64,000 nucleotides of DNA, taken from assembly GCF_009791395.1 (NCBI RefSeq), contig NZ_WSZK01000007.1, positions 1-64,000 on the forward strand, in the 5' to 3' direction. Position numbers and translations under genes: made by a program. The number at the start of each line of letters is the position of its first letter. Within the stretch, counting starts at the first letter, position 1. Under the pieces are notes generated by a model. That model worked only from the letters and a program-made list of their open reading frames with translations. It was not told where the DNA came from and ran no database searches. Positions 1-64,000 of this stretch are shown in pieces. This DNA is from Halomarina oriensis (lineage in GTDB: Archaea; Halobacteriota; Halobacteria; Halobacteriales; Haloarculaceae).

Positions 1-510
1 CACGACCCCTCGTCCGATGGGGGCCTGGAAGGAGTAGATGACGTCCTCGGCGGTCACCGGGTCGCCGTTGTGGAACGTCGCATCGTCGACCAGTTCGACG
101 ACGTACCGCTGGCCGTCGTTCTCCGTCTCGGGGAGGCCCGTCACGAGGTCCGCACCGACGAGTTCGAGGCTGTCGTCGTAGGTGTACAGCGTACTGAACG
201 CGTTCTGGCCGATTATCGCCGACGAGATGCCGAGTCCGAGGATGGGGTCGAACTCCGGCGGCGAGTTGCTCTGGAGGACGGTGAGGCTCCCCCCGTCGTT
301 CGACCCGCCGGACTGCGTCCCGTCGGTACTGCCCGACCCGCCGTCGGTTCCGGTCGACCCACCACCCTCACCGGTCCCCGTCGCGTTCGCCCCCGAATCA
401 CCGCCGGTACAGCCAGCCAGCAACGCGAGCGACCCTGCTCCAGCGAACTGCACGAGTCGCCGTCTCGAGATGTCGGTACTACTGCCATGCGACTCGTTGT
501 CCTGAGTCAT
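1..510 (-). CDS. Peptide/nickel-type ABC transporter substrate-binding lipoprotein, N-terminal part (runs off left edge)
   Basis: The reading frame is open from the ATG at 510 to the window edge, giving 170 residues and no stop. The N-terminus has a twin-arginine motif (SRRRLVQF, about residues 15-22), a hydrophobic stretch and a lipobox LAGC, so the protein is probably Tat-exported and lipid-anchored. A Gly/Ser/Thr-rich linker typical of haloarchaeal lipoproteins follows. The mature part contains FDPILGLG, ATFHNGDPVTAEDVIYS and similar blocks that match the start of SBP family 5 (oligopeptide binding, Dpp/Opp type). A TTAAG element about 30 bases upstream (near 538-543) fits a leaderless start. 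The first gene of this strand is divergent from the M24 peptidase at 639. Its transporter partners, if any, lie outside the window. Confidence 0.9.
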   Translation of the reverse strand, partial: MTQDNESHGSSTDISRRRLVQFAGAGSLALLAGCTGGDSGANATGTGEGGGSTGTDGGSGSTDGTQSGGSNDGGSLTVLQSNSPPEFDPILGLGISSAIIGQNAFSTLYTYDDSLELVGADLVTGLPETENDGQRYVVELVDDATFHNGDPVTAEDVIYSFQAPIGRGVV

Positions 511-638
511 GCTACCTCGATTTGCCCGTTCCTGCTCTTAACTGTAACTCTCACGTTCCGGAGTGTACCGGACACCGACGCGAAGCGCGACCGCCGAGAG
601 GGGAAGACATTTGTCCGACGTGAACACACCGGATAGAC

Positions 639-1832
639 GTGACGTCCGATAGCGAACTCATCACCGAGAAAGTCGACCAGGCCGTCGACGTACTGCAGGA
701 GACCGACACCGACCTCTGGCTGACGTACTGTCGTGAGACGACCGAGATTCAAGAGCCGTGTCTCCCGTTCCTCCTCGGCTTCGACGTCGTCTGGCCGACG
801 ATGGTCCTCGTCACGAGTGAGGGACGGACGGCGACCATCATCGGGTCACACGACGCCCCCAACGCCCGTGCGCTCGACACCTACGAGGTGTACCCGTACG
901 AGTCGTCGCTCGGTGAGCAGTTCCACGACCTCCTCGCGGAGATCGACCCCGACGAGATCGCCGTCAACTACGCGGAGGACAACACCATCGCCGACGGCCT
1001 CACTCACGGGATGTACCGACGCCTCGTCGACCTGCTGGACGGCACCGACTACGAGGGGCGACTGACGAGCGCCGACGAGGTCGTCACACGCCTCCGGAGC
1101 GACAAATCCCCCATCGAACGCCAGCGGATGGTCCGGGCGGCGGAACTGACGCAGGAACTCCTGGCGGAAGCAACGGAGCGGTGGACACCGGAGTGGACCG
1201 AGGCGGACGTCGCCGAGTACGTCCACGACCGGATGCGCGAACAGCGCCTCGGGAGCGCGTGGTCGTGGGACTACTGCCCGACGGTCCACGCCGGGTCGGA
1301 CTCCGAGATGGGGCACACGATGGCGGGAGACATCACGCTCCGCCCGGGACAGGTCCTCCACGTCGACTTCGGCGTGAAGTACGAGGGGTACACGACGGAC
1401 ATCCAGCGCCTGTTCTACTACCCGGAGACCGAGGGCGAACCGATTCCAGACGACCTCCAGTCGGCGTTCGAGGACGTTCGGGCGGCGGTGAACGCCGCGT
1501 TCGACGTGCTGGCACCCGGTGTCGAAGGGCACGTCGTCGACGACGCCGCGCGTGACGAGATTACCGACCGTGGCTGGCCGGAGTACGGCCACGCCGTCGG
1601 ACACAACGTCGGCCGGAACGCACACGACGGCGGGACCCTGCTCGGCCCGCTGTGGGACCGCTACGGTGACTCTCCCCGGGGCGTCGTCCGCGAAGGTGAG
1701 ATATACACGCTCGAACTCGGCGTCGAGACGGAGTACGGCTACCTCGGTCAGGAGGACATGGCCGTCGTGACGAGCGACGGCGCGGAGTGGTTCGTCGACC
1801 CGCAGACCGAACTCCACCGCCTCGAAGCGTAG
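639..1832 (+). CDS. M24 family metallopeptidase (Xaa-Pro dipeptidase-like), paralogue 1
   Basis: This 397-aa protein begins at a GTG. The N-terminal half is a creatinase/prolidase-type domain and the C-terminal half a pita-bread M24 domain. The five metal ligands of active M24 enzymes are visible: Asp in VDFG (about residue 243), Asp in TTDIQR (254), His in GHAVGHNVG, Glu in YTLELGV and Glu in GQEDMAV. Hydrolysis of an Xaa-Pro or related amide bond in the cytoplasm is the family expectation. The M24 fold also hosts non-peptidases such as creatinase and DddP, so the substrate is open. It is closely similar in length and sequence to the gene at 4395. The two bracket two SDR genes, which suggests a local duplication or a joint pathway. 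Confidence 0.92.
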   Translation: MTSDSELITEKVDQAVDVLQETDTDLWLTYCRETTEIQEPCLPFLLGFDVVWPTMVLVTSEGRTATIIGSHDAPNARALDTYEVYPYESSLGEQFHDLLAEIDPDEIAVNYAEDNTIADGLTHGMYRRLVDLLDGTDYEGRLTSADEVVTRLRSDKSPIERQRMVRAAELTQELLAEATERWTPEWTEADVAEYVHDRMREQRLGSAWSWDYCPTVHAGSDSEMGHTMAGDITLRPGQVLHVDFGVKYEGYTTDIQRLFYYPETEGEPIPDDLQSAFEDVRAAVNAAFDVLAPGVEGHVVDDAARDEITDRGWPEYGHAVGHNVGRNAHDGGTLLGPLWDRYGDSPRGVVREGEIYTLELGVETEYGYLGQEDMAVVTSDGAEWFVDPQTELHRLEA

Positions 1833-2686
1833 CCCCCGACTCGGGCGGTTCTGCCACCCGTCGCTCTCTCGTCTCCCGACGAACGTCCGCCGAGCGACCG
1901 CGACCGGTGACCGACGACCCGCACCGGGAGCAGCGTCGAACCCGTATTCCTGTCGAACCGGCGTTCGCCATCGAGAAACGCTCGTCGGGAGCCAGGGAGT
2001 GGCGTCCGAGTACCGCTCGACACGCAGCGACGTGACTCTCTGCCATCTCAGGCCGTATCGGTGGCTCTCCGGTCGTTCGACACCGTTTCTCGGCAGCGAC
2101 CGGCCTTCCCGTGGACCCCGCTCGGGACGAACTCCGGCACACTTCCTGGCGCTCCGACCGCCAGCGATCGACGTAACAAGCATAGCCATGTTATTCAATC
2201 GGCCCGTCGGAGCGACACATCGGACGACAGGCGAGGTGGTACGGACCGAGTCTCAGGGGTTCGATGTCCGTATCCTCCGGCGAGAGCGGTCACCAGTGTG
2301 CCCTTCGTGGGCGTTGCAGACGACCGGCCTCACCGAGAGCGGGTCGCCACACCGAGGGTCCGCCTGCGCCGACCAGCGTGGGATCTGTGGTGAAGTGGGA
2401 GGGTCGTTCGTCGTCTCCGTTCGCTCCTGAGAAACGCTTGGAGGCGGCCGGCGTTCGACGCGAGGCGTCCGTACTGGCCGTAGGGAGGGTTCCACGGCCG
2501 TTTCCGACCGGTACGCACGTCGGTCACTCGACAGGACAGTGGAGAACACGGTCCGCCGGCCGGGTGGTGCTCGTCTCCGGGTTACGGTGGCGTGGGCTCT
2601 CGGGTCACCGGACTCGCGGACGGCAGTCCGAACCAGGAGACCGGGGGAGAGTCGACGTATCCGCTACCGCTGGCGGTCTCGCTCTG
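1833..2686. other. 854-bp stretch without a convincing gene
   Basis: Open frames exist on both strands, but their products are rich in Arg, Ser and Pro and poor in Asp and Glu. That is the signature of out-of-frame reading in GC-rich haloarchaeal DNA. A short AT-richer patch near 2178-2200 is the only visible change in composition. No tRNA fold, inverted repeat or recognisable protein motif was found. It lies between the ends of two convergent genes, so it has no need to hold a promoter for either. A decayed gene is possible. Confidence 0.5.
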
Positions 2687-3460
2687 TCAGTGGATGCCTT
2701 GGAGGACGCCACCGTCGACGACCAGCGACGCACCGGTGACGTACGAGGCGAGGTCGCTCGAGAGGTAGACCACCGAGTCGGCGACGTCGTTCGGCCGGCC
2801 GAAGCGTCGGAGTGGAATCGACTCCTGCTGTCGCTCGCCCTTCTCGGTTCCGACGATTTCGACGTCGCTCGTCACCATCTGCGTCTCGGTGGTTCCGGGG
2901 TGAATCGCGTTGACCCGGATGTCGGGGCCGAGTTCCGTCGCCAGCGCGTAGGTGAGCAGCCGGACCGCGCCCTTCGACGCACAGTAGATGCTGTTGTTCG
3001 GGACGCCGACGATGCCCGCCGTACTGGAGACGTTGACGATGCTCCCGCCGTCGCCCTCCATCATGCGCTCGGCGGCGGCCTTACACCCCAGGAAGACGCC
3101 CCTCGCGTTGACACCCATCACCGCCTCGTAATCCTCGACCGTGAGGTCGGTGATGTGTCCCATCTTGATGATGCCGGCGTTGTTGACCATCACGTCGATA
3201 CCGCCGAACTCGTCGGCGGCCCCGACGGCCTCACGAACGTCGTCGAGCGACGTGACGTCACACTCGACGAAGGTCGCACGGCCGTCGGTCTCCGACGCGA
3301 CCAGTTCGTCGGTCGGGCGGCCACCTTCTCTGGGGTCGCGCCGGCGGTCAGCGACGACCACGTCCGCTCCGTACTCGGCCACGGTGAGCGCGATCGCACG
3401 ACCGTTCCCGCTCGCACCGCCGGTCACCACCACCGTCGAACCGCCTAACAGTCGGGACAT
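2687..3460 (-). CDS. Short-chain dehydrogenase/reductase (SDR), EPREGG subgroup
   Basis: This 257-aa protein is a classical NAD(P)-dependent oxidoreductase. It has the TGGASGNG cofactor loop near the N-terminus, NNAG, a Ser in NVSSTAG and the YCASK catalytic pair. Asp in VVVADRR after beta-2 suggests a preference for NAD. It shares the unusual segment with DPREGG and FVECDVTS with the SDRs at 18463 and 41543, so these three form one subgroup. It ends near LVVDGG, the usual SDR C-terminus. The start codon at 3460 is divergent from the SDR at 3541. The alcohol or ketone acted on cannot be told from the sequence. Confidence 0.92.
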   Translation of the reverse strand: MSRLLGGSTVVVTGGASGNGRAIALTVAEYGADVVVADRRRDPREGGRPTDELVASETDGRATFVECDVTSLDDVREAVGAADEFGGIDVMVNNAGIIKMGHITDLTVEDYEAVMGVNARGVFLGCKAAAERMMEGDGGSIVNVSSTAGIVGVPNNSIYCASKGAVRLLTYALATELGPDIRVNAIHPGTTETQMVTSDVEIVGTEKGERQQESIPLRRFGRPNDVADSVVYLSSDLASYVTGASLVVDGGVLQGIH

Positions 3461-3540
3461 CGCTACGCAGTACCGACCCGACGACTATCACTGTTCGGAT
3501 GGTGCGAAGACTGATAGCGTCGGGCGAACCTATCACGAGT

Positions 3541-4320
3541 ATGGGTCTGTTGAGTGGGCAACTCGCGGTCGTCACGGGGGCCGGCCGAGGCCAGGGTCGG
3601 GCCGAAGCGGAACTGTTCGCGGACCACGGGGCGTCGGTCGTCGTCGCCGACGTCGACACGGAGAACGCAGAACGGGTCGTGGCGTCGATTCGAGACGGCG
3701 GCGGGGAGGCCGTCGCGGTCACACTCGACGTCTCCGAGGAGGCCGGCTGGGAGGCACTCGTGCGGACCGTCGAGGCCGACTACGGGGCTCTCGACTGTCT
3801 CGTCAACAACGCCGGCGTCGCTCGCAGCGAGTCGATAACGGACGAGACGGTCGACGGGTGGCAACACGTCGTCGACGTCGACCTGCGTGGCGTCTGGCTC
3901 GGCATGAAACACGCCATCCCGCTGTTGCGGGCGAACGGTGGCGGGAGCATCGTCAACGTCTCCTCGATATACGGCGTGCGTGGCGGGGCGGGCGACAGTG
4001 CCGCGTACCACGCCGCGAAAGGCGGGGTTACGGTCCTGACGAAGAACGCGGCGGTCGGTTACGGACCCGAAGGTATCCGGACGAACTCCCTCCATCCGGG
4101 GTACATGCGACGGCCGATGGGGCCGGGGGCGGACGAACCAGAGGCCGACGGCGACGAGAACGCGGCCCCGAGTCACGGGCCACCGGTCGAGGCGGTCCCG
4201 CTCGGTCGCTTCGGACGCTCCTCGGAGGTCGCGAGCGCGGCGCTGTTTCTCGCCAGCGACCTCGCTTCGTACGTCAACGGCGTCGAACTCTACGTCGACG
4301 GCGGCTACCTCGCGGCGTAG
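3541..4320 (+). CDS. Short-chain dehydrogenase/reductase (SDR)
   Basis: This 259-aa SDR starts at the ATG at 3541. An in-frame start 42 bases upstream would add residues outside the fold, and a TATA-like GACTGATAG lies about 25 bases before 3541. The cofactor loop is TGAGRGQG, with NNAG, NVSSIYG and the YHAAK catalytic motif. Asp in VVVADVD points to NAD. An insertion rich in acidic residues (GADEPEADGDEN) lies before the substrate-loop end. It belongs to a different subgroup from the SDR at 2687. The next gene on the same strand is the second M24 peptidase, 74 bases downstream, so co-transcription is possible. Confidence 0.92.
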   Translation: MGLLSGQLAVVTGAGRGQGRAEAELFADHGASVVVADVDTENAERVVASIRDGGGEAVAVTLDVSEEAGWEALVRTVEADYGALDCLVNNAGVARSESITDETVDGWQHVVDVDLRGVWLGMKHAIPLLRANGGGSIVNVSSIYGVRGGAGDSAAYHAAKGGVTVLTKNAAVGYGPEGIRTNSLHPGYMRRPMGPGADEPEADGDENAAPSHGPPVEAVPLGRFGRSSEVASAALFLASDLASYVNGVELYVDGGYLAA

Positions 4321-4394
4321 CTCTGGGACGTTCGGAGCCGAGAGCGGCTCTCCCGGACCAAACGACTATGTAGTCGCTCACGATTGTCTACGCC

Positions 4395-5588
4395 ATGTCG
4401 AGTAGTTCGATACTCGCGGAGAAGACCGACCAGGCCGTCGCCGAACTTCGGGACGCCGAACTGGACGGCTGGTTGACGTTCGCACGAGAGACACACAACC
4501 TCGGGGAGCCCTGTCTCCCGCTCGTTCTGGGCGAGGGGTTCGTCTGGCCGGGGATGGTGCTGCTCACGGCGACGGGCCGGAAGATAGCCATCACCGAGAC
4601 GCACGACGCCGACAACGTCCGTGCCCACGGCGTCCACGAGGTCTACCCGTACGAGTCGTCGCTCCAGTCGGCGTTCCACGAGGTGCTGGACGAGGTCGAA
4701 CCGAAGCGGCTCGGGCTCAACTACTCGAAGGCCAACCCGACCGCCGACGGCCTCTCGCTCGGTCTCTACGAACAGCTTCGGGAGTACATCGACGCCTCCG
4801 ACCACCGAATCGAACTCGTCAGCGCGGCACCCATCGTCGAGTCCGTTCGCGGCCGGAAGTCCGAGACCGAGACCGAGCGTATCCAGGGTGCGGTCGACAC
4901 CGCTCACGGCATCCTCCGCGAGGTCCAGACCGAGTGGCGACCGGAGTGGACCGAGGCCGAAACCGCCGCGTTCGTCCACGAACGCGTCGCCGACCTCGGT
5001 CTGGTCACGTCGTGGGACGCCGAGACCTGCCCCGCGGTCACTGCGGGCGTCGAAGGCGAGTACGGGCACGCCAAGCCCGGCGACGTGACGATTCCGCCCG
5101 GCGAGGTGATGCGTATCGACTTCGGCGTCATCCGAGAGGAGTACGCCTCGGACATGCAGCGTGTCTACTACCACCAGCCGGCCGGTGAGACTGAGATTCC
5201 CGATGGCCTACGCTCCGACTTCGACGACGCACGGGACGCGATTCGGGCGGGCTTCGACGCGCTCGAACCCGGCGTGCAGGGCTACGAAGTCGACGCGGCC
5301 GCCCGCGAGTACCTCACCGAACGAGGCTGGCCCGAGTACCAGCACGGGCTGGGCCACCAGGTCGGCCGCTACGTCCACGACGGTGGGACGTACCTCGGGC
5401 CACAGTGGGACCGCTACGGGGACGCTCCCTACGGCGAAGTTCGTGAGGGAGAGGTCTACACGCTCGAACTCGGCATCCAGACCGACTACGGGAGCATCTC
5501 CCTCGAAGAGATGGTCCAGGTGACAGCCGACGGTGCCCGGTTCATGACCGAACAGCAGACCGACCCCTGGGTGCTCGACGCGAACTGA
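4395..5588 (+). CDS. M24 family metallopeptidase (Xaa-Pro dipeptidase-like), paralogue 2
   Basis: This 397-aa protein is the same length as the M24 gene at 639 and plainly paralogous (shared EVYPYESSL and EWTEAE blocks). The metal-ligand set is complete: Asp in RIDFGV, Asp in ASDMQR, His in GLGHQVG, Glu in YTLELGI and Glu in LEEMVQV. A two-metal hydrolase active on an Xaa-Pro-like bond is the family expectation. The start at 4395 is supported by a TATA-like GACTATGTAG about 28 bases upstream. It converges with the CoA-transferase genes. Confidence 0.92.
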   Translation: MSSSSILAEKTDQAVAELRDAELDGWLTFARETHNLGEPCLPLVLGEGFVWPGMVLLTATGRKIAITETHDADNVRAHGVHEVYPYESSLQSAFHEVLDEVEPKRLGLNYSKANPTADGLSLGLYEQLREYIDASDHRIELVSAAPIVESVRGRKSETETERIQGAVDTAHGILREVQTEWRPEWTEAETAAFVHERVADLGLVTSWDAETCPAVTAGVEGEYGHAKPGDVTIPPGEVMRIDFGVIREEYASDMQRVYYHQPAGETEIPDGLRSDFDDARDAIRAGFDALEPGVQGYEVDAAAREYLTERGWPEYQHGLGHQVGRYVHDGGTYLGPQWDRYGDAPYGEVREGEVYTLELGIQTDYGSISLEEMVQVTADGARFMTEQQTDPWVLDAN

Positions 5589-5618
5589 GACGCGCTGTGG
5601 AGACCGACTCCCGGCCGC

Positions 5619-6389
5619 TCAGTCGGTTCCGGTGTAGACGCCCTGCGGGTCGAGTTCGTCTCGAATCGTCGCCACCTCGTCGGGCGTCGGTGGGGCCGTC
5701 CGAGCGCTCTCGTCGGAGATCTCGACCTCCCACCCGGTCGCCGCCCGGACCTCGTCGGCCGAGACGTCCGGGTGGAGCGTCTCGACGTACGCGACACCGT
5801 CGTCGTCGAACCGCAGCACCGCTTTGTCGGTGATGATGGCCGACGGACCGCCGCGCAGGCCGAGTTCCGCGCGGCCCTCGCGCCCACCGACGTAGCCCGG
5901 ACTCGTCACGAAGTCGACCTCGGCCGGGAGCCGACGCTCCTCGTGAGGCGTGATGATTATCGTCCGGTGGGCGTTGCTGGCGATATCGCAGGCGCCTCCG
6001 CTTCCGGGAAGCCTCACCACGGGGTCGTCGTACTCGCCGATGACCGTCGAGTTGATGTTGCCGTGGCGGTCGATCTGTGCGCCGCCGAGGAACCCCACGT
6101 CGATGCGACCCGCCTGCAGGTACGTCGTGAACCCGTCGAACATCGGGACGACACGGAGCGCCCCCGACGCCAACACCGGGTCGCCGATGGAGAGCGGGAG
6201 CTTCGAGGGGTTCGAGTCGATGGTCCCGGACTCGTAGACCATCTGCAGGTCGGGCGCGTGCGTTCGTTTCGCCAGATTGCACGCGAGGTTGGGGACGCCG
6301 ACACCGACGAGGACGCTGTCGCCGTCGTCGAGTTCCCTCGCGGCGGCGACGACCATCGCCTCGGTCGCGGTGTAGTCGGCGTCGGTCAT
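5619..6389 (-). CDS. CoA-transferase subunit B (GctB/CatJ-like)
   Basis: This 256-aa protein is the beta-type subunit of a family I CoA-transferase. It carries the YESG motif (about residue 52-55) whose Glu forms the CoA thioester in glutaconate CoA-transferase. It also has GGAQIDRHGNINST, typical of the GctB/3-oxoadipate CoA-transferase branch. The ATG at 6389 overlaps the stop of subunit A by four bases, which shows translational coupling. It moves CoA between a donor acyl-CoA and a carboxylic acid in the cytoplasm. The acid is unknown, and no 3-oxoadipate or glutaconate pathway genes are seen nearby. Confidence 0.93.
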   Translation of the reverse strand: MTDADYTATEAMVVAAARELDDGDSVLVGVGVPNLACNLAKRTHAPDLQMVYESGTIDSNPSKLPLSIGDPVLASGALRVVPMFDGFTTYLQAGRIDVGFLGGAQIDRHGNINSTVIGEYDDPVVRLPGSGGACDIASNAHRTIIITPHEERRLPAEVDFVTSPGYVGGREGRAELGLRGGPSAIITDKAVLRFDDDGVAYVETLHPDVSADEVRAATGWEVEISDESARTAPPTPDEVATIRDELDPQGVYTGTD

Positions 6390-7300
6390 CGGTATCGCCC
6401 CATGTTCGCGGGCGTCGTGTACGCCGTCGACGGCTGGAGGTCGAGCAGTCGGTCCGCACCCAGTCGTTCGAGGTACTCGCGCCGCGAGTCGACGCCGTAC
6501 ACCCACTCGTCGAGCCAGGCCTCGACCGACTCGTGTGACGCCGACGCCTCCGCCCACTCCAGATACGCATCGTTGTCGCGGTCGTAGTAGCCCTGTGCGT
6601 AGGACGGATGCGAGCCGTAGGGCTCCTCGACGACGTAGTCGACGTCGCGGTTCGTCAGTGTCGTCCGGTTCGGGTCGCTCCGGATGACCGACTCGTCGAC
6701 CAGTTCCTCGACGCTGAGGACGACCGTCTCGGCGGCCATCGCGGCGTCCGCTATCTCCCCGGAGATGCCCCAGAGATGGGCGTTGCCGTTCTCGTCCGCT
6801 CGCTGTGCGCGGACGACCGCGACGTCGGGGGTGAGCGGCGGGACGGCGTGGAGTTCGCCGCCACCGAACGGGTCCTCGACGCGCCGGATGTTGTCGTTGT
6901 GTGCGGGCAGGTCGGAGCCAGCGTAGGTCCGAACCGGCATGAACGGGAGCGCACGAGCACCGGCCGCCAGGCGAGCGGTCAGCCCGTAGTGTGAGTACTC
7001 CTCGATCTCGATCTCGTTCGGGACGCCGTCCTCGACGGCGCGCCTGAACGCCTGGAGGCTCCCGACACCGGGGTTCCCGGCCCACGAGAACGTCACCTTC
7101 GAGGCACACCCGGCGGCGACGAGTTGGTCGTACACCAGATCCGGGGTCGCGCGAACCAGGTGGAGGTCGCGCAGCCCCGCTCGAATCATCTCGTGGCCCG
7201 ACGCGAACGGGATGAGATGGGTGAACCCCGCGAGGTAGACGGTGTCCCCGTCGTCGATAGCACTGGAGACGGCATCGGCCGTCGTGGTCAACACACTCAT
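6386..7300 (-). CDS. CoA-transferase subunit A (GctA/CatI-like)
   Basis: This 304-aa protein is the alpha-type subunit. It has an N-terminal AVSSAIDDGDTVYLAGF block, GNPGVGSLQAFRRAVEDG and PFGGGELHAVPPLTPDVAV, as in GctA-type CoA-transferases. It is first in a two-gene operon with subunit B downstream, overlapping by four bases. Length and order match the heterodimeric (or alpha2beta2) enzymes of this branch. It is divergent from the aminotransferase at 7533. Together with the oxidoreductases in the region it could activate or release an organic acid made during amino-acid breakdown, but that is inference. Confidence 0.92.
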   Translation of the reverse strand: MSVLTTTADAVSSAIDDGDTVYLAGFTHLIPFASGHEMIRAGLRDLHLVRATPDLVYDQLVAAGCASKVTFSWAGNPGVGSLQAFRRAVEDGVPNEIEIEEYSHYGLTARLAAGARALPFMPVRTYAGSDLPAHNDNIRRVEDPFGGGELHAVPPLTPDVAVVRAQRADENGNAHLWGISGEIADAAMAAETVVLSVEELVDESVIRSDPNRTTLTNRDVDYVVEEPYGSHPSYAQGYYDRDNDAYLEWAEASASHESVEAWLDEWVYGVDSRREYLERLGADRLLDLQPSTAYTTPANMGRYR

Positions 7301-7491
7301 ATCTCTGGATACTCCATGACTACGATGATTTCACTCCGTGCGTATCGATAGCATTCGTTGAGGACTTAGCTATGTCGGTCGGTTCGGCCGCTCGTCGCTC
7401 ACGTGTCCGCCGTGAGGCGGTGTTCAGCGTCGACACCGACCCTCGGACGACCACCTCGTGGCGGGAGACGAGACGGACGTGAGCACCCCCG

Positions 7492-7503
7492 AAAAGTATA
7501 ACC
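7492..7503 (+). promoter_or_regulatory. TATA-like promoter element of the aminotransferase/GcvP-like row
   Basis: The sequence AAAAGTATAACC is centred about 35 bases before the ATG at 7533. It lies in the divergent gap between the CoA-transferase and the aminotransferase. The spacing predicts a short leader of roughly 5-10 bases. Confidence 0.5.
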
Positions 7504-7532
7504 GCCGTGATTGGATAGTTCGGGTCGTTCAT

Positions 7533-8873
7533 ATGAGTGATTCTGAGCACGATGCGGCGTCACGGTCACGACGTGACGTCGACCGGGAGCAGTTGAAACG
7601 GACGACCGACGACCTCCTGATGCCCGCCGTCTACGGCCAGCAGGACCTCGTCCTCGACCGGGGGGAGGGCGTTCGACTGTGGGACGTCGACGGGAACGAG
7701 TTCCTCGACGCCGTCGCGGGCATCGCCGTCGTCAACACCGGCCACTCCCACCCGAGAGTCGTCGAGGCGATTCAGGAGCAGGCCGCGAACTACGTCCAGT
7801 CGTCGTACTACTTCTACCACGAACCGATGGCGGACCTGCTCCAGACGCTCGCGGACCGCTCCCCGGGGGCGCTGAAGAACACCTTCTTCGGCAACTCGGG
7901 GGCGGAAGCCGTCGAGGGCGGTATCAAGCTGGCGAAGAAGGCCACCGGAAAGAGCGAGTTCATCAGCCTCCGTGGGTCGTTCCACGGTCGGACACCGGGA
8001 GCGATGGCGCTCACCGGTCAGAACAAGTACACGCACACGTTCAACCCGCACATGCCCGGCTGTTACAAGATTCCCTCGCCGAACTACTACCGGTACGGCG
8101 ACCGGTTCGCCGACGAGGAGGAGTTCGGCAAGTGGGCCGCCGAGCAGGTCCACGAGGTGATCAAGTACGACTCGAACGACGACGTCGCCGCGGTAGTCGT
8201 CGAGCCGATTCAGGGAGAGGGCGGCATCGTCGTCCCACCGAAAAACTACCTGCCGTACCTCAAGGAGATCTGTGAGCAAGAGGACATCCTCTTTTTCGCC
8301 GACGAGGTCCAGACGGGGATGGGTCGCACCGGGAAGCTGTTCGCCGTCGAGCACTGGGACGTCGACCCCGACATCATGACCCTCGCGAAGGGCATCGCGA
8401 GCGGCGTCCCGTTCGGCCTGTTCATGGGCACCGAGGAAGTGAGCGAGACGATGGCACCGGCGGACCACTACACGACGTACGGCGGCAGTCCCATCGCCTG
8501 TGCGGCCGCGAACGCGACGTTCGACGTCATCGACGAGGAGGGACTCGTCGAGAACGCGGCTACGGTCGGGGACGAGGCGCTCGACCGCTTCGAGGAACTG
8601 AAGGAGGACCACCAGCTCGTCGGCGACGCACGCGGGAAGGGCCTCCACCTGGGACTCGAACTCGTCGAGGACCGAGAGACGAAAGCGCCGGCCGAGGAGG
8701 GGGCGAAGGCCGTCCGCGCGGCCGCTCACGAACGCGGGCTGCTCGTCTCGCGCTGTGGCACCCACGGCAACGTCCTCCGACTCACCCCGCCGCTGTCGAT
8801 CACGAGCGACGAGATGGAGGAGATGCTCGACCGCCTCGACGCCGCGTTCGACGACGTCGAAGCCGCCACCTGA
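7533..8873 (+). CDS. Class III PLP-dependent aminotransferase (GABA/acetylornithine aminotransferase-like)
   Basis: This 446-aa protein starts at the ATG at 7533. An in-frame upstream start at 7458 would place the TATA-like element inside the gene. PLP contacts are clear: NSGAEAVE (phosphate loop), Asp in FFADEVQTGMGRTG (about residue 257) and the Schiff-base Lys in TLAKGIASG (286). The family transfers omega-amino groups from 4-aminobutyrate, ornithine derivatives, beta-alanine or taurine-like compounds to a 2-oxo acid. It heads a same-strand row with GcvPA-like, GcvPB-like, VOC and amidohydrolase genes. The intergenic gap of 123 bases holds a separate promoter for the next gene. The substrate is not assignable. 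Confidence 0.93.
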   Translation: MSDSEHDAASRSRRDVDREQLKRTTDDLLMPAVYGQQDLVLDRGEGVRLWDVDGNEFLDAVAGIAVVNTGHSHPRVVEAIQEQAANYVQSSYYFYHEPMADLLQTLADRSPGALKNTFFGNSGAEAVEGGIKLAKKATGKSEFISLRGSFHGRTPGAMALTGQNKYTHTFNPHMPGCYKIPSPNYYRYGDRFADEEEFGKWAAEQVHEVIKYDSNDDVAAVVVEPIQGEGGIVVPPKNYLPYLKEICEQEDILFFADEVQTGMGRTGKLFAVEHWDVDPDIMTLAKGIASGVPFGLFMGTEEVSETMAPADHYTTYGGSPIACAAANATFDVIDEEGLVENAATVGDEALDRFEELKEDHQLVGDARGKGLHLGLELVEDRETKAPAEEGAKAVRAAAHERGLLVSRCGTHGNVLRLTPPLSITSDEMEEMLDRLDAAFDDVEAAT

Positions 8874-8996
8874 GCAGACCGCGGGGCCTCCTCTCCCGTC
8901 CGGTCGTGAGGGGTCGAGGAAACCGACGGCAAGCGAGTCGTTCACTCCCGCCACCACGGAAAATTCTATGTGCCATGACCTCAACTGACGTACCAC

Positions 8997-10397
8997 ATGG
9001 CGACACACCATCCTCACATGCCGAACGCCACCGAGGAGGCGACGTCGGCGATGCTCTCCGCGGTCGGCGCGAGCGACGTCGAGGAACTGTACGAACAGAT
9101 ACCGGAGCGACTGCGCTTCCGTGGCGAACTCGGACTGCCGGAGCCGATGACCGAGATAGAGCTCCAACAGCACGTCGGCGGCCTGCTGGAGAGAAACGAG
9201 ACCTGCGAGTCGAACCTGAACTTCAAGGGCGCGGGCTGCTGGCAGCACTACGTCCCGCCCGTCTGTGACGAGATCATCGAGCGCCGGGAGTTCCTCACGT
9301 CGGAGTGGGGGTCGCCGGAGTCGGACAAGGGGCGCAACCAGGCGTGGTTCGAGTTCTGTAGCCAACTCGGCGAACTCCTCGAACTCGACGCCGTCGGCCT
9401 CCCCGTCTACAGCTGGGGGAACGCCGCCGGGTTCGCGATGCGGATGGCCCACCGGCTCACCGGGCGGACGGAGGTGCTCGTCCCCGAGAGCATCTCCCCC
9501 GAGCGACAGAGCGTGATGGAGAACTACAGTCGCCTCTCGTCGGGGGAGCGACGACTCACCATCGAGACGGTCGCGTTCGACCCCGAGACCGGGGAACTGG
9601 ACCTCGACGACCTCAGAGAGCGCTGTTCGTCTTCGACCGCCGCCGTCTACTACGAGTCGCCGTCGTATCTCGGTACCATCGAGTCGGGAGCCGAGACCAT
9701 CGCCGACGTCGCTCACGAAGCGGGCGCGGAGTGTATCGCGGGCGTCGACCCCATCACGCTCGGCGTCCTCGACAGTCCCGCGACCCACGGTGCGGACATC
9801 GTCGTCGGGACGACACAGCCCCTCGGCATCCACATGAACGGCGGAGCGTGCAGCGGCTTCATCGCCAGCCGCGACGAGGAGGAGTACGTCGTCGAGTACC
9901 CGACGCTGCTGTTGAGCGTGACGAACACCGCGACCGAGGGCGAACTGGGGTACGCGTTCATGCCCGAACAGCTCCACCGGTCGTCGTACGGTCTCCGGGA
10001 GGACGGCAACGACTACACCGGGACGTCGGTCTACCTCTGGACCATCGCCAACGCCGTCTACATGTCGCTGCTCGGCAAGCACGGGTTCCGCGAACTGGGC
10101 GAACTCGTCGTCGAGCGGTCACACTACGCGGCCCAACGGCTCTCCGCCATCGACGGCGTCGAGGTCCGCCTCTCGCCGTCGTTCTTCAAGGAGTTCGTCG
10201 TCGACTTCGAGGACGCTCCGGTCTCCGCCAGCGAGGTCAACGACCACCTCAAGGCCGAGGGCATCTTCGGTGGCGTCCTCCTCGGCGAGGAGTTCCCGAC
10301 GCTCGGCGACGCGGCGCTCTACTGCGTCACGGAGGTCCACACGCAGGCCGACGTCGACAGACTGGTCGACGCGGTCACGGAGGTGGTCGAGGCATGA
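8997..10397 (+). CDS. GcvPA-like protein (glycine decarboxylase P-protein alpha-subunit homologue)
   Basis: This 466-aa protein is a fold-type I PLP-family protein without its own Schiff-base lysine, as in the N-terminal half of the glycine cleavage P-protein. Recognisable blocks are FKGAGCWQHYVPP near residue 76 and a C-terminal GIFGGVLLGEEFP and YCVTEVHT block. The stretch that reads YTPYQPE in canonical GcvPA is replaced by EWGSPESDKGRNQ, so the active-site lid differs. A second ATG at 9018 is possible. A TATA-like AAATTCTATG is 27-37 bases upstream of 8997. It overlaps the GcvPB-like gene by four bases. No GcvH or GcvT gene lies in the window, so glycine cleavage itself is not assured. 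Confidence 0.88.
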   Translation: MATHHPHMPNATEEATSAMLSAVGASDVEELYEQIPERLRFRGELGLPEPMTEIELQQHVGGLLERNETCESNLNFKGAGCWQHYVPPVCDEIIERREFLTSEWGSPESDKGRNQAWFEFCSQLGELLELDAVGLPVYSWGNAAGFAMRMAHRLTGRTEVLVPESISPERQSVMENYSRLSSGERRLTIETVAFDPETGELDLDDLRERCSSSTAAVYYESPSYLGTIESGAETIADVAHEAGAECIAGVDPITLGVLDSPATHGADIVVGTTQPLGIHMNGGACSGFIASRDEEEYVVEYPTLLLSVTNTATEGELGYAFMPEQLHRSSYGLREDGNDYTGTSVYLWTIANAVYMSLLGKHGFRELGELVVERSHYAAQRLSAIDGVEVRLSPSFFKEFVVDFEDAPVSASEVNDHLKAEGIFGGVLLGEEFPTLGDAALYCVTEVHTQADVDRLVDAVTEVVEA

Positions 10398-12031
10398 GCA
10401 CCCCCAGCACCGACGAGCGCCCGCGTGACGACGAGGCGGAGCGAGCGACGAACGAGGGCGCACGCGAGGGCCGCCGTGGTGGGACCGTCCGGGAGTACCA
10501 CGCGAAGGTCTGGGACGAACCCTCCATCATGGAGATGGGTGCGGCGGGACGCCGCGGTATCACGTTCCCGGAGGCCGAATCGGCGGTCCGTGACACCGTC
10601 GGGTCGGCCGCGGACTACCTCCCCGACGCCGTGGCCCGCGAGGACGACCCCGCGCTCCCGGAGGTGGCCGAACCGTTCGTGGTCCGTCACTACCTCCACC
10701 TGGCCCAGGAGACGCTCGGGTTCACCAACATCAGCATGTGGGGGACGTGTACGATGAAGTACGCCCCGACGATGAACGAGCAACTGGAGAAGCGGCACCT
10801 CTCGAACCTCCACCCCAGACAGGACGACGACACGCTCCAGGGGATGCTGGAGATCGCCCACGAACTCGACGGCTACCTGCAGGAGCTCTCGGGGATGGAC
10901 CGGTTCTCGTTCCAGCCGGCCAGCGGGACGCAGTCGGCGTTCGTCTTCACCAGCCTGCTCCGGAAGTACCTCGAGGACCGCGGCGAACTCGACCAGCGAA
11001 CCGAGATCGTCACGACGCTCTACTCACACGCCTGTCTGCCGGCGACGGCGGACGTCGCCGGGTTCGACGTCGTCACGCTCCAGCCCGGCGAGAACAGCTA
11101 TCCGTCGACCGAGGCGCTGGAGGCGGCGGTCTCCGAGAAGACGGCCGCGCTGATGATCGTCAACCCGAACGACCTCGGCGTCTACAACCCGAACGTCGAC
11201 GAGTGGGTCGACATCGTCCACGACGCCGGCGGCCTCTGCTTCTACGACCAGGCCAACTTCAACAGTACGATGGGCATCTCCAGAGCACGCGACGTCGGCT
11301 TCGACGCCTCACACTACATGCTCCACAAGACGTTCGGGAACCCGAAAGGTGGGCTCGGCCCGGCCGCCGGCGCGTTCGGCTGTCGGGAGGAACTCGTCGA
11401 GTACCTCCCGACCCCGCTCGTCGAGTACGACGAGGCCGACGACCACTACTCCCTCGACTACGACCGGCCCAACAGCGTCGGGAAGGTCCGCGAGTTCTGG
11501 GGCAACCTCCCGCTCGTGATGAAGGCGTACGTGTGGGTCCGGAGCATGGGCGCGGAGGGAATCGTCGAGGCGAGCAACCTCTCGGTGCTCGGGAACAACT
11601 ACCTCGAAACGCTGCTGGAGGACGTTCCGGGGCTGGCGAAGACCGTCGAGAACGTCACACAGCGTCGGATGGAGATGACGCGGTACAGCTGGGGTGAACT
11701 GTTCGAGGACACCGGCGTCAGCACGGTCGACATCCGTCGTCGCCTGACCGACTTCGGCATCGACGCCTACTGGATGAGCCACGACCCCTGGACGTACGAC
11801 GAACCGTTCACGCCGGAACCCGGCGAGATGCACTCGAAGGAGAACATCGAGACGTACGCCGAGGCGCTCCGGCGCATCGCCGAGGAGGCCTACGACGACC
11901 CCGAACGCGTCAAGACGGCCCCGCACAACCAGTCCATCGACCGCGTCGACGAGGAGCGTATCGACGACCCCGACCAGTGGGCGATGACGTGGCGGGCGTA
12001 CCAGCGGAAGTTCGGCGACCACGAGGACTGA
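10394..12031 (+). CDS. GcvPB-like protein (glycine decarboxylase P-protein beta-subunit homologue)
   Basis: This 545-aa protein begins at the ATG that overlaps the GcvPA-like stop (ATGA). It carries the PLP site of the P-protein: Asp in FYDQANFN (about residue 285) and the Schiff-base Lys in YMLHKTFGNPKGG (312). Canonical GcvPB reads LHKTF-x2-PHGGGGPG, so the glycine-rich loop after the lysine differs here (PKGGLGPAAG). It is expected to form a heterodimer or heterotetramer with the preceding protein and to decarboxylate an amino acid through PLP. The acceptor would normally be lipoyl-GcvH, which is not encoded here. The first 30 residues are a charged, low-complexity extension. Confidence 0.9.
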   Translation: MSTPSTDERPRDDEAERATNEGAREGRRGGTVREYHAKVWDEPSIMEMGAAGRRGITFPEAESAVRDTVGSAADYLPDAVAREDDPALPEVAEPFVVRHYLHLAQETLGFTNISMWGTCTMKYAPTMNEQLEKRHLSNLHPRQDDDTLQGMLEIAHELDGYLQELSGMDRFSFQPASGTQSAFVFTSLLRKYLEDRGELDQRTEIVTTLYSHACLPATADVAGFDVVTLQPGENSYPSTEALEAAVSEKTAALMIVNPNDLGVYNPNVDEWVDIVHDAGGLCFYDQANFNSTMGISRARDVGFDASHYMLHKTFGNPKGGLGPAAGAFGCREELVEYLPTPLVEYDEADDHYSLDYDRPNSVGKVREFWGNLPLVMKAYVWVRSMGAEGIVEASNLSVLGNNYLETLLEDVPGLAKTVENVTQRRMEMTRYSWGELFEDTGVSTVDIRRRLTDFGIDAYWMSHDPWTYDEPFTPEPGEMHSKENIETYAEALRRIAEEAYDDPERVKTAPHNQSIDRVDEERIDDPDQWAMTWRAYQRKFGDHED

Positions 12032-12081
12032 CCGCCTCCACCGAAACGTATTTTCATCAGGCAGTGTACCTCTCAGCCGGT

Positions 12082-12570
12082 ATGGCAGAGAAACCCTATC
12101 CACGTGGCCTCGCGCACGTCGGCTTCACCGTCTCGGACATCGACGCCGCCACGCAGTGGTACCAGGACGTCTTCGGGTTCAACGTCGTGATGGAGCCGAC
12201 GACCATCGAGAACGAGGGCTACTTCGGACGACAGGTGACCGACCTGCTCGGCGACTTCGGGACGATGACGATCGCCCACCTCTCGACGGGGAACCAGATC
12301 GGTATCGAACTGTTCGAGTTCGACGAGACCGACGGCGAGAGCGACCCCGACCCGAGAGCGCCGGGGCTGTTCCACCTCTCGATAATCGATCCGGACGTGT
12401 CGGGCCTCGCCGAACGTATCGAGGAACACGGCGGCGAGGCGTACTCCGAGGAGTGGGGCGTCAACCACGAGGACGACGACTTCACGCTGATCTACTGTCG
12501 GGACCCGTGGGGGAACCTCGTCGAGGTGTTCCCACAGAGCGACGAACGCGTCTACAGCAACCTGGGGTGA
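12082..12570 (+). CDS. VOC family (glyoxalase/dioxygenase fold) protein
   Basis: This 162-aa protein contains GLAHVGFTVSDIDAATQWY at the N-terminus and RDPWGNLVEVF at the C-terminus, the two halves of a vicinal-oxygen-chelate domain. Metal ligands appear to be His in LAHVGF, Glu in IGIELFE, His in LFHLSI and Glu in NLVEVF. Family members act as glyoxalases, dioxygenases, epimerases or racemases on metal-chelated substrates. The ATG at 12082 is 50 bases after the GcvPB-like stop and has a TATTTTC element about 30 bases upstream. Position in the row suggests action on a product of the PLP enzymes, which is inference. Confidence 0.9.
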   Translation: MAEKPYPRGLAHVGFTVSDIDAATQWYQDVFGFNVVMEPTTIENEGYFGRQVTDLLGDFGTMTIAHLSTGNQIGIELFEFDETDGESDPDPRAPGLFHLSIIDPDVSGLAERIEEHGGEAYSEEWGVNHEDDDFTLIYCRDPWGNLVEVFPQSDERVYSNLG

Positions 12571-12661
12571 ACGCGTCGGACCTCGCCACCCCGTCGGTGG
12601 CGACGCTCGCCGCCATCGGGTGGAGCAACGTTCTTCGTTGACGCCCGCCGAGTGCGATACG

Positions 12662-13471
12662 ATGACAGTCACAGATTTCCGAGCACGACCGAACACGAGC
12701 GAGTACATGGCGGCGTACCCGCCGGACTACGACTTCTTCGACCTGGTTCCGGGCCACGACCACCCCGGAACGGACACGCTCGAGGCGTTCGTCTCGGCGC
12801 TCGACGACGTAGGCGTCGACCGGGCGGTCTTCACCGGTCGACAGACCGTCGAGGACGGGCGGGTCGTTCGCGGCGTGACGAACGACTACGTCGCCGACTG
12901 CGTCGACCGATACCCCGACCGACTGGTCGGGTTCGCTGGCGTCGACTGCGAGACGGACGTCGTGGCGGCGACGCGCGAACTCGAACGGGCGGTTCGGGAC
13001 CTCGACCTCTCCGGGGTGTCGTTCGACCCGACATCCCCCGACGCCCGGACCAACTACCCCCTGTACGCGAAAGCCGCTGAACTCGACGTACCGGTCGTCC
13101 TCACGCTCGGTCCCAACGTCGGGACCGTCGGCGACAGCCACGACGCGGCCCGCGTCGACCGCGTCGCCACCGACTTCCCCGACCTCACCTTCGTCTGCTC
13201 GCACGCCGCCTGGCCGCGCCCGACCGAGTTCGTCGCGCTGGCCTACCGACGCCCGAACGTCTACATCGACGGGTCCATCTACCAGTTCTTCCCGGGCGCG
13301 GAGCCGTTCGTCGCGGCCGCCGAGGACCTCATCCGGGAGAAGGTGCTGTACGCGAGTGCCTTCCCCTTCGACTCGCTCGACGCCATCGAGCGGTTCAGAG
13401 CCCTGCCGTTGAGCGACGCTGCGACCGAGGCGATCGTCTCCGAGAACGCGAGCCGTCTCCTCGACGACTAA
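12662..13471 (+). CDS. Amidohydrolase-2 family (TIM-barrel) protein
   Basis: This 269-aa protein resembles amidohydrolase-2 (PF04909) enzymes, which include decarboxylases such as ACMSD and 2-pyrone-4,6-dicarboxylate hydrolases. Matching features are DRYPDRLVGFAGVD, FTPxSPDARTNYPLYAKAAEL-like phasing, FVCSHAAWPRP and KVLYASAFPFD before the C-terminal helix. The usual N-terminal HxH metal motif is not obvious; a single His-Asp-His (GHDHPG, about residue 31-36) may replace it. The ATG at 12662 was chosen because the upstream in-frame start gives a non-conserved extension. It is the last gene of the same-strand row that begins at 7533. Confidence 0.85.
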   Translation: MTVTDFRARPNTSEYMAAYPPDYDFFDLVPGHDHPGTDTLEAFVSALDDVGVDRAVFTGRQTVEDGRVVRGVTNDYVADCVDRYPDRLVGFAGVDCETDVVAATRELERAVRDLDLSGVSFDPTSPDARTNYPLYAKAAELDVPVVLTLGPNVGTVGDSHDAARVDRVATDFPDLTFVCSHAAWPRPTEFVALAYRRPNVYIDGSIYQFFPGAEPFVAAAEDLIREKVLYASAFPFDSLDAIERFRALPLSDAATEAIVSENASRLLDD

Positions 13472-13508
13472 ACGAGTCGCGGGCCGACGTCGTCGACCCG
13501 AAGAGCGG

Positions 13509-14534
13509 TCAGAACAGCGTTATCTCGGTGCCCAGGTTCGCCTCGACGGCCTGCTCGTAGACCAGTTCCATCGTCGCGGTGTCGAGCGCGGGCATCCCCT
13601 TGTGGGTCATGACCGTCCGCTCGTCGGGCGACTCGCGGCCGGGAGCGTCGCCTCGCATCACCTCGACGAGGTCGGCGTGGATGTCGTCCGGGTCGACGCT
13701 GTAGCCGTCGGCCGTCCAGTCGTCCTCGGTCTCCCCCGCGAGCCAACTGAGGTCACGGTCGTACCATCCAACGACCCACTTGTCCGCCGCGCCACTGAGC
13801 GTCGGTTCCATGTCGTAGAACCCCGCGGTCGCCGCGACGTGCGTTCCGGGCGTCACCCACTCCTCTTTGACGATAGGCTGCGTCGCGGACGTGACGGTAC
13901 AGATGAGGTCCGCGCCCTCGACGGCCGCCTCCGCGTCGGTGTAGCCGACGACGTCGACGTCGAACCGCTCGCCCATCTCCTCGACGAACGGCTCTCGAAC
14001 CTCGTCGGCGATGTCGCAGGCGTTGACACGGTCGAGGTCGAACAGTTCGTTCATCATCGCTAGATGCGTCCGGCCCTGGTCGCCACACCCGACGACGGTC
14101 AGCACCGAGGCGTCCTCGCGGGCGAGGTACTTCGCGCCGACGGCGGCGTGGCCCGCCGTCCGCATCGCGGTCACCGACTGGCCCTCCATCACGGCGACCG
14201 GTAGCGAGGTCTCCGCGTCGCTGAGGACGTCGATGGCGTTGATGGTCGGCAGGTCACGTGCGGCGTTGCGCTCGATGTAGCCGAGCCACTTGTGACCGGC
14301 CGCACCGAGCGGTTCGACGTACGACGGGAACGACTGGACCATCCCGAGACCGTACTCGTCGTCGGCGCTGGAGACGTCGAGGTCGAACGGGTTCGACTGC
14401 TGGACGCGGCCCTCACCGACCCACCGGAACGTCTGCTCGACTCTGTCGAGACACGGGCCGGCGTCGAGGGCAGTCTCGACGTCCTCACGACTCAGAAATC
14501 GCAGGGTACCAGGGTCTGCGGTTCGTGTTACCAT
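13509..14534 (-). CDS. Ornithine cyclodeaminase/mu-crystallin family protein, paralogue 1
   Basis: This 341-aa protein has the family layout: FLSREDVETAL at the N-terminus, AAGHKWLG, MRTAGHAAVGAKYLA and a Rossmann site VVGCGDQGRTH. ADLICTVTSATQP and GTHVAATAGF follow. The family includes ornithine cyclodeaminase, pyrroline-2-carboxylate reductase, alanine dehydrogenase and ketimine reductase. The start at 14534 is favoured by a CTTAA element 28 bases upstream. A longer reading to 14579 would start inside the promoter. It converges with the amidohydrolase, with ends only 37 bases apart. A paralogue sits at 36999. Confidence 0.92.
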   Translation of the reverse strand: MVTRTADPGTLRFLSREDVETALDAGPCLDRVEQTFRWVGEGRVQQSNPFDLDVSSADDEYGLGMVQSFPSYVEPLGAAGHKWLGYIERNAARDLPTINAIDVLSDAETSLPVAVMEGQSVTAMRTAGHAAVGAKYLAREDASVLTVVGCGDQGRTHLAMMNELFDLDRVNACDIADEVREPFVEEMGERFDVDVVGYTDAEAAVEGADLICTVTSATQPIVKEEWVTPGTHVAATAGFYDMEPTLSGAADKWVVGWYDRDLSWLAGETEDDWTADGYSVDPDDIHADLVEVMRGDAPGRESPDERTVMTHKGMPALDTATMELVYEQAVEANLGTEITLF

Positions 14535-14558
14535 CGTACGAGACGACAGAGTGGCCAC

Positions 14559-14570
14559 GCTTAACCTTTT
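14559..14570 (-). promoter_or_regulatory. TATA-like element of the ornithine cyclodeaminase family gene
   Basis: On the minus strand this reads AAAAGGTTAAGC and is centred about 28 bases before the ATG at 14534. It fits a leaderless transcript and decides the start codon. Confidence 0.5.
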
Positions 14571-14739
14571 CTCTGCCACGAGCGACCCCCGTCGGCCGAG
14601 CGGGTGGACTCGCTCCGCGAACGGTCCACTTCGGCCGGTCGCTCACGCGACTCCGGGAGACGACGGCGAGTTCACTCGGACGGCGGTCGCCCGAGTCGCT
14701 CGCCGTGAGCTTCATGTCCGGGGGTGGTGATTGCCGTGT

Positions 14740-15858
14740 ATGAGCGAGACGCGCATCGGACTGGTCGTCAACCCGATCGCCGGCATGGGCGGGCGAGTCG
14801 GCCTCAAGGGGACCGACAGCCGTTCGGTCCTCGAACGGGCGCGCGAACTCGGTGCCGAACCCGTCTCGCCGGACCGGACGGGGGAGGCGCTCGACGAACT
14901 CGCCGCACAGGGAGTGGGCGTCGACCTCCTCGTCGGGCCGGGGCCGATGGGCGAGACCGTCGCCACGTCCCGTGGGTTCGAACCGACCGTCGTCACGAGC
15001 CTCGAGGGGGACGAGACGACGGCGGCCGACACGAGGCGTGTCGCGGACGCACTCGTCGATGCGGACGTCGAGTTGCTCGTCTTCGCCGGCGGCGACGGGA
15101 CGGCACGGGACGTCGCCGACGCGGTCGACCAGCGAGTGCCGGTCGTCGGCATCCCCACGGGTGTGAAGATATACTCCGGCGTGTTCGCGCCGACACCGAG
15201 GGCTGCTGGCCGACTCCTCGCGGCGTTCGTCCGGGACGAGGTCACGAGCGTCGACCTCCGGGAGGTGATGGACATCGACGAGTCCGCGTTCCGCGAGGAC
15301 CGTCTCTCGGCGACGCTCTACGGCTACCTGCGCGTCCCACGACAGCGACGCCTCGTCCAGAGTCCGAAGTCCGGCGGCGGGACGAGCGACGACGCGGCGA
15401 AGGCCGCTATCGCCGCCGCAGTCGTCGAGCGGATGGAACCGGACCGCTACTACGTCGTGGGGCCGGGGACGACAACCAGCGCTGTCATGGACCGTCTCGA
15501 CCTCCCACACTCGCTGCTCGGCGTCGACGTCGTCCGCGACGGGAAACTGGTGGGTCGGGACGTGAACGAGGCGGACCTCCTCGAACTGCTCGACGGCGTG
15601 GACGCCGAAATCGTCGTCGGGGTCATCGGTGGCCAGGGGTTCGTGTTCGGGCGCGGGAACCAGCAGTTGAGCGGCCGTGTCGTCGAGCGCGTGGGTGTCG
15701 AGAACGTCACTATCCTCGCCACGCAGGAGAAACTCCTCTCGCTCGACGGACCGCTGTACGCCGACACCGGCGACGACGACGTCGACGCCGAACTCACCGG
15801 CTACGTCCGGGTCGTGACCGGTCGTGGCCGGACGATGGTCGTCGAGATGGCCGGGTGA
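14740..15858 (+). CDS. ATP-NAD kinase family protein (AcoX/COG3199-like)
   Basis: This 372-aa protein starts at the ATG at 14740; an in-frame TTG three codons upstream is less likely. It shows GLVVNPIAGMGGRVGLKGTD at the N-terminus, the GGDGTARDV motif of the NAD kinase/diacylglycerol kinase superfamily (about residue 112) and IPTGVKIYSGVFA. The order and length match the COG3199 branch, which includes AcoX of acetoin catabolism clusters. The biochemical role of that branch is poorly defined; phosphorylation of NAD or of a small metabolite is the family-based guess. It stands alone between the divergent cyclodeaminase gene and the convergent AOR gene. Confidence 0.88.
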   Translation: MSETRIGLVVNPIAGMGGRVGLKGTDSRSVLERARELGAEPVSPDRTGEALDELAAQGVGVDLLVGPGPMGETVATSRGFEPTVVTSLEGDETTAADTRRVADALVDADVELLVFAGGDGTARDVADAVDQRVPVVGIPTGVKIYSGVFAPTPRAAGRLLAAFVRDEVTSVDLREVMDIDESAFREDRLSATLYGYLRVPRQRRLVQSPKSGGGTSDDAAKAAIAAAVVERMEPDRYYVVGPGTTTSAVMDRLDLPHSLLGVDVVRDGKLVGRDVNEADLLELLDGVDAEIVVGVIGGQGFVFGRGNQQLSGRVVERVGVENVTILATQEKLLSLDGPLYADTGDDDVDAELTGYVRVVTGRGRTMVVEMAG

Positions 15859-15909
15859 CCGCGTAGAGGTGCCCAGTGTCCGACGACAGACGGGGACGAT
15901 GCGGTCGGC

Positions 15910-17571
15910 TCAGTACTCGACGGCGGCCTCCGGCACCGTCCCCCGGTCCGTCCACCCGCGTTCGCCGTAGTACTCGTCGAGCGCCGCCTCGAAGTCCGGC
16001 AGGTCGTACGGCAACCGGTCGTCCGAGCGGTCGAAGCCACGCTGGTTGTTGAAGTGGCGTTCGAGCGCCACCGTCCGCGCGCCGACGTCGAGGAGCGTCT
16101 CGAACTCCGCCCCGAACAGCGTCTCGAACCGGTCGGGGGTCATGTAGTCCCGCGAGAACTTACAGACGACGCCGCTGTCACAGAGCGCCATCTTGTCCTC
16201 CTGGTGGGCGATGCGACCGGCCTTGCCGAGCGTCCCATCCGGCAGGAGCGCCTCGTCCTCGTCGACGAGCGGGTACTCGACCGAGTAGAACGTCGCGTAC
16301 ATGTGGTCGGCTCCGCGGTTGGAGACGGCATAGGAGAGCCCCTGACCGTTGAGGACGCGCCCCTCGTGGGCGGCGAAGTCCATCCCCTTGACCGACCAGT
16401 TGTCGACGCCGAGGTCGTCGGCGATGCGATCGATGCCCTCCGCGAGCGTGTCGCCGACCCCCTCCCGACGGGCGATCTGCTCGACGAGCTCCCAGATGAG
16501 GTCGCGGTTGCCGAACTCGTCTTCGGCCGCCAGATACGCCGCGATGGTGTTCCCCGCGGAGATGGCGTCGAGACCCAACTCGTCACAGAGCTTGTTCGAC
16601 TTCATCACGTCGACGATGTCGTCGACGCCGGCGTTCGACCCGAACGCCATCGCCACCTCGAACTCCGGGCCTTCCGTCTCGATGCCCCGTTCCTCGTCCC
16701 GCGTCGGGAGTTTGCAGGCGAACGCACAGGCAGAACAGGTCCCCTTCTTGTACTTCTTGGCCTCGACGGCCGCGCCGTTGATACCCTCGACGCCCTCGAA
16801 CTGCCGTTCGGAGAAGTAGTACGACGGCAGGCCCTCCACCTCGTTCGCCAGGTCCATCACGGAGACGGTCCCCTGCCGTTTCATGATGTGGTCGTCGGTC
16901 GCGGCCTCGCGGTGGACCTCCGCCTGCGTGGCCGGTATCTCGACGTCGGGAGCGGAGTCGCCGTCGAACGTCACCGCCTTGACGTTCTTCGCCCCGAGGA
17001 CGGCCCCGAGGCCACCCCGGCCGAACGCACGCTCTTTCGACGTCATGATGGAGGCGAACCGGACCTCGTTCTCGCCGGCCGGCCCGACGACCGCCGTCTG
17101 GTCGGCGCTCACGTCGAACTCCCGTTCGAGCGTCCCGAGCGTCTCCGAGACGGTCGCTCCCGCGAGGTCGGGCGTCGGGACGAACTCGACGCCCTCGTCG
17201 GTGACGTGGACGGTCAGGAGTTCGTCGGCCGCCCCGACGAACTCGACCGCGCTGTAGCCCGTGTCGGCGAAGTTCCGCGACAGGAACCCACCGGCGTTCG
17301 ACGAGCAGAGGCCGTTCGTGAGCGGCGAGACCGCCGTCGCGTTCATCCGACCGGTGAACGACATCGTCGACGCCTGCATCGGCCCCGTCGTGAAGAGGAG
17401 ACGGTTGTCCGGCCCGAGCGGGTCCACGTCGAAGGGGACGCGTTCGTGCGCGAGTCGCGTCGCAACACCCCGACCACCGATGAACGACTCCAACACGTCG
17501 TCGACGTCCGTCGTCGTCGTCGTTCGGTCGCTCACGTCGATGCTGAGGAGGTCGCCTTTCGCGTGAAGCAT
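15910..17571 (-). CDS. Aldehyde ferredoxin oxidoreductase family protein (tungsten-pterin enzyme)
   Basis: This 553-aa protein has the AOR N-terminal domain (ESFIGGRGVATRL, LLFTTGPMQAST, FTGRMNATAVSP). It also has the [4Fe-4S] motif C-x2-C-x3-C at residues 279-286, with the fourth Cys probably at 470 (VVCKF). GAKNVKAVTFDG and NGQGLSYAVSNRGADHMY are the usual AOR blocks around the bis-pterin site. Such enzymes oxidise aldehydes to acids with ferredoxin as acceptor. The length is below that of the hyperthermophile enzymes (about 605 aa), as is common in haloarchaeal paralogues. It could remove aldehydes made by the aminotransferase route nearby, which is inference. Confidence 0.92.
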   Translation of the reverse strand: MLHAKGDLLSIDVSDRTTTTTDVDDVLESFIGGRGVATRLAHERVPFDVDPLGPDNRLLFTTGPMQASTMSFTGRMNATAVSPLTNGLCSSNAGGFLSRNFADTGYSAVEFVGAADELLTVHVTDEGVEFVPTPDLAGATVSETLGTLEREFDVSADQTAVVGPAGENEVRFASIMTSKERAFGRGGLGAVLGAKNVKAVTFDGDSAPDVEIPATQAEVHREAATDDHIMKRQGTVSVMDLANEVEGLPSYYFSERQFEGVEGINGAAVEAKKYKKGTCSACAFACKLPTRDEERGIETEGPEFEVAMAFGSNAGVDDIVDVMKSNKLCDELGLDAISAGNTIAAYLAAEDEFGNRDLIWELVEQIARREGVGDTLAEGIDRIADDLGVDNWSVKGMDFAAHEGRVLNGQGLSYAVSNRGADHMYATFYSVEYPLVDEDEALLPDGTLGKAGRIAHQEDKMALCDSGVVCKFSRDYMTPDRFETLFGAEFETLLDVGARTVALERHFNNQRGFDRSDDRLPYDLPDFEAALDEYYGERGWTDRGTVPEAAVEY

Positions 17572-17728
17572 GATGGTAGGTCACAGGGGAAGCGGTGTCT
17601 AAAGGGTATCGGCGACGGCGTGGTCGCCGCGCCGGGTCGCTCGGAGGGAGCGAGTGGCGAGCGGGCCGGGAGCAGGCGGCCGCAGGGCGATGTGTATTTG
17701 GCGGCGCTCGCAGAAGTGACCAGGTGTC

Positions 17729-18397
17729 GTGATCAAACTACAGGCCTTCCTCGTCAGACGGGAAGACATGACCCACGAGGCGTTCCGCGAACACTGGCTG
17801 ACCGACCACGTTCCACTGGCGAAGCGACTCGACGGGCTCCGGGGGTATCGGACGTCGCTCCCGGTGGCCCCGGCAGCGAGCCCGTACGACGGTATCGCCG
17901 AGCTCTACTTCGACGACGTCGACGCCTTCAAGGCGGTACTGGGACCGGACAGCGACAACCCTGCGATCAACGACGTCGACAGCTTCGAGGCGCGGAGCGA
18001 CCGGCACCTCGTCACCGAAACCGTCCACTACGACGCGCTCGGCGACCGGTCGCGGTCGGCGAAACTCGTCGCCGTCGTCGCGCGTGCGGAGGGCTGCTCG
18101 CACGAGGCGTTCCTCGACGGCTGGCTCGACGGCGTCAACCCGGAGGGCGTCCCCTCGATTCGGAAGTTCACGTCGGCGACGCCAGTCGCGCCGGCCGAGG
18201 CGGACTACGGGGGTATCGTCGAACTGTACGTCGACGACGTCGAGACACTCCGGACGACGGTGGGCGTCGACGGCCCGATACGCGCGGCCGACCTCGCAGG
18301 TCCCATCACGCGGGCGCTCCCGACGAACGGGGGTGTCGTCGGGTGGACGACGGTTCACCCGGTCGAAGAGCTCGTCCAGGTGGCGCTCGACGACTGA
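17729..18397 (+). CDS. Tandem EthD-domain protein
   Basis: This 222-aa protein starts at GTG, with a GTATTTGG element about 30 bases upstream. The N-terminal half (residues 1-100) has VRREDMTHEAFREHWLTDHV, the EthD/dimeric alpha-beta barrel signature. The second half (about 105-215) repeats the pattern with HEAFLDGWLDGVNPEG, ATPVAPAEADYGGIVELYVDD. EthD domains are small ferredoxin-like folds that often assist ring or ether-cleaving oxygenases or act as small-molecule isomerases. Fusion of two would give an internal pseudo-dimer. A single-domain relative is at 54000. Confidence 0.85.
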   Translation: MIKLQAFLVRREDMTHEAFREHWLTDHVPLAKRLDGLRGYRTSLPVAPAASPYDGIAELYFDDVDAFKAVLGPDSDNPAINDVDSFEARSDRHLVTETVHYDALGDRSRSAKLVAVVARAEGCSHEAFLDGWLDGVNPEGVPSIRKFTSATPVAPAEADYGGIVELYVDDVETLRTTVGVDGPIRAADLAGPITRALPTNGGVVGWTTVHPVEELVQVALDD

Positions 18398-18462
18398 ATC
18401 GGCCGACCACGGCTGCCTGGGTCGGGACGGAAGGTGGACACGAGTCGTTCGACGGGCGATCC

Positions 18463-19227
18463 TTACGGCGTTCGGAACGCACCGCCGTCGACGATGAGCG
18501 ACTCGCCGTTGACGAACGACGCGGCCGGGTCGGCCAGGAACAGCGCGGCTCTCGCCACGTCCTCGGGGGTCGCCACGCGCCCGAGCGGGACGCGCTCGCC
18601 GTGCTCGTCGAGATCGTACATCCCGCCGAGGTCCTCACTCTGGAGTGCGGTGCGGACGGGGCCGGGATGGATGACGTTCGCCCGGACGCCCGACGGCCCC
18701 AACTGGACGGCCAGCGAGTAGGTGAGCGTCCTGACCGCACCCTTCGACATCCCGTAGACCGTCGAGTTCGTCGTCCCCTGGAGGCCGGCGTCGCTCGACA
18801 TGTTGACGATAGCTCCGCCGTCGCCGTCGACCATCCGCTTGGCCGCGACCTGCGACCCGAAGAACGCCCCCTTGGCGTTGACCTCCATGAGACGGTCGTA
18901 CGCCGACTCGGTGACGTCCAGAAACGACTCCACGCGGGTCAGTCCCGCGTTGTTCACCATGACCGACACGCCGCCGAACGCCTCGGCGGCGTCGACGGCC
19001 GCTTCGAGATCCGCCACCTCACGCACGTCACAGTCGACGTAGCGCGCAGACGAGTCCGTCTCCGCTTCGATTCGGTCGTGTGTGGGGACGCCGCCCTCCC
19101 GTGGCTCCGAGGTAATGTCCGCGACGACGACGTCGGCCCCGTGGTCGGCGAACGTCAGCGCGATGGCCCGACCGATACCGCTCGCGCCACCCGTGACGAC
19201 GGCGACCTCGTTCGTCAGGTCAGTCAT
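18463..19227 (-). CDS. Short-chain dehydrogenase/reductase (SDR), EPREGG subgroup
   Basis: This 254-aa SDR starts at the ATG at 19227; nine extra codons upstream would precede the fold. Motifs are TGGASGIG, VNNAGL, NMSSDAG and YGMSK. It shares SEPREGGVPTHDRIEAETD with the SDRs at 2687 and 41543 and belongs with them. Asp in VVVADIT suggests NAD. It lies between the EthD gene (convergent) and the Pot-type permease operon (same strand, 81 bases downstream). Confidence 0.92.
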   Translation of the reverse strand: MTDLTNEVAVVTGGASGIGRAIALTFADHGADVVVADITSEPREGGVPTHDRIEAETDSSARYVDCDVREVADLEAAVDAAEAFGGVSVMVNNAGLTRVESFLDVTESAYDRLMEVNAKGAFFGSQVAAKRMVDGDGGAIVNMSSDAGLQGTTNSTVYGMSKGAVRTLTYSLAVQLGPSGVRANVIHPGPVRTALQSEDLGGMYDLDEHGERVPLGRVATPEDVARAALFLADPAASFVNGESLIVDGGAFRTP

Positions 19228-19308
19228 ACGCGAGTCGACCCGACGCGTCGGCAAGTAGCTACCGGCGGGTGCGTCCGAAGGGGGGAGAGACCGACCGCGT
19301 ACGCGGCG

Positions 19309-20145
19309 TCAGGTCAACAGGCGTTTCGACGCCCGTTCGGCGGTAACGGTGACGACGAGCGAGAAGACGATGAGGACGGTCCCCACGGCGTTGAGCGTGG
19401 GGTCGTACGTCAGCCGGATCCGACCGTAGATGAGCACCGGGAGCGTCTGGTCGGTGAAGCTCAGCCAGAAGAACGTCTGGACGAAGTTGTTGAACGAGAG
19501 GATGAACGCGAACAGCATCGCGGCGACGATGCTGGGCATAATCATCGGGATGGTCACCTCGTAGTACGCTCTGAGCTGTGTCGCACCGAGGTTGCGCGCC
19601 GCCTCCTCGACGGACTCGTCGAGGCCGCTGAGTCCGGAGGCGATGACCAGTGTCGTGAACGGGAGCGTGATCATCACGTGTCCGACGAGCAGCGAGGTGA
19701 AACTGCCGTAGATGCCGAGGACGTTGAAGAACACCAGCCCACCGATGCCGGTGATGATGAACGGGATGATGATGGGCAGACTGAACAGGATGCGAAGCTT
19801 ACGTTCGTCGAGGAAGCCACCCGACGGTGCGGTCCGAGCGAGACCGAACCCGGCCATCAGGCCGACGAACCCCGAGACGAACGCGCACGCGACGGCGAGT
19901 TTCGTACTGAACACGATGGCGTCGGTGAACGCGCTGTTCTCGACGAGCGCCTCGTACCACTTCAGCGAGAGCCCCGGCATCGGGAACGACGGGTTGCGCT
20001 CGGGGGTGAACGACAGCAGGATGACGATCAGGATCGGCAGGTAGAGGAACGCGAGAACACCGCCCGCGACCGCTCGCTGCAGACGCCCCGCGGTCCGGTC
20101 GCTGACGTCGACACGCCCCAGTAGCGCACTGAACGACGGGCTCAC
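19309..20145 (-). CDS. ABC transporter permease, PotC-like
   Basis: This 278-aa inner-membrane protein begins at GTG, overlapping the stop of the PotB-like gene by four bases. It has about six hydrophobic segments and the permease EAA-type loop EEAARNLGATQLRAYYEVTIP, which contacts the ATPase. It is the last gene of a four-gene operon (binding protein, ATPase, two permeases) of the polyamine/opine/2-aminoethylphosphonate importer class. The solute is probably a cationic or amino-acid-like compound, but it cannot be fixed from sequence. Confidence 0.92.
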   Translation of the reverse strand: MSPSFSALLGRVDVSDRTAGRLQRAVAGGVLAFLYLPILIVILLSFTPERNPSFPMPGLSLKWYEALVENSAFTDAIVFSTKLAVACAFVSGFVGLMAGFGLARTAPSGGFLDERKLRILFSLPIIIPFIITGIGGLVFFNVLGIYGSFTSLLVGHVMITLPFTTLVIASGLSGLDESVEEAARNLGATQLRAYYEVTIPMIMPSIVAAMLFAFILSFNNFVQTFFWLSFTDQTLPVLIYGRIRLTYDPTLNAVGTVLIVFSLVVTVTAERASKRLLT

Positions 20146-21065
20146 TGGTCGCCCTCCAGGTCGGTCGCCCCACCCAGTTCGAGGTCACCGACCAGGCCGA
20201 CGGCGACGAACAGGACGACGATGACGGCGCTGTAGATGACCGCCAGCACGGCACCGAAGTTCCAGTTCTGCCCCTCGCTGAACATGAGGCCGATGAAGTT
20301 CGCTATCATGTTGTTCCCGCTCCCGCCGAGGAGGACGGGGGCGAGATACGCTCCCGACGAGAGCACGAAGACGAACGTCGCACCGGCGGCGATGCCCGAC
20401 ACCGTCTGCGGGAGCGTCACCTCGTAGAACGCCTGGAGCTTCGTCGCGCCGAGGTTTCGGGCGGCCTCTATCTCCGAGAAGTCGATACGGAGGAGGCTGG
20501 CGATGATGGGGACGATCATGTACGGCAACAGCGGGTGGACGAGACCGATGACCACCGCCGTCTCGGTGTTCATCAGTCTGAGCGGGTCGTCGAGGACGCC
20601 GAGCAGGTCGACGAGCACGTAGTTGATGACGCCGTTCGTGTTGAGGATGAGCATCCACGCGAACGTCCGGATGACCTCGTTGATCCAGATAGGTGCGATG
20701 ACGACGAGCAACAGCAGGTTCCGATGGTCGCTGTGGACCGCGATGTAGTACGCGAGCGGGTAGCCGACGAGGAGCGTCCCGAGCGTCGTCTTCAGCGCGA
20801 TGACCAGCGAGTCTATCATCACGGTCCGGTAGAGCGCCTTCGAGAAGAACTCGCGGTAGAACTCGAAGGTGATGGTGAAGTCACCGGACAGCGGGTCGAC
20901 CATGAAGCTGTAGAGGACCATCGTCAGGATGGAGCCACCGAGGACGAAGACGACCCACACCAGCCCCGGAATCAACCGGACGTCCGGGACGAACCACACC
21001 GACCGGCCGCCGACCAGCGAGTCCAGCGAGAGGTTCAGTCGCTCCGTGTCGTCTCTGATTCCCAT
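20142..21065 (-). CDS. ABC transporter permease, PotB-like
   Basis: This 307-aa membrane protein has a longer N-terminal arm and the EAA loop EAARNLGATKLQAFYEVTLP. About six membrane segments are visible, beginning with VWVVFVLGGSILTMVLYSF. It follows the ATPase gene by three bases and overlaps the PotC-like gene, so the four products are translationally linked. It pairs with the PotC-like subunit to form the channel. Confidence 0.92.
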   Translation of the reverse strand: MGIRDDTERLNLSLDSLVGGRSVWFVPDVRLIPGLVWVVFVLGGSILTMVLYSFMVDPLSGDFTITFEFYREFFSKALYRTVMIDSLVIALKTTLGTLLVGYPLAYYIAVHSDHRNLLLLVVIAPIWINEVIRTFAWMLILNTNGVINYVLVDLLGVLDDPLRLMNTETAVVIGLVHPLLPYMIVPIIASLLRIDFSEIEAARNLGATKLQAFYEVTLPQTVSGIAAGATFVFVLSSGAYLAPVLLGGSGNNMIANFIGLMFSEGQNWNFGAVLAVIYSAVIVVLFVAVGLVGDLELGGATDLEGDQ

Positions 21066-21068
21066 CGG

Positions 21069-22142
21069 TCAGGCCTCCAGCAGTGCCGCACGGTCCGAAT
21101 CGAACTGGAGGTGGACCGACTGGTTCCGTTCGAGCGAGACCGCTCCCTCGCGGCCGCCGACCTCCACGAGCACCCGCTCGCCGTCGACGTCGACGAGCAG
21201 CCGCGTCGAGTTGCCGTAGAACGTCACCGTCTCGACCTGCCCGACGACCTGCCCCGACGACGCCGTCGAGACGTCGATGTGCTCGGGGCGGACGCTCAAC
21301 ACCACGGAGTCGCCTTCACGAGCGCCGATTGGGTTCCGGACCGACTCCAGAGCCGTCGAGAGCCCTCGAAGCTCGACGCTCGCGGTCGACCCGTTCGTCC
21401 GTGCAACCGCGCCGCGAAACAGGTTCGTGTCGCCGATGAAGTCCGCCGCGAACTCGCTGGCCGGGCGACTGTAGAGCTCCTGGGGAGTGCCGACCTGCTC
21501 TCGCTCGCCGGCGTTCAACAGCATGATGCGGTCGCTCATCGAGAGCGCCTCGTCCTGGTCGTGCGTGACGTAGATGAACGTCGTGTCGAGTTCGTCCTGA
21601 ATCCGCTTCAGTTCGAAGCGCATGTTCTTCCGGAGCTTCAGGTCGAGACTCGACAGCGGTTCGTCGAGCAGGAGAATCGACGGTTCGGTGATGAGTGCTC
21701 GCGCGAGCGCGACGCGCTGTTGCTGGCCACCGGAGAGGTTCGTGGGGTCTCGGTCCTCGAACCCCGGCATGTCGACGAGGTCGAGGTACTCCGCGACCCG
21801 CTCGCGGCGTTCGGCCTTCGGGACGCGGTCCATCTTCAGCCCGAACCCGACGTTCTCGCCGACCGTCTTGTTCGGGAACAGCGCGAACGTCTGGAACACC
21901 ATACTGACGTCCCGTTCGTGGAGGGGGACGGCGGTCAGGTCCTCGCCGTTCATCTCGATACTCCCGGAGGTCGGCGTCTCCAGGCCCGCTATCATGCGGA
22001 GTGTCGTGGTCTTCCCACAGCCGCTCGGACCGAGAAACGAGAAGAACTCTCCGTTCTCCACCTCGAACGAGACGTCGTCGACGGCCACCGTCCGACCGTA
22101 CGATTTGGTCAGGTCGGTGACGGATAGGATCGGTTCGGTCAT
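21069..22142 (-). CDS. ABC transporter ATP-binding protein, PotA-like
   Basis: This 357-aa protein has Walker A GPSGCGKTT (about residue 37-45), Q-loop VFQTFALFP, signature LSGGQQQR, Walker B ILLLDEPLSSLD and the H-loop His in VTHDQDEA. The C-terminal third is a TOBE-type regulatory domain (VVLSVRPEHIDV). It energises the Pot-type importer encoded by the same operon. The binding-protein gene is 64 bases upstream. Confidence 0.94.
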   Translation of the reverse strand: MTEPILSVTDLTKSYGRTVAVDDVSFEVENGEFFSFLGPSGCGKTTTLRMIAGLETPTSGSIEMNGEDLTAVPLHERDVSMVFQTFALFPNKTVGENVGFGLKMDRVPKAERRERVAEYLDLVDMPGFEDRDPTNLSGGQQQRVALARALITEPSILLLDEPLSSLDLKLRKNMRFELKRIQDELDTTFIYVTHDQDEALSMSDRIMLLNAGEREQVGTPQELYSRPASEFAADFIGDTNLFRGAVARTNGSTASVELRGLSTALESVRNPIGAREGDSVVLSVRPEHIDVSTASSGQVVGQVETVTFYGNSTRLLVDVDGERVLVEVGGREGAVSLERNQSVHLQFDSDRAALLEA

Positions 22143-22206
22143 CTGTTGGATATCCGGTCGGCGAGACGGTATAGCAGTTGCGCTCTAGGTGGCATGATAG
22201 CGTCAC

Positions 22207-23454
22207 TCAGGCGCGGATGATCTCCTGGATCTTCGTCGACCACTGGTCGGCCTTGTCGCCGATGAACAGGGGGTCGAAGATGGCGAGGCGGTCCTCGAAC
22301 TTCACCGCGGCGTTGTTCTTGTAGGCCTCGGACTGGTACTGTTCGGGGACGTCGAAGGTAGTCCCCGTCGGCACGGTCTGGAGGTAGTTCTCGCGGTTGG
22401 CGGGGTCGAGCGCGTAGTTGATGAACTCCTCGGCGGCCGCCCGCTTCGGGTCCTCGACACCGGTCGGGATCGCGAAGCCGTCGATGTACTGGAAGGCTCC
22501 CTCCTCGGGGACGGTGTTGCGAACGGGGACGCCGTCGTTCTGGAGCGTGGCGACGATGACGGGGAACTGATGGCCCGCAGTCACCGTCTCGTTGGCGAAC
22601 GCCTGGCTCGCCTCGGGGCCGCCGCCGAACCACGTCCCGACCTGCGGTTTCCACTCGGTCTCCAGTGACTCCCACACCTTCTGGATCCGTTCGTCGTAGT
22701 TCTCCTCGAACGCACGCGGTTCGTCCGGCCAGAACTGGAGGTAGGTCGTACAGACCGCGTAGTTCGGTCGCTGGGAGTAGCCGACCTCACCTTCGAGTTC
22801 GGGCTGGAGCAGGTCCCGCCAGCTCGTCGGGTCCTCGTCGTAGGGCCAGAGGTCCGTGTTCCACGCCAGCGAGTTCGACCCGAAGTGCGCCGGCACCGCC
22901 GTCCACGTCTCTGCTTCGGGCTCCCACGGCGTGTTCTCGGGGCGGTACTTCGACTGGACGTTCTCCAGGTTCGGAACGTTCTCGGTCCGAATCGGCTGGA
23001 TGAGGTCGTCTCGCCGAGCGGAGGGGACCGCTCGCATCGAGAGCTGGAAGAGGTCGAGGTTGCCCGCACCCGCCCGTTGTCGTGCGAGCACCTGCCAGTC
23101 GTCGCTGAACGGAGCGGCCGACACCTCGATACCCGTCTCCTCCTCGAAGTCGGCGGCCATCTCCTCGACCGCCGGGATATGTGTCCCGAACCCCTGGAAC
23201 GTCACCGACGTCCCGGAGAGGTCCTGTCCGCCCGTGGTCGCCCCGCCACCGCCCGACGTTCCATCACCGCCCGACGTTCCGTCACCGCCCGTCTCCCCGT
23301 CGCCACCGCCGTCACCGGTGCAGCCGGCCATCGTGGACAGCGCGACCATCGCGGCGCCGTTCCGAAGCCACCGACGACGCGTGACGCTCGACCCGCCGGG
23401 TGACGCTGTTCGTTCTCCGTCCGAACCTACCGGTTCTTGACTTCGCTCCGACAT
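22207..23454 (-). CDS. ABC transporter substrate-binding lipoprotein, PotD-like
   Basis: This 415-aa protein has a Tat motif (TRRRWLRNG, about residue 25-33) and a lipobox MAGC. A Gly/Asp/Ser/Thr linker follows, encoded by a short direct DNA repeat near 23258-23297. The mature part (VTFQGFGTHIPAVEEMAADF, DDPTSWRDLL-type block, AIPTGVEDPKRA, YALDPANRENYL) matches SBP family 8 proteins of the spermidine/putrescine type. It is first in the importer operon. A DapA-family lyase lies upstream on the same strand, 137 bases away, which may link the imported compound to that enzyme. Confidence 0.92.
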   Translation of the reverse strand: MSERSQEPVGSDGERTASPGGSSVTRRRWLRNGAAMVALSTMAGCTGDGGGDGETGGDGTSGGDGTSGGGGATTGGQDLSGTSVTFQGFGTHIPAVEEMAADFEEETGIEVSAAPFSDDWQVLARQRAGAGNLDLFQLSMRAVPSARRDDLIQPIRTENVPNLENVQSKYRPENTPWEPEAETWTAVPAHFGSNSLAWNTDLWPYDEDPTSWRDLLQPELEGEVGYSQRPNYAVCTTYLQFWPDEPRAFEENYDERIQKVWESLETEWKPQVGTWFGGGPEASQAFANETVTAGHQFPVIVATLQNDGVPVRNTVPEEGAFQYIDGFAIPTGVEDPKRAAAEEFINYALDPANRENYLQTVPTGTTFDVPEQYQSEAYKNNAAVKFEDRLAIFDPLFIGDKADQWSTKIQEIIRA

Positions 23455-23591
23455 AGGTCGACTTCCGCGAGCATGCTAATGAATGTTTCTCACGGGCTCA
23501 GCGTCGTGAACGTGAACGAAAGTCCACGGGATACGAACGTACCGAGAGAGACGGAGGAGATCCGTAGCGGGAGCGAGCCGCGAGTCGACGC

Positions 23592-24533
23592 CTACAGCTC
23601 CGCTTCGAGCGCTTGCAGCGGCTCGACGGCGTCTTCGAGTGCCGCTCGCGCCTCGTCGTGGAGCGGCCGGTAGGGTTTGCGCGGTGGCCCACCGTTCTGC
23701 CCGCCGATTTCGGCGAGCGCGTTGAGCACGCCGAACTCGTAGGGCTCTGCGGGCGCGTCCGGCAGTCGGTTCATGTCGCCGAACGCCCGGACGATGCGGC
23801 GGTTGGCCTCCCGGACCCACTCGTCGTGGTGGTTGCCGGCGCGACACTCCTCGTAGAACTTCACGAACAGTTTCGGCGCGGACCACGTCAGGATGCCGAT
23901 GAACCCCTTCCCGCCGAGCTGTGAGTCGTGCCAGAACGGGGCGTCGTACGGGGAGATGAAGTTGACGTCGTCGGCGACGGTCTGGAGCACCTCGTCGTGG
24001 TGGTAGAGCGCCATGTTCGACTCCTTGACGGCTTTGATGCTGTCGATGTCGAGCAGGTCCTCGCGCCAGATGTCCGGCGTGATGTTACAGTCCGTGACCG
24101 GCGGGAAGTTGTAGACCATGACGGCGATGTCGCCGTTCAGGGCGTCGTCGACGTCGCGGAAGAACGGCCCGACCCACTCCGGTTCGAGGGGGAGCATGTA
24201 GGGGAGTTCGACCATCGTCCCGTCGGCCCCCGCCTGCTCCGCGTACGTCGTGCGGTCGATGACCTCGCGCTGACTGGTGCCGGACCCGCCGATGACGCAG
24301 GTGATGTCGTCGGCCGCGTCGACACAGACGTCGGTCAGTTCCGCGAACTCGGACTCCGTCGGGGCGTTGACCTGTCCCATGCTCGATAGCTGGACGAAGC
24401 CGTGGACGCCCTGCGATTCGAGGTGTTCGATGTTCGCACGGATGCCGTCGTAGTCGATCTCCTGGTCGTCGGTGAGACACAGCGGCGAGAGGGCCATGAT
24501 GCCCTCGATCGGATTTCTGTTGAACGTAGTCAT
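23592..24533 (-). CDS. DapA/N-acetylneuraminate-lyase family protein, paralogue 1
   Basis: This 313-aa TIM-barrel aldolase/lyase starts at the ATG at 24533; 23 extra codons upstream are not conserved with its paralogue. Family residues are visible: Tyr in VMVYNFPP (about 141) and the Schiff-base Lys in AVKESN (170). GGSGTSQREVI replaces the usual GTGSNST-type loop. Members condense or cleave pyruvate-type adducts or deaminate/dehydrate sugar acids and pyrroline carboxylates. The gene at 36058 is a close paralogue with identical length and motifs. It lies just upstream of the Pot-type importer on the same strand. Confidence 0.93.
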   Translation of the reverse strand: MTTFNRNPIEGIMALSPLCLTDDQEIDYDGIRANIEHLESQGVHGFVQLSSMGQVNAPTESEFAELTDVCVDAADDITCVIGGSGTSQREVIDRTTYAEQAGADGTMVELPYMLPLEPEWVGPFFRDVDDALNGDIAVMVYNFPPVTDCNITPDIWREDLLDIDSIKAVKESNMALYHHDEVLQTVADDVNFISPYDAPFWHDSQLGGKGFIGILTWSAPKLFVKFYEECRAGNHHDEWVREANRRIVRAFGDMNRLPDAPAEPYEFGVLNALAEIGGQNGGPPRKPYRPLHDEARAALEDAVEPLQALEAEL

Positions 24534-24685
24534 GGTTGGGTTCTGTGAGTGAACAGATGTGGTATGCCAACCCAACAGTCTTGAACGTTTCCATCGCCAC
24601 ACCGCCGTGGCGTCGGTCGCTTCTCCGTGTCGACAGCCCGCGATGACGACGTAGATTTATCGCACACCCGCCGAAAGCAGAGGCG

Positions 24686-25408
24686 ATGCCAGCAGCAATC
24701 GTCACCGGGTCGGCCCGCGGAATCGGCAGGGCGATAGCCCTCCGGTTCGCCGCAGACGGGTACGACGTCGTCCTCAACTACCGAACGAGCGAGCAAGCCG
24801 CCGAAGAGACCGCCTCCAGCGTCGAGGAGCGAACCGACCGGGCCGCCGTCGCGGTTCGGGCCGACGTCAGCGGCGACGGTGCGGAGACGCTGGTCGACCG
24901 GGCCGTCGACGAGTTCGGAGGCGTCGACCACGTCGTGAACAACGCCGGTATCGAGGAGGCCCGGCCGACGGCCGACCTGCCGACCGCCGACTTCGACCGC
25001 GTGATGGACAACAACGTCAACAGCGCGTACGCCGTCTCTCGGGCCGCAGCGCCACACCTCCGGCGCTCGACGGCGGAGACGCCGTCGATAACCAACCTCT
25101 CGTCGTTCGTCGCGCTGGTCGGCTACGCCGAGGAGGCACACTACGTCGCCTCGAAAGCCGCTATCCTGGGGCTGACGAAGAGCCTCGCCGTCGAGTTCGC
25201 CCCCGACGTCAGGGTCAACGCCATCGCGCCGGGCCACATCGAGACGGACATGACCGACCAGTCGCGGGTCGCGGAGAACGAAGCGACCGTCCCGCTCGGG
25301 CGGTACGGCCACGTCGACGAAATCGCGGACGCCGCGGCGTACCTCCGCGACGCGAGCTACGTCACCGGTGAGACGCTCCGCGTCGACGGTGGCGTCACGC
25401 TGGGGTGA
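24686..25408 (+). CDS. Short-chain dehydrogenase/reductase (FabG-like)
   Basis: This 240-aa SDR has TGSARGIG, VNNAGI, a Ser in NLSSFVALVG and YVASK. The region after beta-2 reads LNYRTSE, with Arg as in NADP-using FabG-type enzymes. GATTTATCG lies about 30 bases upstream of the ATG and supports a leaderless start. It is divergent from the DapA-family gene. It could reduce a 3-oxo acyl compound or oxidise a hydroxyacid. Confidence 0.92.
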   Translation: MPAAIVTGSARGIGRAIALRFAADGYDVVLNYRTSEQAAEETASSVEERTDRAAVAVRADVSGDGAETLVDRAVDEFGGVDHVVNNAGIEEARPTADLPTADFDRVMDNNVNSAYAVSRAAAPHLRRSTAETPSITNLSSFVALVGYAEEAHYVASKAAILGLTKSLAVEFAPDVRVNAIAPGHIETDMTDQSRVAENEATVPLGRYGHVDEIADAAAYLRDASYVTGETLRVDGGVTLG

Positions 25409-25465
25409 GCGGCGACTCCACCGGGCGAGGCGTCGTGTACCCGCTGCCACCGACTCCGGGCGTCG

Positions 25466-26395
25466 TCACTCGAACTCGGGGATGACTTCGGCACCGAACC
25501 GGCGGATCTGTTCGAGTTCCTCGTCGAGGCTGTCGACCATCGGCGACACGATGAACTGCGTCGTGCCCGCCGCCGCGTAGTCCTCGATCGTCGAGATGAC
25601 GTCTTCGGCCGCTCCGGCCGTGGCCACCTCCGGGACGTCTCCCTCTACGTCGCCGAGGTGGACCCGACAGCGTGCGGATATCTCCGGCACGCCCTCGCGG
25701 TCGTAGTCCGTCCAGGCGTTCATCAGTCGGTCGCGGGTCTCGCCGACCTGTTCGGCCGTTCGGGAGACGACGGTCCAGCCGTCGCCGAACTCCGCGGTTC
25801 GCCGGAGCGCCGCTCCGGAGGTGCCGCCCACCCAGATGGGGGGTTTCTCGTCGGGGAGCGGGTGGAATCCGGTCTTCCTGAAGTTGATGACGTCGCCGTC
25901 GAACGCCGTCTCCCCCTCGTTCTCGAATATCGTCTCGAACATCGAGAGGAACTCGTCGGTCTGCTTGCCCCGTAGCTTGAACGGCGCGTCCAGCACCTCG
26001 AACTCCGAGCGGAGCCAGCCGCTGCCGACACCGAACTCGAAGCGGCCGTGAGAGAGCGCCGAGACGGTCAGCGCCTGTTTCGCGAGCAGGATGGGGTGAC
26101 GGAGCGGGACGATACAGATGTTCGTCCCGACGTTGATTTCGTCGGTCACCGCGACGATGTAGGAGAACTTCCCGAAGACGTCGAGACTCGGGTTCGAGAT
26201 GTCCGCCCAGTCCGGTACCCCGAACTGGTACTCGTCGTAGTCGAGTTCCTCCGGGATGGTGACGTGGTCACCGGTCCACAGCGTCTCGAAACCGGCGTCC
26301 TCCGCCGTCCGGGCGATGTCTTTCCACGGTTCTGGTCGGCCGTACTTGCCGTAGCCCGGTATCGCGTATCCGAACTCGATGTCTGCGTCACTCAT
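25466..26395 (-). CDS. LLM-class F420-dependent oxidoreductase
   Basis: This 309-aa protein has the bacterial luciferase-like TIM barrel. The start FGYAIPGYG, then TLWTGDHVTIPEE, NICIVPLRHPILLAKQALTVSALSHGR-type phasing, FGVGSGWL and PPIWVGGTSGAALRR are classic blocks. Haloarchaea make coenzyme F420, and the GSGW region is typical of F420-using members, so hydride transfer to or from F420 is the likely chemistry. The ATG at 26395 was preferred over long upstream extensions that would overlap the divergent SDR. The substrate is unknown. Confidence 0.9.
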   Translation of the reverse strand: MSDADIEFGYAIPGYGKYGRPEPWKDIARTAEDAGFETLWTGDHVTIPEELDYDEYQFGVPDWADISNPSLDVFGKFSYIVAVTDEINVGTNICIVPLRHPILLAKQALTVSALSHGRFEFGVGSGWLRSEFEVLDAPFKLRGKQTDEFLSMFETIFENEGETAFDGDVINFRKTGFHPLPDEKPPIWVGGTSGAALRRTAEFGDGWTVVSRTAEQVGETRDRLMNAWTDYDREGVPEISARCRVHLGDVEGDVPEVATAGAAEDVISTIEDYAAAGTTQFIVSPMVDSLDEELEQIRRFGAEVIPEFE

Positions 26396-26618
26396 TGTCG
26401 ACGTCCGTCCGTTCGGGGGAGCCCGTATAACTATTTGCAAGAGGCGGGGGCTACCGGGACAGACGACCACCGCAGCGGTCCCGAGACGACGGACGTCGAT
26501 AGCTCCGACGACCACATCACCCCGGACAGTGTCCGACCGGTGTCGGTGATTCCCGGTCTCGACGGAGAGCGCCATCGCTCGGTCGTTCGTGACAAGAGTC
26601 AGTTGACGTGGGAGTACA

Positions 26619-26627
26619 TTTATATTC
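26619..26627 (+). promoter_or_regulatory. TATA box of the SDR gene at 26649
   Basis: TTTATATTC is centred 26 bases before the ATG at 26649. It is one of the clearest TATA boxes in the window and implies a leaderless or nearly leaderless transcript. Confidence 0.6.
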
Positions 26628-26648
26628 ACCGACGCGACAACTCGTGTC

Positions 26649-27428
26649 ATGGTTCGCGAAGGCGCGACAGCCATCGTCACCGGTGGCGGTCGCGGTATCG
26701 GACAGTCGATTTCGGTAGAGCTAGCACGAAACGGGGCGAACGTCGTCGTTGCAGACCTCGACCCCGACGAGATGGCCGAGACCAGACGACGGGTCGAAGA
26801 ACTCGGTGGAGAGGCGCTGTGCGTCGAGATGGACCTCACGAGGCCCGAGAGCATCGAGCGGGCCGTCGACTACGCCGTCGAGGAGTTCGGAACCGTCGAG
26901 ATCCTCGTCAACAACGCCGGCATCGCCGGACCGACCGCGACGTGCGACGAGGTGACCGTCGAACAGTGGGACCAGACGATGGCCGTCAACCTCCGTGGCG
27001 CGTTCCTCATGACGCGGAGCGTCCTCCCGGTGATGAAACGGGAGGGGTACGGTCGCATCGTCAACATCGCCTCGGTCACCGGGAAGCGACCGGTGCCACA
27101 CCGGACGCCGTACGCCACCTCGAAGATGGGTCTCATCGGGTTCACACGCTCACTGGCCGCCGAAGTCGGTCGATACGACATCAACGCGAACGTCGTCTGT
27201 CCGGGCTCCGTCGAGGGGCCACGCATCGAACGGGTGTTCCGTCGACACGCCGAGGCGAACGGCCACACCGCCGAGGAGGTCAAGGAGATGGAGATGGAGA
27301 AGAGCGCACGGAAGGAACTCGTCTCGCCCGAGAACGTCGCTCGGACCGTCACCCTCCTCTGTTCGTCGATGACCGACCAGATGACCGGACAGGACCTCAA
27401 CGTCTCCGCCGGGAAGGTCATGTACTGA
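26649..27428 (+). CDS. Short-chain dehydrogenase/reductase (SDR)
   Basis: This 259-aa SDR has TGGGRGIG, VNNAGIAG, NIASVTGKRP and the YATSK pair. Asp in VVVADLD suggests NAD. A helical insertion (HTAEEVKEMEMEKSARKEL) precedes the C-terminal GQDLNVSAG, where most SDRs read GxxLxVDGG. Thus the usual Asp-Gly-Gly end is replaced. It is divergent from the LLM oxidoreductase. Confidence 0.92.
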   Translation: MVREGATAIVTGGGRGIGQSISVELARNGANVVVADLDPDEMAETRRRVEELGGEALCVEMDLTRPESIERAVDYAVEEFGTVEILVNNAGIAGPTATCDEVTVEQWDQTMAVNLRGAFLMTRSVLPVMKREGYGRIVNIASVTGKRPVPHRTPYATSKMGLIGFTRSLAAEVGRYDINANVVCPGSVEGPRIERVFRRHAEANGHTAEEVKEMEMEKSARKELVSPENVARTVTLLCSSMTDQMTGQDLNVSAGKVMY

Positions 27429-27617
27429 TGACTCGGCGGCGGCGACACGCTCGTCGGTAGTCGAAGCGAGGAGAGCGCCGACCGGCCGGTCGATGAGTAT
27501 CCTTCGAGGGCCACAGGACGGCCGCGTTCGCGTCCGTCTTCGCCGGGCCGTCTCGTCCCGACTCGCGTCCTTCGAGCCGTGCGTACAGTTAAGCTACCAC
27601 ACACTCGAATCGAGTGT

Positions 27618-29231
27618 ATGGCGACGTTCGACGAGACGGTCGACGAGTTCCTCGAAACGTACTGGCGACACCACCCGGTCGAGGCGACCCACGCCGGCGT
27701 GCATCGATACGACGGCGACCTTCCGGACACCGGTCCGGGGGCGGCCCGCGAGTGGCGCGAGGCGGTCGACCGGTTCACCGAGCGATTCGAGGCGTTCGAC
27801 CCGGCCGAACTGGACCACGACGCGAGACTCGACCGTCGTTGGGCGTTGGCGGTCCTCGAGAAGTTGCGAATCGACGCCGAGATGCGACCGTGGGAGCGAG
27901 CACCACGACACTACCTCGACACGCTCGGGAACGGCCTCCACGACCTGCTCCTCGGTGACCGAGCGCGCAGAGACCGGTTCGAGGCGTTGCTCGCACGACT
28001 CGACGCCGTCCCCGAGTTCCTCTCGACGGCCGAGTCCACACTCGACCCGCCGTCCGTCCCGCCGGTCTGGGTCGACGCGGGGCTCAGAACGACCCGGACC
28101 CTTCGACAGTTCGTGGACGACGGGATTCCCGAGGCGGCAGGCAGGGTTCCGGACCTCGAGTCCGACATCGTCGCCGCGAGCGAGCGGGCGGCGGACGCCA
28201 TCACCGCGTTCGAGGCGTTCCTCCACAGCGTCGAAGCGCGTGCGGACGGCGATTTCGCGGTGGGCCGCGACCGGTTCGACCGACTGCTCCGGGACTACCA
28301 CCTGCTGGAGATGGACGCCGACGACCTCCACGAGTTCGGGCGGGAGTGGGTCGACCGGTACGAACGGGAGATGGAGACCATCGCCGACGGTATCGACCCC
28401 GGCAGCGACTGGGTGACCGTTCTCGAGCGCATCAAGCGAGACCACCCCGCGGCCGAGGACCTCCGGCAGGCGTACGAAGACGAGACGATGCTGGCCCGCG
28501 AGCACTGTGTAGAACACGACCTCATCACCATCCCCGACGGCGAGGAGGTGAGCATCGAGTGGACGCCGTCGTACATGCGCGACGCCTACCCCATCGCCAA
28601 GCCGTGGACCACCGCACCGTTCGAGGAGGGCCTCGCGGGGAAGTGGTACGTCACGGGCGTCGACCCGACCGAAGACGACGAGGCGCGGGCCGAGCACCTG
28701 CGTGACCACAGTTGGGCGTGGATTCGCGCCATCGCCCAACACGAGATGTACCCCGGCCACCACCTCCACATGGCCGTCCACAAGCAGGTGGCGACGCCGC
28801 TCCGCAAGCAGTTCACCAGCCCCATCTTCGTCGAAGGGTGGGGACTCTACACCGAGGAACTGTTCTACGAGACGGGACTCCTCGACGAACCGGAGCTACG
28901 GCTGATGCAACTACGCAACGGCCTCTGGCGGGCAGTTCGGATCGTCGTCGACACGGGACTTCACACGCGGGAGATGACCGCCGAGGAGGCCACGGACCTC
29001 CTCGTGGACCGCGCCCGTCTCGAACGGCGCTGGGCCGAGACCGAAGTCCAGCGCTACACGACGCGCCCGACCTACCCCTCCTCGTACCGCATCGGGCTGA
29101 CACAGCTGATGGACCTCCGCGAGACCTACCGGGAGCAACGAGGCGAGGCGTACGACCGCAAGGAGTTCCACGACGAACTGATGGCGTACAGCATCCTCCC
29201 GGTCGGGATGATAGCGGACGAACTCCTCTGA
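27618..29231 (+). CDS. DUF885 family putative metallo-carboxypeptidase
   Basis: This 537-aa protein belongs to the DUF885 family, distant relatives of zinc carboxypeptidases and M3-type oligopeptidases. The putative metal site AQHEMYPGHHLH is at about residues 372-383. FVEGWGLYTEEL and YPSSYRIGLTQLMDLR are other family blocks. The ATG at 27618 fits a CAGTTAAGC element about 27 bases upstream; an in-frame start 39 bases earlier is less likely. It is cytoplasmic (no signal peptide). The Dpp-type importer starts 178 bases downstream on the same strand, which fits intracellular peptide breakdown. Confidence 0.9.
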   Translation: MATFDETVDEFLETYWRHHPVEATHAGVHRYDGDLPDTGPGAAREWREAVDRFTERFEAFDPAELDHDARLDRRWALAVLEKLRIDAEMRPWERAPRHYLDTLGNGLHDLLLGDRARRDRFEALLARLDAVPEFLSTAESTLDPPSVPPVWVDAGLRTTRTLRQFVDDGIPEAAGRVPDLESDIVAASERAADAITAFEAFLHSVEARADGDFAVGRDRFDRLLRDYHLLEMDADDLHEFGREWVDRYEREMETIADGIDPGSDWVTVLERIKRDHPAAEDLRQAYEDETMLAREHCVEHDLITIPDGEEVSIEWTPSYMRDAYPIAKPWTTAPFEEGLAGKWYVTGVDPTEDDEARAEHLRDHSWAWIRAIAQHEMYPGHHLHMAVHKQVATPLRKQFTSPIFVEGWGLYTEELFYETGLLDEPELRLMQLRNGLWRAVRIVVDTGLHTREMTAEEATDLLVDRARLERRWAETEVQRYTTRPTYPSSYRIGLTQLMDLRETYREQRGEAYDRKEFHDELMAYSILPVGMIADELL

Positions 29232-29409
29232 GCCTCCACTCCGCCCGGAGGTGTCGACTCGGTAGTCCGGTGGTCTCCGGTCGTCGAGCAAGGGCGGTGA
29301 CGACGGCGGGCGAACGGACTCCGGGGCCAGTCCACGGGAGTCGAGGTGCGACGTCGCCTGCAGGAAAACACATATGTACTGTCACGCGGTAGCGCCTGTC
29401 ACGCCCTAT

Positions 29410-30339
29410 ATGTCAGATCTGCAGGAGGGACGGTCGGGCCGACCGAACCGTTCCGACGAGTCGACGACGCAGTCGCCGGACGAGGAGACGCAGCTTCCCT
29501 CGCGGCGTCGGAAGGTCGCCGGACGACTAATCCGAAACCGACTGGCGCTGCTCGGGTCGGGGATCGTCCTGGCGCTCGTCCTGACGGCGCTGTTCGCACC
29601 GTACATCGCGCCGTACGACCCGGTCGAGCAGGACTACGCGGCGCTCGAACAGCCACCCAGCCTCGAACACCCGTTCGGGACCGACACGCTGGGCCGTGAC
29701 GTCTTCTCGCGCGTCGTCTTCGGCGCGAAGTACGCCGTCTTCCTCGGACTCGTCATCGTCGGGTTCGAGATGCTGCTCGGTGTCACGCTCGGACTGGTCG
29801 CGGGCTACTACGGTGGGATGGTCGAGTCCGTCATCATGCGTGTGGTCGACGTCGCGCTCTCGATACCGGGCGTCGTCCTCGCGCTCGCCATCGCCGGGAT
29901 GCTCGGTGGGGGGCTGATACCGCTGGTCATCGCCATCAGTCTCGTGGGCTGGCGCGGGTTCACGAGGCTGGTCAGAGGCGACGTCAAGGGGGTGATGGAA
30001 GAGGAGTACATCGACGCGGCGAAGGGGGCTGGCGTGAGCGACGCCAGACTCATCGTCCAGCACATCCTCCCGAACGTCGCTTCGAGCATCATCGTCTACG
30101 CGACGCTCACCATCCCGACGGTCATCCTCTGGGCGGCCGGCCTCTCGTTTCTTGGGATGGGCGTCAGCCCCCCGACCCCGGAGTGGGGGGCGCTCATCGC
30201 GAACGGGCGCGGCGAGATCGACGACGCGTGGTGGATCTCGACGTTCCCCGGCCTCGCCATCATGGTGACGGTCATCGGGTTCAACGTCCTGGGGGACGGC
30301 CTACGTGACGCACTCGACCCACGACAGTCGGAGCTCTGA
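29410..30339 (+). CDS. Peptide/nickel ABC transporter permease, DppC-like
   Basis: This 309-aa membrane protein has an N-terminal cytosolic arm (SPDEETQLPSRRRKVAGRLI). A first TM and a periplasmic loop with HPFGTDTLGRDVFSRVVFG follow, the hallmark of DppC/OppC. The ATPase-contact loop EYIDAAKGAGVSDARLIVQH comes next. It is first in a four-gene operon with order C-D-F-B, which differs from the bacterial A-B-C-D-F order. ACACATATGTAC at about 40 bases upstream may be the promoter. Confidence 0.92.
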   Translation: MSDLQEGRSGRPNRSDESTTQSPDEETQLPSRRRKVAGRLIRNRLALLGSGIVLALVLTALFAPYIAPYDPVEQDYAALEQPPSLEHPFGTDTLGRDVFSRVVFGAKYAVFLGLVIVGFEMLLGVTLGLVAGYYGGMVESVIMRVVDVALSIPGVVLALAIAGMLGGGLIPLVIAISLVGWRGFTRLVRGDVKGVMEEEYIDAAKGAGVSDARLIVQHILPNVASSIIVYATLTIPTVILWAAGLSFLGMGVSPPTPEWGALIANGRGEIDDAWWISTFPGLAIMVTVIGFNVLGDGLRDALDPRQSEL

Positions 30340-30342
30340 ACC

Positions 30343-31413
30343 ATGACGGACCCACTACTCGCTATCGACGACCTGCACGTCCACTTTCACACCGAAGAGG
30401 GGACCGTCGAGGCGCTCGACGGCGTCGACCTGGAGGTGTACGGAGACGAGGTCGTCGGCGTCATCGGCGAGAGCGGCTGTGGCAAGACGGTCACGATGCT
30501 CTCGGTGATGGGACTGCTCCAGTCGCCGCCCGCCGAGGTGGTCGGCGGCTCCATCCGGTACGACGGACGCGACCTGCTGACCTGTTCGGAGTCCGAACTC
30601 AACGAGATCCGCGGCGAGGAGATTTCGATGATCTACCAGGACCCGATGACGTCGCTCAACCCGGTGTTGACGGTCGGTCGCCAGGTCTCGGAGGTGCTGC
30701 TGGCTCACCGCGACATCTCGAAGCGCGACGCCCGCGAGCGCTCCGTCGAGATGCTCGACGCCTGCGGCCTCGCCGACCCCGAACGGCTGATGGACGAGTA
30801 CCCCCACTCGTTGAGCGGCGGGATGCGCCAGCGGGTGATGATCGCGATGGCGCTGGTCACCGAACCGAACCTCCTCATCGCGGACGAACCGACGACGGCG
30901 CTCGACGTCACCATCCAGGCGCAGGTGATGGAGGTGCTCCGTGAGCTACGGAGCGACCACGAGGTGAGCATCGTCTTCATCACGCACGACCTGCCGCTCG
31001 TCAGCGAGATCGCCGACCGCATCGCCGTGATGTACGCCGGGACCGTCGCCGAGACGTGCTCGGTCGAACGGCTGTTCGACCGTCCGCTTCACCCCTACAC
31101 CAGGAAACTGACCGAGAGCATCCCGAAACTGGATCAGCCTGCGACGCGACTCCCCTCCATCGACGGCACCGTTCCGAGCCTCGTCGACCCGCCCGACGGC
31201 TGTCGGTTCGCCTCGCGCTGTCCGCAGTTCATCGGCGAGGAGTGTCGGTCGGTCACACCGGCGCTGACCGACGTCTCGGGGACCGGTCGCCACGAGGTGG
31301 CTTGTCACCTCTACACCGACGTGAGCGAGGCGTCACCGCCCTGGCCCGTCGACGACGAGGACCGCACAGCGCAGCAACCGACGGCGGAGACCGACGACGG
31401 AGGTCGACGATGA
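30343..31413 (+). CDS. Peptide ABC transporter ATP-binding protein, DppD-like
   Basis: This 356-aa ATPase has Walker A GESGCGKTV, Q-loop IYQDPMTSLNPV, signature LSGGMRQRVMIA, Walker B LLIADEPTTALD and a switch His in FITHDLPL. The C-terminal extension CRFASRCPQFIGEEC holds the Cys cluster of oligopeptide ATPases. A run of acidic and Thr-rich residues closes the protein. It starts three bases after the DppC-like stop and overlaps the next ATPase gene by four. Confidence 0.93.
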   Translation: MTDPLLAIDDLHVHFHTEEGTVEALDGVDLEVYGDEVVGVIGESGCGKTVTMLSVMGLLQSPPAEVVGGSIRYDGRDLLTCSESELNEIRGEEISMIYQDPMTSLNPVLTVGRQVSEVLLAHRDISKRDARERSVEMLDACGLADPERLMDEYPHSLSGGMRQRVMIAMALVTEPNLLIADEPTTALDVTIQAQVMEVLRELRSDHEVSIVFITHDLPLVSEIADRIAVMYAGTVAETCSVERLFDRPLHPYTRKLTESIPKLDQPATRLPSIDGTVPSLVDPPDGCRFASRCPQFIGEECRSVTPALTDVSGTGRHEVACHLYTDVSEASPPWPVDDEDRTAQQPTAETDDGGRR

Positions 31414-32426
31414 GCACACAGGAACGGACCACCGACACCGACGGAGAGCGACCCGACGACCCGATCGTGCGCGTACACGAACTGGAGAAGCACTTCCCGA
31501 TCAAAGGCGGCATCCTGCAGCGGACCGTCGGCCACGTCCGGGCGGTCGATGGGGTGAGCTTCGACATCCAGACGGGAGAGACCCTCGGGCTGGTCGGCGA
31601 ATCGGGCTGTGGGAAGTCCACGCTCGGGCGGACGATGGCGCGCCTGGAGGAGGCGACGTCCGGCAGCGTCGAGTTCGACGGGCGCGACGTCACGACGGCG
31701 TCGAAACGAGAGCTCAAGGCGATACGACGGAACGTCCAGATGATCTTCCAGGACCCGGCGTCGAGTCTCAACCCCCGAATGACGGTCTCACAGATCATCA
31801 CGGAGCCGATGCGGTCGCTGACCGACTGGTCGAAGTCGAAACGGGAGGACCGGCTCTATCAGCTCATCGAGGAGGTCGGCCTCTCGAAGGCCCACCTCTC
31901 GCGGGCCCCCCACGAGTTCAGCGGTGGGCAACAGCAGCGCGTCGCTATCGCCCGGGCGCTGTCGGTCAACCCGCAGTTCGTCATCGCGGACGAGCCGACG
32001 AGCGCGCTCGACGTCTCCGTCCAGGCCGACATCCTCAACCTGCTGAAGGACCTGCAAGACGAGTACGACCTCACGTACCTCTTCATCAGTCACGACCTCT
32101 CGGTGGTCCGGCACATCTCCGATCGGGTGATGGTGATGTATCTCGGCGAGGTCGCGGAGATCGCCCCGACCGAGCGGCTGTTCGACGCCCCGAAACACCC
32201 CTACACGAGAGCGCTGCTCTCGTCGATACCGCGGGCGTCCGCGGGGGCGATGGACGACCGGATCGTCCTCGAGGGGACCGTCCCCAGCCCGGAGGACCCA
32301 CCGGACGGCTGTCGGTTCCACCCGCGCTGTCAGGAGTACATCGGCGAGGTGTGCGAACGCACCGACCCGGAGGTCGAACCCGTCGACGGTCGCGCCGACC
32401 ACGTCTGCGCCTGCCACCACTACTGA
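31410..32426 (+). CDS. Peptide ABC transporter ATP-binding protein, DppF-like
   Basis: This 338-aa ATPase begins at the ATG overlapping the DppD-like stop. Motifs are Walker A GESGCGKST, Q-loop IFQDPASSLNPRMT, signature FSGGQQQRVAIA, Walker B FVIADEPTSALD and switch FISHDLSV. The C-terminal CRFHPRCQEYIGEVC resembles that of DppF. It pairs with the DppD-like subunit as the asymmetric motor of the importer. Confidence 0.93.
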   Translation: MSTQERTTDTDGERPDDPIVRVHELEKHFPIKGGILQRTVGHVRAVDGVSFDIQTGETLGLVGESGCGKSTLGRTMARLEEATSGSVEFDGRDVTTASKRELKAIRRNVQMIFQDPASSLNPRMTVSQIITEPMRSLTDWSKSKREDRLYQLIEEVGLSKAHLSRAPHEFSGGQQQRVAIARALSVNPQFVIADEPTSALDVSVQADILNLLKDLQDEYDLTYLFISHDLSVVRHISDRVMVMYLGEVAEIAPTERLFDAPKHPYTRALLSSIPRASAGAMDDRIVLEGTVPSPEDPPDGCRFHPRCQEYIGEVCERTDPEVEPVDGRADHVCACHHY

Positions 32427-32428
32427 CC

Positions 32429-33370
32429 ATGCTCAAGTACATCATCCGACGGCTGCTGGTGATGGTCCCCGTCGTCCTGGGGGTCACGGTCGTCATCTCG
32501 ACGCTGATCTACCTCTCGCCGGGCAACCCCGCGCAGATCGCGCTCGGCCAGAACGCCAACCCCGAGGCCGTCGCCCGTCTCGAACAGCAGATGGGGCTGA
32601 ACAAACCGCCGCATCTCCGCTACGTCGACTGGCTCACCCAGGCGCTACAGGGGAACCTCGGCCGGTCCTTGGAGACCGGCACGCCGGTCACCGACCTCAT
32701 CGTCGAACGCCTGCCGGCGACGCTCGAACTCGCGTTCGCGTCGCTGGCGATCATGCTCGTCATCGCGCTGCCGCTGGGCGTCGTCAGCGCCGTCCGCCAG
32801 TACTCCTGGGTGGACAACGCGTCGATGCTGTTCGCCATCTTCTGGCTGTCGATGCCGTCGTTCTGGCTCGCGCTCATCCTCCTGTTGCTGTTCGCGGTCC
32901 ACTGGGACTTCTTTCCCATCTCCGGGCGGGCCGGCGCGCTCCTGTCGGTCACCGCCCTGTCGTATCTGGTGTTGCCGGCCATCGCCAACGGCGCGCGCAG
33001 AGCCGGGTTGCTCACGCGGATGATGCGCTCGTCGATGCTGGAGATTCTCAACAAGGACTACATCCGGACGGCGAAGGGGAAGGGCATCGGCCAGCGGTCG
33101 GTCATCTACTCCCACGGGATGCGCAACGCGATGATTCCCATCGTGACGCTGCTCGGGTTGCAGGTCCCCTCGCTCATCTCCTCGTCGGTCATCGTCGAGG
33201 TGGTGTTCGCGTGGCCGGGGATGGGGCGGCTACTGGTCGACGCCGTGTTGCGACGGGACTACCCCGTCGTCCAGGGCGTGACGCTGATGTACGCGGTCAT
33301 CGTCATCGTCGCCAACCTCCTGGTCGACATCGCCTACAGCTACCTCGACCCGCAGATCTCCTACGACTGA
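32429..33370 (+). CDS. Peptide/nickel ABC transporter permease, DppB-like
   Basis: This 313-aa membrane protein starts two bases after the DppF-like stop. It has the DppB N-terminus KYIIRRLLVMVPVVLGVTV, the loop with NPEAVARLEQQMGLNKP, and the ATPase-contact loop KDYIRTAKGKGIGQRSVIYSH. WPGMGRLLVDAVLRRDYP is also typical. It closes the operon. No binding-protein gene is joined to this operon; the nearest candidates are at 39598 and at the left edge. Confidence 0.93.
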   Translation: MLKYIIRRLLVMVPVVLGVTVVISTLIYLSPGNPAQIALGQNANPEAVARLEQQMGLNKPPHLRYVDWLTQALQGNLGRSLETGTPVTDLIVERLPATLELAFASLAIMLVIALPLGVVSAVRQYSWVDNASMLFAIFWLSMPSFWLALILLLLFAVHWDFFPISGRAGALLSVTALSYLVLPAIANGARRAGLLTRMMRSSMLEILNKDYIRTAKGKGIGQRSVIYSHGMRNAMIPIVTLLGLQVPSLISSSVIVEVVFAWPGMGRLLVDAVLRRDYPVVQGVTLMYAVIVIVANLLVDIAYSYLDPQISYD

Positions 33371-33418
33371 GTCGGCGACTCCGTCGCTTCGTCCACGTCG
33401 AGAGCCCAGGTCGAACAC

Positions 33419-34186
33419 TCAGGTCGCCGTGTACCCGCCGTCGACGAGCAGCGTCGCGCCGGTGACGTAGCCGGCCGCGTCCGACGCGAGGAACACCGCC
33501 CCCCCGACGAGGTCGGAGGGGCGCGAGAGGTCGCCCAGCGGGATACGGTCACGCCGTTTCTCGTCGGTAGCGTCGTCCGACGCGGACATCTCGGTCTCGA
33601 CCATGCCGGGCGCGAGGTTGTTCACGCGAACGCCGTGACGCCCCCACTCCGTCGCCAGTTGGCGGGTGAACGCCTCGACGCCACCTTTCGACGCGTGGTA
33701 GTCGACGTGGGGGACGTCCGGGTCGGCGACCGCCGCCGTGATCGAGGAGACGTTGACGATCGAGCCGCCGTCGCCCTCGATCATCGCACGACCGGCGTGT
33801 TTCGCACAGAGGAAGACGCCGGTGAGGTTGGTCTCCATCGTCTCTCGCCACTCCTCGACCGGTTTCTCCTCGGCCGGCGACGGGACGGCGATACCGGCGT
33901 TGTTCACCAGCAGGTCGACGCCACCGAACGCGTCGGTGACCCGTTCGACGAGGTGTTCGACGTCGGCCTCGTCGGTCACGTCGGTCGGGACGGCCAGCGT
34001 TCGGGCGTCGGTCGCCGCCTCGATCTCGGTCGCCGCCTGTTCGCAGGCGTCCGCCGAGCGGTTGGCGATGGCGACCGCGGCCCCTGCCTCGGCGAACCCC
34101 TCGGCGATGGCTCGCCCGATTCCTCTGGAACCGCCGGTGACGATAGCGCGCTTCCCGTCGAGACTGAACGCGTCGAGCGCAGGCAT
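33419..34186 (-). CDS. Short-chain dehydrogenase/reductase (SDR)
   Basis: This 255-aa SDR has TGGSRGIG, VNNAGI, NVSSITAAV and YHASK. The region after beta-2 (AIANRSADA) carries Asn-Arg in place of Asp, so NADP is likely. It ends TLLVDGGYTAT. ACTTATGC about 28 bases upstream of the ATG supports the start. It converges with the Dpp-type operon and is divergent from the third M24 gene. Confidence 0.92.
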   Translation of the reverse strand: MPALDAFSLDGKRAIVTGGSRGIGRAIAEGFAEAGAAVAIANRSADACEQAATEIEAATDARTLAVPTDVTDEADVEHLVERVTDAFGGVDLLVNNAGIAVPSPAEEKPVEEWRETMETNLTGVFLCAKHAGRAMIEGDGGSIVNVSSITAAVADPDVPHVDYHASKGGVEAFTRQLATEWGRHGVRVNNLAPGMVETEMSASDDATDEKRRDRIPLGDLSRPSDLVGGAVFLASDAAGYVTGATLLVDGGYTAT

Positions 34187-34327
34187 GTGCTATGGCTGCG
34201 AGCGTGAGAGCATAAGTGGTCGGTCGAGCGCCACCACGAGCGCGGACCGGCCGATATCGTGTACACGGCGACATCGTGACGACGGATAGAGTTAAGCCAC
34301 TACGGGAGGCGTTAGCAAACGGAACGC

Positions 34328-35440
34328 ATGTCCAAATCGAGCGTCAGTTACGATTGGGAGAGTCGCATGAGCCGCGCCCGCGATAGGATGCAGGAGGCAG
34401 ACCTCGATGCCCTCTACGTCGACGCCGGCGCCAACCAGTTCTACCTCACCGGATTCAGCGCCTACGAGGGCGGCTGGCCGGTGTGGCTGTCGGCGTTCGT
34501 CCTGCCGCTGGACGGCGAGCCTGGGTTCGTCCTGAGCGAGATGCACCGCGACATCATGAAACACGCCGAGACCGCCATCCCGGCCGACGCGGTCACGACC
34601 TACCGCGACGGCGACGACCCCGAACCGCTTCTGGGAGCGCTCCTCGAAGAACGGGGCGTCGCCGATGGGACCATCGGCGTCCCCGCGGACGCGTGGTTCG
34701 GTGACGGCGAGCTCCTCCGGTCGGTCGCGTCCGACGCCGACCTCGTCAGCGCGCAGTCGCTGTTCGACCGGCTTCGGATGGTCAAAGACGACACCGAGAT
34801 CGAACATCTCCGCAAGGCCACCGACATCGCCGCCGAGGCCCACGCCGCCTCGGTCGAGGCGATCGAGGAGGGCCGCCCCGAGTACGAGGCGGCGATGGAG
34901 ATAACCGACGCGATGCTGGCTGCCGGCTCCGACAACATGGGTCTCGGCGGGGTCTTCCGTGACCCGCGACAGCGCCGGTTCGCCGACGGCGACATCGTCG
35001 ACGTGGACATGGGTCCGCAGTTCGAGCACTACGCGACCGACTGCGCGCGTAACGTCTTCGTCGGCGAACCGTCCGCCGAGGACCGTCGCGCCTACGAGGT
35101 CTGCTCGGAGTGCCTCTACGCGACGATGGACGTCGTCGAACCCGGCGTCACCGCCCACGAGGTCCACACGTTCGCCGAGGAGTACATGGCCGACGAGGGC
35201 TACGACCAGCCCTGGAAGATCGGCCACGGTGTGGGGTTGATGGGCGGTCACGAGGCCCCACAGGTCCAGAACGGGAACGATGTCGAACTCGAGTCGGGGA
35301 TGGTGTTCGTCATCGACCCCGGTATCTTCGTCGAGGGCCGCGAGCAGGACACGCCGATCCACATCGAGGACCCGGTGCTCGTGACCGAAACCGGCTGTGA
35401 GAACCTCCTCGACTACACGCACGACGTCGTCACCGTCTGA
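34328..35440 (+). CDS. M24 family metallopeptidase-like protein, paralogue 3 (Glu to Asp at one ligand)
   Basis: This 370-aa protein is closer to Xaa-Pro aminopeptidase/creatinase types than the pair at 639 and 4395. Visible ligands are Asp in DVDMGP, Asp in ATDCAR, His in KIGHGVG and Glu in HIEDPVLVTETG. The ligand that is normally Glu in TIEPG reads Asp here (FVIDPGIF). This is conservative but could change metal binding or substrate. AGTTAAGC about 34 bases upstream is the likely promoter. A small NTF2-like gene follows on the same strand. Confidence 0.9.
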   Translation: MSKSSVSYDWESRMSRARDRMQEADLDALYVDAGANQFYLTGFSAYEGGWPVWLSAFVLPLDGEPGFVLSEMHRDIMKHAETAIPADAVTTYRDGDDPEPLLGALLEERGVADGTIGVPADAWFGDGELLRSVASDADLVSAQSLFDRLRMVKDDTEIEHLRKATDIAAEAHAASVEAIEEGRPEYEAAMEITDAMLAAGSDNMGLGGVFRDPRQRRFADGDIVDVDMGPQFEHYATDCARNVFVGEPSAEDRRAYEVCSECLYATMDVVEPGVTAHEVHTFAEEYMADEGYDQPWKIGHGVGLMGGHEAPQVQNGNDVELESGMVFVIDPGIFVEGREQDTPIHIEDPVLVTETGCENLLDYTHDVVTV

Positions 35441-35532
35441 ACGCGACCTGCACGACACCGGCAGCGGCCCACGAGAACACGGCGGTGTCGTCCTCGACGA
35501 AGCTTTTTGTGGTCTTTCACCGGATAGAGGGT

Positions 35533-35991
35533 ATGCGACCGACAGCGAGCGACGTCGACGTCCGGAGCGCAGTCGAGGCGCTGCGAATCGCGTACTGCCA
35601 TCGTTTGGACGACGGACGACTCGAGGAATGGCTCGACCTGTTCACCGAAGACGCCGTCGTGAACTACGCCTCGCGAGAAGGGGCGACGGAGGGCCGTGAC
35701 GCGCTTCGCTCGCTCGCCGAGGACTGGCTCTTCGCCGAGGACGAGACCCGCGTCCACACCGTCTCGAACCCGCTCGTCGACGTCGCGGACGACCGCGAGA
35801 CGGCCACCGGTCTGTGGTACTATCGGGCGGTCACCATCGACGAGGACGGAAGTGCGCTCCTCGAACAGGGGCGGTACGACGAACGCTACCGGCACGACGA
35901 CGTGACCTGGCGAATCGCGCGGCTCACTACGACAGTGACCTACGAGACGCACCGAAGCGCCGGGTGGGCCGAACCCCGGCCCTTCGAGTAG
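35533..35991 (+). CDS. SnoaL/NTF2-like small protein
   Basis: This 152-aa protein has the NTF2/SnoaL-like pattern: an N-terminal helix pair (RIAYCHRLDDGRLEEWLDLF), then TEDAVVNY, GRDALRSL, HTVSNPLVDV and the closing beta strands. Similar proteins are polyketide cyclases, dehydratases, steroid isomerases or dioxygenase small subunits. The ATG at 35533 lies about 27 bases after GCTTTTTG. It converges with the DapA-family gene at 36058. No catalytic assignment is possible. Confidence 0.82.
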   Translation: MRPTASDVDVRSAVEALRIAYCHRLDDGRLEEWLDLFTEDAVVNYASREGATEGRDALRSLAEDWLFAEDETRVHTVSNPLVDVADDRETATGLWYYRAVTIDEDGSALLEQGRYDERYRHDDVTWRIARLTTTVTYETHRSAGWAEPRPFE

Positions 35992-36057
35992 CCAGACCGA
36001 ACGGGAACGGATGTGAAAGCCGACGACGACGTCTCCGCAGTTCCTACGACACCGGGT

Positions 36058-37002
36058 TCAGACGAGGTCGCGTTCGATCTCTCGAAGCGGTTCGACCGCC
36101 TCGACGAGCGCCGTCTGCGCTTCGTCGTCGAGACGGCGATACGGTGGGCGCACCTCGCCGGCCGGTCGCCCGCTGACCTCCGCGAGCGCGTGGAGGATAG
36201 CCGGGGAGTTCGAGACGATAGGCCGGCCCGGAAGCGAGCTGACGTCCCCCCAGACCTGCGCGAGCGTCCTGTTGACCCGCATCGTCCAGTCGTCGTGGTG
36301 GTTCCCGTCGCGACACTCCCGGTAGAATCGGAGCATAGTCTGGGGTGCGGCCCACGTCAGGATGCCGATGAACCCCTTCCCACCGAGCTGTGAGTCGTGC
36401 CAGAACGGGCAGTCGTACGAGGAGATAACGTTGATACGGTCGGAGAGACCGAGGATACGGTCGTAGTGTGGCGTCGAGTAGTTCGAGTCCTTGACCGCCT
36501 TGACCGAGGGGATGTCGACGAGCTCCTCCCGCCAGGTCTCGGGAGTGATGTCGACGCCCGTCGCCGGGGGGTAGTTGTAGACGATGACGCCGATGTCGCC
36601 GTTCAGGGCGTCGTCGACGTCCCGATAGAAGTCACCGACCCACTCCTGCTGGAGCGGAATCATGTACGGGAGTTCGATCATCGTCCCGTCGGCTCCGGCC
36701 GCTTCGGCGTACGTCGCACGTCGAATCGCTTCCTGCTGGTTCTGTGCCGACGCCCCGACGACACAGGCGATGTCGTCGGCCGCATCGACGACGGTGTCGG
36801 TCACGGCGTCGAACTCGGCCTCCGAGGGAGCCATCGACTGGCCCATCGTGGCGAACTGGATGACGCTGTGGACCCCCTGGTCCTCCAGCCACTCGACGTT
36901 CGAGCGAATCCCGTCGTGGTCGATGTCGTAGTTCTCGTCCAGACACAGCGGCGAGAGCGCGTGTATCCCTTCCAGTGGCTTCCGTTCGAAGTGTACAGTC
37001 AT
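36058..37002 (-). CDS. DapA/N-acetylneuraminate-lyase family protein, paralogue 2
   Basis: This 314-aa protein aligns along its whole length with the one at 23592. Both share EGIxALSPLCL, VIVYNYPP with the active Tyr, AVKDSN with the Schiff-base Lys, and FWHDSQLGGKGFIGILTW. Its start overlaps the stop of an ornithine cyclodeaminase family gene by four bases, so the two are one operon. A lyase or deaminase acting on a pyrroline- or keto-type acid together with a ketimine reductase is a reasonable guess, but it is inference. Confidence 0.93.
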   Translation of the reverse strand: MTVHFERKPLEGIHALSPLCLDENYDIDHDGIRSNVEWLEDQGVHSVIQFATMGQSMAPSEAEFDAVTDTVVDAADDIACVVGASAQNQQEAIRRATYAEAAGADGTMIELPYMIPLQQEWVGDFYRDVDDALNGDIGVIVYNYPPATGVDITPETWREELVDIPSVKAVKDSNYSTPHYDRILGLSDRINVISSYDCPFWHDSQLGGKGFIGILTWAAPQTMLRFYRECRDGNHHDDWTMRVNRTLAQVWGDVSSLPGRPIVSNSPAILHALAEVSGRPAGEVRPPYRRLDDEAQTALVEAVEPLREIERDLV

Positions 37003-38030
37003 GGTTGGTGGTCGAACAGACGTAGCGAAGACCCGATGCCCGCCTGTTTAGCTCTTTCGTACACCAGGTGAGACACCGCGACGTCCAGCGCCGGCATCCC
37101 CATGTGGACCATCACCGTCCGTTCGTCCGCCGACTCCCGGCCGGTCGTCTCACCGGTGACGACGTCGGTCAACTCGCCGTGGACGTCGTCGTACGACAGC
37201 CCCTCCGGTGCGGTGATGCCGACTTCCTCGCCGTCGATCCACAGTCGGTCACGCTCCTCGACGCCGATGACCCACTTGTCCGCCGCCGCACTGAACGTCG
37301 GGTCGAGGTCCTGGAACCCGTTCGTCGCCGCGATGTGGGTCCCCGGCTCTATCCACTCCGCCATCACGATGGGTGACTCCGCCGTCGTCACCATGCAGAT
37401 GACGTCCGCTCCGGAGATCGCGGACTCGGCGTCCGCGTAGCCTTCGACCGTCGCGTCGGTCTGTTCGTTCATCTCCCCGACGAACGTCTCGCGAGTCTCG
37501 TCGTCGATGTCACACGCGTTGATTCGTTCGAGGTCGAACAGCGCGTCCATCACCCGCAGGTGGGTTCGTCCCTCCATGCCACAGCCGACGATGGCGAGGG
37601 TCGACGACTCCGGTCGCGCCAGATACTTCGCCCCGACCCCCGCGTGACAGGCCGTTCGCATCCCCGTCACTAGCTGCCCTTCGAGGAGTGCGAGGGGCAT
37701 CGCCGTCGACGCGTCCGAGAGGACGTTGACCGCACTCAACGTCGGCAGACCGCGCCTGGCGTTCTGCTGGTAGACACCGAGCCACTTGTTCCCCGCCACA
37801 CCGAGCGGTTCGATGTACGCGGGATAGCTCGACACGTTGCCGAACCCGAACTCGTCGCCACGCTTTGCGAGCCAGATCTCGATCGGATTGGTCTGCTCGA
37901 CCTGCCCGTCGCCGACCCACCGGAAGGTGTCCTCGACCCGTTCGAGACAGTCTTCCGGGGAAGCGGCGGCACCGATGTCGTCCCGAGAGAGGAATAGCAA
38001 CTCCCCAGGGGACGGGCTGTCAGTTTCCAT
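36999..38030 (-). CDS. Ornithine cyclodeaminase/mu-crystallin family protein, paralogue 2
   Basis: This 343-aa protein starts at the ATG at 38030. A TATATA box 31 bases upstream rules out a longer N-terminus. It has FLSRDDIGAA, VAGNKWLGVYQ, MRTACHAGVGAKYLA, the Rossmann site IVGCGMEGRTH, ADVICMVTTAESP and GTHIAATNGF. It resembles the protein at 13509 over its whole length. Family reactions include pyrroline-2-carboxylate reduction and ornithine cyclodeamination. It is the first gene of a two-gene operon with the DapA-family lyase. Confidence 0.92.
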   Translation of the reverse strand: METDSPSPGELLFLSRDDIGAAASPEDCLERVEDTFRWVGDGQVEQTNPIEIWLAKRGDEFGFGNVSSYPAYIEPLGVAGNKWLGVYQQNARRGLPTLSAVNVLSDASTAMPLALLEGQLVTGMRTACHAGVGAKYLARPESSTLAIVGCGMEGRTHLRVMDALFDLERINACDIDDETRETFVGEMNEQTDATVEGYADAESAISGADVICMVTTAESPIVMAEWIEPGTHIAATNGFQDLDPTFSAAADKWVIGVEERDRLWIDGEEVGITAPEGLSYDDVHGELTDVVTGETTGRESADERTVMVHMGMPALDVAVSHLVYERAKQAGIGSSLRLFDHQP

Positions 38031-38455
38031 ACGGAACCAGTGTATCGACCGAGACGGTATATAGCTACTCCTGCTCCCGCCGAAATCCAACACACTGGGC
38101 GCTCCTGATGGGAATCGCGTATCCACACCCACTCGCAGCTACAGACGGTCGTGAACAGCGGCCGGTTGGGCCGCGAGCGGTCCTCCGAAGGACCCGTGGA
38201 ATCGACCAGGGACCGACCGCCCTCGGACTCGAACGGAACCCACCGATTGCAGAGGGCTCCCTGCAGCGAACCACTCCGTCGCTTCTGGCCGGACACGACT
38301 TCCGTGTGTATCCGTGCGACGAGGTCGGACGGCGGTCCGACCGGGCACCGTCCGTCCGTGCCGGCCCCCACACCAAGCACCCAATCGCAGAGCATCGCCC
38401 GCGGACGGACCTGTCGCTGGATCTCTGTCGAGTCACGTACCGCCCAACCGCGGTC
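38031..38455. other. 425-bp intergenic stretch with one promoter
   Basis: Apart from the TATATA element near 38058-38063 that serves the cyclodeaminase-family gene, nothing recognisable was found. Open frames here are basic and Ser/Arg-rich and look like noise. It separates two genes on the minus strand. Confidence 0.5.
38058..38063 (-). promoter_or_regulatory. TATA box of the cyclodeaminase/DapA-family operon
   Basis: On the minus strand the context is GCTATATACCG, about 31 bases before the ATG at 38030. The match to the archaeal TATA consensus is strong and fixes the start codon. Confidence 0.6.
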
Positions 38456-39475
38456 TCATCGCGCAGTCTCGGAGACGTGCCCGTACGCGTCACTGATTCG
38501 GCTGTAGGCGTCCTGTGGCAACGACAGCGACAGTGCGCTCAGGTTGTCTCGGAGCTGGTCGACGGTTCGCGGTCCGACGACAGGTATCGGCGTGAACGCC
38601 GCGTGCCGCTCGTGTGCGAGCAGCCACGCGAGCGCCACCTGCGTGGGTGTCGCGTCCAACTCCTCCGCGACGGTTCGGATGGTATCGAGGACTCGCCAGT
38701 CGCGCTCCGGGCGGTCGAGGAACCCCCGATCACGGCTGGCTCGCGACGCACTCGGCTCCGGTGTCGACCGCTCGTACTTGCCGGTGAGGAACCCACCGGC
38801 CAACGGTGAGTAGACACAGATGCCGACGTTCGAGTCGACGCACGCGTCGAGGTACGGTGCGACCGGGGCACGATGGACCGCGTTGTACTTCGGCTGTGTG
38901 ATCGATACCGGTTCCCAGCCGTTGACGTCGCTCGTCCACTGGGCTTTGACGAGCTGCCACGCGGCGGCCGTACTGAGACCGATGTGGTGGACTCTACCGG
39001 CCCGAACGGCATCGTCGAGCGTCGACAGCGTCTCCGTGATGGGGGTGTCGTCGTCCCACCGATGGAGATAGTAGATGTCGACGTAGTCGGTGCCGAGACG
39101 GTCGAGGGTCCCACGAAGCTGTGCTCGGACGTGCTTGCGGGACAGTCCAGCGTCGTTCGGACCATCGCCCATGTCCCCGTACACTTTCGACGCGACGACC
39201 ACCGACTCGCGGTCGCGTCCGTCCAGCCACTCGCCGATGTAGCGTTCCGCACGCCCTTCGACGGGACGACCGTACGAGTTCGCAGTGTCGATGAAGTTGA
39301 CACCTTGGTCGAAGGCCGTGTCGAGGAGGTCGTGGGCGGTCTCCCGGTCGATTATCTGCTCGTCGAGACGCCGCGTTCGGTCGGTGTTGACTGCCCGACC
39401 GAAGCGGGCGGTTCCGAGGCAGAGTCGCGAGACGCTCAGTCCCGTCCCGCCAAGTGTCGTGTACACACTCGACAC
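38456..39475 (-). CDS. Aldo/keto reductase family oxidoreductase
   Basis: The protein is about 339 aa if it starts at the GTG at 39475. An ATG at 39550 would add 25 Ser/Thr/Arg residues, and ACTTTTGC about 25 bases before 39475 looks like a promoter. Family motifs are LGGTGLSVSRLCLGT, FIDTANSYG (Asp and Tyr of the catalytic tetrad), VVVASKVYG (Lys), YYLHRWD (His) and YSPLAGGFLTGKY. It reduces aldehydes or ketones with NADPH in the cytoplasm. It lies between the cyclodeaminase operon and a peptide-binding lipoprotein on the same strand. Confidence 0.88.
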   Translation of the reverse strand: MSSVYTTLGGTGLSVSRLCLGTARFGRAVNTDRTRRLDEQIIDRETAHDLLDTAFDQGVNFIDTANSYGRPVEGRAERYIGEWLDGRDRESVVVASKVYGDMGDGPNDAGLSRKHVRAQLRGTLDRLGTDYVDIYYLHRWDDDTPITETLSTLDDAVRAGRVHHIGLSTAAAWQLVKAQWTSDVNGWEPVSITQPKYNAVHRAPVAPYLDACVDSNVGICVYSPLAGGFLTGKYERSTPEPSASRASRDRGFLDRPERDWRVLDTIRTVAEELDATPTQVALAWLLAHERHAAFTPIPVVGPRTVDQLRDNLSALSLSLPQDAYSRISDAYGHVSETAR

Positions 39476-39597
39476 TGGAGTGCCAGCGGCAAAAGTCCCG
39501 GTCGTTCGACGAGAACCCGACGCCGGAGCGAGCAAACCCCTGGTCGTCACTGTCGCCGCCCCACCAGTTCGGGGGTAGCTACCGTGGCGTCTCGCGG

Positions 39598-41319
39598 TCA
39601 GAGCGTGACGTCTGTCCAGTGGACGAAGTACGCGATGGGATACCAGTCGTGTTCGAGAAACGCCTCCAGACCGCCGACCGGGTTCTGGTTGCCGTACGTC
39701 CGGTTGATCGTCATCACGGGGACCGCTGCAGCCTGCTCCATCACGAACCGCTGGGCCTCCTTGACCGCTTCCACTCGGGCCGCCTCCTCGGGTGCGGACT
39801 TCGCCGTCTCGATTAGCTCGTCGAGTTCGCTACTCTCGATCATAGAGTTGTTGAACCCGCCAGTCGTTGCGACGTTGTCGCTGTGAAACGCCGAGTCGAG
39901 GAAGTCGACCGCGAAGTACGCGCCAGTTCCGCCCGTGAGCGTGTGGTACTCCTGATTCTCCAGTTTGCTGTAGAACGTCCCTCCCTCGACGACTTCGAGA
40001 TTCACCTCGACGCCGACCTCACCGAGCAGCGACTGTGCGACCTCGCCCTGTGTCGACCACTGATTGAGGTCGAACGCGAGCATCGTGAGCGTCAGCGAGT
40101 CCCCGTCTTTGGTCCGCGTTTCACCCTGTGAGGCGTTCGTCCATCCCGCCTCCTCGAACAGTTGACGGGCCTTCTCGGCGGTCTCCTCGTATCCGACCTC
40201 CATCGCGGCTTCTTCGGTGAGTCCGTTGACGCTCGAGGGTGGCGCGAGCGCGTGAATCTGCGTCCCGTGTCCACCGACCGCCGCGTTGACGATCGGTTCA
40301 CGTCGAATCGCGTGAGCAATCGCCTTCCGAACGGTGATGTCGTCGGTCGGGGACCGCTGCATGTTCAGCGGGAAGTACGCCGGATACGGGAAGTCGGTCT
40401 CGTGGACTGTCGCACCGTCGCTGTCCGCGACGTTCTCGATATCACTCAGTGGGATGTAGCTCGTCCCGTCGACGTTCCCCGACGTCAGTTCGTTGATTCG
40501 TGTCGTCGCCTCCGGAATGACGCGAAACTCGACAGCCGAGACGTTCGCTGGCCCGGTGTTGTCCGCGAACTCCGGTCCCCAGGTGTACTCGTCGAACCGG
40601 GAGAGCGAGATACTCTGGCCCTGGGACCACTGGTCGAACGAGAACGGACCGGTTCCGACGACGGACCCGACGCCGTAGTCTTCGCCCGCGTCGTCGACGG
40701 CCGCCTTCGAGACCATCCCCACGTACCAGTTCGTGAGCAGTGTCGGCAACCGGGGTTTCGGGCTGTCGTAGCCGACCGTCAGCTCCATCTCCCCGGTCGC
40801 CTCGACCCGTGCCGGGTCACCGAGGATGTAGGCGTTCGTCCCGACGTCGAGGAACCGATCGATGTTCCACGCGGCGGACTCCGCGTCGAACGTTTCGCCG
40901 TCGTGGAACGTCACACCGTCTTTGATGGTGAAGGTGAACTCGCTCGCGTCGTCGTTGCGCTCGGTGTTGCTGACCAAGTGCGGAACGGGCTTTTTCTCTT
41001 GGTCGAGGCGGAACAACGGCTCGGTGACGGCGTCGAGCACGAGCTGCTCGGGGACCCGCCTGGTCTCGTGCGTGTCGAGCGTGGTTGGTTCGCTCCCGAG
41101 GGCGAAGGTGAACGTCCCGCCGGAGCGACTACCACTATCTGGGTCGTCGTCCGTCCCAGTCCCTCCTCCACCCCCGTCGGTACTGTCGGTCCCGTTCCCT
41201 TGACCACCACCCAGACAACCCGCGAGCAGGGCCGTCGTCCCTCCGGCTCCCATCACTTTCATGAATCGGCGGCGGTCGTCTGACGGTACATCCGTCGGTG
41301 TAGTTGACTCGTTCGTCAT
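39598..41319 (-). CDS. Peptide-type ABC transporter substrate-binding lipoprotein
   Basis: This 573-aa protein has a Tat motif (DRRRFMKVMG, about residue 15-24), hydrophobic core and lipobox LAGC. A Gly/Thr/Asp linker follows. The mature part matches SBP family 5: AVTEPLFRLD, FTIKDGVTFHDGETFDAES, VGTGPFSFDQW and VRKAIAHAIRR. TTTAAGTG near 41353-41360 is a plausible promoter. It is not joined to permease or ATPase genes. The Dpp-type operon at 29410-33370 lacks a binding protein, so this could serve it. Confidence 0.93.
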   Translation of the reverse strand: MTNESTTPTDVPSDDRRRFMKVMGAGGTTALLAGCLGGGQGNGTDSTDGGGGGTGTDDDPDSGSRSGGTFTFALGSEPTTLDTHETRRVPEQLVLDAVTEPLFRLDQEKKPVPHLVSNTERNDDASEFTFTIKDGVTFHDGETFDAESAAWNIDRFLDVGTNAYILGDPARVEATGEMELTVGYDSPKPRLPTLLTNWYVGMVSKAAVDDAGEDYGVGSVVGTGPFSFDQWSQGQSISLSRFDEYTWGPEFADNTGPANVSAVEFRVIPEATTRINELTSGNVDGTSYIPLSDIENVADSDGATVHETDFPYPAYFPLNMQRSPTDDITVRKAIAHAIRREPIVNAAVGGHGTQIHALAPPSSVNGLTEEAAMEVGYEETAEKARQLFEEAGWTNASQGETRTKDGDSLTLTMLAFDLNQWSTQGEVAQSLLGEVGVEVNLEVVEGGTFYSKLENQEYHTLTGGTGAYFAVDFLDSAFHSDNVATTGGFNNSMIESSELDELIETAKSAPEEAARVEAVKEAQRFVMEQAAAVPVMTINRTYGNQNPVGGLEAFLEHDWYPIAYFVHWTDVTL

Positions 41320-41542
41320 GCGTGGCAACACACTACACACTATCGTTCTCGCACTTAAACGGTTGGTTCGTCGGCACGATTCGGAGACAGGGAACGGTGG
41401 AGGCGGTGGTGGCGTCCGACCGATGGCGAGCCGGTCCCGGACGATAGCTACCTGCCCACGGCTGCTCGGTCGAGATTCCCTGCGTCCGCGTTCGTAGCGT
41501 GGTAATCCGAACCTATTTGATTCGGTGTCGTGAGGAACTGGC

Positions 41543-42307
41543 ATGAGTCTCCTCGACGAGAAGACCGTCGTCGTCACCGGAGGCGCGAGCGGTAATGGCC
41601 GCGCCATCGCAAAGACCAGTGCCCGGCACGGTGCGGACGTCGTGGTCGCAGACATCCAAGAGACGCCGAGAGAGGGTGGTGTTCCGACCCACGAGTGGAT
41701 CGAAGACAACACGGACCGAGCGGCGACGTTCGTCGAGTGCGACGTGACCAGTACCGCGGCGCTGGAGCGCGCCGTCGACACTGCCGACGAGTTCGGTGGA
41801 ATCGACGTCATGGTGAACAACGCAGGCGTCATCTCCGACACTCCGCTGCTCGAACTCGACGAGACGGAGTATCGGCGAGTGACCGACGTGAACGTCAAGG
41901 GCGTCGTCTTCGGAACGAAGGTCGCGGGGCTTCGACTCCTGGAACGCGGTGGTGGAGCGATCGTCAACGTCTCGAGTACGCTCGGCATCAGGGGGTCCGG
42001 AGCGTATCCGCTCTACTCCGCGACGAAAGGCGCGGTCCGGATGTTGACGTACTCGACCGCCGAGACGCTGTCTCCCGACGTCCGGGTGAACGCGGTCCAC
42101 CCCGGAACGATCGAGACCCGAATGAACGTCGAGGACATCGACGTCCTCGATTCGGCGACCGGCGAGGACCTCCGAGAGGGGGTTCCCGCTGGTCGGTTCG
42201 GTCGCCCGGAGGAGGTCGCTGACAGCGTCGTCTACTTGGCCAGCGAGATGGCATCGTACGTCACCGGAAGTTCGCTGCTGGTCGACGGTGGGGAGACGAA
42301 CGTGTGA
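41543..42307 (+). CDS. Short-chain dehydrogenase/reductase (SDR), EPREGG subgroup
   Basis: This 254-aa SDR has TGGASGNGRAIA with the same Asn as the SDR at 2687, then VNNAGV, NVSSTLGIRG and YSATK. It shares TPREGGVPTHEWIEDNTD and FVECDVTS with the genes at 2687 and 18463. CTATTTGATTCG about 27 bases upstream is the probable TATA region. It is divergent from the peptide-binding lipoprotein. NAD is expected from Asp in VVVADIQ. Confidence 0.92.
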   Translation: MSLLDEKTVVVTGGASGNGRAIAKTSARHGADVVVADIQETPREGGVPTHEWIEDNTDRAATFVECDVTSTAALERAVDTADEFGGIDVMVNNAGVISDTPLLELDETEYRRVTDVNVKGVVFGTKVAGLRLLERGGGAIVNVSSTLGIRGSGAYPLYSATKGAVRMLTYSTAETLSPDVRVNAVHPGTIETRMNVEDIDVLDSATGEDLREGVPAGRFGRPEEVADSVVYLASEMASYVTGSSLLVDGGETNV

Positions 42308-43368
42308 GCGACGGTCGTACAGCCGGAACGCGTCGCCGACGTTCGTCGGTGGTCGTCCGAGCAGTTCGCACGAGTCGGTAGAGTGCCAACATCTTCGAGC
42401 GACCCGCTCTCGGAGGTCTCCCGGCATCAACCACGCGGCCGCGGTCGGTCCTCCGTGGCGCCGAGAACGACCCCAGACGGGCGATTCGGGTCCGGCCTCG
42501 TGAGGGGGTCGTTCGGTTCTACTCCCCCGACCGTCGCATCAGACTCCCGTACACTCGAACGCCGGCCAACTCGACGGCACCGTCGTGCCGACGCTGGACC
42601 CCCGGCGTCGGGACGGTCGGTGACCTGGGTCGAACCAGAACCGACCCGCGGCCGAGTCGAGTGAGAGAGTCGGCAACACGAACGGCAGGCGTGCATCCCG
42701 TTCGCCATCGGGAAACAGACGTGCTAGCATTCCCCGTGGCCCCGTCGGTGAACCACTCGAACTCGCCGTCCCAGCACGGTGGGGTCCCTCGTCGAAGGGA
42801 CGACGCCCGACGCTCTCGGGAACGGGTGTCGATACAGCGGTAGCCGCCAGTGTGAGGGGAGTAGCGGGCCGTGTCACCCCGTCGCCAGACACAGATCGGA
42901 GGAACTGTAGCGGTCGTGAGCGGCCCCTGTCCGACGTTTTTGGCGCACTGTGCGTGTATCGTACGCATCGACGTCGTCGTTTCGACCGGCCGGAGCGGGA
43001 GAGAGTCACTCTACGGAGCGACTCGAGGCGTGAGTGGACGGATCTTCCGACGCTGGTGGCCACCATACCCACACGTCCGTTCGACGATGGGGAACGAGGT
43101 ATCCGAACGACATACCGGTCTTTCGCCAGTCGACGGTGCTCGGTGACGGACTCGGGTTCACGCTCGTACTGCTCTCCGTCCGTGATTCACACTGCTGTGG
43201 TCGGCCGTCCCTCCGGTGTGGAGTGCCTCTCACACGCCTCGACGTACGCACCGTAGGATGGTAGAGATAACAAAAATAGTGGTGTTATACTCTCGCCGCC
43301 CGAGCTACGCGCACCGCACACTGGTCCGACCGTTCACGACACCGCAGACACGTTCTGCTGACTCCGGC
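42308..43368. other. 1.06-kb stretch without a convincing gene
   Basis: Frames on both strands give basic, Ser/Arg/Pro-rich products unlike haloarchaeal proteins. The end (about 43257-43295) is clearly AT-richer and includes AACAAAAATAGTGG and GTTATAC. This could be a terminator region for the thioesterase gene or an orphan promoter. No inverted repeat long enough to call an IS end was found. It marks the change from the packed catabolic region to a looser one. Confidence 0.5.
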
Positions 43369-43770
43369 TTACGAGTCGCCACTGGCGGACTCCAACGCCT
43401 CTCGATACCAGTCCGGAAGCGGCCTCGACGTCCCGGTTTCCACGTCGACGAACACCTGAACGGACCGGGCCGCCGCGAACGGCCGGTCCGAGTCACCATC
43501 GTGAATAACGTACTCCATCGGCACGCTCGACCGGCCCAGCTCGCCGACGGAGAGGTCGACCACGACGCTCGCCTCGCCGGCTATCGGTCGGACGAAGTCG
43601 ACCTCCACGTGCGCGAGGACGGTGTCGATGTCGAGCATCGACATCTCGAGGACCGATTCGTAGAACGCGGTACGAGTCGCTTCGAGATACGTGACGTAGA
43701 CGGCGTTGTTGACGTGACCCAACGGGTCGATGTCACGGAAGCGAACGGGAATCGTTGTCTGGAACGTCAT
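43369..43770 (-). CDS. Acyl-CoA thioesterase (hotdog fold, 4HBT/YbgC-like)
   Basis: This 133-aa protein starts with FRDIDPLGHVNNAVYVTYLE. That is the 4-hydroxybenzoyl-CoA thioesterase signature, with the catalytic Asp in DPLGHVNN. Then come TVLAHVEVDFVRPI and the final hotdog strands. It hydrolyses an acyl-CoA to acid and CoA. The ATG at 43770 is 25-30 bases after AAGTTATC, which supports a leaderless start; longer readings are not conserved. It stands alone. Confidence 0.9.
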   Translation of the reverse strand: MTFQTTIPVRFRDIDPLGHVNNAVYVTYLEATRTAFYESVLEMSMLDIDTVLAHVEVDFVRPIAGEASVVVDLSVGELGRSSVPMEYVIHDGDSDRPFAAARSVQVFVDVETGTSRPLPDWYREALESASGDS

Positions 43771-44344
43771 ACTCGGTGGCACGTCGCTCACCGAGATAAC
43801 TTCACCTGCCGGGTCGAGCGGACCGACGAGTCGTCGACACCGACCGACGGGACGAGTCCGAGCGGTTGTGCCGGGGATCCGGACGAGTCTGGCGTGGGCC
43901 GCCGTACTGCTCGAATGGCTGGCCGCGTTCCCCAGAGAGCGGTATCGATGGTTACAGACTCGACCGGTCCATCGGTGTCCAGTCGTCGAACCCGTGTCCC
44001 TATCCGAGAGGATTCGTGTCGACTCCCGTAGGGTGCGCCAGAGGATGCCTGCGTGGTCGTTCGGTTCTCGTCGAATCACGACTACCCTGGCGGGTCGACT
44101 ACCCTGCGCGTCACTTCCGGAGACAGGAGAATCCCCAGTCTCGACCCGAAACCCGGTTTCGTGTTGTCGAACGGTCCGTGGGGTACGACCCGGCCGAACC
44201 GGACGAGAGCGGTACCAGAACCACGGCCAACGGCGATGTCGACTGCGTTCCCACCCACCATCGGACACCCGAGTGGGGGGGCGTACGGAGGTGGGCCTCT
44301 CGGTTAATCGACAGTGCGGTGTACACGTCGCTCGCTGGTCAGAG
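43771..44344. other. 574-bp stretch without a convincing gene
   Basis: Beyond the AAGTTATC promoter element of the thioesterase near 43795-43803, no coding or structural signal was recognised. Open frames here read as Arg/Ser-rich noise. Confidence 0.45.
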
Positions 44345-44470
44345 TCACTGCAGCAGGTTTCTGACGACGAGAGACCCGATTAGCGAGACGAGCACGCCAG
44401 CCAACCAGACGAGTTCGGTCGCCCCAGTCCGACCATCGTCACGACGAGTGAGAATTAGATAGAGACGCAT
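44345..44470 (-). CDS. Small single-span membrane protein (41 aa), hypothetical
   Basis: The frame from the ATG at 44470 to a TGA encodes 41 residues. A charged N-terminal part (LTRRDDGRTGA) precedes one hydrophobic helix, LVWLAGVLVSLIGSLVV, and a short tail. A TGTTAAG element lies 30 bases upstream, at the spacing seen for leaderless genes elsewhere in this window. It sits between the thioesterase region and the GT39-like membrane protein, same strand. No family is recognised. The combination of promoter spacing and a clean TM segment is the support. Confidence 0.5.
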   Translation of the reverse strand: MRLYLILTRRDDGRTGATELVWLAGVLVSLIGSLVVRNLLQ

Positions 44471-44496
44471 CTGGTCGAAGGTTTCGACCGCCTCTA

Positions 44497-44503
44497 CTTA
44501 ACA
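44497..44503 (-). promoter_or_regulatory. TATA-like element before the 41-aa membrane protein
   Basis: The minus strand reads TGTTAAG, centred 30 bases before the ATG at 44470. Confidence 0.4.
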
Positions 44504-44586
44504 GTTCCACTCGCTCGTATCGGTCCGGTCGGCGCTCGCTCACCACCGTAGCGGATCCATCGGACGAAACGCTGGTGTGAGCGTCT

Positions 44587-46257
44587 TCAGCCGGACTCGC
44601 TCTCCGTCGTCCGGCGACCGTCAGAGACGCTGGCGTCCGGAGATGCCGTGTTGACGTACTCGTAGACCCTCACACCGGTGAACGACTGGGTCTCGGTGCG
44701 TGTGTGCCCCTCGCCGAGTACCGACCGGTAGCGTCGTTCTTGGCCCTCGGTGAGATGGGAGGCGACGAACCAGACCCTGCGATGCTCTCCGTCGAGGTGC
44801 TCGTCGATGGCCGCCCGAGTCGCATCCTCCGGGACCGGGACGACCACCAAGTCTCCGCGCGTCGCGTGGTAGTCGTAGGGCAGCGTTGCGCTGTCGGTCG
44901 AGACGATGACGAGGTCGCCTGGAGCTGCCTCCTCTTCGACGGTCGCCGTCGCCTCTCGCCACTGTTCTTTCTGGTCTGTGCCGTAGTGCGCCGGCAACGA
45001 TGCGACGGCTCCGACGAGGACGATGGCCACGGCAGCGTACCGCACGTGTCCCCGCTCGAGTCGCGTCAGTCCGCCGCCAGCGAGGAGTGCCACGGCCAGC
45101 GATGCCCCGATCGTATACCGGTGGACGAAGATGGGTGTCACGGTGTACGAGAGGACGAATGGGACCAGCACGGGGACGACCGCCCACGTGAGCAGCAGTC
45201 GGTTTCGGCGGTCACGAACGACCGCGATTCCGATATCGAGAAGCCGTCTCTCCTCCGAACGCTCACCCCCACGGGTACGGAACCGGTCCGTTCTAACGGC
45301 AGACCCGAAGAGACCGACCAGACAGCCGAGAACGATTACGGCGAATCCGCCGAGCGCGACGATCTCGGCGACGCCAACACCGTCTACGAGCGACCCCAGT
45401 GGCACCCAGTGTGCGAGATACGTCGTCGGGAGAGAGACGACACCGGGCGTCGGGATAGTGACCGCACTCGCAGCGTTGCCGGACTCGACTCCCGCGGTTT
45501 GGCCCGGACCCCCGAACACACGCAGCGCGAGCAGCGCTATCCAGGGTGTGGATAACACGGCCGTCACACCGACCGGCACGGTCCACCGCCGGAGGAAGTC
45601 GTACACGCCCGCTCTACCACCCTCGACGGAGAGAGACAGGAGGTAGAGTGCCTGTGCACCGACGACGAACAGTCCGTACGTATGTGTATGGACGAGTACG
45701 ACCGTCGAGAGAACGTACCCCACGGTGTCGACCCGTCCGCCACCGGTCTCGATCCGGAGCAAGAACAGGTACGACGCGAGCGCCGCCGCCGTGAGGAGTG
45801 CGTACATCCGTGCTTCCTGTCCGTAGAAGACGTGAAACGGCGAGACAGCGAGGAACGCGGCCGCCGCGAAGCCGGCCCGTCGGTCGAACAGTCGCCGCCC
45901 GACCAGGAAGACGAGGGCGACGGCGAGCACACCGAAGAGGGCCGACAGCGCCCGCATCGCAACCAGTCCGTCTCCGACGAGGGCCGTCCACTCGCTGAGT
46001 GCGAGGAAGTAGAGTGGCGGGTTCGGGTCGCGTTGGGGGAGCCAGACGAGCAGTTCGGTGGTAGTCAGCGTCGTCGCGTGGTGGTGTGCGAGGGCCTCGT
46101 CGAGCCAGATACTCTCCGCTCCGAGGCGGTACAGGCGAAGCGCAGCCGCGATACCGAGAGTTACGACGAGCGCGAGGCTGGAGTGGACCGACCGACGACT
46201 CCCGTCCGTGTGTTCAGCACGGAGGGAGGTGAGCTGTTCGGACAAGCGACCTGACAT
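44587..46257 (-). CDS. Integral membrane glycosyltransferase, GT39/ArnT-like
   Basis: This 556-aa polytopic membrane protein carries WLDEALAHHHA in the first extracytoplasmic loop. The Asp-Glu pair there matches the acidic catalytic motif of dolichyl-phosphate-sugar transferases (GT39/GT83, PMT/ArnT). DPNPPLYFLALSEW follows as in those families. Around ten hydrophobic segments are visible up to about residue 430. A soluble C-terminal domain comes after them (GDLVIVSTDSATLPYDYH, VPVPEDATRAAIDEHL). It probably transfers a sugar from a lipid carrier onto protein or lipid on the outer face of the membrane. It stands alone. Confidence 0.85.
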   Translation of the reverse strand: MSGRLSEQLTSLRAEHTDGSRRSVHSSLALVVTLGIAAALRLYRLGAESIWLDEALAHHHATTLTTTELLVWLPQRDPNPPLYFLALSEWTALVGDGLVAMRALSALFGVLAVALVFLVGRRLFDRRAGFAAAAFLAVSPFHVFYGQEARMYALLTAAALASYLFLLRIETGGGRVDTVGYVLSTVVLVHTHTYGLFVVGAQALYLLSLSVEGGRAGVYDFLRRWTVPVGVTAVLSTPWIALLALRVFGGPGQTAGVESGNAASAVTIPTPGVVSLPTTYLAHWVPLGSLVDGVGVAEIVALGGFAVIVLGCLVGLFGSAVRTDRFRTRGGERSEERRLLDIGIAVVRDRRNRLLLTWAVVPVLVPFVLSYTVTPIFVHRYTIGASLAVALLAGGGLTRLERGHVRYAAVAIVLVGAVASLPAHYGTDQKEQWREATATVEEEAAPGDLVIVSTDSATLPYDYHATRGDLVVVPVPEDATRAAIDEHLDGEHRRVWFVASHLTEGQERRYRSVLGEGHTRTETQSFTGVRVYEYVNTASPDASVSDGRRTTESESG

Positions 46258-46478
46258 AGTCCTCTGAGTTAGAGAGTGTCAGTTGCCGACGACATTAAGT
46301 CTGTCCCCGAGTTCTGCATCCGGTACCCACTGCCCGTCGGTGGCGGTAGACGGGAGTACGAGAACGTGGCGTGGAGGAACGACACCTGAACGAACGGGCG
46401 ACCCCATGTCGTCGTGAGTGTGCGTTCGAGTGCCTCGCACCTGACTTCGACGGACCCACCGTTCGACCGCTGGGCGGG

Positions 46479-46838
46479 TCAGTGCCCGACGATCGGTTCC
46501 TTCAGAGCGACCACCTCGGACATGATCGCTTCGACGTTCTCTTCGTTCACCCCGGCGTCGACCAGTGCTTCTTCGAGGTATCGACAGACGGCATCGAAGT
46601 CGTCCTCGCCGATATCGAGGTGACTGTGGGCTTCACGCATGTTCGCACCCGAATAATCGACCGGGCCCCCTGCAACTGCACTCACGAACTGGACCTGATG
46701 GGCACGAAGTTCGGCCATGTCCATCCCCTCGAAGTATCCGACGAGGTCGTCGTCGGCCAGTACTCGGTCGTAGAAGTCGTCGACGACGTGTTCGACCGCT
46801 TCTCGACCGCCGATCTGACGATAGATGGTCTCGGACAT
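46479..46838 (-). CDS. Group I truncated hemoglobin
   Basis: This 119-aa protein matches the TrHb1 family: ETIYRQIGGREAVEHVVDDFY at the N-terminus, HQVQFVSAVAGGP for the E-helix region, and MREAHSHLDI with the proximal His. It would bind heme and O2 or NO in the cytoplasm and may detoxify NO or store oxygen. TTTTAAG near 46895-46901 would give a leader of about 30 bases. An HTH regulator with Cys residues lies 102 bases upstream on the same strand and may be linked. Confidence 0.93.
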   Translation of the reverse strand: MSETIYRQIGGREAVEHVVDDFYDRVLADDDLVGYFEGMDMAELRAHQVQFVSAVAGGPVDYSGANMREAHSHLDIGEDDFDAVCRYLEEALVDAGVNEENVEAIMSEVVALKEPIVGH

Positions 46839-46940
46839 CGACTATCTGAGACTCCGGTCTCTCACCCGAAAGCACCTCCTGCTACCGTCGTCGGGGTTTT
46901 AAGTGGGACACGTCGTATCGCCACCGCGTCCCGCGTCAGT

Positions 46941-47570
46941 TCACGCCGAAAGGATCTGGTCCAGCAGTTTGCGCTGAGCACGAGCTAGGTGTTCGGTGAA
47001 CGTCGCGCCAGTGATGTCGAGTTCGTCCGCGACGTCGTTCCTGCTCGAACGCCTGGGCGTCTCGAAGTACCCCATCTCGTGGGCGGTCTCGAGCGTCTCG
47101 TACTGGCGGTCGGTGAAGCTGTCCCGGTCGACGAACAGCAGCCTCTCTTCCCCATCCGGTGCGGAGCGAGTGAGCCGACGGATTCGTACCGACTCGGCGC
47201 GCGCTCTGACGTCGGTGACGACGTCGCGGACCGTCGGAACACCTGCCGCGATGAACGAGAGGTGAAGCGCGCCCGATTCCGCACGAAGGTCCCGAACGGG
47301 ACAGCCGTGATTGGGTATCCGTCCGCACGGACAGTCGGCAGTGTCGTTGGTGAACCGGTGTACCTCCCGAGAGCCGTCGGCGAACACGACATCGGTACCG
47401 GGTGACTCGAGTTCGTTCTGAGCGGTACGGTCGACGGTCAGTTCACCGATGACACCACCGTCGCCACCTGCCGTACGGATCGATTCGACCTCACAGTCCT
47501 CGCTGATGGAGGTGACTGGACACACGTCGGTACCTTCGACGACCATCTCTACGTGAATCCCCGTGGCCAT
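46941..47570 (-). CDS. HTH-10 (bacterio-opsin activator type) transcriptional regulator with Cys motifs
   Basis: This 209-aa protein ends in the haloarchaeal HTH-10 domain: FTDRQYETLETAHEMGYFE, then DVADELDITGATFTEHLA. The N-terminal two thirds is a sensor-like domain with Cys in CPVTSISEDCEV and DCPCGRIPNHGCPV. The latter could bind a metal or respond to redox state. A GTG one codon before the ATG at 47570 is possible. ACTTACAC about 22-27 bases upstream is the likely promoter element. The hemoglobin gene follows downstream. Confidence 0.9.
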   Translation of the reverse strand: MATGIHVEMVVEGTDVCPVTSISEDCEVESIRTAGGDGGVIGELTVDRTAQNELESPGTDVVFADGSREVHRFTNDTADCPCGRIPNHGCPVRDLRAESGALHLSFIAAGVPTVRDVVTDVRARAESVRIRRLTRSAPDGEERLLFVDRDSFTDRQYETLETAHEMGYFETPRRSSRNDVADELDITGATFTEHLARAQRKLLDQILSA

Positions 47571-47747
47571 CACTGGCGGTTCGAGTCGACCGTGTAAGTC
47601 CTGACCGATACGCGGAGGGACACTACGACCTGTCGATATTGTGCCAACGAATGCTCACGGGACGGGGTGGCTTTCCCTCGGGTCGATTCGTGCTGACTCG
47701 GCTGTTCGACGTGTGGCGCGTGTAACAGGAGCTTCGGTTCCTCTGCG

Positions 47748-48359
47748 TCAGTATCGACTCCAGAGTCTCACCCACCGCCGAAGAAGCTCCTGAAGTTCTC
47801 GTGACGATGGTGTTCCGCCGTACACCGAAACGGTATCAGTTCCGGAGGAGCCATGTTCGCCGGAGGCATCACGCTCCCAGTAGAGCCAGATGGTGTCATC
47901 CCCCCGCCCGAGCCCCATCTGTTCGACGGGGAACGTCAGCGTGAGTACCTCCGTCGTGCGCTCGTGGTCCCCGTGGCCGGTGGTCGTCTCCGTCACCTCG
48001 CCGTCGTCGGTTGGACGAGCACCCGCTCCATCGTCGAGCGTGCTTCGAGAGCCAAGACGATAGCGCACATCCCGCTCGGTGGGGTCGAACGTCTCCCGCT
48101 TGCCATCCGAGTTCAGAAACTCCGAAGGGTGCACGACGACCGACACACGGTCGTGCTCGTCGAGATCGACGAAGTTCTCCTCGTTTCGCGGCTGGACATG
48201 GATGTCCAGTTCCACCGGAAAATGTGCCGCTGCGACACCACCGAACACAGGGACGGCAGCGATCCCCGCGCCGATTCCAGCGGTGCGTCTGAGGAATCGA
48301 CGGCGGTCGACTCCGTAGGAGCCGGACTGTTCTGAACTGGGTGACACATCGTCGGACAT
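47748..48359 (-). CDS. Tat-exported hypothetical protein
   Basis: This 203-aa protein has a Tat signal (DRRRFLRRTAG, about residue 18-28) and a hydrophobic stretch ending in VAAAHF, a likely signal peptidase site without a lipobox Cys. The mature part is acidic (FVDLDEHDRVSVVVHPSEF, FDPTERDVRYRLGS, DDTIWLYWERDASGEHG). It looks like a recurring haloarchaeal family of unknown role. The ATG at 48359 was preferred over one ten codons upstream because the Tat motif then falls at the usual distance. It stands alone. Confidence 0.8.
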   Translation of the reverse strand: MSDDVSPSSEQSGSYGVDRRRFLRRTAGIGAGIAAVPVFGGVAAAHFPVELDIHVQPRNEENFVDLDEHDRVSVVVHPSEFLNSDGKRETFDPTERDVRYRLGSRSTLDDGAGARPTDDGEVTETTTGHGDHERTTEVLTLTFPVEQMGLGRGDDTIWLYWERDASGEHGSSGTDTVSVYGGTPSSRELQELLRRWVRLWSRY

Positions 48360-48758
48360 GATACGACTGCCGATACAGAGAGTACTCAATTACGGATTCT
48401 GGTGCGTTCGACGAACGTACTAACCGCGTAGATGAACTGTCCAACGAAACGCTCGGACACCGGAACGCACGTGTGCCGCTGCGACGACGGAGACACGCTC
48501 TCTGTCCACCGATACTGGTAAGCAGTGGGCGGGGGTGGCTGCAGGCTGATTCGCGGTGACTCGGCTGATAGACGCGTTCCGCGCCTGTATCAGTTGAGTT
48601 ACTGTAGATGAGTATGGCAATCAACGAGGGGTTCTGACGACCTCGAACAGGTCGCAGCGAGCGAGAGGTCCTCTCGTCGTTCACGTCCTCCGATAGCGTG
48701 GGGACTCCATCGCTGGAGGAGAGAGTTTGAGACATCCGTGCCGAAGATAGTCTCCAGC

Positions 48759-48818
48759 TATACCAACTGCTATAGCTCGAGAGTTATACTGTACAGTTAA
48801 GTTCGATAGTTATACCAA
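48759..48818. repeat. AT-rich island with repeated TATACCAA and GTTATAC words
   Basis: TATACCAA occurs at 48759-48766 and again at 48811-48818. GTTATAC occurs at 48783-48789 and 48809-48815. Between them lie CTATAG and GTACAGTTAAG. The density of TATA-like and repeated words in otherwise GC-rich DNA suggests a promoter or operator cluster. No gene starts within leaderless distance on either strand. Confidence 0.4.
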
Positions 48819-48913
48819 GTAGTTGGAAGCGATAGCGTCCGCTCACACAGTCCGTTCCCTCCTTGAGGATACGACTCGGTCCCACCGGCGCGGCGGGAAC
48901 GCTACGCCCCGCT

Positions 48914-49192
48914 TCACTGCTCGACCACCATCGCCCCAACCACATCTGGATCGAGCGTCGCCTGCACCTCCGTCGCTACTGTCGTCCGTAGTTCAACTCC
49001 CCCTTTGACGGTGAGGGACCCGGTTCTCCTGTAGCGACGTCTCGGGGCGACCTGAGAGGTGGACGCGACTTCGACACGCCTACCGACCTCCTGAACAACA
49101 CGCCGACCATCGGCGAACCGACGGGTATCGGTATCGACGACGAACAGGCCGCCGAGTGAAAAACGGCTCCGCTCGTGAAGCCGACCACTCAT
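48914..49192 (-). CDS. Possible small protein (92 aa), unrecognised
   Basis: The frame from an ATG at 49192 to a TGA encodes about 92 residues with a plausible amino-acid mix (FSLGGLFVVDTDTRRFADG, VELRTTVATEVQATLDPD). It lacks an obvious promoter and is less acidic than neighbours. It may be a remnant of a longer gene. No family is recognised. Confidence 0.25.
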   Translation of the reverse strand: MSGRLHERSRFSLGGLFVVDTDTRRFADGRRVVQEVGRRVEVASTSQVAPRRRYRRTGSLTVKGGVELRTTVATEVQATLDPDVVGAMVVEQ

Positions 49193-50126
49193 CGGGAAGA
49201 CGTCACTCGTCGCTCCTGCCCGCTCACGTCCCACCCCTGAGTCCAGTGGACGGTGGATGCACCCTGCGACATGGACCGTGGGCGGGCCTCACAGGTAGAC
49301 CGGAACCGCAGGACAGTAGCTTCACCTCCTGTCGGTGCAGTACGTGTGATGCATCGCTCATGTTCGGGAGACCCGAAGTGTGAGTCTCTCACCGAGGCTG
49401 AAGGACCGGCCGGACTCGCGGCTCCTGATTCCTACCGCACGTTAGCGACGAGGGGTTCGTTATTCACCATCTCGATGAATCCGTGCCACTCATCCAATTG
49501 TGGGATAGATGACAAATAAATGCCGTGATTGAGGCACGTGTTTACCGTCCTGTGTTGAGGTATCATATCTGCCCGTCGTGAAGCGATGGGCGTCACACGC
49601 GATGTAGAGGCTGTCGGACCCCACTGGTCGCATGCGGCTTCTCCCGGGACTCCCCGGGAACTCGCTTCCACTTCCGTCTGGTTCCAGTGCCAATACGCGG
49701 GAGGCTGTCTATCGGCCACGAGGTGAAGTCCATGTTATCAACAGGGTGGGCGACCAAGGCTTTCCGACTGGCTCGTCAACTGCGAACTCCGAGACTAGGA
49801 ATTCCCCTGTGTCTCCGTCTCTCTGATACGGGGATGGTGGACACTAGTCGTCGTGTCCCCGTGACATGGTCCATACGCGTGGCCGTCGTGCGGAATACAC
49901 CACACAGTATTACCCGCCGTTTGATGAACAGAGAGCGTGAGTGTATTTGTTGATAGCATTGAACACACCTCTTCGACGGCGGGTGAGTTCGTAGTCGTCT
50001 TTGATAGATTCCGTAGCCAGACGGGGAGGTGCCAGAGTCAGTCAATAGGAGGGGGCTTCTTGTGTTCGCGTGTGACGGCTGTACGGGTATCTTTTGCCAC
50101 GACAATCGTGGTACTACACACGGACG

Positions 50127-50376
50127 ATGACGCAAAGCGACGACGCGACTACCCAGACGAGGAGACCGTTCCGATTAGCGTCGCTATCACAGAGGCAGTC
50201 CGCGCTCACGAAACCCAGCGGTCACTACGGAACAGTTCAGTCTGTTCGATCATATCGACCCCGACGCCCTGAATCGCCTGGTCGACGACTCCGTCGGCGT
50301 CGACTTCTCGATGGAGTTCCATCTCCCCGAGACACTCGCGACACAACGCTACCAGCTTAGTCCACCGAGAAGTTGA
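50127..50376 (+). pseudogene. HalOD1-domain protein gene broken by two frameshifts
   Basis: Three consecutive frames together spell one HalOD1 (haloarchaeal output domain 1) protein of about 83 residues. The first frame gives MTQSDDATTQ from the ATG at 50127. The second gives DEETVPISVAITEAVRAHE, the conserved N-terminal helix of the domain. The third gives QFSLFDHIDPDALNRLVDD followed by GVDFSMEFHL and a stop at 50374-50376. Shifts fall near 50150-50165 and near 50213-50222. HalOD1 proteins are usually single-domain or attached to signalling proteins. The gene ends 23 bases before the VapC gene. Confidence 0.7.
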
Positions 50377-50398
50377 GGGCACGTCCGGTGAACAGCGG

Positions 50399-50773
50399 TC
50401 ACTCGTCTTGGACCGCTTTCAGGTCGAGTCGTGGAGCAAACGACTTGTACGTCTCGTCACTGGAGACGATTGTGTCACCACCGGATTCGACGAGATGGAG
50501 CGCGTCGAAGGGTGTGAACCCGTGGTCTTCGACGTAGGTCGCAGCTGTGACGACCGTATCCACGTCACCACGCACGTCGAGCAGGGCAGCCGCATTCGTT
50601 ATGACTCGCTCCGTATCTCGCCCTTCACGGTACGCGACCATGAGAAGTTCGACGAGTGTGAACTGGGACGTCCACAGTTCGTCCTGATAGTCGTGGTAGA
50701 CGGCCGCTGCGGCCTCACCGAGCCAGTCTTCGTCCTTGATGAGTGCCAGAAGGAAGTCCGTTTCCGCGTACAT
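50399..50773 (-). CDS. vapC: PIN-domain toxin, VapC-like
   Basis: This 124-aa protein has the PIN-domain acidic residues: Asp6 in AETDFLLAL, Glu42 in LVELLMVAYREG, Asp90 in TPFDALHL and Asp106 in SSDETYKSF. The family are Mg-dependent RNases that cut tRNA or rRNA when freed from the antitoxin. Its ATG directly follows the last base of the upstream antitoxin stop, with no gap, so the two are coupled. The pair lies in a gene-poor stretch near broken genes. Confidence 0.92.
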   Translation of the reverse strand: MYAETDFLLALIKDEDWLGEAAAAVYHDYQDELWTSQFTLVELLMVAYREGRDTERVITNAAALLDVRGDVDTVVTAATYVEDHGFTPFDALHLVESGGDTIVSSDETYKSFAPRLDLKAVQDE

Positions 50774-51004
50774 TCAGCGTCCGGCCTCGTCCAGCGCGGC
50801 CTTGCGTCCTTCCTGACGGAGTTCTTCCGCCGTCTTCTCGACGTCTGCGAACTCGGAACGGAGGGCATCGAGCGGATCGTCCTCGACTGGAACCAACTTG
50901 ATGCCGTCGTGAAGTTGGACGATACGGTAGTGTTCGCCGTATCGCTCTCGAACCTCTTTCGGAAGCGTGAGACGTCCACGACCGTCCAGCGTTGCTTCGG
51001 ACAT
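50774..51004 (-). CDS. vapB: AbrB/SpoVT-type antitoxin, VapB-like
   Basis: This 76-aa protein starts at the ATG at 51004. It has EATLDGRGRLTLPKEVRERYG, the swapped-hairpin AbrB/MazE DNA-binding fold. An acidic helical tail (DDPLDALRSEFADVEKTAEEL) would bind the toxin. Antitoxins of this type repress their own promoter. It is the first gene of the two-gene operon with the PIN toxin. Confidence 0.9.
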   Translation of the reverse strand: MSEATLDGRGRLTLPKEVRERYGEHYRIVQLHDGIKLVPVEDDPLDALRSEFADVEKTAEELRQEGRKAALDEAGR

Positions 51005-51228
51005 GTTCTCAACTACAGTGGGTCGATACAAGAGCCTTACCCATTTCGTACCTCCTTACCCACCATATGGAATCTCGTCGTTTCTGCATGTGTCCTCTAA
51101 GTCGGTCACGCCGGTGGACAATATGAACACGGTCTGGCAGGGACGACAGTGTTTCACTCGCGGCACGAGTGTATCGAACAGTTCTGCTCGCCGGAAGATT
51201 CAAACTGTAAGCCAAACTACAGCAGACC

Positions 51229-51429
51229 ATGGCCTCCAATGTGGTTGATGCAGACGATTTCTCATCCGTCCGGGTCCTGACGCCGGTGAATATCGGACTT
51301 GTTCTGCTTGGTATCGCGTACGCTGTGTTGACGCTCGCTGACGTCATCGATTATCCGTGGCTCTCGGTCGTGTTCATTCTCGTGGGCGGTGGGGTAGTCT
51401 CATATAGAGCATACCGACGGGATTCGTGA
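51229..51429 (+). CDS. Small two-span membrane protein (66 aa), hypothetical
   Basis: The 66-aa product has an acidic N-terminus (DADDFSSVRVL) and two hydrophobic helices (NIGLVLLGIAYAVLTLADV and WLSVVFILVGGGVVSY). A basic tail (RAYRRDS) closes it. CAAACTGTAAG about 25 bases upstream may be the promoter. Such two-helix proteins are common in haloarchaea and have no assigned role. It is divergent from the VapBC pair. Confidence 0.7.
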   Translation: MASNVVDADDFSSVRVLTPVNIGLVLLGIAYAVLTLADVIDYPWLSVVFILVGGGVVSYRAYRRDS

Positions 51430-51882
51430 GCGACCCACGCTCTCTATCTAACTAAACCGGTAAGGTATGCAGCGTCACTCCTCGGCTTCCTCACGCCGGA
51501 TACGGCAGTAGTCGTTTCTGAGGCCCTCGAACGGCGTCTCGTGCCTCGCTTGCACGCAGAGTTCGGTGTGGCCGTCCTGCTGGTCGACGCGCTCCATCTT
51601 GATGGCGAGCCCCCCGTCCGGTGGCTCGTACAACCGAACCCGCACTCGGTGGTCCTCGGCGCTGTCGACCAGCACGTCTTCGAGGACTGTCCACTCCTCG
51701 GGGGACACGATGGCGTCGTGGCCGACCCGGCCTTCGTAGGTGTACTGCATCGCCGCCTTGTCGATGGCGACGAGTCGGTCTAAATCTTCTTCGGTGACGT
51801 GCAACCGGACGCACTCGGACTCGTCTTCCTCCGTGTCCTTGCGCCAGAGTTCGAGGTGCAGGTCGCCGTTGCGCTCGCGTTT

Positions 51883-51893
51883 GAGAGAGAGAG
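51883..51893. repeat. Short dinucleotide tract (GA)5G at the frameshift point
   Basis: The plus strand reads GAGAGAGAGAG within the coding region of the CoiA-like gene. One fewer GA unit would restore a continuous 374-aa frame. Confidence 0.85.
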
Positions 51894-52397
51894 CCAGCTG
51901 TGGATGCGCGTGTCCTTCTGGCACCGTTTGGTGCCTCCACGAGCCGAGGCGTTCGTCACGGTCTCCCACTCGCAGGGCAGTTCGACGGTCTCTATCTGGT
52001 CCCACAACCAGTCCTTGTAGAGCGTCACGAGGACGTCAGTAGGGAACAGCACCTCGACCTCGACCGACTCGGGCGGCTCGCGGAGTTCGTCGACGAACGC
52101 CGGTGTTCCACTCCAGGCGGTGACCGGCGGGACCGCGGTCGGCCAGACGGTGCGAATCCGGTCCTCGTCGATGACGAGAGAAATACCGTCGAAATCGTCG
52201 GGAGCGACCCACAACACGCTGTACTCGGCGGCGGTGAAATCGCGGGGGACGCGCTCGATGTTCTTTCCGTGGTTCCGGTACTGGACCTCGACGACCAGCC
52301 CTCGTCCCGACTCAGAGTGCGGGTCGTCGAACGCCACGCAGACGTCGGCCCGGCGTATCCGGTCGGTGTTCGCGGCGGCTGCGGTTCGCTCGGTGGT

Positions 52398-52511
52398 GGT
52401 GCTGGCGGTGAGCGTGGTTTGCTCGGTGATTCCGGTTGGTTCGGTGCGTTCGGTGTCTTCGGTGTGTACGGTTCGTGCGGTGTGTGCGGTTGCTTCGGTG
52501 TCGGGGGTGGG
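52398..52511 (-). repeat. Nine-base periodic repeat coding for (xxT)13
   Basis: In the CoiA-like gene, Thr occupies every third position from residue 32 to 68 (for example EAT, AHT, ART, VHT, EDT, ERT, EPT, GIT). The DNA is a degenerate 9-base periodicity rich in GGT on the plus strand. It probably forms a flexible linker between the N-terminus and the nuclease-like domain. Confidence 0.8.
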
Positions 52512-52671
52512 TCGGAACCGTTGAACGGGGATGTCTTCTCGACCGTCACGGTCGCGGCGGGGAACCGACGAGCTCGCAACGTGGCTCGAAACCGGGGACA
52601 TCCACGAGAGGCGACTCGGGCCGTGAGCCCGGAAAGCTTCAAAATGCTCGGGAGAAAAACACTCTGATAGC

Positions 52672-52770
52672 ATGAGCCGCTCCACCGACCTCGACCTCGA
52701 CGCCCATCGTGAGGAGATACTGGCGCTCATCGAGGCCGACCACGAGTTGCTCGATGTCCTCGACGAGTGA
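52672..52770 (+). CDS. Possible very small acidic protein (32 aa)
   Basis: The frame from the ATG at 52672 to a TGA encodes 32 residues with a haloarchaeal acidic composition (DLDLDAHREEILALIEADHE). The codons end mostly in G or C. GGAGAAAAACAC about 25 bases upstream could be a promoter. It is divergent from the CoiA-like gene. It may be an independent small protein or the 5' remnant of a longer gene; no family is recognised. Confidence 0.4.
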   Translation: MSRSTDLDLDAHREEILALIEADHELLDVLDE

Positions 52771-53268
52771 TAGAAATCGCACAGGAGCACCCGGACCGCT
52801 GAGCAGGCGACTCTCTCGGTGTGAACGCTGTTCATCTACCTCGAACGCATGCAATACTCTTTACTCGCAACAATCGTGCTCGCGGTCTCAAAATGCAATG
52901 TCTGGACTTCTACCGGGAATACGAACACGAACTGCAGCTCAGCAACCAATCCAGACAACCTTCTGAACTTGTGCCGAAAAAGAAACGCGAATTTCAAATC
53001 GATAATGTCGATTCGGGTGTCTCGGCTCTGCACACAGAGCTTCGAGATGACGATAGACGAACGGGTAGAAGCAGCTGTGCGAGCCTTACCTGCTTCGATG
53101 GCCGAAGTCGAGTCCTGGTTTGTATCGCCCGATCCGATACGCCGTAGTGGGCCAACGTGTGTAAGTACTACTGATAGTACGTGTCCGGAAGTCACCGTTC
53201 GTCGGCGACCGACTATCGAACAGTCCAGCCGCGCTCGGTGCGAACTCGTAAAAATGGTCGTGGGGGTC
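52771..53268. other. 498-bp stretch without a convincing gene, AT-richer
   Basis: Base composition is clearly more AT-rich than the flanks around 52840-53050. Two short plus-strand frames have plausible mixes: one from 52893 (FYREYEHELQLSNQ, PKKKREFQIDNV) and one from 53047 (MTIDERVEAAVRALPASMA). Neither continues into a known domain. They may be pieces of one decayed gene. Confidence 0.4.
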
Positions 53269-54000
53269 CTACAGGTACAGTCCGCCGTCGACGAACAGCA
53301 ACTGTCCCTGAACCATCTCTGCTTCCGGAGACGCGATCCAGTAGACCGCTTCTGTGACGTCGTCGAACGCCAACCCTCGACCGCTCGGATTCGCCTCCGC
53401 CGCGGCCGCGAGTCGCTCGTCGGCGTTGTCGAGGACTGAGTGAATCGCTTCGGTATCGAGCGGCCCTGCGGCGACAGTGTTCGCCCGGATGCCGTGCGGT
53501 GCGAGTTCCTTCGCGAGATAGCGAATCAGGCACTCGCCGAACGCCTTCGAAGTGCCCAATGCTGCGTACGCTGGAACGACCGTGTCACTCCCACGACTCG
53601 ACATGAAGAAGATGGTACTCCCCTCGTCCAGTAGCGGGAACGCTGCCTGTGCCATGTAGAGCAACCCGACTCCGTTGAGTGTGACGGCCTCGGTGAACCG
53701 CTCAGGGTCGACGTCCAAGATGGGCGAGGATAGCGGGTCGACGGCACAGTGAACGAGTTGGTCGAGCTGATCGGCCTCCGCTGCGACTTCGTCGACGACG
53801 TCCTGCGCTCCCTCGGGGGTCGAGACGTCACCTTTGACGAGGAACGCGTGGCCCCCCGCTGCCTCGACTTCCTCGGCTGCGTCCTGTGCCGCCTCGTCGT
53901 CGCTGTGGTAGTTGATGAAGACGTCGTCGCCCTCTTCGGCGAACCGTTTCCCGATAGCCCGACCGATACCCTTCGACCCGCCCGTAATCAGGATCGCCAT
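53269..54000 (-). CDS. SDR with Y-x6-K catalytic spacing (FabL/enoyl-ACP-reductase-III-like)
   Basis: This 243-aa SDR has TGGSKGIG at the N-terminus, but NNAG is replaced by VHCAVD. The catalytic pair reads AYAALGTSKAF, with six residues between Tyr and Lys instead of three. That spacing is found in enoyl-ACP reductases such as FabL and FabI. NYHSDDE after beta-2 does not point to NAD. Its ATG overlaps the stop of the EthD-family gene by one base, so they are coupled. An enoyl-thioester reduction would fit the CoA genes nearby, but this is inference. Confidence 0.9.
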   Translation of the reverse strand: MAILITGGSKGIGRAIGKRFAEEGDDVFINYHSDDEAAQDAAEEVEAAGGHAFLVKGDVSTPEGAQDVVDEVAAEADQLDQLVHCAVDPLSSPILDVDPERFTEAVTLNGVGLLYMAQAAFPLLDEGSTIFFMSSRGSDTVVPAYAALGTSKAFGECLIRYLAKELAPHGIRANTVAAGPLDTEAIHSVLDNADERLAAAAEANPSGRGLAFDDVTEAVYWIASPEAEMVQGQLLFVDGGLYL

Positions 54001-54335
54001 CAGCTGTCACCGTCGGTCACGTGTTTCTCCCCGATGGCGACCTCCAAGGAGACCCCGAACTCCTCGATGATCTTCCCGCTGTCTTCTCGGACTTTCGCCC
54101 ACTCGTCGGACGCTTCAGCTTCGTGGAGGTCCTCTCGGGAATCGAACTCCATCTCCGCGACCCGGTAGTACGCTGGGTCGCCCTCCTCCAACCCCTCTGT
54201 AGCACGGACAGTAACCAGTTTGTTGAGGTTCGGCACGGCCGCTGCGAGCGGAGCGTGCGTCTCCGTGTAGTGCTCTTCGAACGCTTCGACATCGTCGTCA
54301 TCGGGTGCCGTCCACAGTGCGTACAGTGTGTACAT
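54000..54335 (-). CDS. EthD-family small protein
   Basis: This 111-aa protein reads MYTLYALWTAPDDDDVEAFEEHYTETHAP-like at the start (shown here only as the blocks YTLYALWTAP and EEHYTETHAPLA). It then has VPNLNKLVTVRATEG, matching the EthD ferredoxin-like fold. It starts at the ATG at 54335, with CTATTTGATAG about 20 bases upstream. It forms a two-gene unit with the SDR. Its single domain corresponds to one half of the tandem protein at 17729. Confidence 0.87.
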   Translation of the reverse strand: MYTLYALWTAPDDDDVEAFEEHYTETHAPLAAAVPNLNKLVTVRATEGLEEGDPAYYRVAEMEFDSREDLHEAEASDEWAKVREDSGKIIEEFGVSLEVAIGEKHVTDGDS

Positions 54336-54514
54336 TTGGTAAACTATCAAATAGAGTGGTTCGACATAACCGTTTCCCAAGATCGTTCACTCCGTACCAG
54401 TTCCGCGTGTACGAATTCACCTCTGGTCGCCCACCGGCCTTACAGCAGTGACGTCGATGCCCATCCCGACGTCGAGTCAGACGCTCGGTTCGACCGTCGA
54501 TCGTTCCGGTCGTA

Positions 54515-54925
54515 TCAACGAGCTTCGAACACCCCCACGATGTCGCCGTCGTACTCGTACGTTCCCGTGAGCTCGACGGTGTCGTCGATTTCGACGTGGT
54601 CGCCGTCGGCGATACGCCCGAGCATCCGAGCGTCCCCGAGATCGATCAGCGCGATCTGGTAGCCACGTCCCTGATTCCCCGGTGCGATTTCGATCGTCGA
54701 CTTCGTATAGACGGTTCCCGAAGTGGGGAGCGAGACTGTCGAGACGTCACGGCTCCCACAGCGGACACACGCCGCCTTCGGCGTCCCGGTCACGTAGCCA
54801 CAGTCACCACACGACAGTCCCATCGGCTCCCCTGCCTCGAGTGCCCGGGTCCACCGTTCGTGGGTGAGCCGTTCGCTCTCGTCGTCGCTCGCAGCCCGCT
54901 GGCCCTGTTCCGGTCGGTTACTCAT
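54515..54925 (-). CDS. Zn-ribbon/OB-fold DUF35 protein, thiolase partner
   Basis: This 136-aa protein has an N-terminal helix (HERWTRALEAGEPMGLSCGD) and a zinc ribbon C-x2-C and C-x2-C (CGDCG and CVRCG). An OB-fold domain follows (GTVYTKSTIEIAPG, GRIADGDHVEIDD). DUF35 proteins form complexes with thiolases and help hand on the acyl-CoA. The gene overlaps the thiolase gene by four bases, which fits a fixed complex. Confidence 0.93.
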   Translation of the reverse strand: MSNRPEQGQRAASDDESERLTHERWTRALEAGEPMGLSCGDCGYVTGTPKAACVRCGSRDVSTVSLPTSGTVYTKSTIEIAPGNQGRGYQIALIDLGDARMLGRIADGDHVEIDDTVELTGTYEYDGDIVGVFEAR

Positions 54926-56097
54926 GTGCGGGCCTCCAAGGCCGTGACGACGGCCGTCGCGGTCATGCCACCGACGTTGTGAGCCAGCGCCCGTGTCGAG
55001 TCTTCGACCTGGCGCTCGCCCGACTCGCCCCGCAACTGCTCGGTCAACTCGACGATCTGAGCGGTTCCCGTCGCACCGATGGGATGACCCTTGGACTTCA
55101 ACCCACCGGAGGGGTTGACGGGGATGTCCCCGGTTAGCCGTGTCCGCCCCTGGACCGTCGCCGGGCCGGCCCGCCCGTCCTCGACCAACCCGAGTGCTTC
55201 CAGCGCGAGGATCTCGGCCCCTGTGAAACAGTCGTGGACCTCGGTGACGTCGACGTCGCCGGGGCCGAACCCGGCCTGGTCGAACGTGTCTCGTGCCGCC
55301 CGTCGGACCATCTCCGTCGACGGGGGGTTCGGTTGGTCTGCAACGGGCGAGGCGTTGGCCTGGTGAGAGATACCGGCGACGTCGACCGGTTCGACACCGT
55401 AGCTCTCGGCGGCCGATTCGCCGACGACGACGACTGCCGAGGCCCCGTCGGAGAACGGGCAGCAATCGAGGAGGCGAAACGGCGAGGCGATGACCGGACT
55501 CTCCAGTACTTCTTCGACGGTCTTCTCCTCGCCGAACTGGGCCCGACTGTTCATCGACCCGTGATAGTGGTTCTTGACGGCGACTTCGGCGAGCTGTTCT
55601 TCGGTCGTCCCGTACTCGTGCATGTGACGCTGTGTGTGGAGTGCGAAGACGCTCGCCGTCGTCATCCCCGGGGCCTGCTCGTACTGGCGGTGGGCACCGC
55701 TGCCGAAGATTCGCGTCATCTCGGAGGTTTCGATGCCGGTCCCCGCGGGCGTACATCGTTCTGCCCCGCCGACGAGCACGACGTCGTGCTCGCCAGTCTC
55801 GACGGCACGGACGGCGTGTTTCAACGCCAACGACCCCGTCGCACACGCGTCCTCGTACCGCTGGACGGACGTTCCAGGTGGAAGTCCGATATGGGATGCG
55901 ACCTGTGGTGCGAGGTGTGTCTCGTTGAGAATCGCGCCACCGAGCACGTTCCCGAAGTAGAACGCGTCGACGTCGCCGTTCTCGATACCTGCATCCTCCA
56001 TCGCCGGCAGCGCGGCGTCGGCGAACAGTTCCGCGATGGGTTTCGTGTAGACACCGAAGTCGGTCATGCCAGTGCCTACCACCGATGCTCTTGCCAT
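54922..56097 (-). CDS. Thiolase family (acetyl-CoA acetyltransferase, SCP2-type)
   Basis: This 391-aa protein carries the thiolase catalytic set: Cys85 in EDACATGS, His288 in EVHDCFTG and His338 in KSKGHPIGATG. The ATG at 56097 is favoured by ACTTACTTG about 28 bases upstream; longer readings add a non-conserved tail. It would cleave 3-oxoacyl-CoA or condense acyl-CoAs. With the DUF35 partner, the 3-hydroxyacyl-CoA dehydrogenase and the (broken) ligase it outlines a beta-oxidation-like path. Confidence 0.94.
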   Translation of the reverse strand: MARASVVGTGMTDFGVYTKPIAELFADAALPAMEDAGIENGDVDAFYFGNVLGGAILNETHLAPQVASHIGLPPGTSVQRYEDACATGSLALKHAVRAVETGEHDVVLVGGAERCTPAGTGIETSEMTRIFGSGAHRQYEQAPGMTTASVFALHTQRHMHEYGTTEEQLAEVAVKNHYHGSMNSRAQFGEEKTVEEVLESPVIASPFRLLDCCPFSDGASAVVVVGESAAESYGVEPVDVAGISHQANASPVADQPNPPSTEMVRRAARDTFDQAGFGPGDVDVTEVHDCFTGAEILALEALGLVEDGRAGPATVQGRTRLTGDIPVNPSGGLKSKGHPIGATGTAQIVELTEQLRGESGERQVEDSTRALAHNVGGMTATAVVTALEART

Positions 56098-56322
56098 TGT
56101 GTGACACACTGCTGGCGTGCACAAGTAAGTTCCGCCAAACCGTCCCGGACGACTCACCGTCTCGCCAGCGCCCAATACGAGGACGTAGTGGCATCGACCC
56201 GGTCACTCAGCGCGGTTTCCAAGTAGAGACGATGGGACGCTTCGTCGGTGTGGAAATCGGTGGGGCGCACCGCCATCATTAATTGGTTGGGTGGTAACAC
56301 ACGGCTGAGGAACGCGAGACCA

Positions 56323-58028
56323 ATGTACACAGTACCAGACACCGCCGTCGCACCGAGGCTGGACGCGTACCACTTCCACGAACAGGAGTGGGCGAGCCAC
56401 GAACAGCTCGTGGAGGCGTTCGAGTGGGAGATCCCCGACGAGTTCAACGTCGCGTCGTACACGTGCGACCGGTGGGCGGAGGAGTCTCCCGAGCGAACTG
56501 CCCTCTACATCAGAGACGACCCACACGGACGAGGCGAGTACACGTTCGGCGAGCTCCAGACGGCCGCCAATCAACTGGCCAACTACCTCGAATCGCGCGG
56601 CGTCGAGCGAGGCGACCGCATCGGCGTGAACGTGCCACAGAAACCCGAAGCCGTCGTCGGTCACCTCGCGGCGTGGAAACTGGGTGCCGTCTCGGTGCCA
56701 CTGAGCACGCTGTTCGGGACCGACGGCCTCCGATACCGACTGGACGACAGTGGGTGCGTCGCCTCCCTCATCGACGAAGCGACCATCGACGTCTACCGCT
56801 CGGTTGCAGACGACCTGGACGACCTCGGGACGGTGCTCACGGTGGGCGATATCGACCCTCGCTCGGAAGCCGACGAGGTGGCGTTCTGGGACGCGCTCGA
56901 GGGCCAGTCCACGGAGTTCGAGACCGTCTCGACCGACCCGGGCGACGACATGACCATCTTCTACACGAGCGGGACGACGGGGAACCCGAAGGGCGTCCGA
57001 CACGCCCACCGGATGGTACTCGGCCACCTCCCACTGTTCGCTTCGTGGTTCGTCAGCATGGAGATGACCGACGACGACGTCTACTGGACGCCCGCGTCGT
57101 GGACCTGGATGGGTGGTCTCGGCTGTGTCTTGCTGCCAGCGTTGTACTACGGGATGCCGACCGTCGGCTGGAACAAGCAGTTCGAAGGCGCGGACGTGTT
57201 CGGCCTCATCGAGGAGTTCAGCGTCACGAACTTCTGGATTCCACCGACCGCGCTTCGGATGATGATGCAGAACGACGACCTGGCCGACCAGCACGACGTC
57301 ACGACGTCCGGACCATCACGAGCGGTGGCGAGTCGCTGGGCGGCACCATCGTCGACTGGGTTCGCGAGACGTTCGAGGGTGCGGACGTCCACGAAGGCTA
57401 CGGCCAGACGGAGGCGAACATGGTCGTCGGTGGTTGTGAGCCGCTGTTCTCGCTCCGTCGCGGGAAGATCGGTCGTGCCGCTCCCGGCCACGAGATAGCG
57501 ATTCTCGATCCCGAGACGGCAGAGCCGACAGTCGAGACGGGAGAGGTCGGCGAGATCGGGTTCAAGTACGAAGGGAACCCCGCGTGCTTCAAAGAGTACT
57601 GGAACAGACCGAAGAAGACGGCGGAGAAGGTCAAGAACGGGTGGCTTCGAACCGAAGATTTGGGGACGCTCGACGAGGACGGCTACCTCGAGTTCGTCAG
57701 TCGGAAGGACGACGTCATCATCTCCTCGGGCTACCGTATCGGGCCCGAAGAGATCGAAGACAGCCTCTCGGGGCACGATGCGGTCGCCGACGCCGGTGTC
57801 ATCGGCGTGCCGGACGACCAGCGAGGGCAGGTCCCGAAGGCGTTCGTCCAACTCGCAGATGGGTACGAACCGTCCGACGACCTCGCCGAAGAACTCCAAC
57901 AGTACGTCAAAGACCGACTGGCGAAGTACGAGTACCCACGACAGTTGGAGTTCATCGACCAACTCCCGACGACAGCCACGGGGAAGATTCGACGGGCAAC
58001 GCTGAAATCCCAGGGGAACGCCGAGTAG
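56323..58028 (+). pseudogene. AMP-forming acyl-CoA synthetase broken by an 8-bp tandem duplication
   Basis: The protein would be 565 aa if intact. The N-terminal frame runs from the ATG at 56323 to about 57300 and includes the AMP-binding motif FYTSGTTGNPKGVRHAH. The C-terminal frame continues from about 57292 with TITSGGE, HEGYGQTEAN, NGWLRTEDLG and DQLPTTATGKIRRA. Between them CACGACGT is present twice in a row (57292-57299 and 57300-57307). Removing one copy joins the two frames as DQHDVRTITSGGE. It would activate a carboxylic acid with ATP and CoA. Start and end match medium-chain or aryl-CoA ligases. Recent inactivation or a sequencing artefact are both possible. Confidence 0.88.
57292..57307 (+). 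repeat. 8-bp tandem duplication causing the acyl-CoA synthetase frameshift
   Basis: CACGACGT occurs twice without spacer. One copy must be removed to keep the frame from the AMP-binding core into the C-terminal domain. Confidence 0.9.
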
Positions 58029-58096
58029 TCGAAGAACCGTCGACCACCATTCGTGGGTCCATCGGTCGAAACGTTTTTGCTCTCGAACTGTGCCCA

Positions 58097-59278
58097 ATGA
58101 GCATGGTCGATTCGAGCGTCGAGCGTGTAGAGACAGTCACCGTCATCGGCGCGGGGAGTATGGGCCACGGCATCGCACAGGTGTTCGCGATGCACGGCTA
58201 CGACGTAACGCTCGTCGACGTCGACGAGGACCAACTCGTGACGGCGAACGAACGCATCGCTACGAGTCTCGACCAGTTAGGTGAAGACCGACTCGCAGTC
58301 CTCGACCGACTGACGACGACGACTGATCAGGCGGCGGGACTCTCCGGGGCGGACCTCGTGGTGGAAGCGGTTCCCGAGCGCATCGAACTGAAACGCGAGA
58401 TCTTCGAAGCGGCCGACCGACTGACCCCTCCCACGACGATTCTCGCGACGAACACGAGTACACTGCCGGTGACCGAGATAGCCGACGTCACTGACGACCC
58501 CGAACGGGTCGTCGGGATGCACTTCTCGAACCCGGTTCCGCTCATGGAAATCGTCGAAGTGATTCGAGGCGAAGCGACCAGCGACGAGGTACTGGAGACT
58601 GCCATCGCGCTCTCGAAAGACGTCGGTAAGACGCCCGTCGTCGTCGAGAAGGACGTCCCGGGGTTCATCCTCAACCGAATCAACTACGCGTTCTGGAGTG
58701 AGGCCCTGCGAGTCGTCGACGACGGTACCCACGACTTCGAGGCGGTCGACGCTGCCAACCGCAGACTCGGCTTTCCGATGGGGCCGTTCGAAGTGCTCGA
58801 TTTCGCTGGAATCGACGTGTTCTACATGGTCTGCCAGGCGCTCGACGACCGCGACGTTCCGGTCGTCATCTCCGAGACCCTCGAAGCGCGCGTCGAAGCA
58901 GCGGCCTACGGGATGAAAAGCGGCGAAGGGTTCTACGACTACCCCGCTCCGGGTGAGTACGAGCGTGTCGACATCTCGATGGAGAGGAGCCAGGAGTACG
59001 ACCCCTGGCAGATGATTGCGAGTGCGGTGAACGCTGCTACGTGGCTCGTCGACGAGGACGTGGCTACGGAGGAAGCCATCGACACGGCGATGTTGACCGG
59101 GATGAACTGGCCACAGGGGCCGTTCGCGTTCGCCGGCGAGTATGGCTACGACCGCATCGTCGACGTCCTACAGCGACTCTACGACGAGACCGGTCGCGAG
59201 CAGTATCGACCCCACGACCGCCTCATTGAGATGGCCGAGAGCGAGGGACCTGACGGTGTCGCTGGTGACGACATCTGA
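58097..59278 (+). CDS. 3-hydroxyacyl-CoA dehydrogenase with two C-terminal domains
   Basis: This 393-aa protein has the NAD site VIGAGSMGHG (Gly18, Gly20, Gly23) and ATNTSTLPVTEIA. GMHFSNPVPLMEIVEV, with the catalytic His, and NRINYAFWSEALR follow. At about 280-300 aa the usual enzyme would end, but a second 3HCDH-type domain follows (WQMIASAVNAATWLV, GMNWPQGPFAFAGEYG). This is the duplicated-domain form. Start at 58097 is supported by CGTTTTTGC about 20-25 bases upstream. It lies 68 bases after the acyl-CoA synthetase. Confidence 0.93.
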   Translation: MSMVDSSVERVETVTVIGAGSMGHGIAQVFAMHGYDVTLVDVDEDQLVTANERIATSLDQLGEDRLAVLDRLTTTTDQAAGLSGADLVVEAVPERIELKREIFEAADRLTPPTTILATNTSTLPVTEIADVTDDPERVVGMHFSNPVPLMEIVEVIRGEATSDEVLETAIALSKDVGKTPVVVEKDVPGFILNRINYAFWSEALRVVDDGTHDFEAVDAANRRLGFPMGPFEVLDFAGIDVFYMVCQALDDRDVPVVISETLEARVEAAAYGMKSGEGFYDYPAPGEYERVDISMERSQEYDPWQMIASAVNAATWLVDEDVATEEAIDTAMLTGMNWPQGPFAFAGEYGYDRIVDVLQRLYDETGREQYRPHDRLIEMAESEGPDGVAGDDI

Positions 59279-59380
59279 ACCGGCAGCGCTCAGGGGAGCG
59301 GTGTTGCAATGCCGTGAGAGGCATTCGAGAGGGGCGATGACTCCCCGGAGGTTGTGGCATTCTTTCCGAGGTCGTCCCTG

Positions 59381-60583
59381 TCAGACGCGCAGTCGAAGCT
59401 CCCCAGGACCTCGGACGAGTGGGGATTGGGTCCACTGCACCTCGTCGTCGACGAGCTCCATCTCCGGGAACGCGTTGACCAGTGCGGGGAACGCGACGCG
59501 TGCTTCGAGGCGGGCGAGCGGGGCTCCGAGGCAGTGGTGTGTCCCGTGACCGAATCCGACGTGTTCCATCGTTCCCCGCGTGATGTCGAACACGTCGGGG
59601 GATTCGAACTTCCGAGGGTCACGGTTGGCCGCTGCGAGACTCAGCAGTACTCGCTCACCGGCTTCGATCTGCTTGCCGTGGAACTCGAAGCCCTCTTTGA
59701 CGCCTCTCGTGAGCGACTTCGATGGGCCGTGGTATCGGAGAATCTCTTCGACCGCACTCGGCGCGAGTGACGGGTCTTCACGGAGCATGTCGAGTTGGTC
59801 GGGATGCCGAAGTAGCTCGAGCGTCCCGTTCGCGAGGAGTTTCGTCGTGGTCTCGTGGCCGGCGAACAACAGTCCCACGACGGTCGCGACGACTTCGTCT
59901 TGGTCGAGCGTCATCCCGTCGGCTTCCGCTTCGTTGAGGTACGTGATGAGGTCTTCTCGTGGGGCCTCTTCGCGTCGCTGGACGACTTCACGGACGTACG
60001 CTGCGAACTCTTCGATGCTCTCTTCGGTTCGTTGGTGACGGTTCTCGGCGTTGTAGTGATGAAAGAGCGTGAGTGCGATATCGGACGACCACTCGCCCAA
60101 CTGCTGTTTGTCATCGAGTGGGAGGCCGAGAATGCGTGTGATGATTCGAACCGGAAGGGGGTACGCGAACTCTTCGATCAACTCGATCTCTTCAGGGTCA
60201 CGCCGCTCGATATCGTCGATGAGTGTCTGGGTCGCAGTCTCGACCTTCGACCGTTGCTCTTTGACCATCGCGGGGTTGAACGCTTCACCGATCACCCGTC
60301 GGAGTTTGGTGTGGTCCGGCGGGTCGAGGTAGAACACCCACTTCGGAAACATGCTCTTCATCACCGGGATGTCGAGCGACGAGTCTCGAAGCCGATCGGC
60401 TTCGACCTGTACCGACAGGTGCTCGTCGTCTTGGAGACAGTGGCGAACGTCGTCGTAGCGAGTCACGATCCACCCACCCCACTTCTCGTTCCAGTACACT
60501 GGCTCGGATTCACGAATCTCACCGAAGTACTCGTAGGGGCGAGCGATGACCGCCGGGTCCGTCAGATTGTCAGTGACTCCCAT
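59381..60583 (-). CDS. Cytochrome P450
   Basis: This 400-aa protein has the I-helix AGHETT (residues 241-246), the ExxR pair Glu280/Arg283, and the heme-ligand region FGHGTHHCLGAPLARLE with Cys351. Length and the FGHG-x3-C motif match soluble bacterial-type class I P450s, which receive electrons from a ferredoxin. No ferredoxin or reductase gene is adjacent. The ATG at 60583 has CTTTTATGC about 34 bases upstream. Hydroxylation of a lipid-like or aromatic substrate would fit the neighbouring CoA genes. It converges with the 3-hydroxyacyl-CoA dehydrogenase gene. Confidence 0.95.
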   Translation of the reverse strand: MGVTDNLTDPAVIARPYEYFGEIRESEPVYWNEKWGGWIVTRYDDVRHCLQDDEHLSVQVEADRLRDSSLDIPVMKSMFPKWVFYLDPPDHTKLRRVIGEAFNPAMVKEQRSKVETATQTLIDDIERRDPEEIELIEEFAYPLPVRIITRILGLPLDDKQQLGEWSSDIALTLFHHYNAENRHQRTEESIEEFAAYVREVVQRREEAPREDLITYLNEAEADGMTLDQDEVVATVVGLLFAGHETTTKLLANGTLELLRHPDQLDMLREDPSLAPSAVEEILRYHGPSKSLTRGVKEGFEFHGKQIEAGERVLLSLAAANRDPRKFESPDVFDITRGTMEHVGFGHGTHHCLGAPLARLEARVAFPALVNAFPEMELVDDEVQWTQSPLVRGPGELRLRV

Positions 60584-61087
60584 GGACGTGGTTGGAGAGT
60601 GAGATGGAATCAGCATAAAAGTTCTCCCAGGGTCCACACCGCCGTCCCGATGCTTGCTGTGGATTCTCGACTCGCTTTATCCCCTTGCGGTCACCGGATA
60701 TCGCCCGCTACGAAGGGTCGGTGACGTCGATGACTGCCGGACGACGATACCCGATAGCGGCTGTCGTGCATCCTCGTGTGCATACGGGACGAGAGAACGT
60801 GTACGGTATCACAGATATACGCCTGTTATTTCTCCGTGATGGCACAGAGCGAGTTGGTTTTCGCAATCGCCGATTCCGTCTTCGTGTGATTCCCCACCCA
60901 CCGACTGTGATTGCTTGCCAATGGCGCTGCTGCTGCTGTGACCATCGTGTTCCGCTATCGAAGCCCTGTGTTACAGGTGGTTCGTTGGGCGTTCGTTTCC
61001 TTTGTTACTCCTCGATAGCGCTCGGTTTTCGCGTTCCACCGGTAGCTATAATAGGGTGGAGGAAAACGGTGTTTCTGGTGTTAAATC
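60584..61087. other. 504-bp divergent intergenic stretch with promoters at both ends
   Basis: It holds CTTTTATGC (minus strand, near 60613-60621) for the P450 gene and CTATAATAG near 61046-61054 for the small membrane protein. The middle is mixed in composition and gives only basic, Arg/Cys-rich frames. No further gene or regulator-binding palindrome was recognised. Confidence 0.5.
60613..60621 (-). promoter_or_regulatory. TATA-like element of the P450 gene
   Basis: On the minus strand it reads CTTTTATGC, centred about 34 bases before the ATG at 60583. Confidence 0.5.
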
Positions 61088-61258
61088 ATGGGAGACGTTA
61101 GCGTGATACTCGCGTTTGCACATCCACTCGCGGTCGTGGTGCTTTCCACCCTGTGGACGCTGCACATACTCAAGAAGGACTACAGGCAGGCGATCGAGCA
61201 GAAACAGGTCGCCAGAGAGCACGCTTCGGACGACGTTGCTCGCGTGCAGGGGGATTGA
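61088..61258 (+). CDS. Small membrane protein (56 aa), partner of a sodium:solute symporter
   Basis: The 56-aa product has one membrane helix (VSVILAFAHPLAVVVLSTLW) followed by a basic and polar helix (ILKKDYRQAIEQKQVAREHA). It ends at a TGA three bases before the ATG of the sodium:solute symporter, so the two are surely one operon. Small helper subunits next to SSS-family transporters are known (for example the YhdT-PanF pair), and this layout resembles them. CTATAATAG about 38 bases upstream is a good promoter candidate. A role in assembly or transport of the symporter is inferred. Confidence 0.8.
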   Translation: MGDVSVILAFAHPLAVVVLSTLWTLHILKKDYRQAIEQKQVAREHASDDVARVQGD

Positions 61259-61261
61259 CCG

Positions 61262-62863
61262 ATGGTGAGTCTCGTCGAGGGGGTCTTCTTCGGGACCCTC
61301 GCCGTCTACGTCTTCGTCGGCGCGGTGCTGGCACGATTCATCGACGTCCCCGAGGACTTCTACGTCATGGACCGGAAGGCGGGGAGCATCCTCATCGCGG
61401 GGACGCTGTTCGCGTCCTACATGAGCGCGTCGACGATGATGGGTATCGCAGGTATCGTCTATACGGAAGGTGCCGCGATGTGGCTCGTCATCTACGGGAG
61501 TTGGCCCGGGTTGGTCATCGGGATGCTCTACGTCGGCCGCCGACTCCGGAAACTCAACAACGTCACCATGCCGGATTTCATCGGTGACCGCTATCAGAGT
61601 GAACTCGTCCGCTCGGTGGCGACCGTCATCATGATCATCGGGCTCATCGGCTACGGCGTCATCCAGCTCATCGGGGCGGGGTACCTCCTCGCGGACTTCG
61701 TCGGCATTCCGTACCAACAGATCGTCGTGTTGTTCGCCATCGCGCTGATGGTGTTCACGGTCGCCGGCGGCATGTACAGTGTCGTCGTAACGGACACGCT
61801 GATGGGCGTCGCGATGATCGTCACGGGCGCAGTCGTCGCCCCGGCAGCCATCTTCGCCGCCGGTGGAGTCGACGTGTTGACGACGACCCTTCCACAGCAG
61901 AACCCAGGCACCTGGTACGCAGGAGGGGCGAACATGAACATGTCCCCCGGCTGGCTCGCGAGCCAGTGGATCCTGTGGTTGTTCTTCATCATGGTCGCGC
62001 CGTGGGTCGTCTCGCGGGCGTTCCCTGCCTCTGACGACTTCGAACTGATGAACGGGACGAACATCTCGACGTTCCTCGCCACGGGTGTCATCTCCGTCCT
62101 GTTTCTCGGTGTGATGGCGACGTTCGCACTGAATCCGGGAATCGAACCAGTCGACAACGTCGTCGTTTGGATGTCGACGAACGTCGTCGGCCCGTTCTGG
62201 GGTGGTCTGGCTGTCGCCGGTATCATGGCCGGAATCCTCTCGACCACGTCGACGATCTTCATCTACGCCGGGTTTGGCCTCTCACGTGACCTGGTCGAAC
62301 GAGTCGGTGGGCAGGTGCTCACCCAGCGTCAGCAGCTCCTCGGCGCACGACTCGCACAACTAGCCGTCGTCAGTACGGTAACGATTATCGCGCTGTTCGA
62401 GCCACTCGGCATCTACTGGCTCGCAGCGTGGGCGGGCTCGGTGTTCGCGGTCGCGTGGGCACCCATGATTATCGCCGGACTGGAGTGGGAACGTGCGAAC
62501 AGGTACGGTGCACTGCTCTCGATGATCGGTGGGACCGTCTCGTACGTCCTGCTCTACCAAGCGACACAGGCATGGGGGCTGTTCTCCCTACCGTTCGGCA
62601 TCGACCCGGTTCTGCCAGCACTGGTCATCTCGACGACGCTGATGGTCGGTGGGTCACTCGTGACGAGCACGTCACGTGACGAACGGGCGTTCTTCCACGA
62701 CATGAACGACATCACTCTCTCCGAAGAGGTCATCCAGCGACACACTCAGGAGCAACTGGAGAAGAAGTACAACCGTACCAAGTACATCGCCTACGGGACG
62801 CTCGGTGCAGGTATCGCCCTGTTCGGTGGTCTGTTCGTCCTGATCGGAGTCCCGCTGCTGTAA
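61262..62863 (+). CDS. Sodium:solute symporter (SSS family)
   Basis: This 533-aa membrane protein has around 13 hydrophobic segments. SSS blocks include DFYVMDRKAGSILIAGTLFASYMSAST (given here in parts: DFYVMDRKAG, LFASYMSASTMMGIAG), FIGDRYQS and FTVAGGMYSVVVTDTLMG. ILSTTSTIFIYAGFGLSRDL is also typical. It brings in an organic acid, amino acid, pantothenate or sugar with Na+. The extra charged C-terminal region (RHTQEQLEKKYNRTK) precedes a last TM. A small membrane partner is encoded just upstream. A perfect hairpin follows its stop. Confidence 0.93.
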   Translation: MVSLVEGVFFGTLAVYVFVGAVLARFIDVPEDFYVMDRKAGSILIAGTLFASYMSASTMMGIAGIVYTEGAAMWLVIYGSWPGLVIGMLYVGRRLRKLNNVTMPDFIGDRYQSELVRSVATVIMIIGLIGYGVIQLIGAGYLLADFVGIPYQQIVVLFAIALMVFTVAGGMYSVVVTDTLMGVAMIVTGAVVAPAAIFAAGGVDVLTTTLPQQNPGTWYAGGANMNMSPGWLASQWILWLFFIMVAPWVVSRAFPASDDFELMNGTNISTFLATGVISVLFLGVMATFALNPGIEPVDNVVVWMSTNVVGPFWGGLAVAGIMAGILSTTSTIFIYAGFGLSRDLVERVGGQVLTQRQQLLGARLAQLAVVSTVTIIALFEPLGIYWLAAWAGSVFAVAWAPMIIAGLEWERANRYGALLSMIGGTVSYVLLYQATQAWGLFSLPFGIDPVLPALVISTTLMVGGSLVTSTSRDERAFFHDMNDITLSEEVIQRHTQEQLEKKYNRTKYIAYGTLGAGIALFGGLFVLIGVPLL

Positions 62864-62870
62864 CGTCCTT

Positions 62871-62888
62871 CCCGGCGTGAACGCCGGG
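62871..62888 (+). terminator. Perfect hairpin after the sodium:solute symporter gene
   Basis: CCCGGCGT (62871-62878) and ACGCCGGG (62881-62888) form an 8-bp stem with a 2-base gap, eight bases after the TAA. It could be a transcription terminator or RNA stabiliser. The sequence also resembles the palindromic right ends of IS200/IS605-type elements seen in haloarchaea; no transposase remains were found beside it. Confidence 0.55.
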
Positions 62889-63085
62889 GATCCCTCGCGT
62901 TGGGAGCCCTTATCGATCCACGGAGGCAACGTGTGGGTTCGGACGCTCCTCGTTGGGGCGACGACCGAAACGATGCTCCCAACTACTCGTGCTACTCCGT
63001 TCACAGCGATTTTCGACCGTCTGGCTGCTGCCCTCACACGACGAGAGCCACCCTTCCGACTGGAAGCGACCACTCGCTCCGAACG

Positions 63086-63571
63086 TCACTCCTCGGCGAT
63101 CTGTAGATACCGTTCGACGTTGACCGAGCGATCCGTCTCGATCATGTACTCGGCGGCGGTCACCTGTTCGAGACTCCGAACTCGGTTGACCAAGTCGTCG
63201 ATTTCGCGGTTCGAGTCGACCGTTGCGATAGCGTAGAGGTCGATCGTCCCGAATCCACTGCCGACGAACCAGAAGCTCATCTCGGACATCGCTTCGAACA
63301 CGGCTTCTTTCGCGCCGCTCTCGTGAGCGACCTGGACAGTAATCACGAAGATCTCCCAATCTTGTCCATCGGGCCTGAGGAGGTGAAACGTCGTGGTGAT
63401 GTCGAGGAGGGCTGTGACTCGGCGACGGACGCCCTCACTGCTCATCTCGATTCCCTCTTCCGCCAGTTGAGTAGAGATATTCGAGTAGGGCGTTCGAGGG
63501 TCGTGGGCGAGTATCGAGAGGATTCGTCGGTCGATTTCGTCGATGGCGTTCGAGTCGCGTTTGGTCGGCAT
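63086..63571 (-). CDS. Lrp/AsnC-type transcriptional regulator
   Basis: This 161-aa protein has an N-terminal HTH (IDEIDRRILSILAHDPRTPY, then EEGIEMSSEGVRRRVTALL). A C-terminal domain with the beta-alpha-beta pattern of RAM/AsnC ligand domains follows (WEIFVITVQVAHESG, DLYAIATVDSNREI). CCTTTTTATC 27 bases upstream supports the ATG at 63571 and a leaderless message. It is divergent from the decayed SDR at the right edge and may have regulated it or the symporter. Confidence 0.9.
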   Translation of the reverse strand: MPTKRDSNAIDEIDRRILSILAHDPRTPYSNISTQLAEEGIEMSSEGVRRRVTALLDITTTFHLLRPDGQDWEIFVITVQVAHESGAKEAVFEAMSEMSFWFVGSGFGTIDLYAIATVDSNREIDDLVNRVRSLEQVTAAEYMIETDRSVNVERYLQIAEE

Positions 63572-63593
63572 AGCTCCTCCTCGTCTCCGAACA

Positions 63594-63603
63594 GATAAAA
63601 AGG
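63594..63603 (-). promoter_or_regulatory. TATA box of the Lrp/AsnC-type regulator
   Basis: On the minus strand it reads CCTTTTTATC, centred 27 bases before the ATG at 63571. Confidence 0.6.
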
Positions 63604-63718
63604 ATGAGTAGAACGAAATCGGCGACACGACGAAGACATCACCAGGTTCGAGAGTGCCTATGAATACACACCAGTGGGCCGTGTCAATCTACATCTTAGC
63701 GCCAGTTGAGGGGGTAAT

Positions 63719-64000
63719 ATGGACCTTGGAGACCGGACGATTGTGGTCACCGGTGGGAGTTCGGCAATCGGTCGATCGATCGCACTCGCGGCACCGGACT
63801 GGGGGCAAACGCCGTCGTCGCCGACCTCCGACGGGAGCCTCGTCGTGACGTCACCCCGACGGTTGATGCTGTTCGCAACGACGGTCAGCAAAGCGAACTC
63901 GTCGAAGCAGACGTCACCAGGCTCGACGAACTACGAGCGACATCGTCGGAGAACTGGCAGCGCTCGCTCGAAACGAACCTCATAGGGACGTTCAACGGCT
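63719..64000 (+). pseudogene. Decayed short-chain dehydrogenase, runs off right edge
   Basis: The first frame from the ATG at 63719 gives the SDR start TIVVTGGSSAIGRSIALA. After about 63790 a different frame continues with GANAVVADLRREPRR and SELVEADVTRLDELRA, so a frameshift lies near 63785-63805. The text then jumps from DELRA straight to TSSENWQRSLETNLIGTFNG. In intact SDRs a section with the NNAG motif lies between them. An internal in-frame deletion of roughly 40 residues is therefore likely. EPRR resembles the EPREGG subgroup found three times in the window. It may continue beyond 64000. Confidence 0.75.

What the first reader, a model, noticed from the sequence alone, without database searches (positions are those of the whole stretch)
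7533..13471. GcvP-like two-subunit enzyme in a row without GcvH or GcvT
A class III aminotransferase, GcvPA-like, GcvPB-like, VOC and amidohydrolase genes lie in order on one strand, with the two GcvP-like genes translationally coupled. The glycine cleavage partners GcvH and GcvT are absent from the window. The GcvPA-like lid region and the glycine-rich loop after the PLP lysine of the GcvPB-like protein differ from the canonical motifs. This could be a PLP decarboxylase or amine lyase that has left the glycine cleavage system and acts on another amino acid. It is the best candidate here for an undescribed pathway.
Basis: partly seen in the sequence, partly recalled or inferred. Interest (0 to 1): 0.72.

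Follow-up and report, generated by a model that had tools for sequence, protein, structure and literature searches.

The report
Glycine-enzyme relatives without the glycine system
This salt-loving archaeon carries a pair of genes that databases label as part of the glycine-breakdown machine, but they belong to a separate, widely scattered family that occurs in bacteria with no glycine-cleavage machine at all and travels with its own NAD-kinase-like gene, so it probably breaks down some other, still unidentified amino acid.

Summary
GcvPA-like (8997-10394) and GcvPB-like (10394-12028) genes overlap by ATGA. The same genome has a separate, better-scoring gcvPA/gcvPB pair, with gcvT and gcvH, on another contig. 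The window pair belongs to a well-supported clade (100/100) apart from all sampled canonical P-proteins. In Halobacteria it is very rare (2 of 391 sampled genomes) and groups with Rhodococcus and alphaproteobacterial plasmid genes, which suggests horizontal transfer. Seven bacterial genomes with the pair have no GcvT and five of these have no GcvH, so it does not need the glycine cleavage system (GCS). PLP-binding residues are kept; a canonical active-site Tyr is deleted in all members and the loop modelled as H-protein dock is rewritten. Best reading: an H-protein-independent PLP enzyme on the P-protein scaffold that cleaves a C-C bond at the amino carbon, most likely an amine-forming decarboxylase in an undescribed catabolic pathway. 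GCS independence is well supported; substrate and exact reaction are not shown. Databases probably misname it.

The parts
8997..10397 (+). GcvPA-like subunit (466 aa), alpha-type subunit of the P-protein family; lacks the canonical Tyr98 (Thermus numbering) and has Glu at Tyr95
10394..12031 (+). GcvPB-like subunit (545 aa) with PLP Lys312, Asp285, His212 kept; family-specific Asp260, Trp381, Glu427, Arg430, Ser462, His463
10394..10397 (+). ATGA overlap of PA stop and PB start (translational coupling)
14731..15858 (+). NAD-kinase-like protein (NAD_kinase + NAD_kinase_C), the most constant neighbour of this pair across phyla (about 50% identical to those next to bacterial pairs)
7533..8873 (+). 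class III aminotransferase; a class III homologue lies near the pair in a few other loci only (L060, L063, L070, L103/L109, L170, L181)
3499..4320 (+). short-chain dehydrogenase (SDR); an SDR lies next to most relatives, but they are from different SDR subfamilies and this window is rich in SDRs, so the link here is weak
15910..17571 (-). aldehyde ferredoxin oxidoreductase homologue; AOR homologues also in L064, L082, L112
13509..14579 (-). ornithine cyclodeaminase/mu-crystallin family protein; homologue near the pair only in Bipolaricaulota (L103, L109)
5619..7300 (-). two CoA-transferase subunits, possible later step
12016..12570 (+). VOC protein; not found in any other neighbourhood of the family
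12662..13471 (+). Amidohydro_2 protein; not found in any other neighbourhood of the family
4395..5588 (+). M24 peptidase-family protein; 56% identical homologue about 10 kb from the pair in Natronosalvus halobius

Best explanation
The pair is a PLP-dependent alpha/beta enzyme that descends from the glycine-cleavage P-protein but works without the H- and T-proteins. SHOWN: distinct clade, intact PLP-site residues, remodelled substrate and modelled H-protein regions, occurrence in genomes with no GCS, linkage to an NAD-kinase-like gene. INFERRED: the beta subunit binds PLP at Lys312; an amino acid other than glycine forms the external aldimine in the cleft shared with the alpha subunit; the P-protein chemistry (breaking a C-C bond at the amino carbon to give a carbanion) is kept, but the carbanion is protonated and not passed to lipoyl-H-protein. 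The simplest net reaction is decarboxylation to an amine, which an amine oxidase or class III aminotransferase turns into an aldehyde, oxidised by AOR or a dehydrogenase and activated by a CoA-transferase or acyl-CoA synthetase. The NAD-kinase-like protein and SDR supply or use NADP(H) in the same pathway.
For: Separate canonical gcvPA/gcvPB in the same genome (C19, 667 bits against 496 for the window GcvPB) with gcvT and gcvH on C19. The clade is one side of a 100/100 branch in a 41-row tree, and the window sits with Rhodococcus and alphaproteobacteria at 100/100. Seven genomes with the pair have no GcvT match; five of them also have no GcvH and no GcvPB that scores at canonical level (G395, G414, G419, G423, G427). 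G414, G423 and G427 are isolate genomes of 5.7-9.4 Mb. Thermus PA Tyr98 is deleted in 75/75; PB Thr214 is Asp and Val378 is Arg in 83/83 and His375 is acidic in 83/83, while Lys266, Asp239 and His166 are kept in 83/83. Human equivalents Tyr161 and Tyr164 are labelled active site, and Arg373 and Lys376 H-protein interface (PMC7259800; numbering mapped by me through). NAD-kinase-like gene on the same strand downstream in 42 of 53 non-Bacilli loci and directly upstream of PA in 7 of 7 bacterial plasmid loci. Amine-to-acid genes: Gemmobacter NADK-PA-PB-permease-SDR-acyl-CoA synthetase-primary-amine oxidase; AMP-binding enzyme next to PB in Rhodococcus; AOR and CoA-transferase here.
Against: No activity, substrate or structure of any member was found. 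Amine oxidase is seen in one locus and AOR in four, so the amine-to-acid reading rests on few cases. SDR and NAD-kinase-like partners do not obviously serve a plain decarboxylase. Adjacency to glycine-using operons (gcv in L081 and L088; grd in L048, L051, L053) would suit an enzyme that makes glycine better. NCBIfam assigns both subunits to GcvPA/GcvPB above its cut-offs. The H-protein interface is itself only a docking model in the cited paper.
Confidence: 0.45

Rival explanations
1. C-C lyase on a beta-hydroxy- or beta-keto-alpha-amino acid (retro-aldol, or retro-Claisen after SDR oxidation), giving glycine plus an aldehyde or acid; the new invariant Arg430 would hold the carboxylate that is retained.
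For: An orthologous SDR in all 28 Bacilli loci and SDRs of several subfamilies in many others; pair directly beside a canonical GCS operon (L081, L088) or glycine/sarcosine/betaine reductase genes (L048, L051, L053); AOR could oxidise the aldehyde; sphingosine-1-phosphate lyase is among the next nearest solved folds.
Against: The position of Arg430 in the active site is not shown (model pLDDT about 66, one subunit only). Adjacency to grd or gcv may only reflect amino-acid fermentation islands. Fold similarity to S1P lyase is generic for this fold type.
Confidence: 0.27
2. A catabolic pathway for a hydroxylated basic amino acid, such as collagen 5-hydroxylysine: glycosidases free it, SDR oxidises the hydroxyl, the pair cleaves next to the terminal amino carbon.
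For: In Bacilli SDR-PA-PB sits in operons with LacZ-type beta-galactosidase, an MGH1-like glycosidase, galactokinase and sugar ABC transporters; second paralogue beside a polar amino-acid ABC transporter and an M20 peptidase; OCD, class III aminotransferase and saccharopine-dehydrogenase-like genes in a few loci.
Against: No M9 collagenase in 38 genomes with the pair, though that search had no positive control. No literature support found. Several loci have none of these genes.
Confidence: 0.1
3. A second glycine decarboxylase that still uses the lipoyl-H-protein encoded elsewhere, with sequence drift.
For: NCBIfam equivalog hits above cut-off; own genome and 33 of 38 tested bacterial genomes do have GcvH.
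Against: Genomes with the pair but neither GcvH nor GcvT; family-wide loss of Tyr98 and rewriting of the loop modelled as H-protein dock; long monophyletic branch.
Confidence: 0.08
4. Ordinary canonical glycine decarboxylase of this organism, misread as unusual.
For: Database names only.
Against: Separate canonical set on contig C19; not in the canonical clade.
Confidence: 0.01

Closest known systems
Glycine cleavage system P-protein, two-subunit type (GcvPA/GcvPB; EC 1.4.4.2; Thermus thermophilus 1wyt/1wyu)
   Same: Two homologous subunits encoded back to back, PLP lysine and pocket residues in the beta-type subunit, fold (best solved matches by sequence and by Foldseek)
   Different: Separate clade; PA Tyr98 absent, Tyr95 replaced here; modelled H-interface loop rewritten; PB Asp260, Trp381, Glu427, Arg430, Ser462-His463; occurs without GcvT and GcvH; linked to an NAD-kinase-like gene
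ATP-NAD kinase family (NAD_kinase PF01513 plus NAD_kinase_C PF20143)
   Same: The linked gene matches both Pfam domains above cut-off; the genome has a second copy elsewhere (C20)
   Different: The copy here travels with the GcvP-like pair; its substrate is untested
Sphingosine-1-phosphate lyase and SufS cysteine desulfurase (fold type I PLP enzymes)
   Same: General fold
   Different: 12-16% identity; no membership claimed

Membership tests
Glycine cleavage P-protein (GcvPA/GcvPB) | Homology to both subunits above curated cut-offs | tested here: met
   NF001696 420.6 bits (cut-off 364), NF003346 495.5 bits (cut-off 441); so the cut-offs do not separate this clade
Glycine cleavage P-protein (GcvPA/GcvPB) | PLP lysine, pyridine-N aspartate and conserved histidine in PB | tested here: met
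   Lys312, Asp285, His212 aligned to conserved Thermus residues, 83/83
Glycine cleavage P-protein (GcvPA/GcvPB) | Conserved PA active-site motif Y-T-x-Y-Q-x-E | tested here: not met
   Tyr98 deleted in 75/75 members, present in 59/59 canonical; Tyr95 is Glu here
Glycine cleavage P-protein (GcvPA/GcvPB) | PA loop REQxIRRxKATSN, modelled H-protein interface | tested here: not met
   Glu307/Gln308 replaced by Thr or Ser/Ser and Arg311 lost in most members (interface from PMC7259800, a docking model)
Glycine cleavage P-protein (GcvPA/GcvPB) | Falls within the clade of canonical P-proteins | tested here: not met
   100/100 separation in a 41-row tree
Glycine cleavage P-protein (GcvPA/GcvPB) | Genome encodes H- and T-proteins to work with | tested here: not met
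   Family-wide: 7 genomes without GcvT, 5 of them without GcvH. The window's own genome does have both.
Glycine cleavage P-protein (GcvPA/GcvPB) | Decarboxylates glycine with lipoyl-H-protein | not testable with these tools
   Needs purified protein
Fold type I PLP enzyme | Fold and Schiff-base lysine | tested here: met
   Best Foldseek matches 9a73_B, 1wyt_B, 1wyu_B (modest-confidence model); Lys312
ATP-NAD kinase family (gene 14731-15858) | NAD_kinase and NAD_kinase_C domains over cut-off | tested here: met
   79.0 and 40.9 bits against 25.5 and 23.7
ATP-NAD kinase family (gene 14731-15858) | Phosphorylates NAD | not testable with these tools
   Needs assay

The most novel reading that the evidence does not exclude
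A GCS-independent clade of two-subunit P-protein homologues, spread thinly over many bacterial phyla and transferred into haloarchaea, that catalyses an undescribed PLP-dependent C-C cleavage in an undescribed amino-acid catabolic pathway with its own NAD-kinase-like partner. To my knowledge it would be the first function of the P-protein scaffold outside glycine cleavage.
Probability: 0.6. Interest if true: 0.75.

Novelty: new variant of a known kind. Interest (0 to 1): 0.62.

Why it matters
The P-protein is known, as far as I am aware, only for glycine cleavage, where it hands its product to a lipoyl-H-protein. A whole clade that has dropped that partner shows the scaffold can be re-used, hides an uncharacterised catabolic step in soil, marine, gut and hypersaline microbes, and is currently annotated as glycine dehydrogenase. 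Genome-based claims of a glycine cleavage or reductive glycine pathway could be wrong when based on these genes. The small set of family-specific residues and the NAD-kinase-like partner make the question directly testable.

Tried and rejected
Natural PA-PB fusion: a 1013-aa ORF in L060 looked like one, but its first half is an out-of-frame read of PA; the notebook entry that calls it a fusion is wrong. First tree carried three canonical rows with the wrong label, which came from a score threshold; regrouped by residues and rebuilt. Gln286 first looked family-wide but is Ser, Ala or His in the Rhodococcus/alphaproteobacterial group. Collagen link: no M9 collagenase found, but the search had no positive control. 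Literature searches for a described function found nothing relevant; the library holds only open-licence papers. IMG/VR scan: no relative on viral contigs. The AlphaFold model of PB alone is of modest confidence (mean pLDDT 66) and gives no coordinates here, so I could not place Glu427 and Arg430 relative to PLP. SDR linkage in the window itself is not informative because the first 42 kb hold many SDR genes.
Full report
WHAT IS THERE. PA and PB overlap at ATGA. The neighbourhood also holds an ornithine-cyclodeaminase family gene (-), an NAD-kinase-like gene (14731-15855), an aldehyde ferredoxin oxidoreductase homologue (-), two CoA-transferase subunits (-), three M24 family genes, several SDRs and an ABC transporter.

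IS IT THE CELL'S GLYCINE CLEAVAGE ENZYME? No. The same genome has a second pair on contig C19 that scores 667 bits against the GcvPB model (window 496) and 339 against the P-protein Pfam model (window 149). A GcvT and a GcvH lie about 11-12 kb from it on the same contig. Of 391 sampled Halobacteria only one other genome has an ortholog of the window pair (73% identity; the other listed matches were 35-44%, canonical level), and none of the other 145 genomes of the family had one. That other copy lies on a plasmid of Natronosalvus halobius.

A SEPARATE FAMILY. A scan of 84,980 species genomes gave 106 relatives behind 133 pattern matches; the best 80 are 44-53% identical to the window GcvPB and lie in Bacillota, Chloroflexota, Thermodesulfobacteriota, Spirochaetota, Synergistota, Bipolaricaulota, Lentisphaerota and others. 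Plasmids add Rhodococcus and alphaproteobacteria at 51-57%; these were missed by the patterns, so 106 is a lower bound. In a maximum-likelihood tree all 26 members used are one side of a 100/100 branch against 15 canonical GcvPB, and the haloarchaeal pair groups with the Rhodococcus/alphaproteobacterial set at 100/100. The simplest reading is transfer from bacteria; the direction is inferred.

INDEPENDENCE FROM GCS. I searched the genomes behind 38 of these loci. Five (G395, G414, G419, G423, G427) have no GcvH match, and seven of the twelve genomes tested for GcvT have none, including those five. In G404, G410, G414, G423 and G427 the pair is the only GcvPB of any kind. These five correspond to named isolates (Paenibacillus lutrae, Paenibacillus sp. 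HGH0039, P. pinisoli, Cohnella phaseoli, P. tuaregi; titles, handles). An enzyme that needs H- and T-protein would be useless there. G395 and G419 are metagenome assemblies, so their absences weigh less.

RESIDUES. PLP-binding residues are kept in all members: Lys312, Asp285, His212 in the window (Thermus Lys266, Asp239, His166). What changes is the rest. PA Tyr98 is deleted in 75 of 75. Its human counterpart Tyr164, and Tyr161 (Thermus Tyr95), are labelled active site in a model-based study (PMC7259800); I mapped the numbering through the HMMER alignments using Lys754 as anchor. PA Glu307-Gln308 become Thr/Ser-Ser and Arg311 is lost in most, in the loop where the same study places the H-protein contacts Arg373 and Lys376. 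In PB, Thr214 to Asp, Tyr333 to Trp, His375 to an acidic residue, Val378 to Arg, and a Ser-His pair at 404-405 are family-wide. Within the family, haloarchaea, Rhodococcus and alphaproteobacteria form a subgroup without Tyr95 (Glu, Val or Ile) and with Lys in place of the His six residues after the PLP lysine.

GENOMIC CONTEXT. The most constant neighbour is an NAD-kinase-like gene, about 50% identical to window 14731-15855. It follows PB on the same strand in 42 of 53 non-Bacilli loci, within 300 bp in 37; three Synergistota loci have it upstream; five of the other eight end within 500 bp of PB; L049, L120 and the Natronosalvus locus have room but lack it. It lies directly upstream of PA in all seven bacterial plasmid loci. 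Bacilli lack it but have one orthologous SDR with the pair in all 28 loci. SDRs from other subfamilies lie beside many other pairs. Other neighbours by lineage: amino-acid permeases, DUF436, sigma-54 activators; LacZ-type beta-galactosidase, MGH1-like glycosidase, sugar ABC transporters and galactokinase in Bacilli; canonical GCS operon in L081 and L088; glycine/sarcosine/betaine reductase genes in L048, L051, L053; AMP-binding enzymes in Rhodococcus, acyl-CoA synthetase and primary-amine oxidase in Gemmobacter. VOC and amidohydrolase of the window had no homologue in any compared locus; aminotransferase, OCD and AOR in a few.

HOW IT MOST LIKELY WORKS. Shown: a P-protein homologue with its PLP residues intact, changed at the substrate and modelled H-protein regions, that exists without GCS partners and travels with an NAD-kinase-like gene. 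Inferred: it keeps the P-protein's C-C cleavage at the amino carbon but protonates the product itself. Context in Gemmobacter (amine oxidase, acyl-CoA synthetase) and in the window (class III aminotransferase, AOR, CoA-transferase) fits amino acid to amine to aldehyde to acid to acyl-CoA, so I rank a decarboxylase first (0.45). The SDR link and adjacency to glycine-using operons fit instead a lyase that makes glycine from a hydroxy- or keto-amino acid (0.27). Hydroxylysine is an attractive but weak specific guess (0.1). That the pair is not the GCS P-protein I hold at about 0.9.

NOVELTY. No paper in the searched open library describes this clade; subscription papers were not searchable. By sequence it is a variant of a known family; its independence from GCS makes a new function likely.

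Noticed in passing
window 2687-3460, 3499-4320, 18463-19254, 24686-25408, 26649-27428, 33419-34186, 41543-42307: At least seven SDR-type genes, two DHDPS-family genes (23592-24602, 36058-37002), three M24 genes and a P450 (59381-60637): the contig is rich in catabolic genes.
   Followed up: partly
window 8997-12031 (NCBIfam NF001696 and NF003346): The curated cut-offs for GcvPA and GcvPB admit this non-GCS clade, so public annotations call it glycine dehydrogenase (for example on Rhodococcus, Paracoccus and Natronosalvus plasmids).
   Followed up: yes
L072, L074, L085, L071, L117: The pair sits with DUF436 and a B12-binding radical SAM enzyme (TIGR03975 family, RiPP maturation C-methyltransferase, over cut-off in L117).
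   Followed up: no
L048, L051, L053: GrdX, reductase component B subunits (one cut short at an in-frame stop, likely selenocysteine), a TrxB-like gene and GrdA/GrdC genes follow the SDR-PA-PB-NADK module.
   Followed up: partly
L155, L157: Neobacillus genomes have a second copy of the pair beside a polar amino-acid ABC transporter, an M20 peptidase-family protein and SDRs.
   Followed up: partly
G000:C16:149530-150237: A second, weaker GcvT-family match (156 bits) in the window's genome; a similar one exists in G250.
   Followed up: no
L175 (G000:C20): A second NAD-kinase-like gene of the same family as window 14731-15855, 51% identical, in an unrelated neighbourhood.
   Followed up: partly
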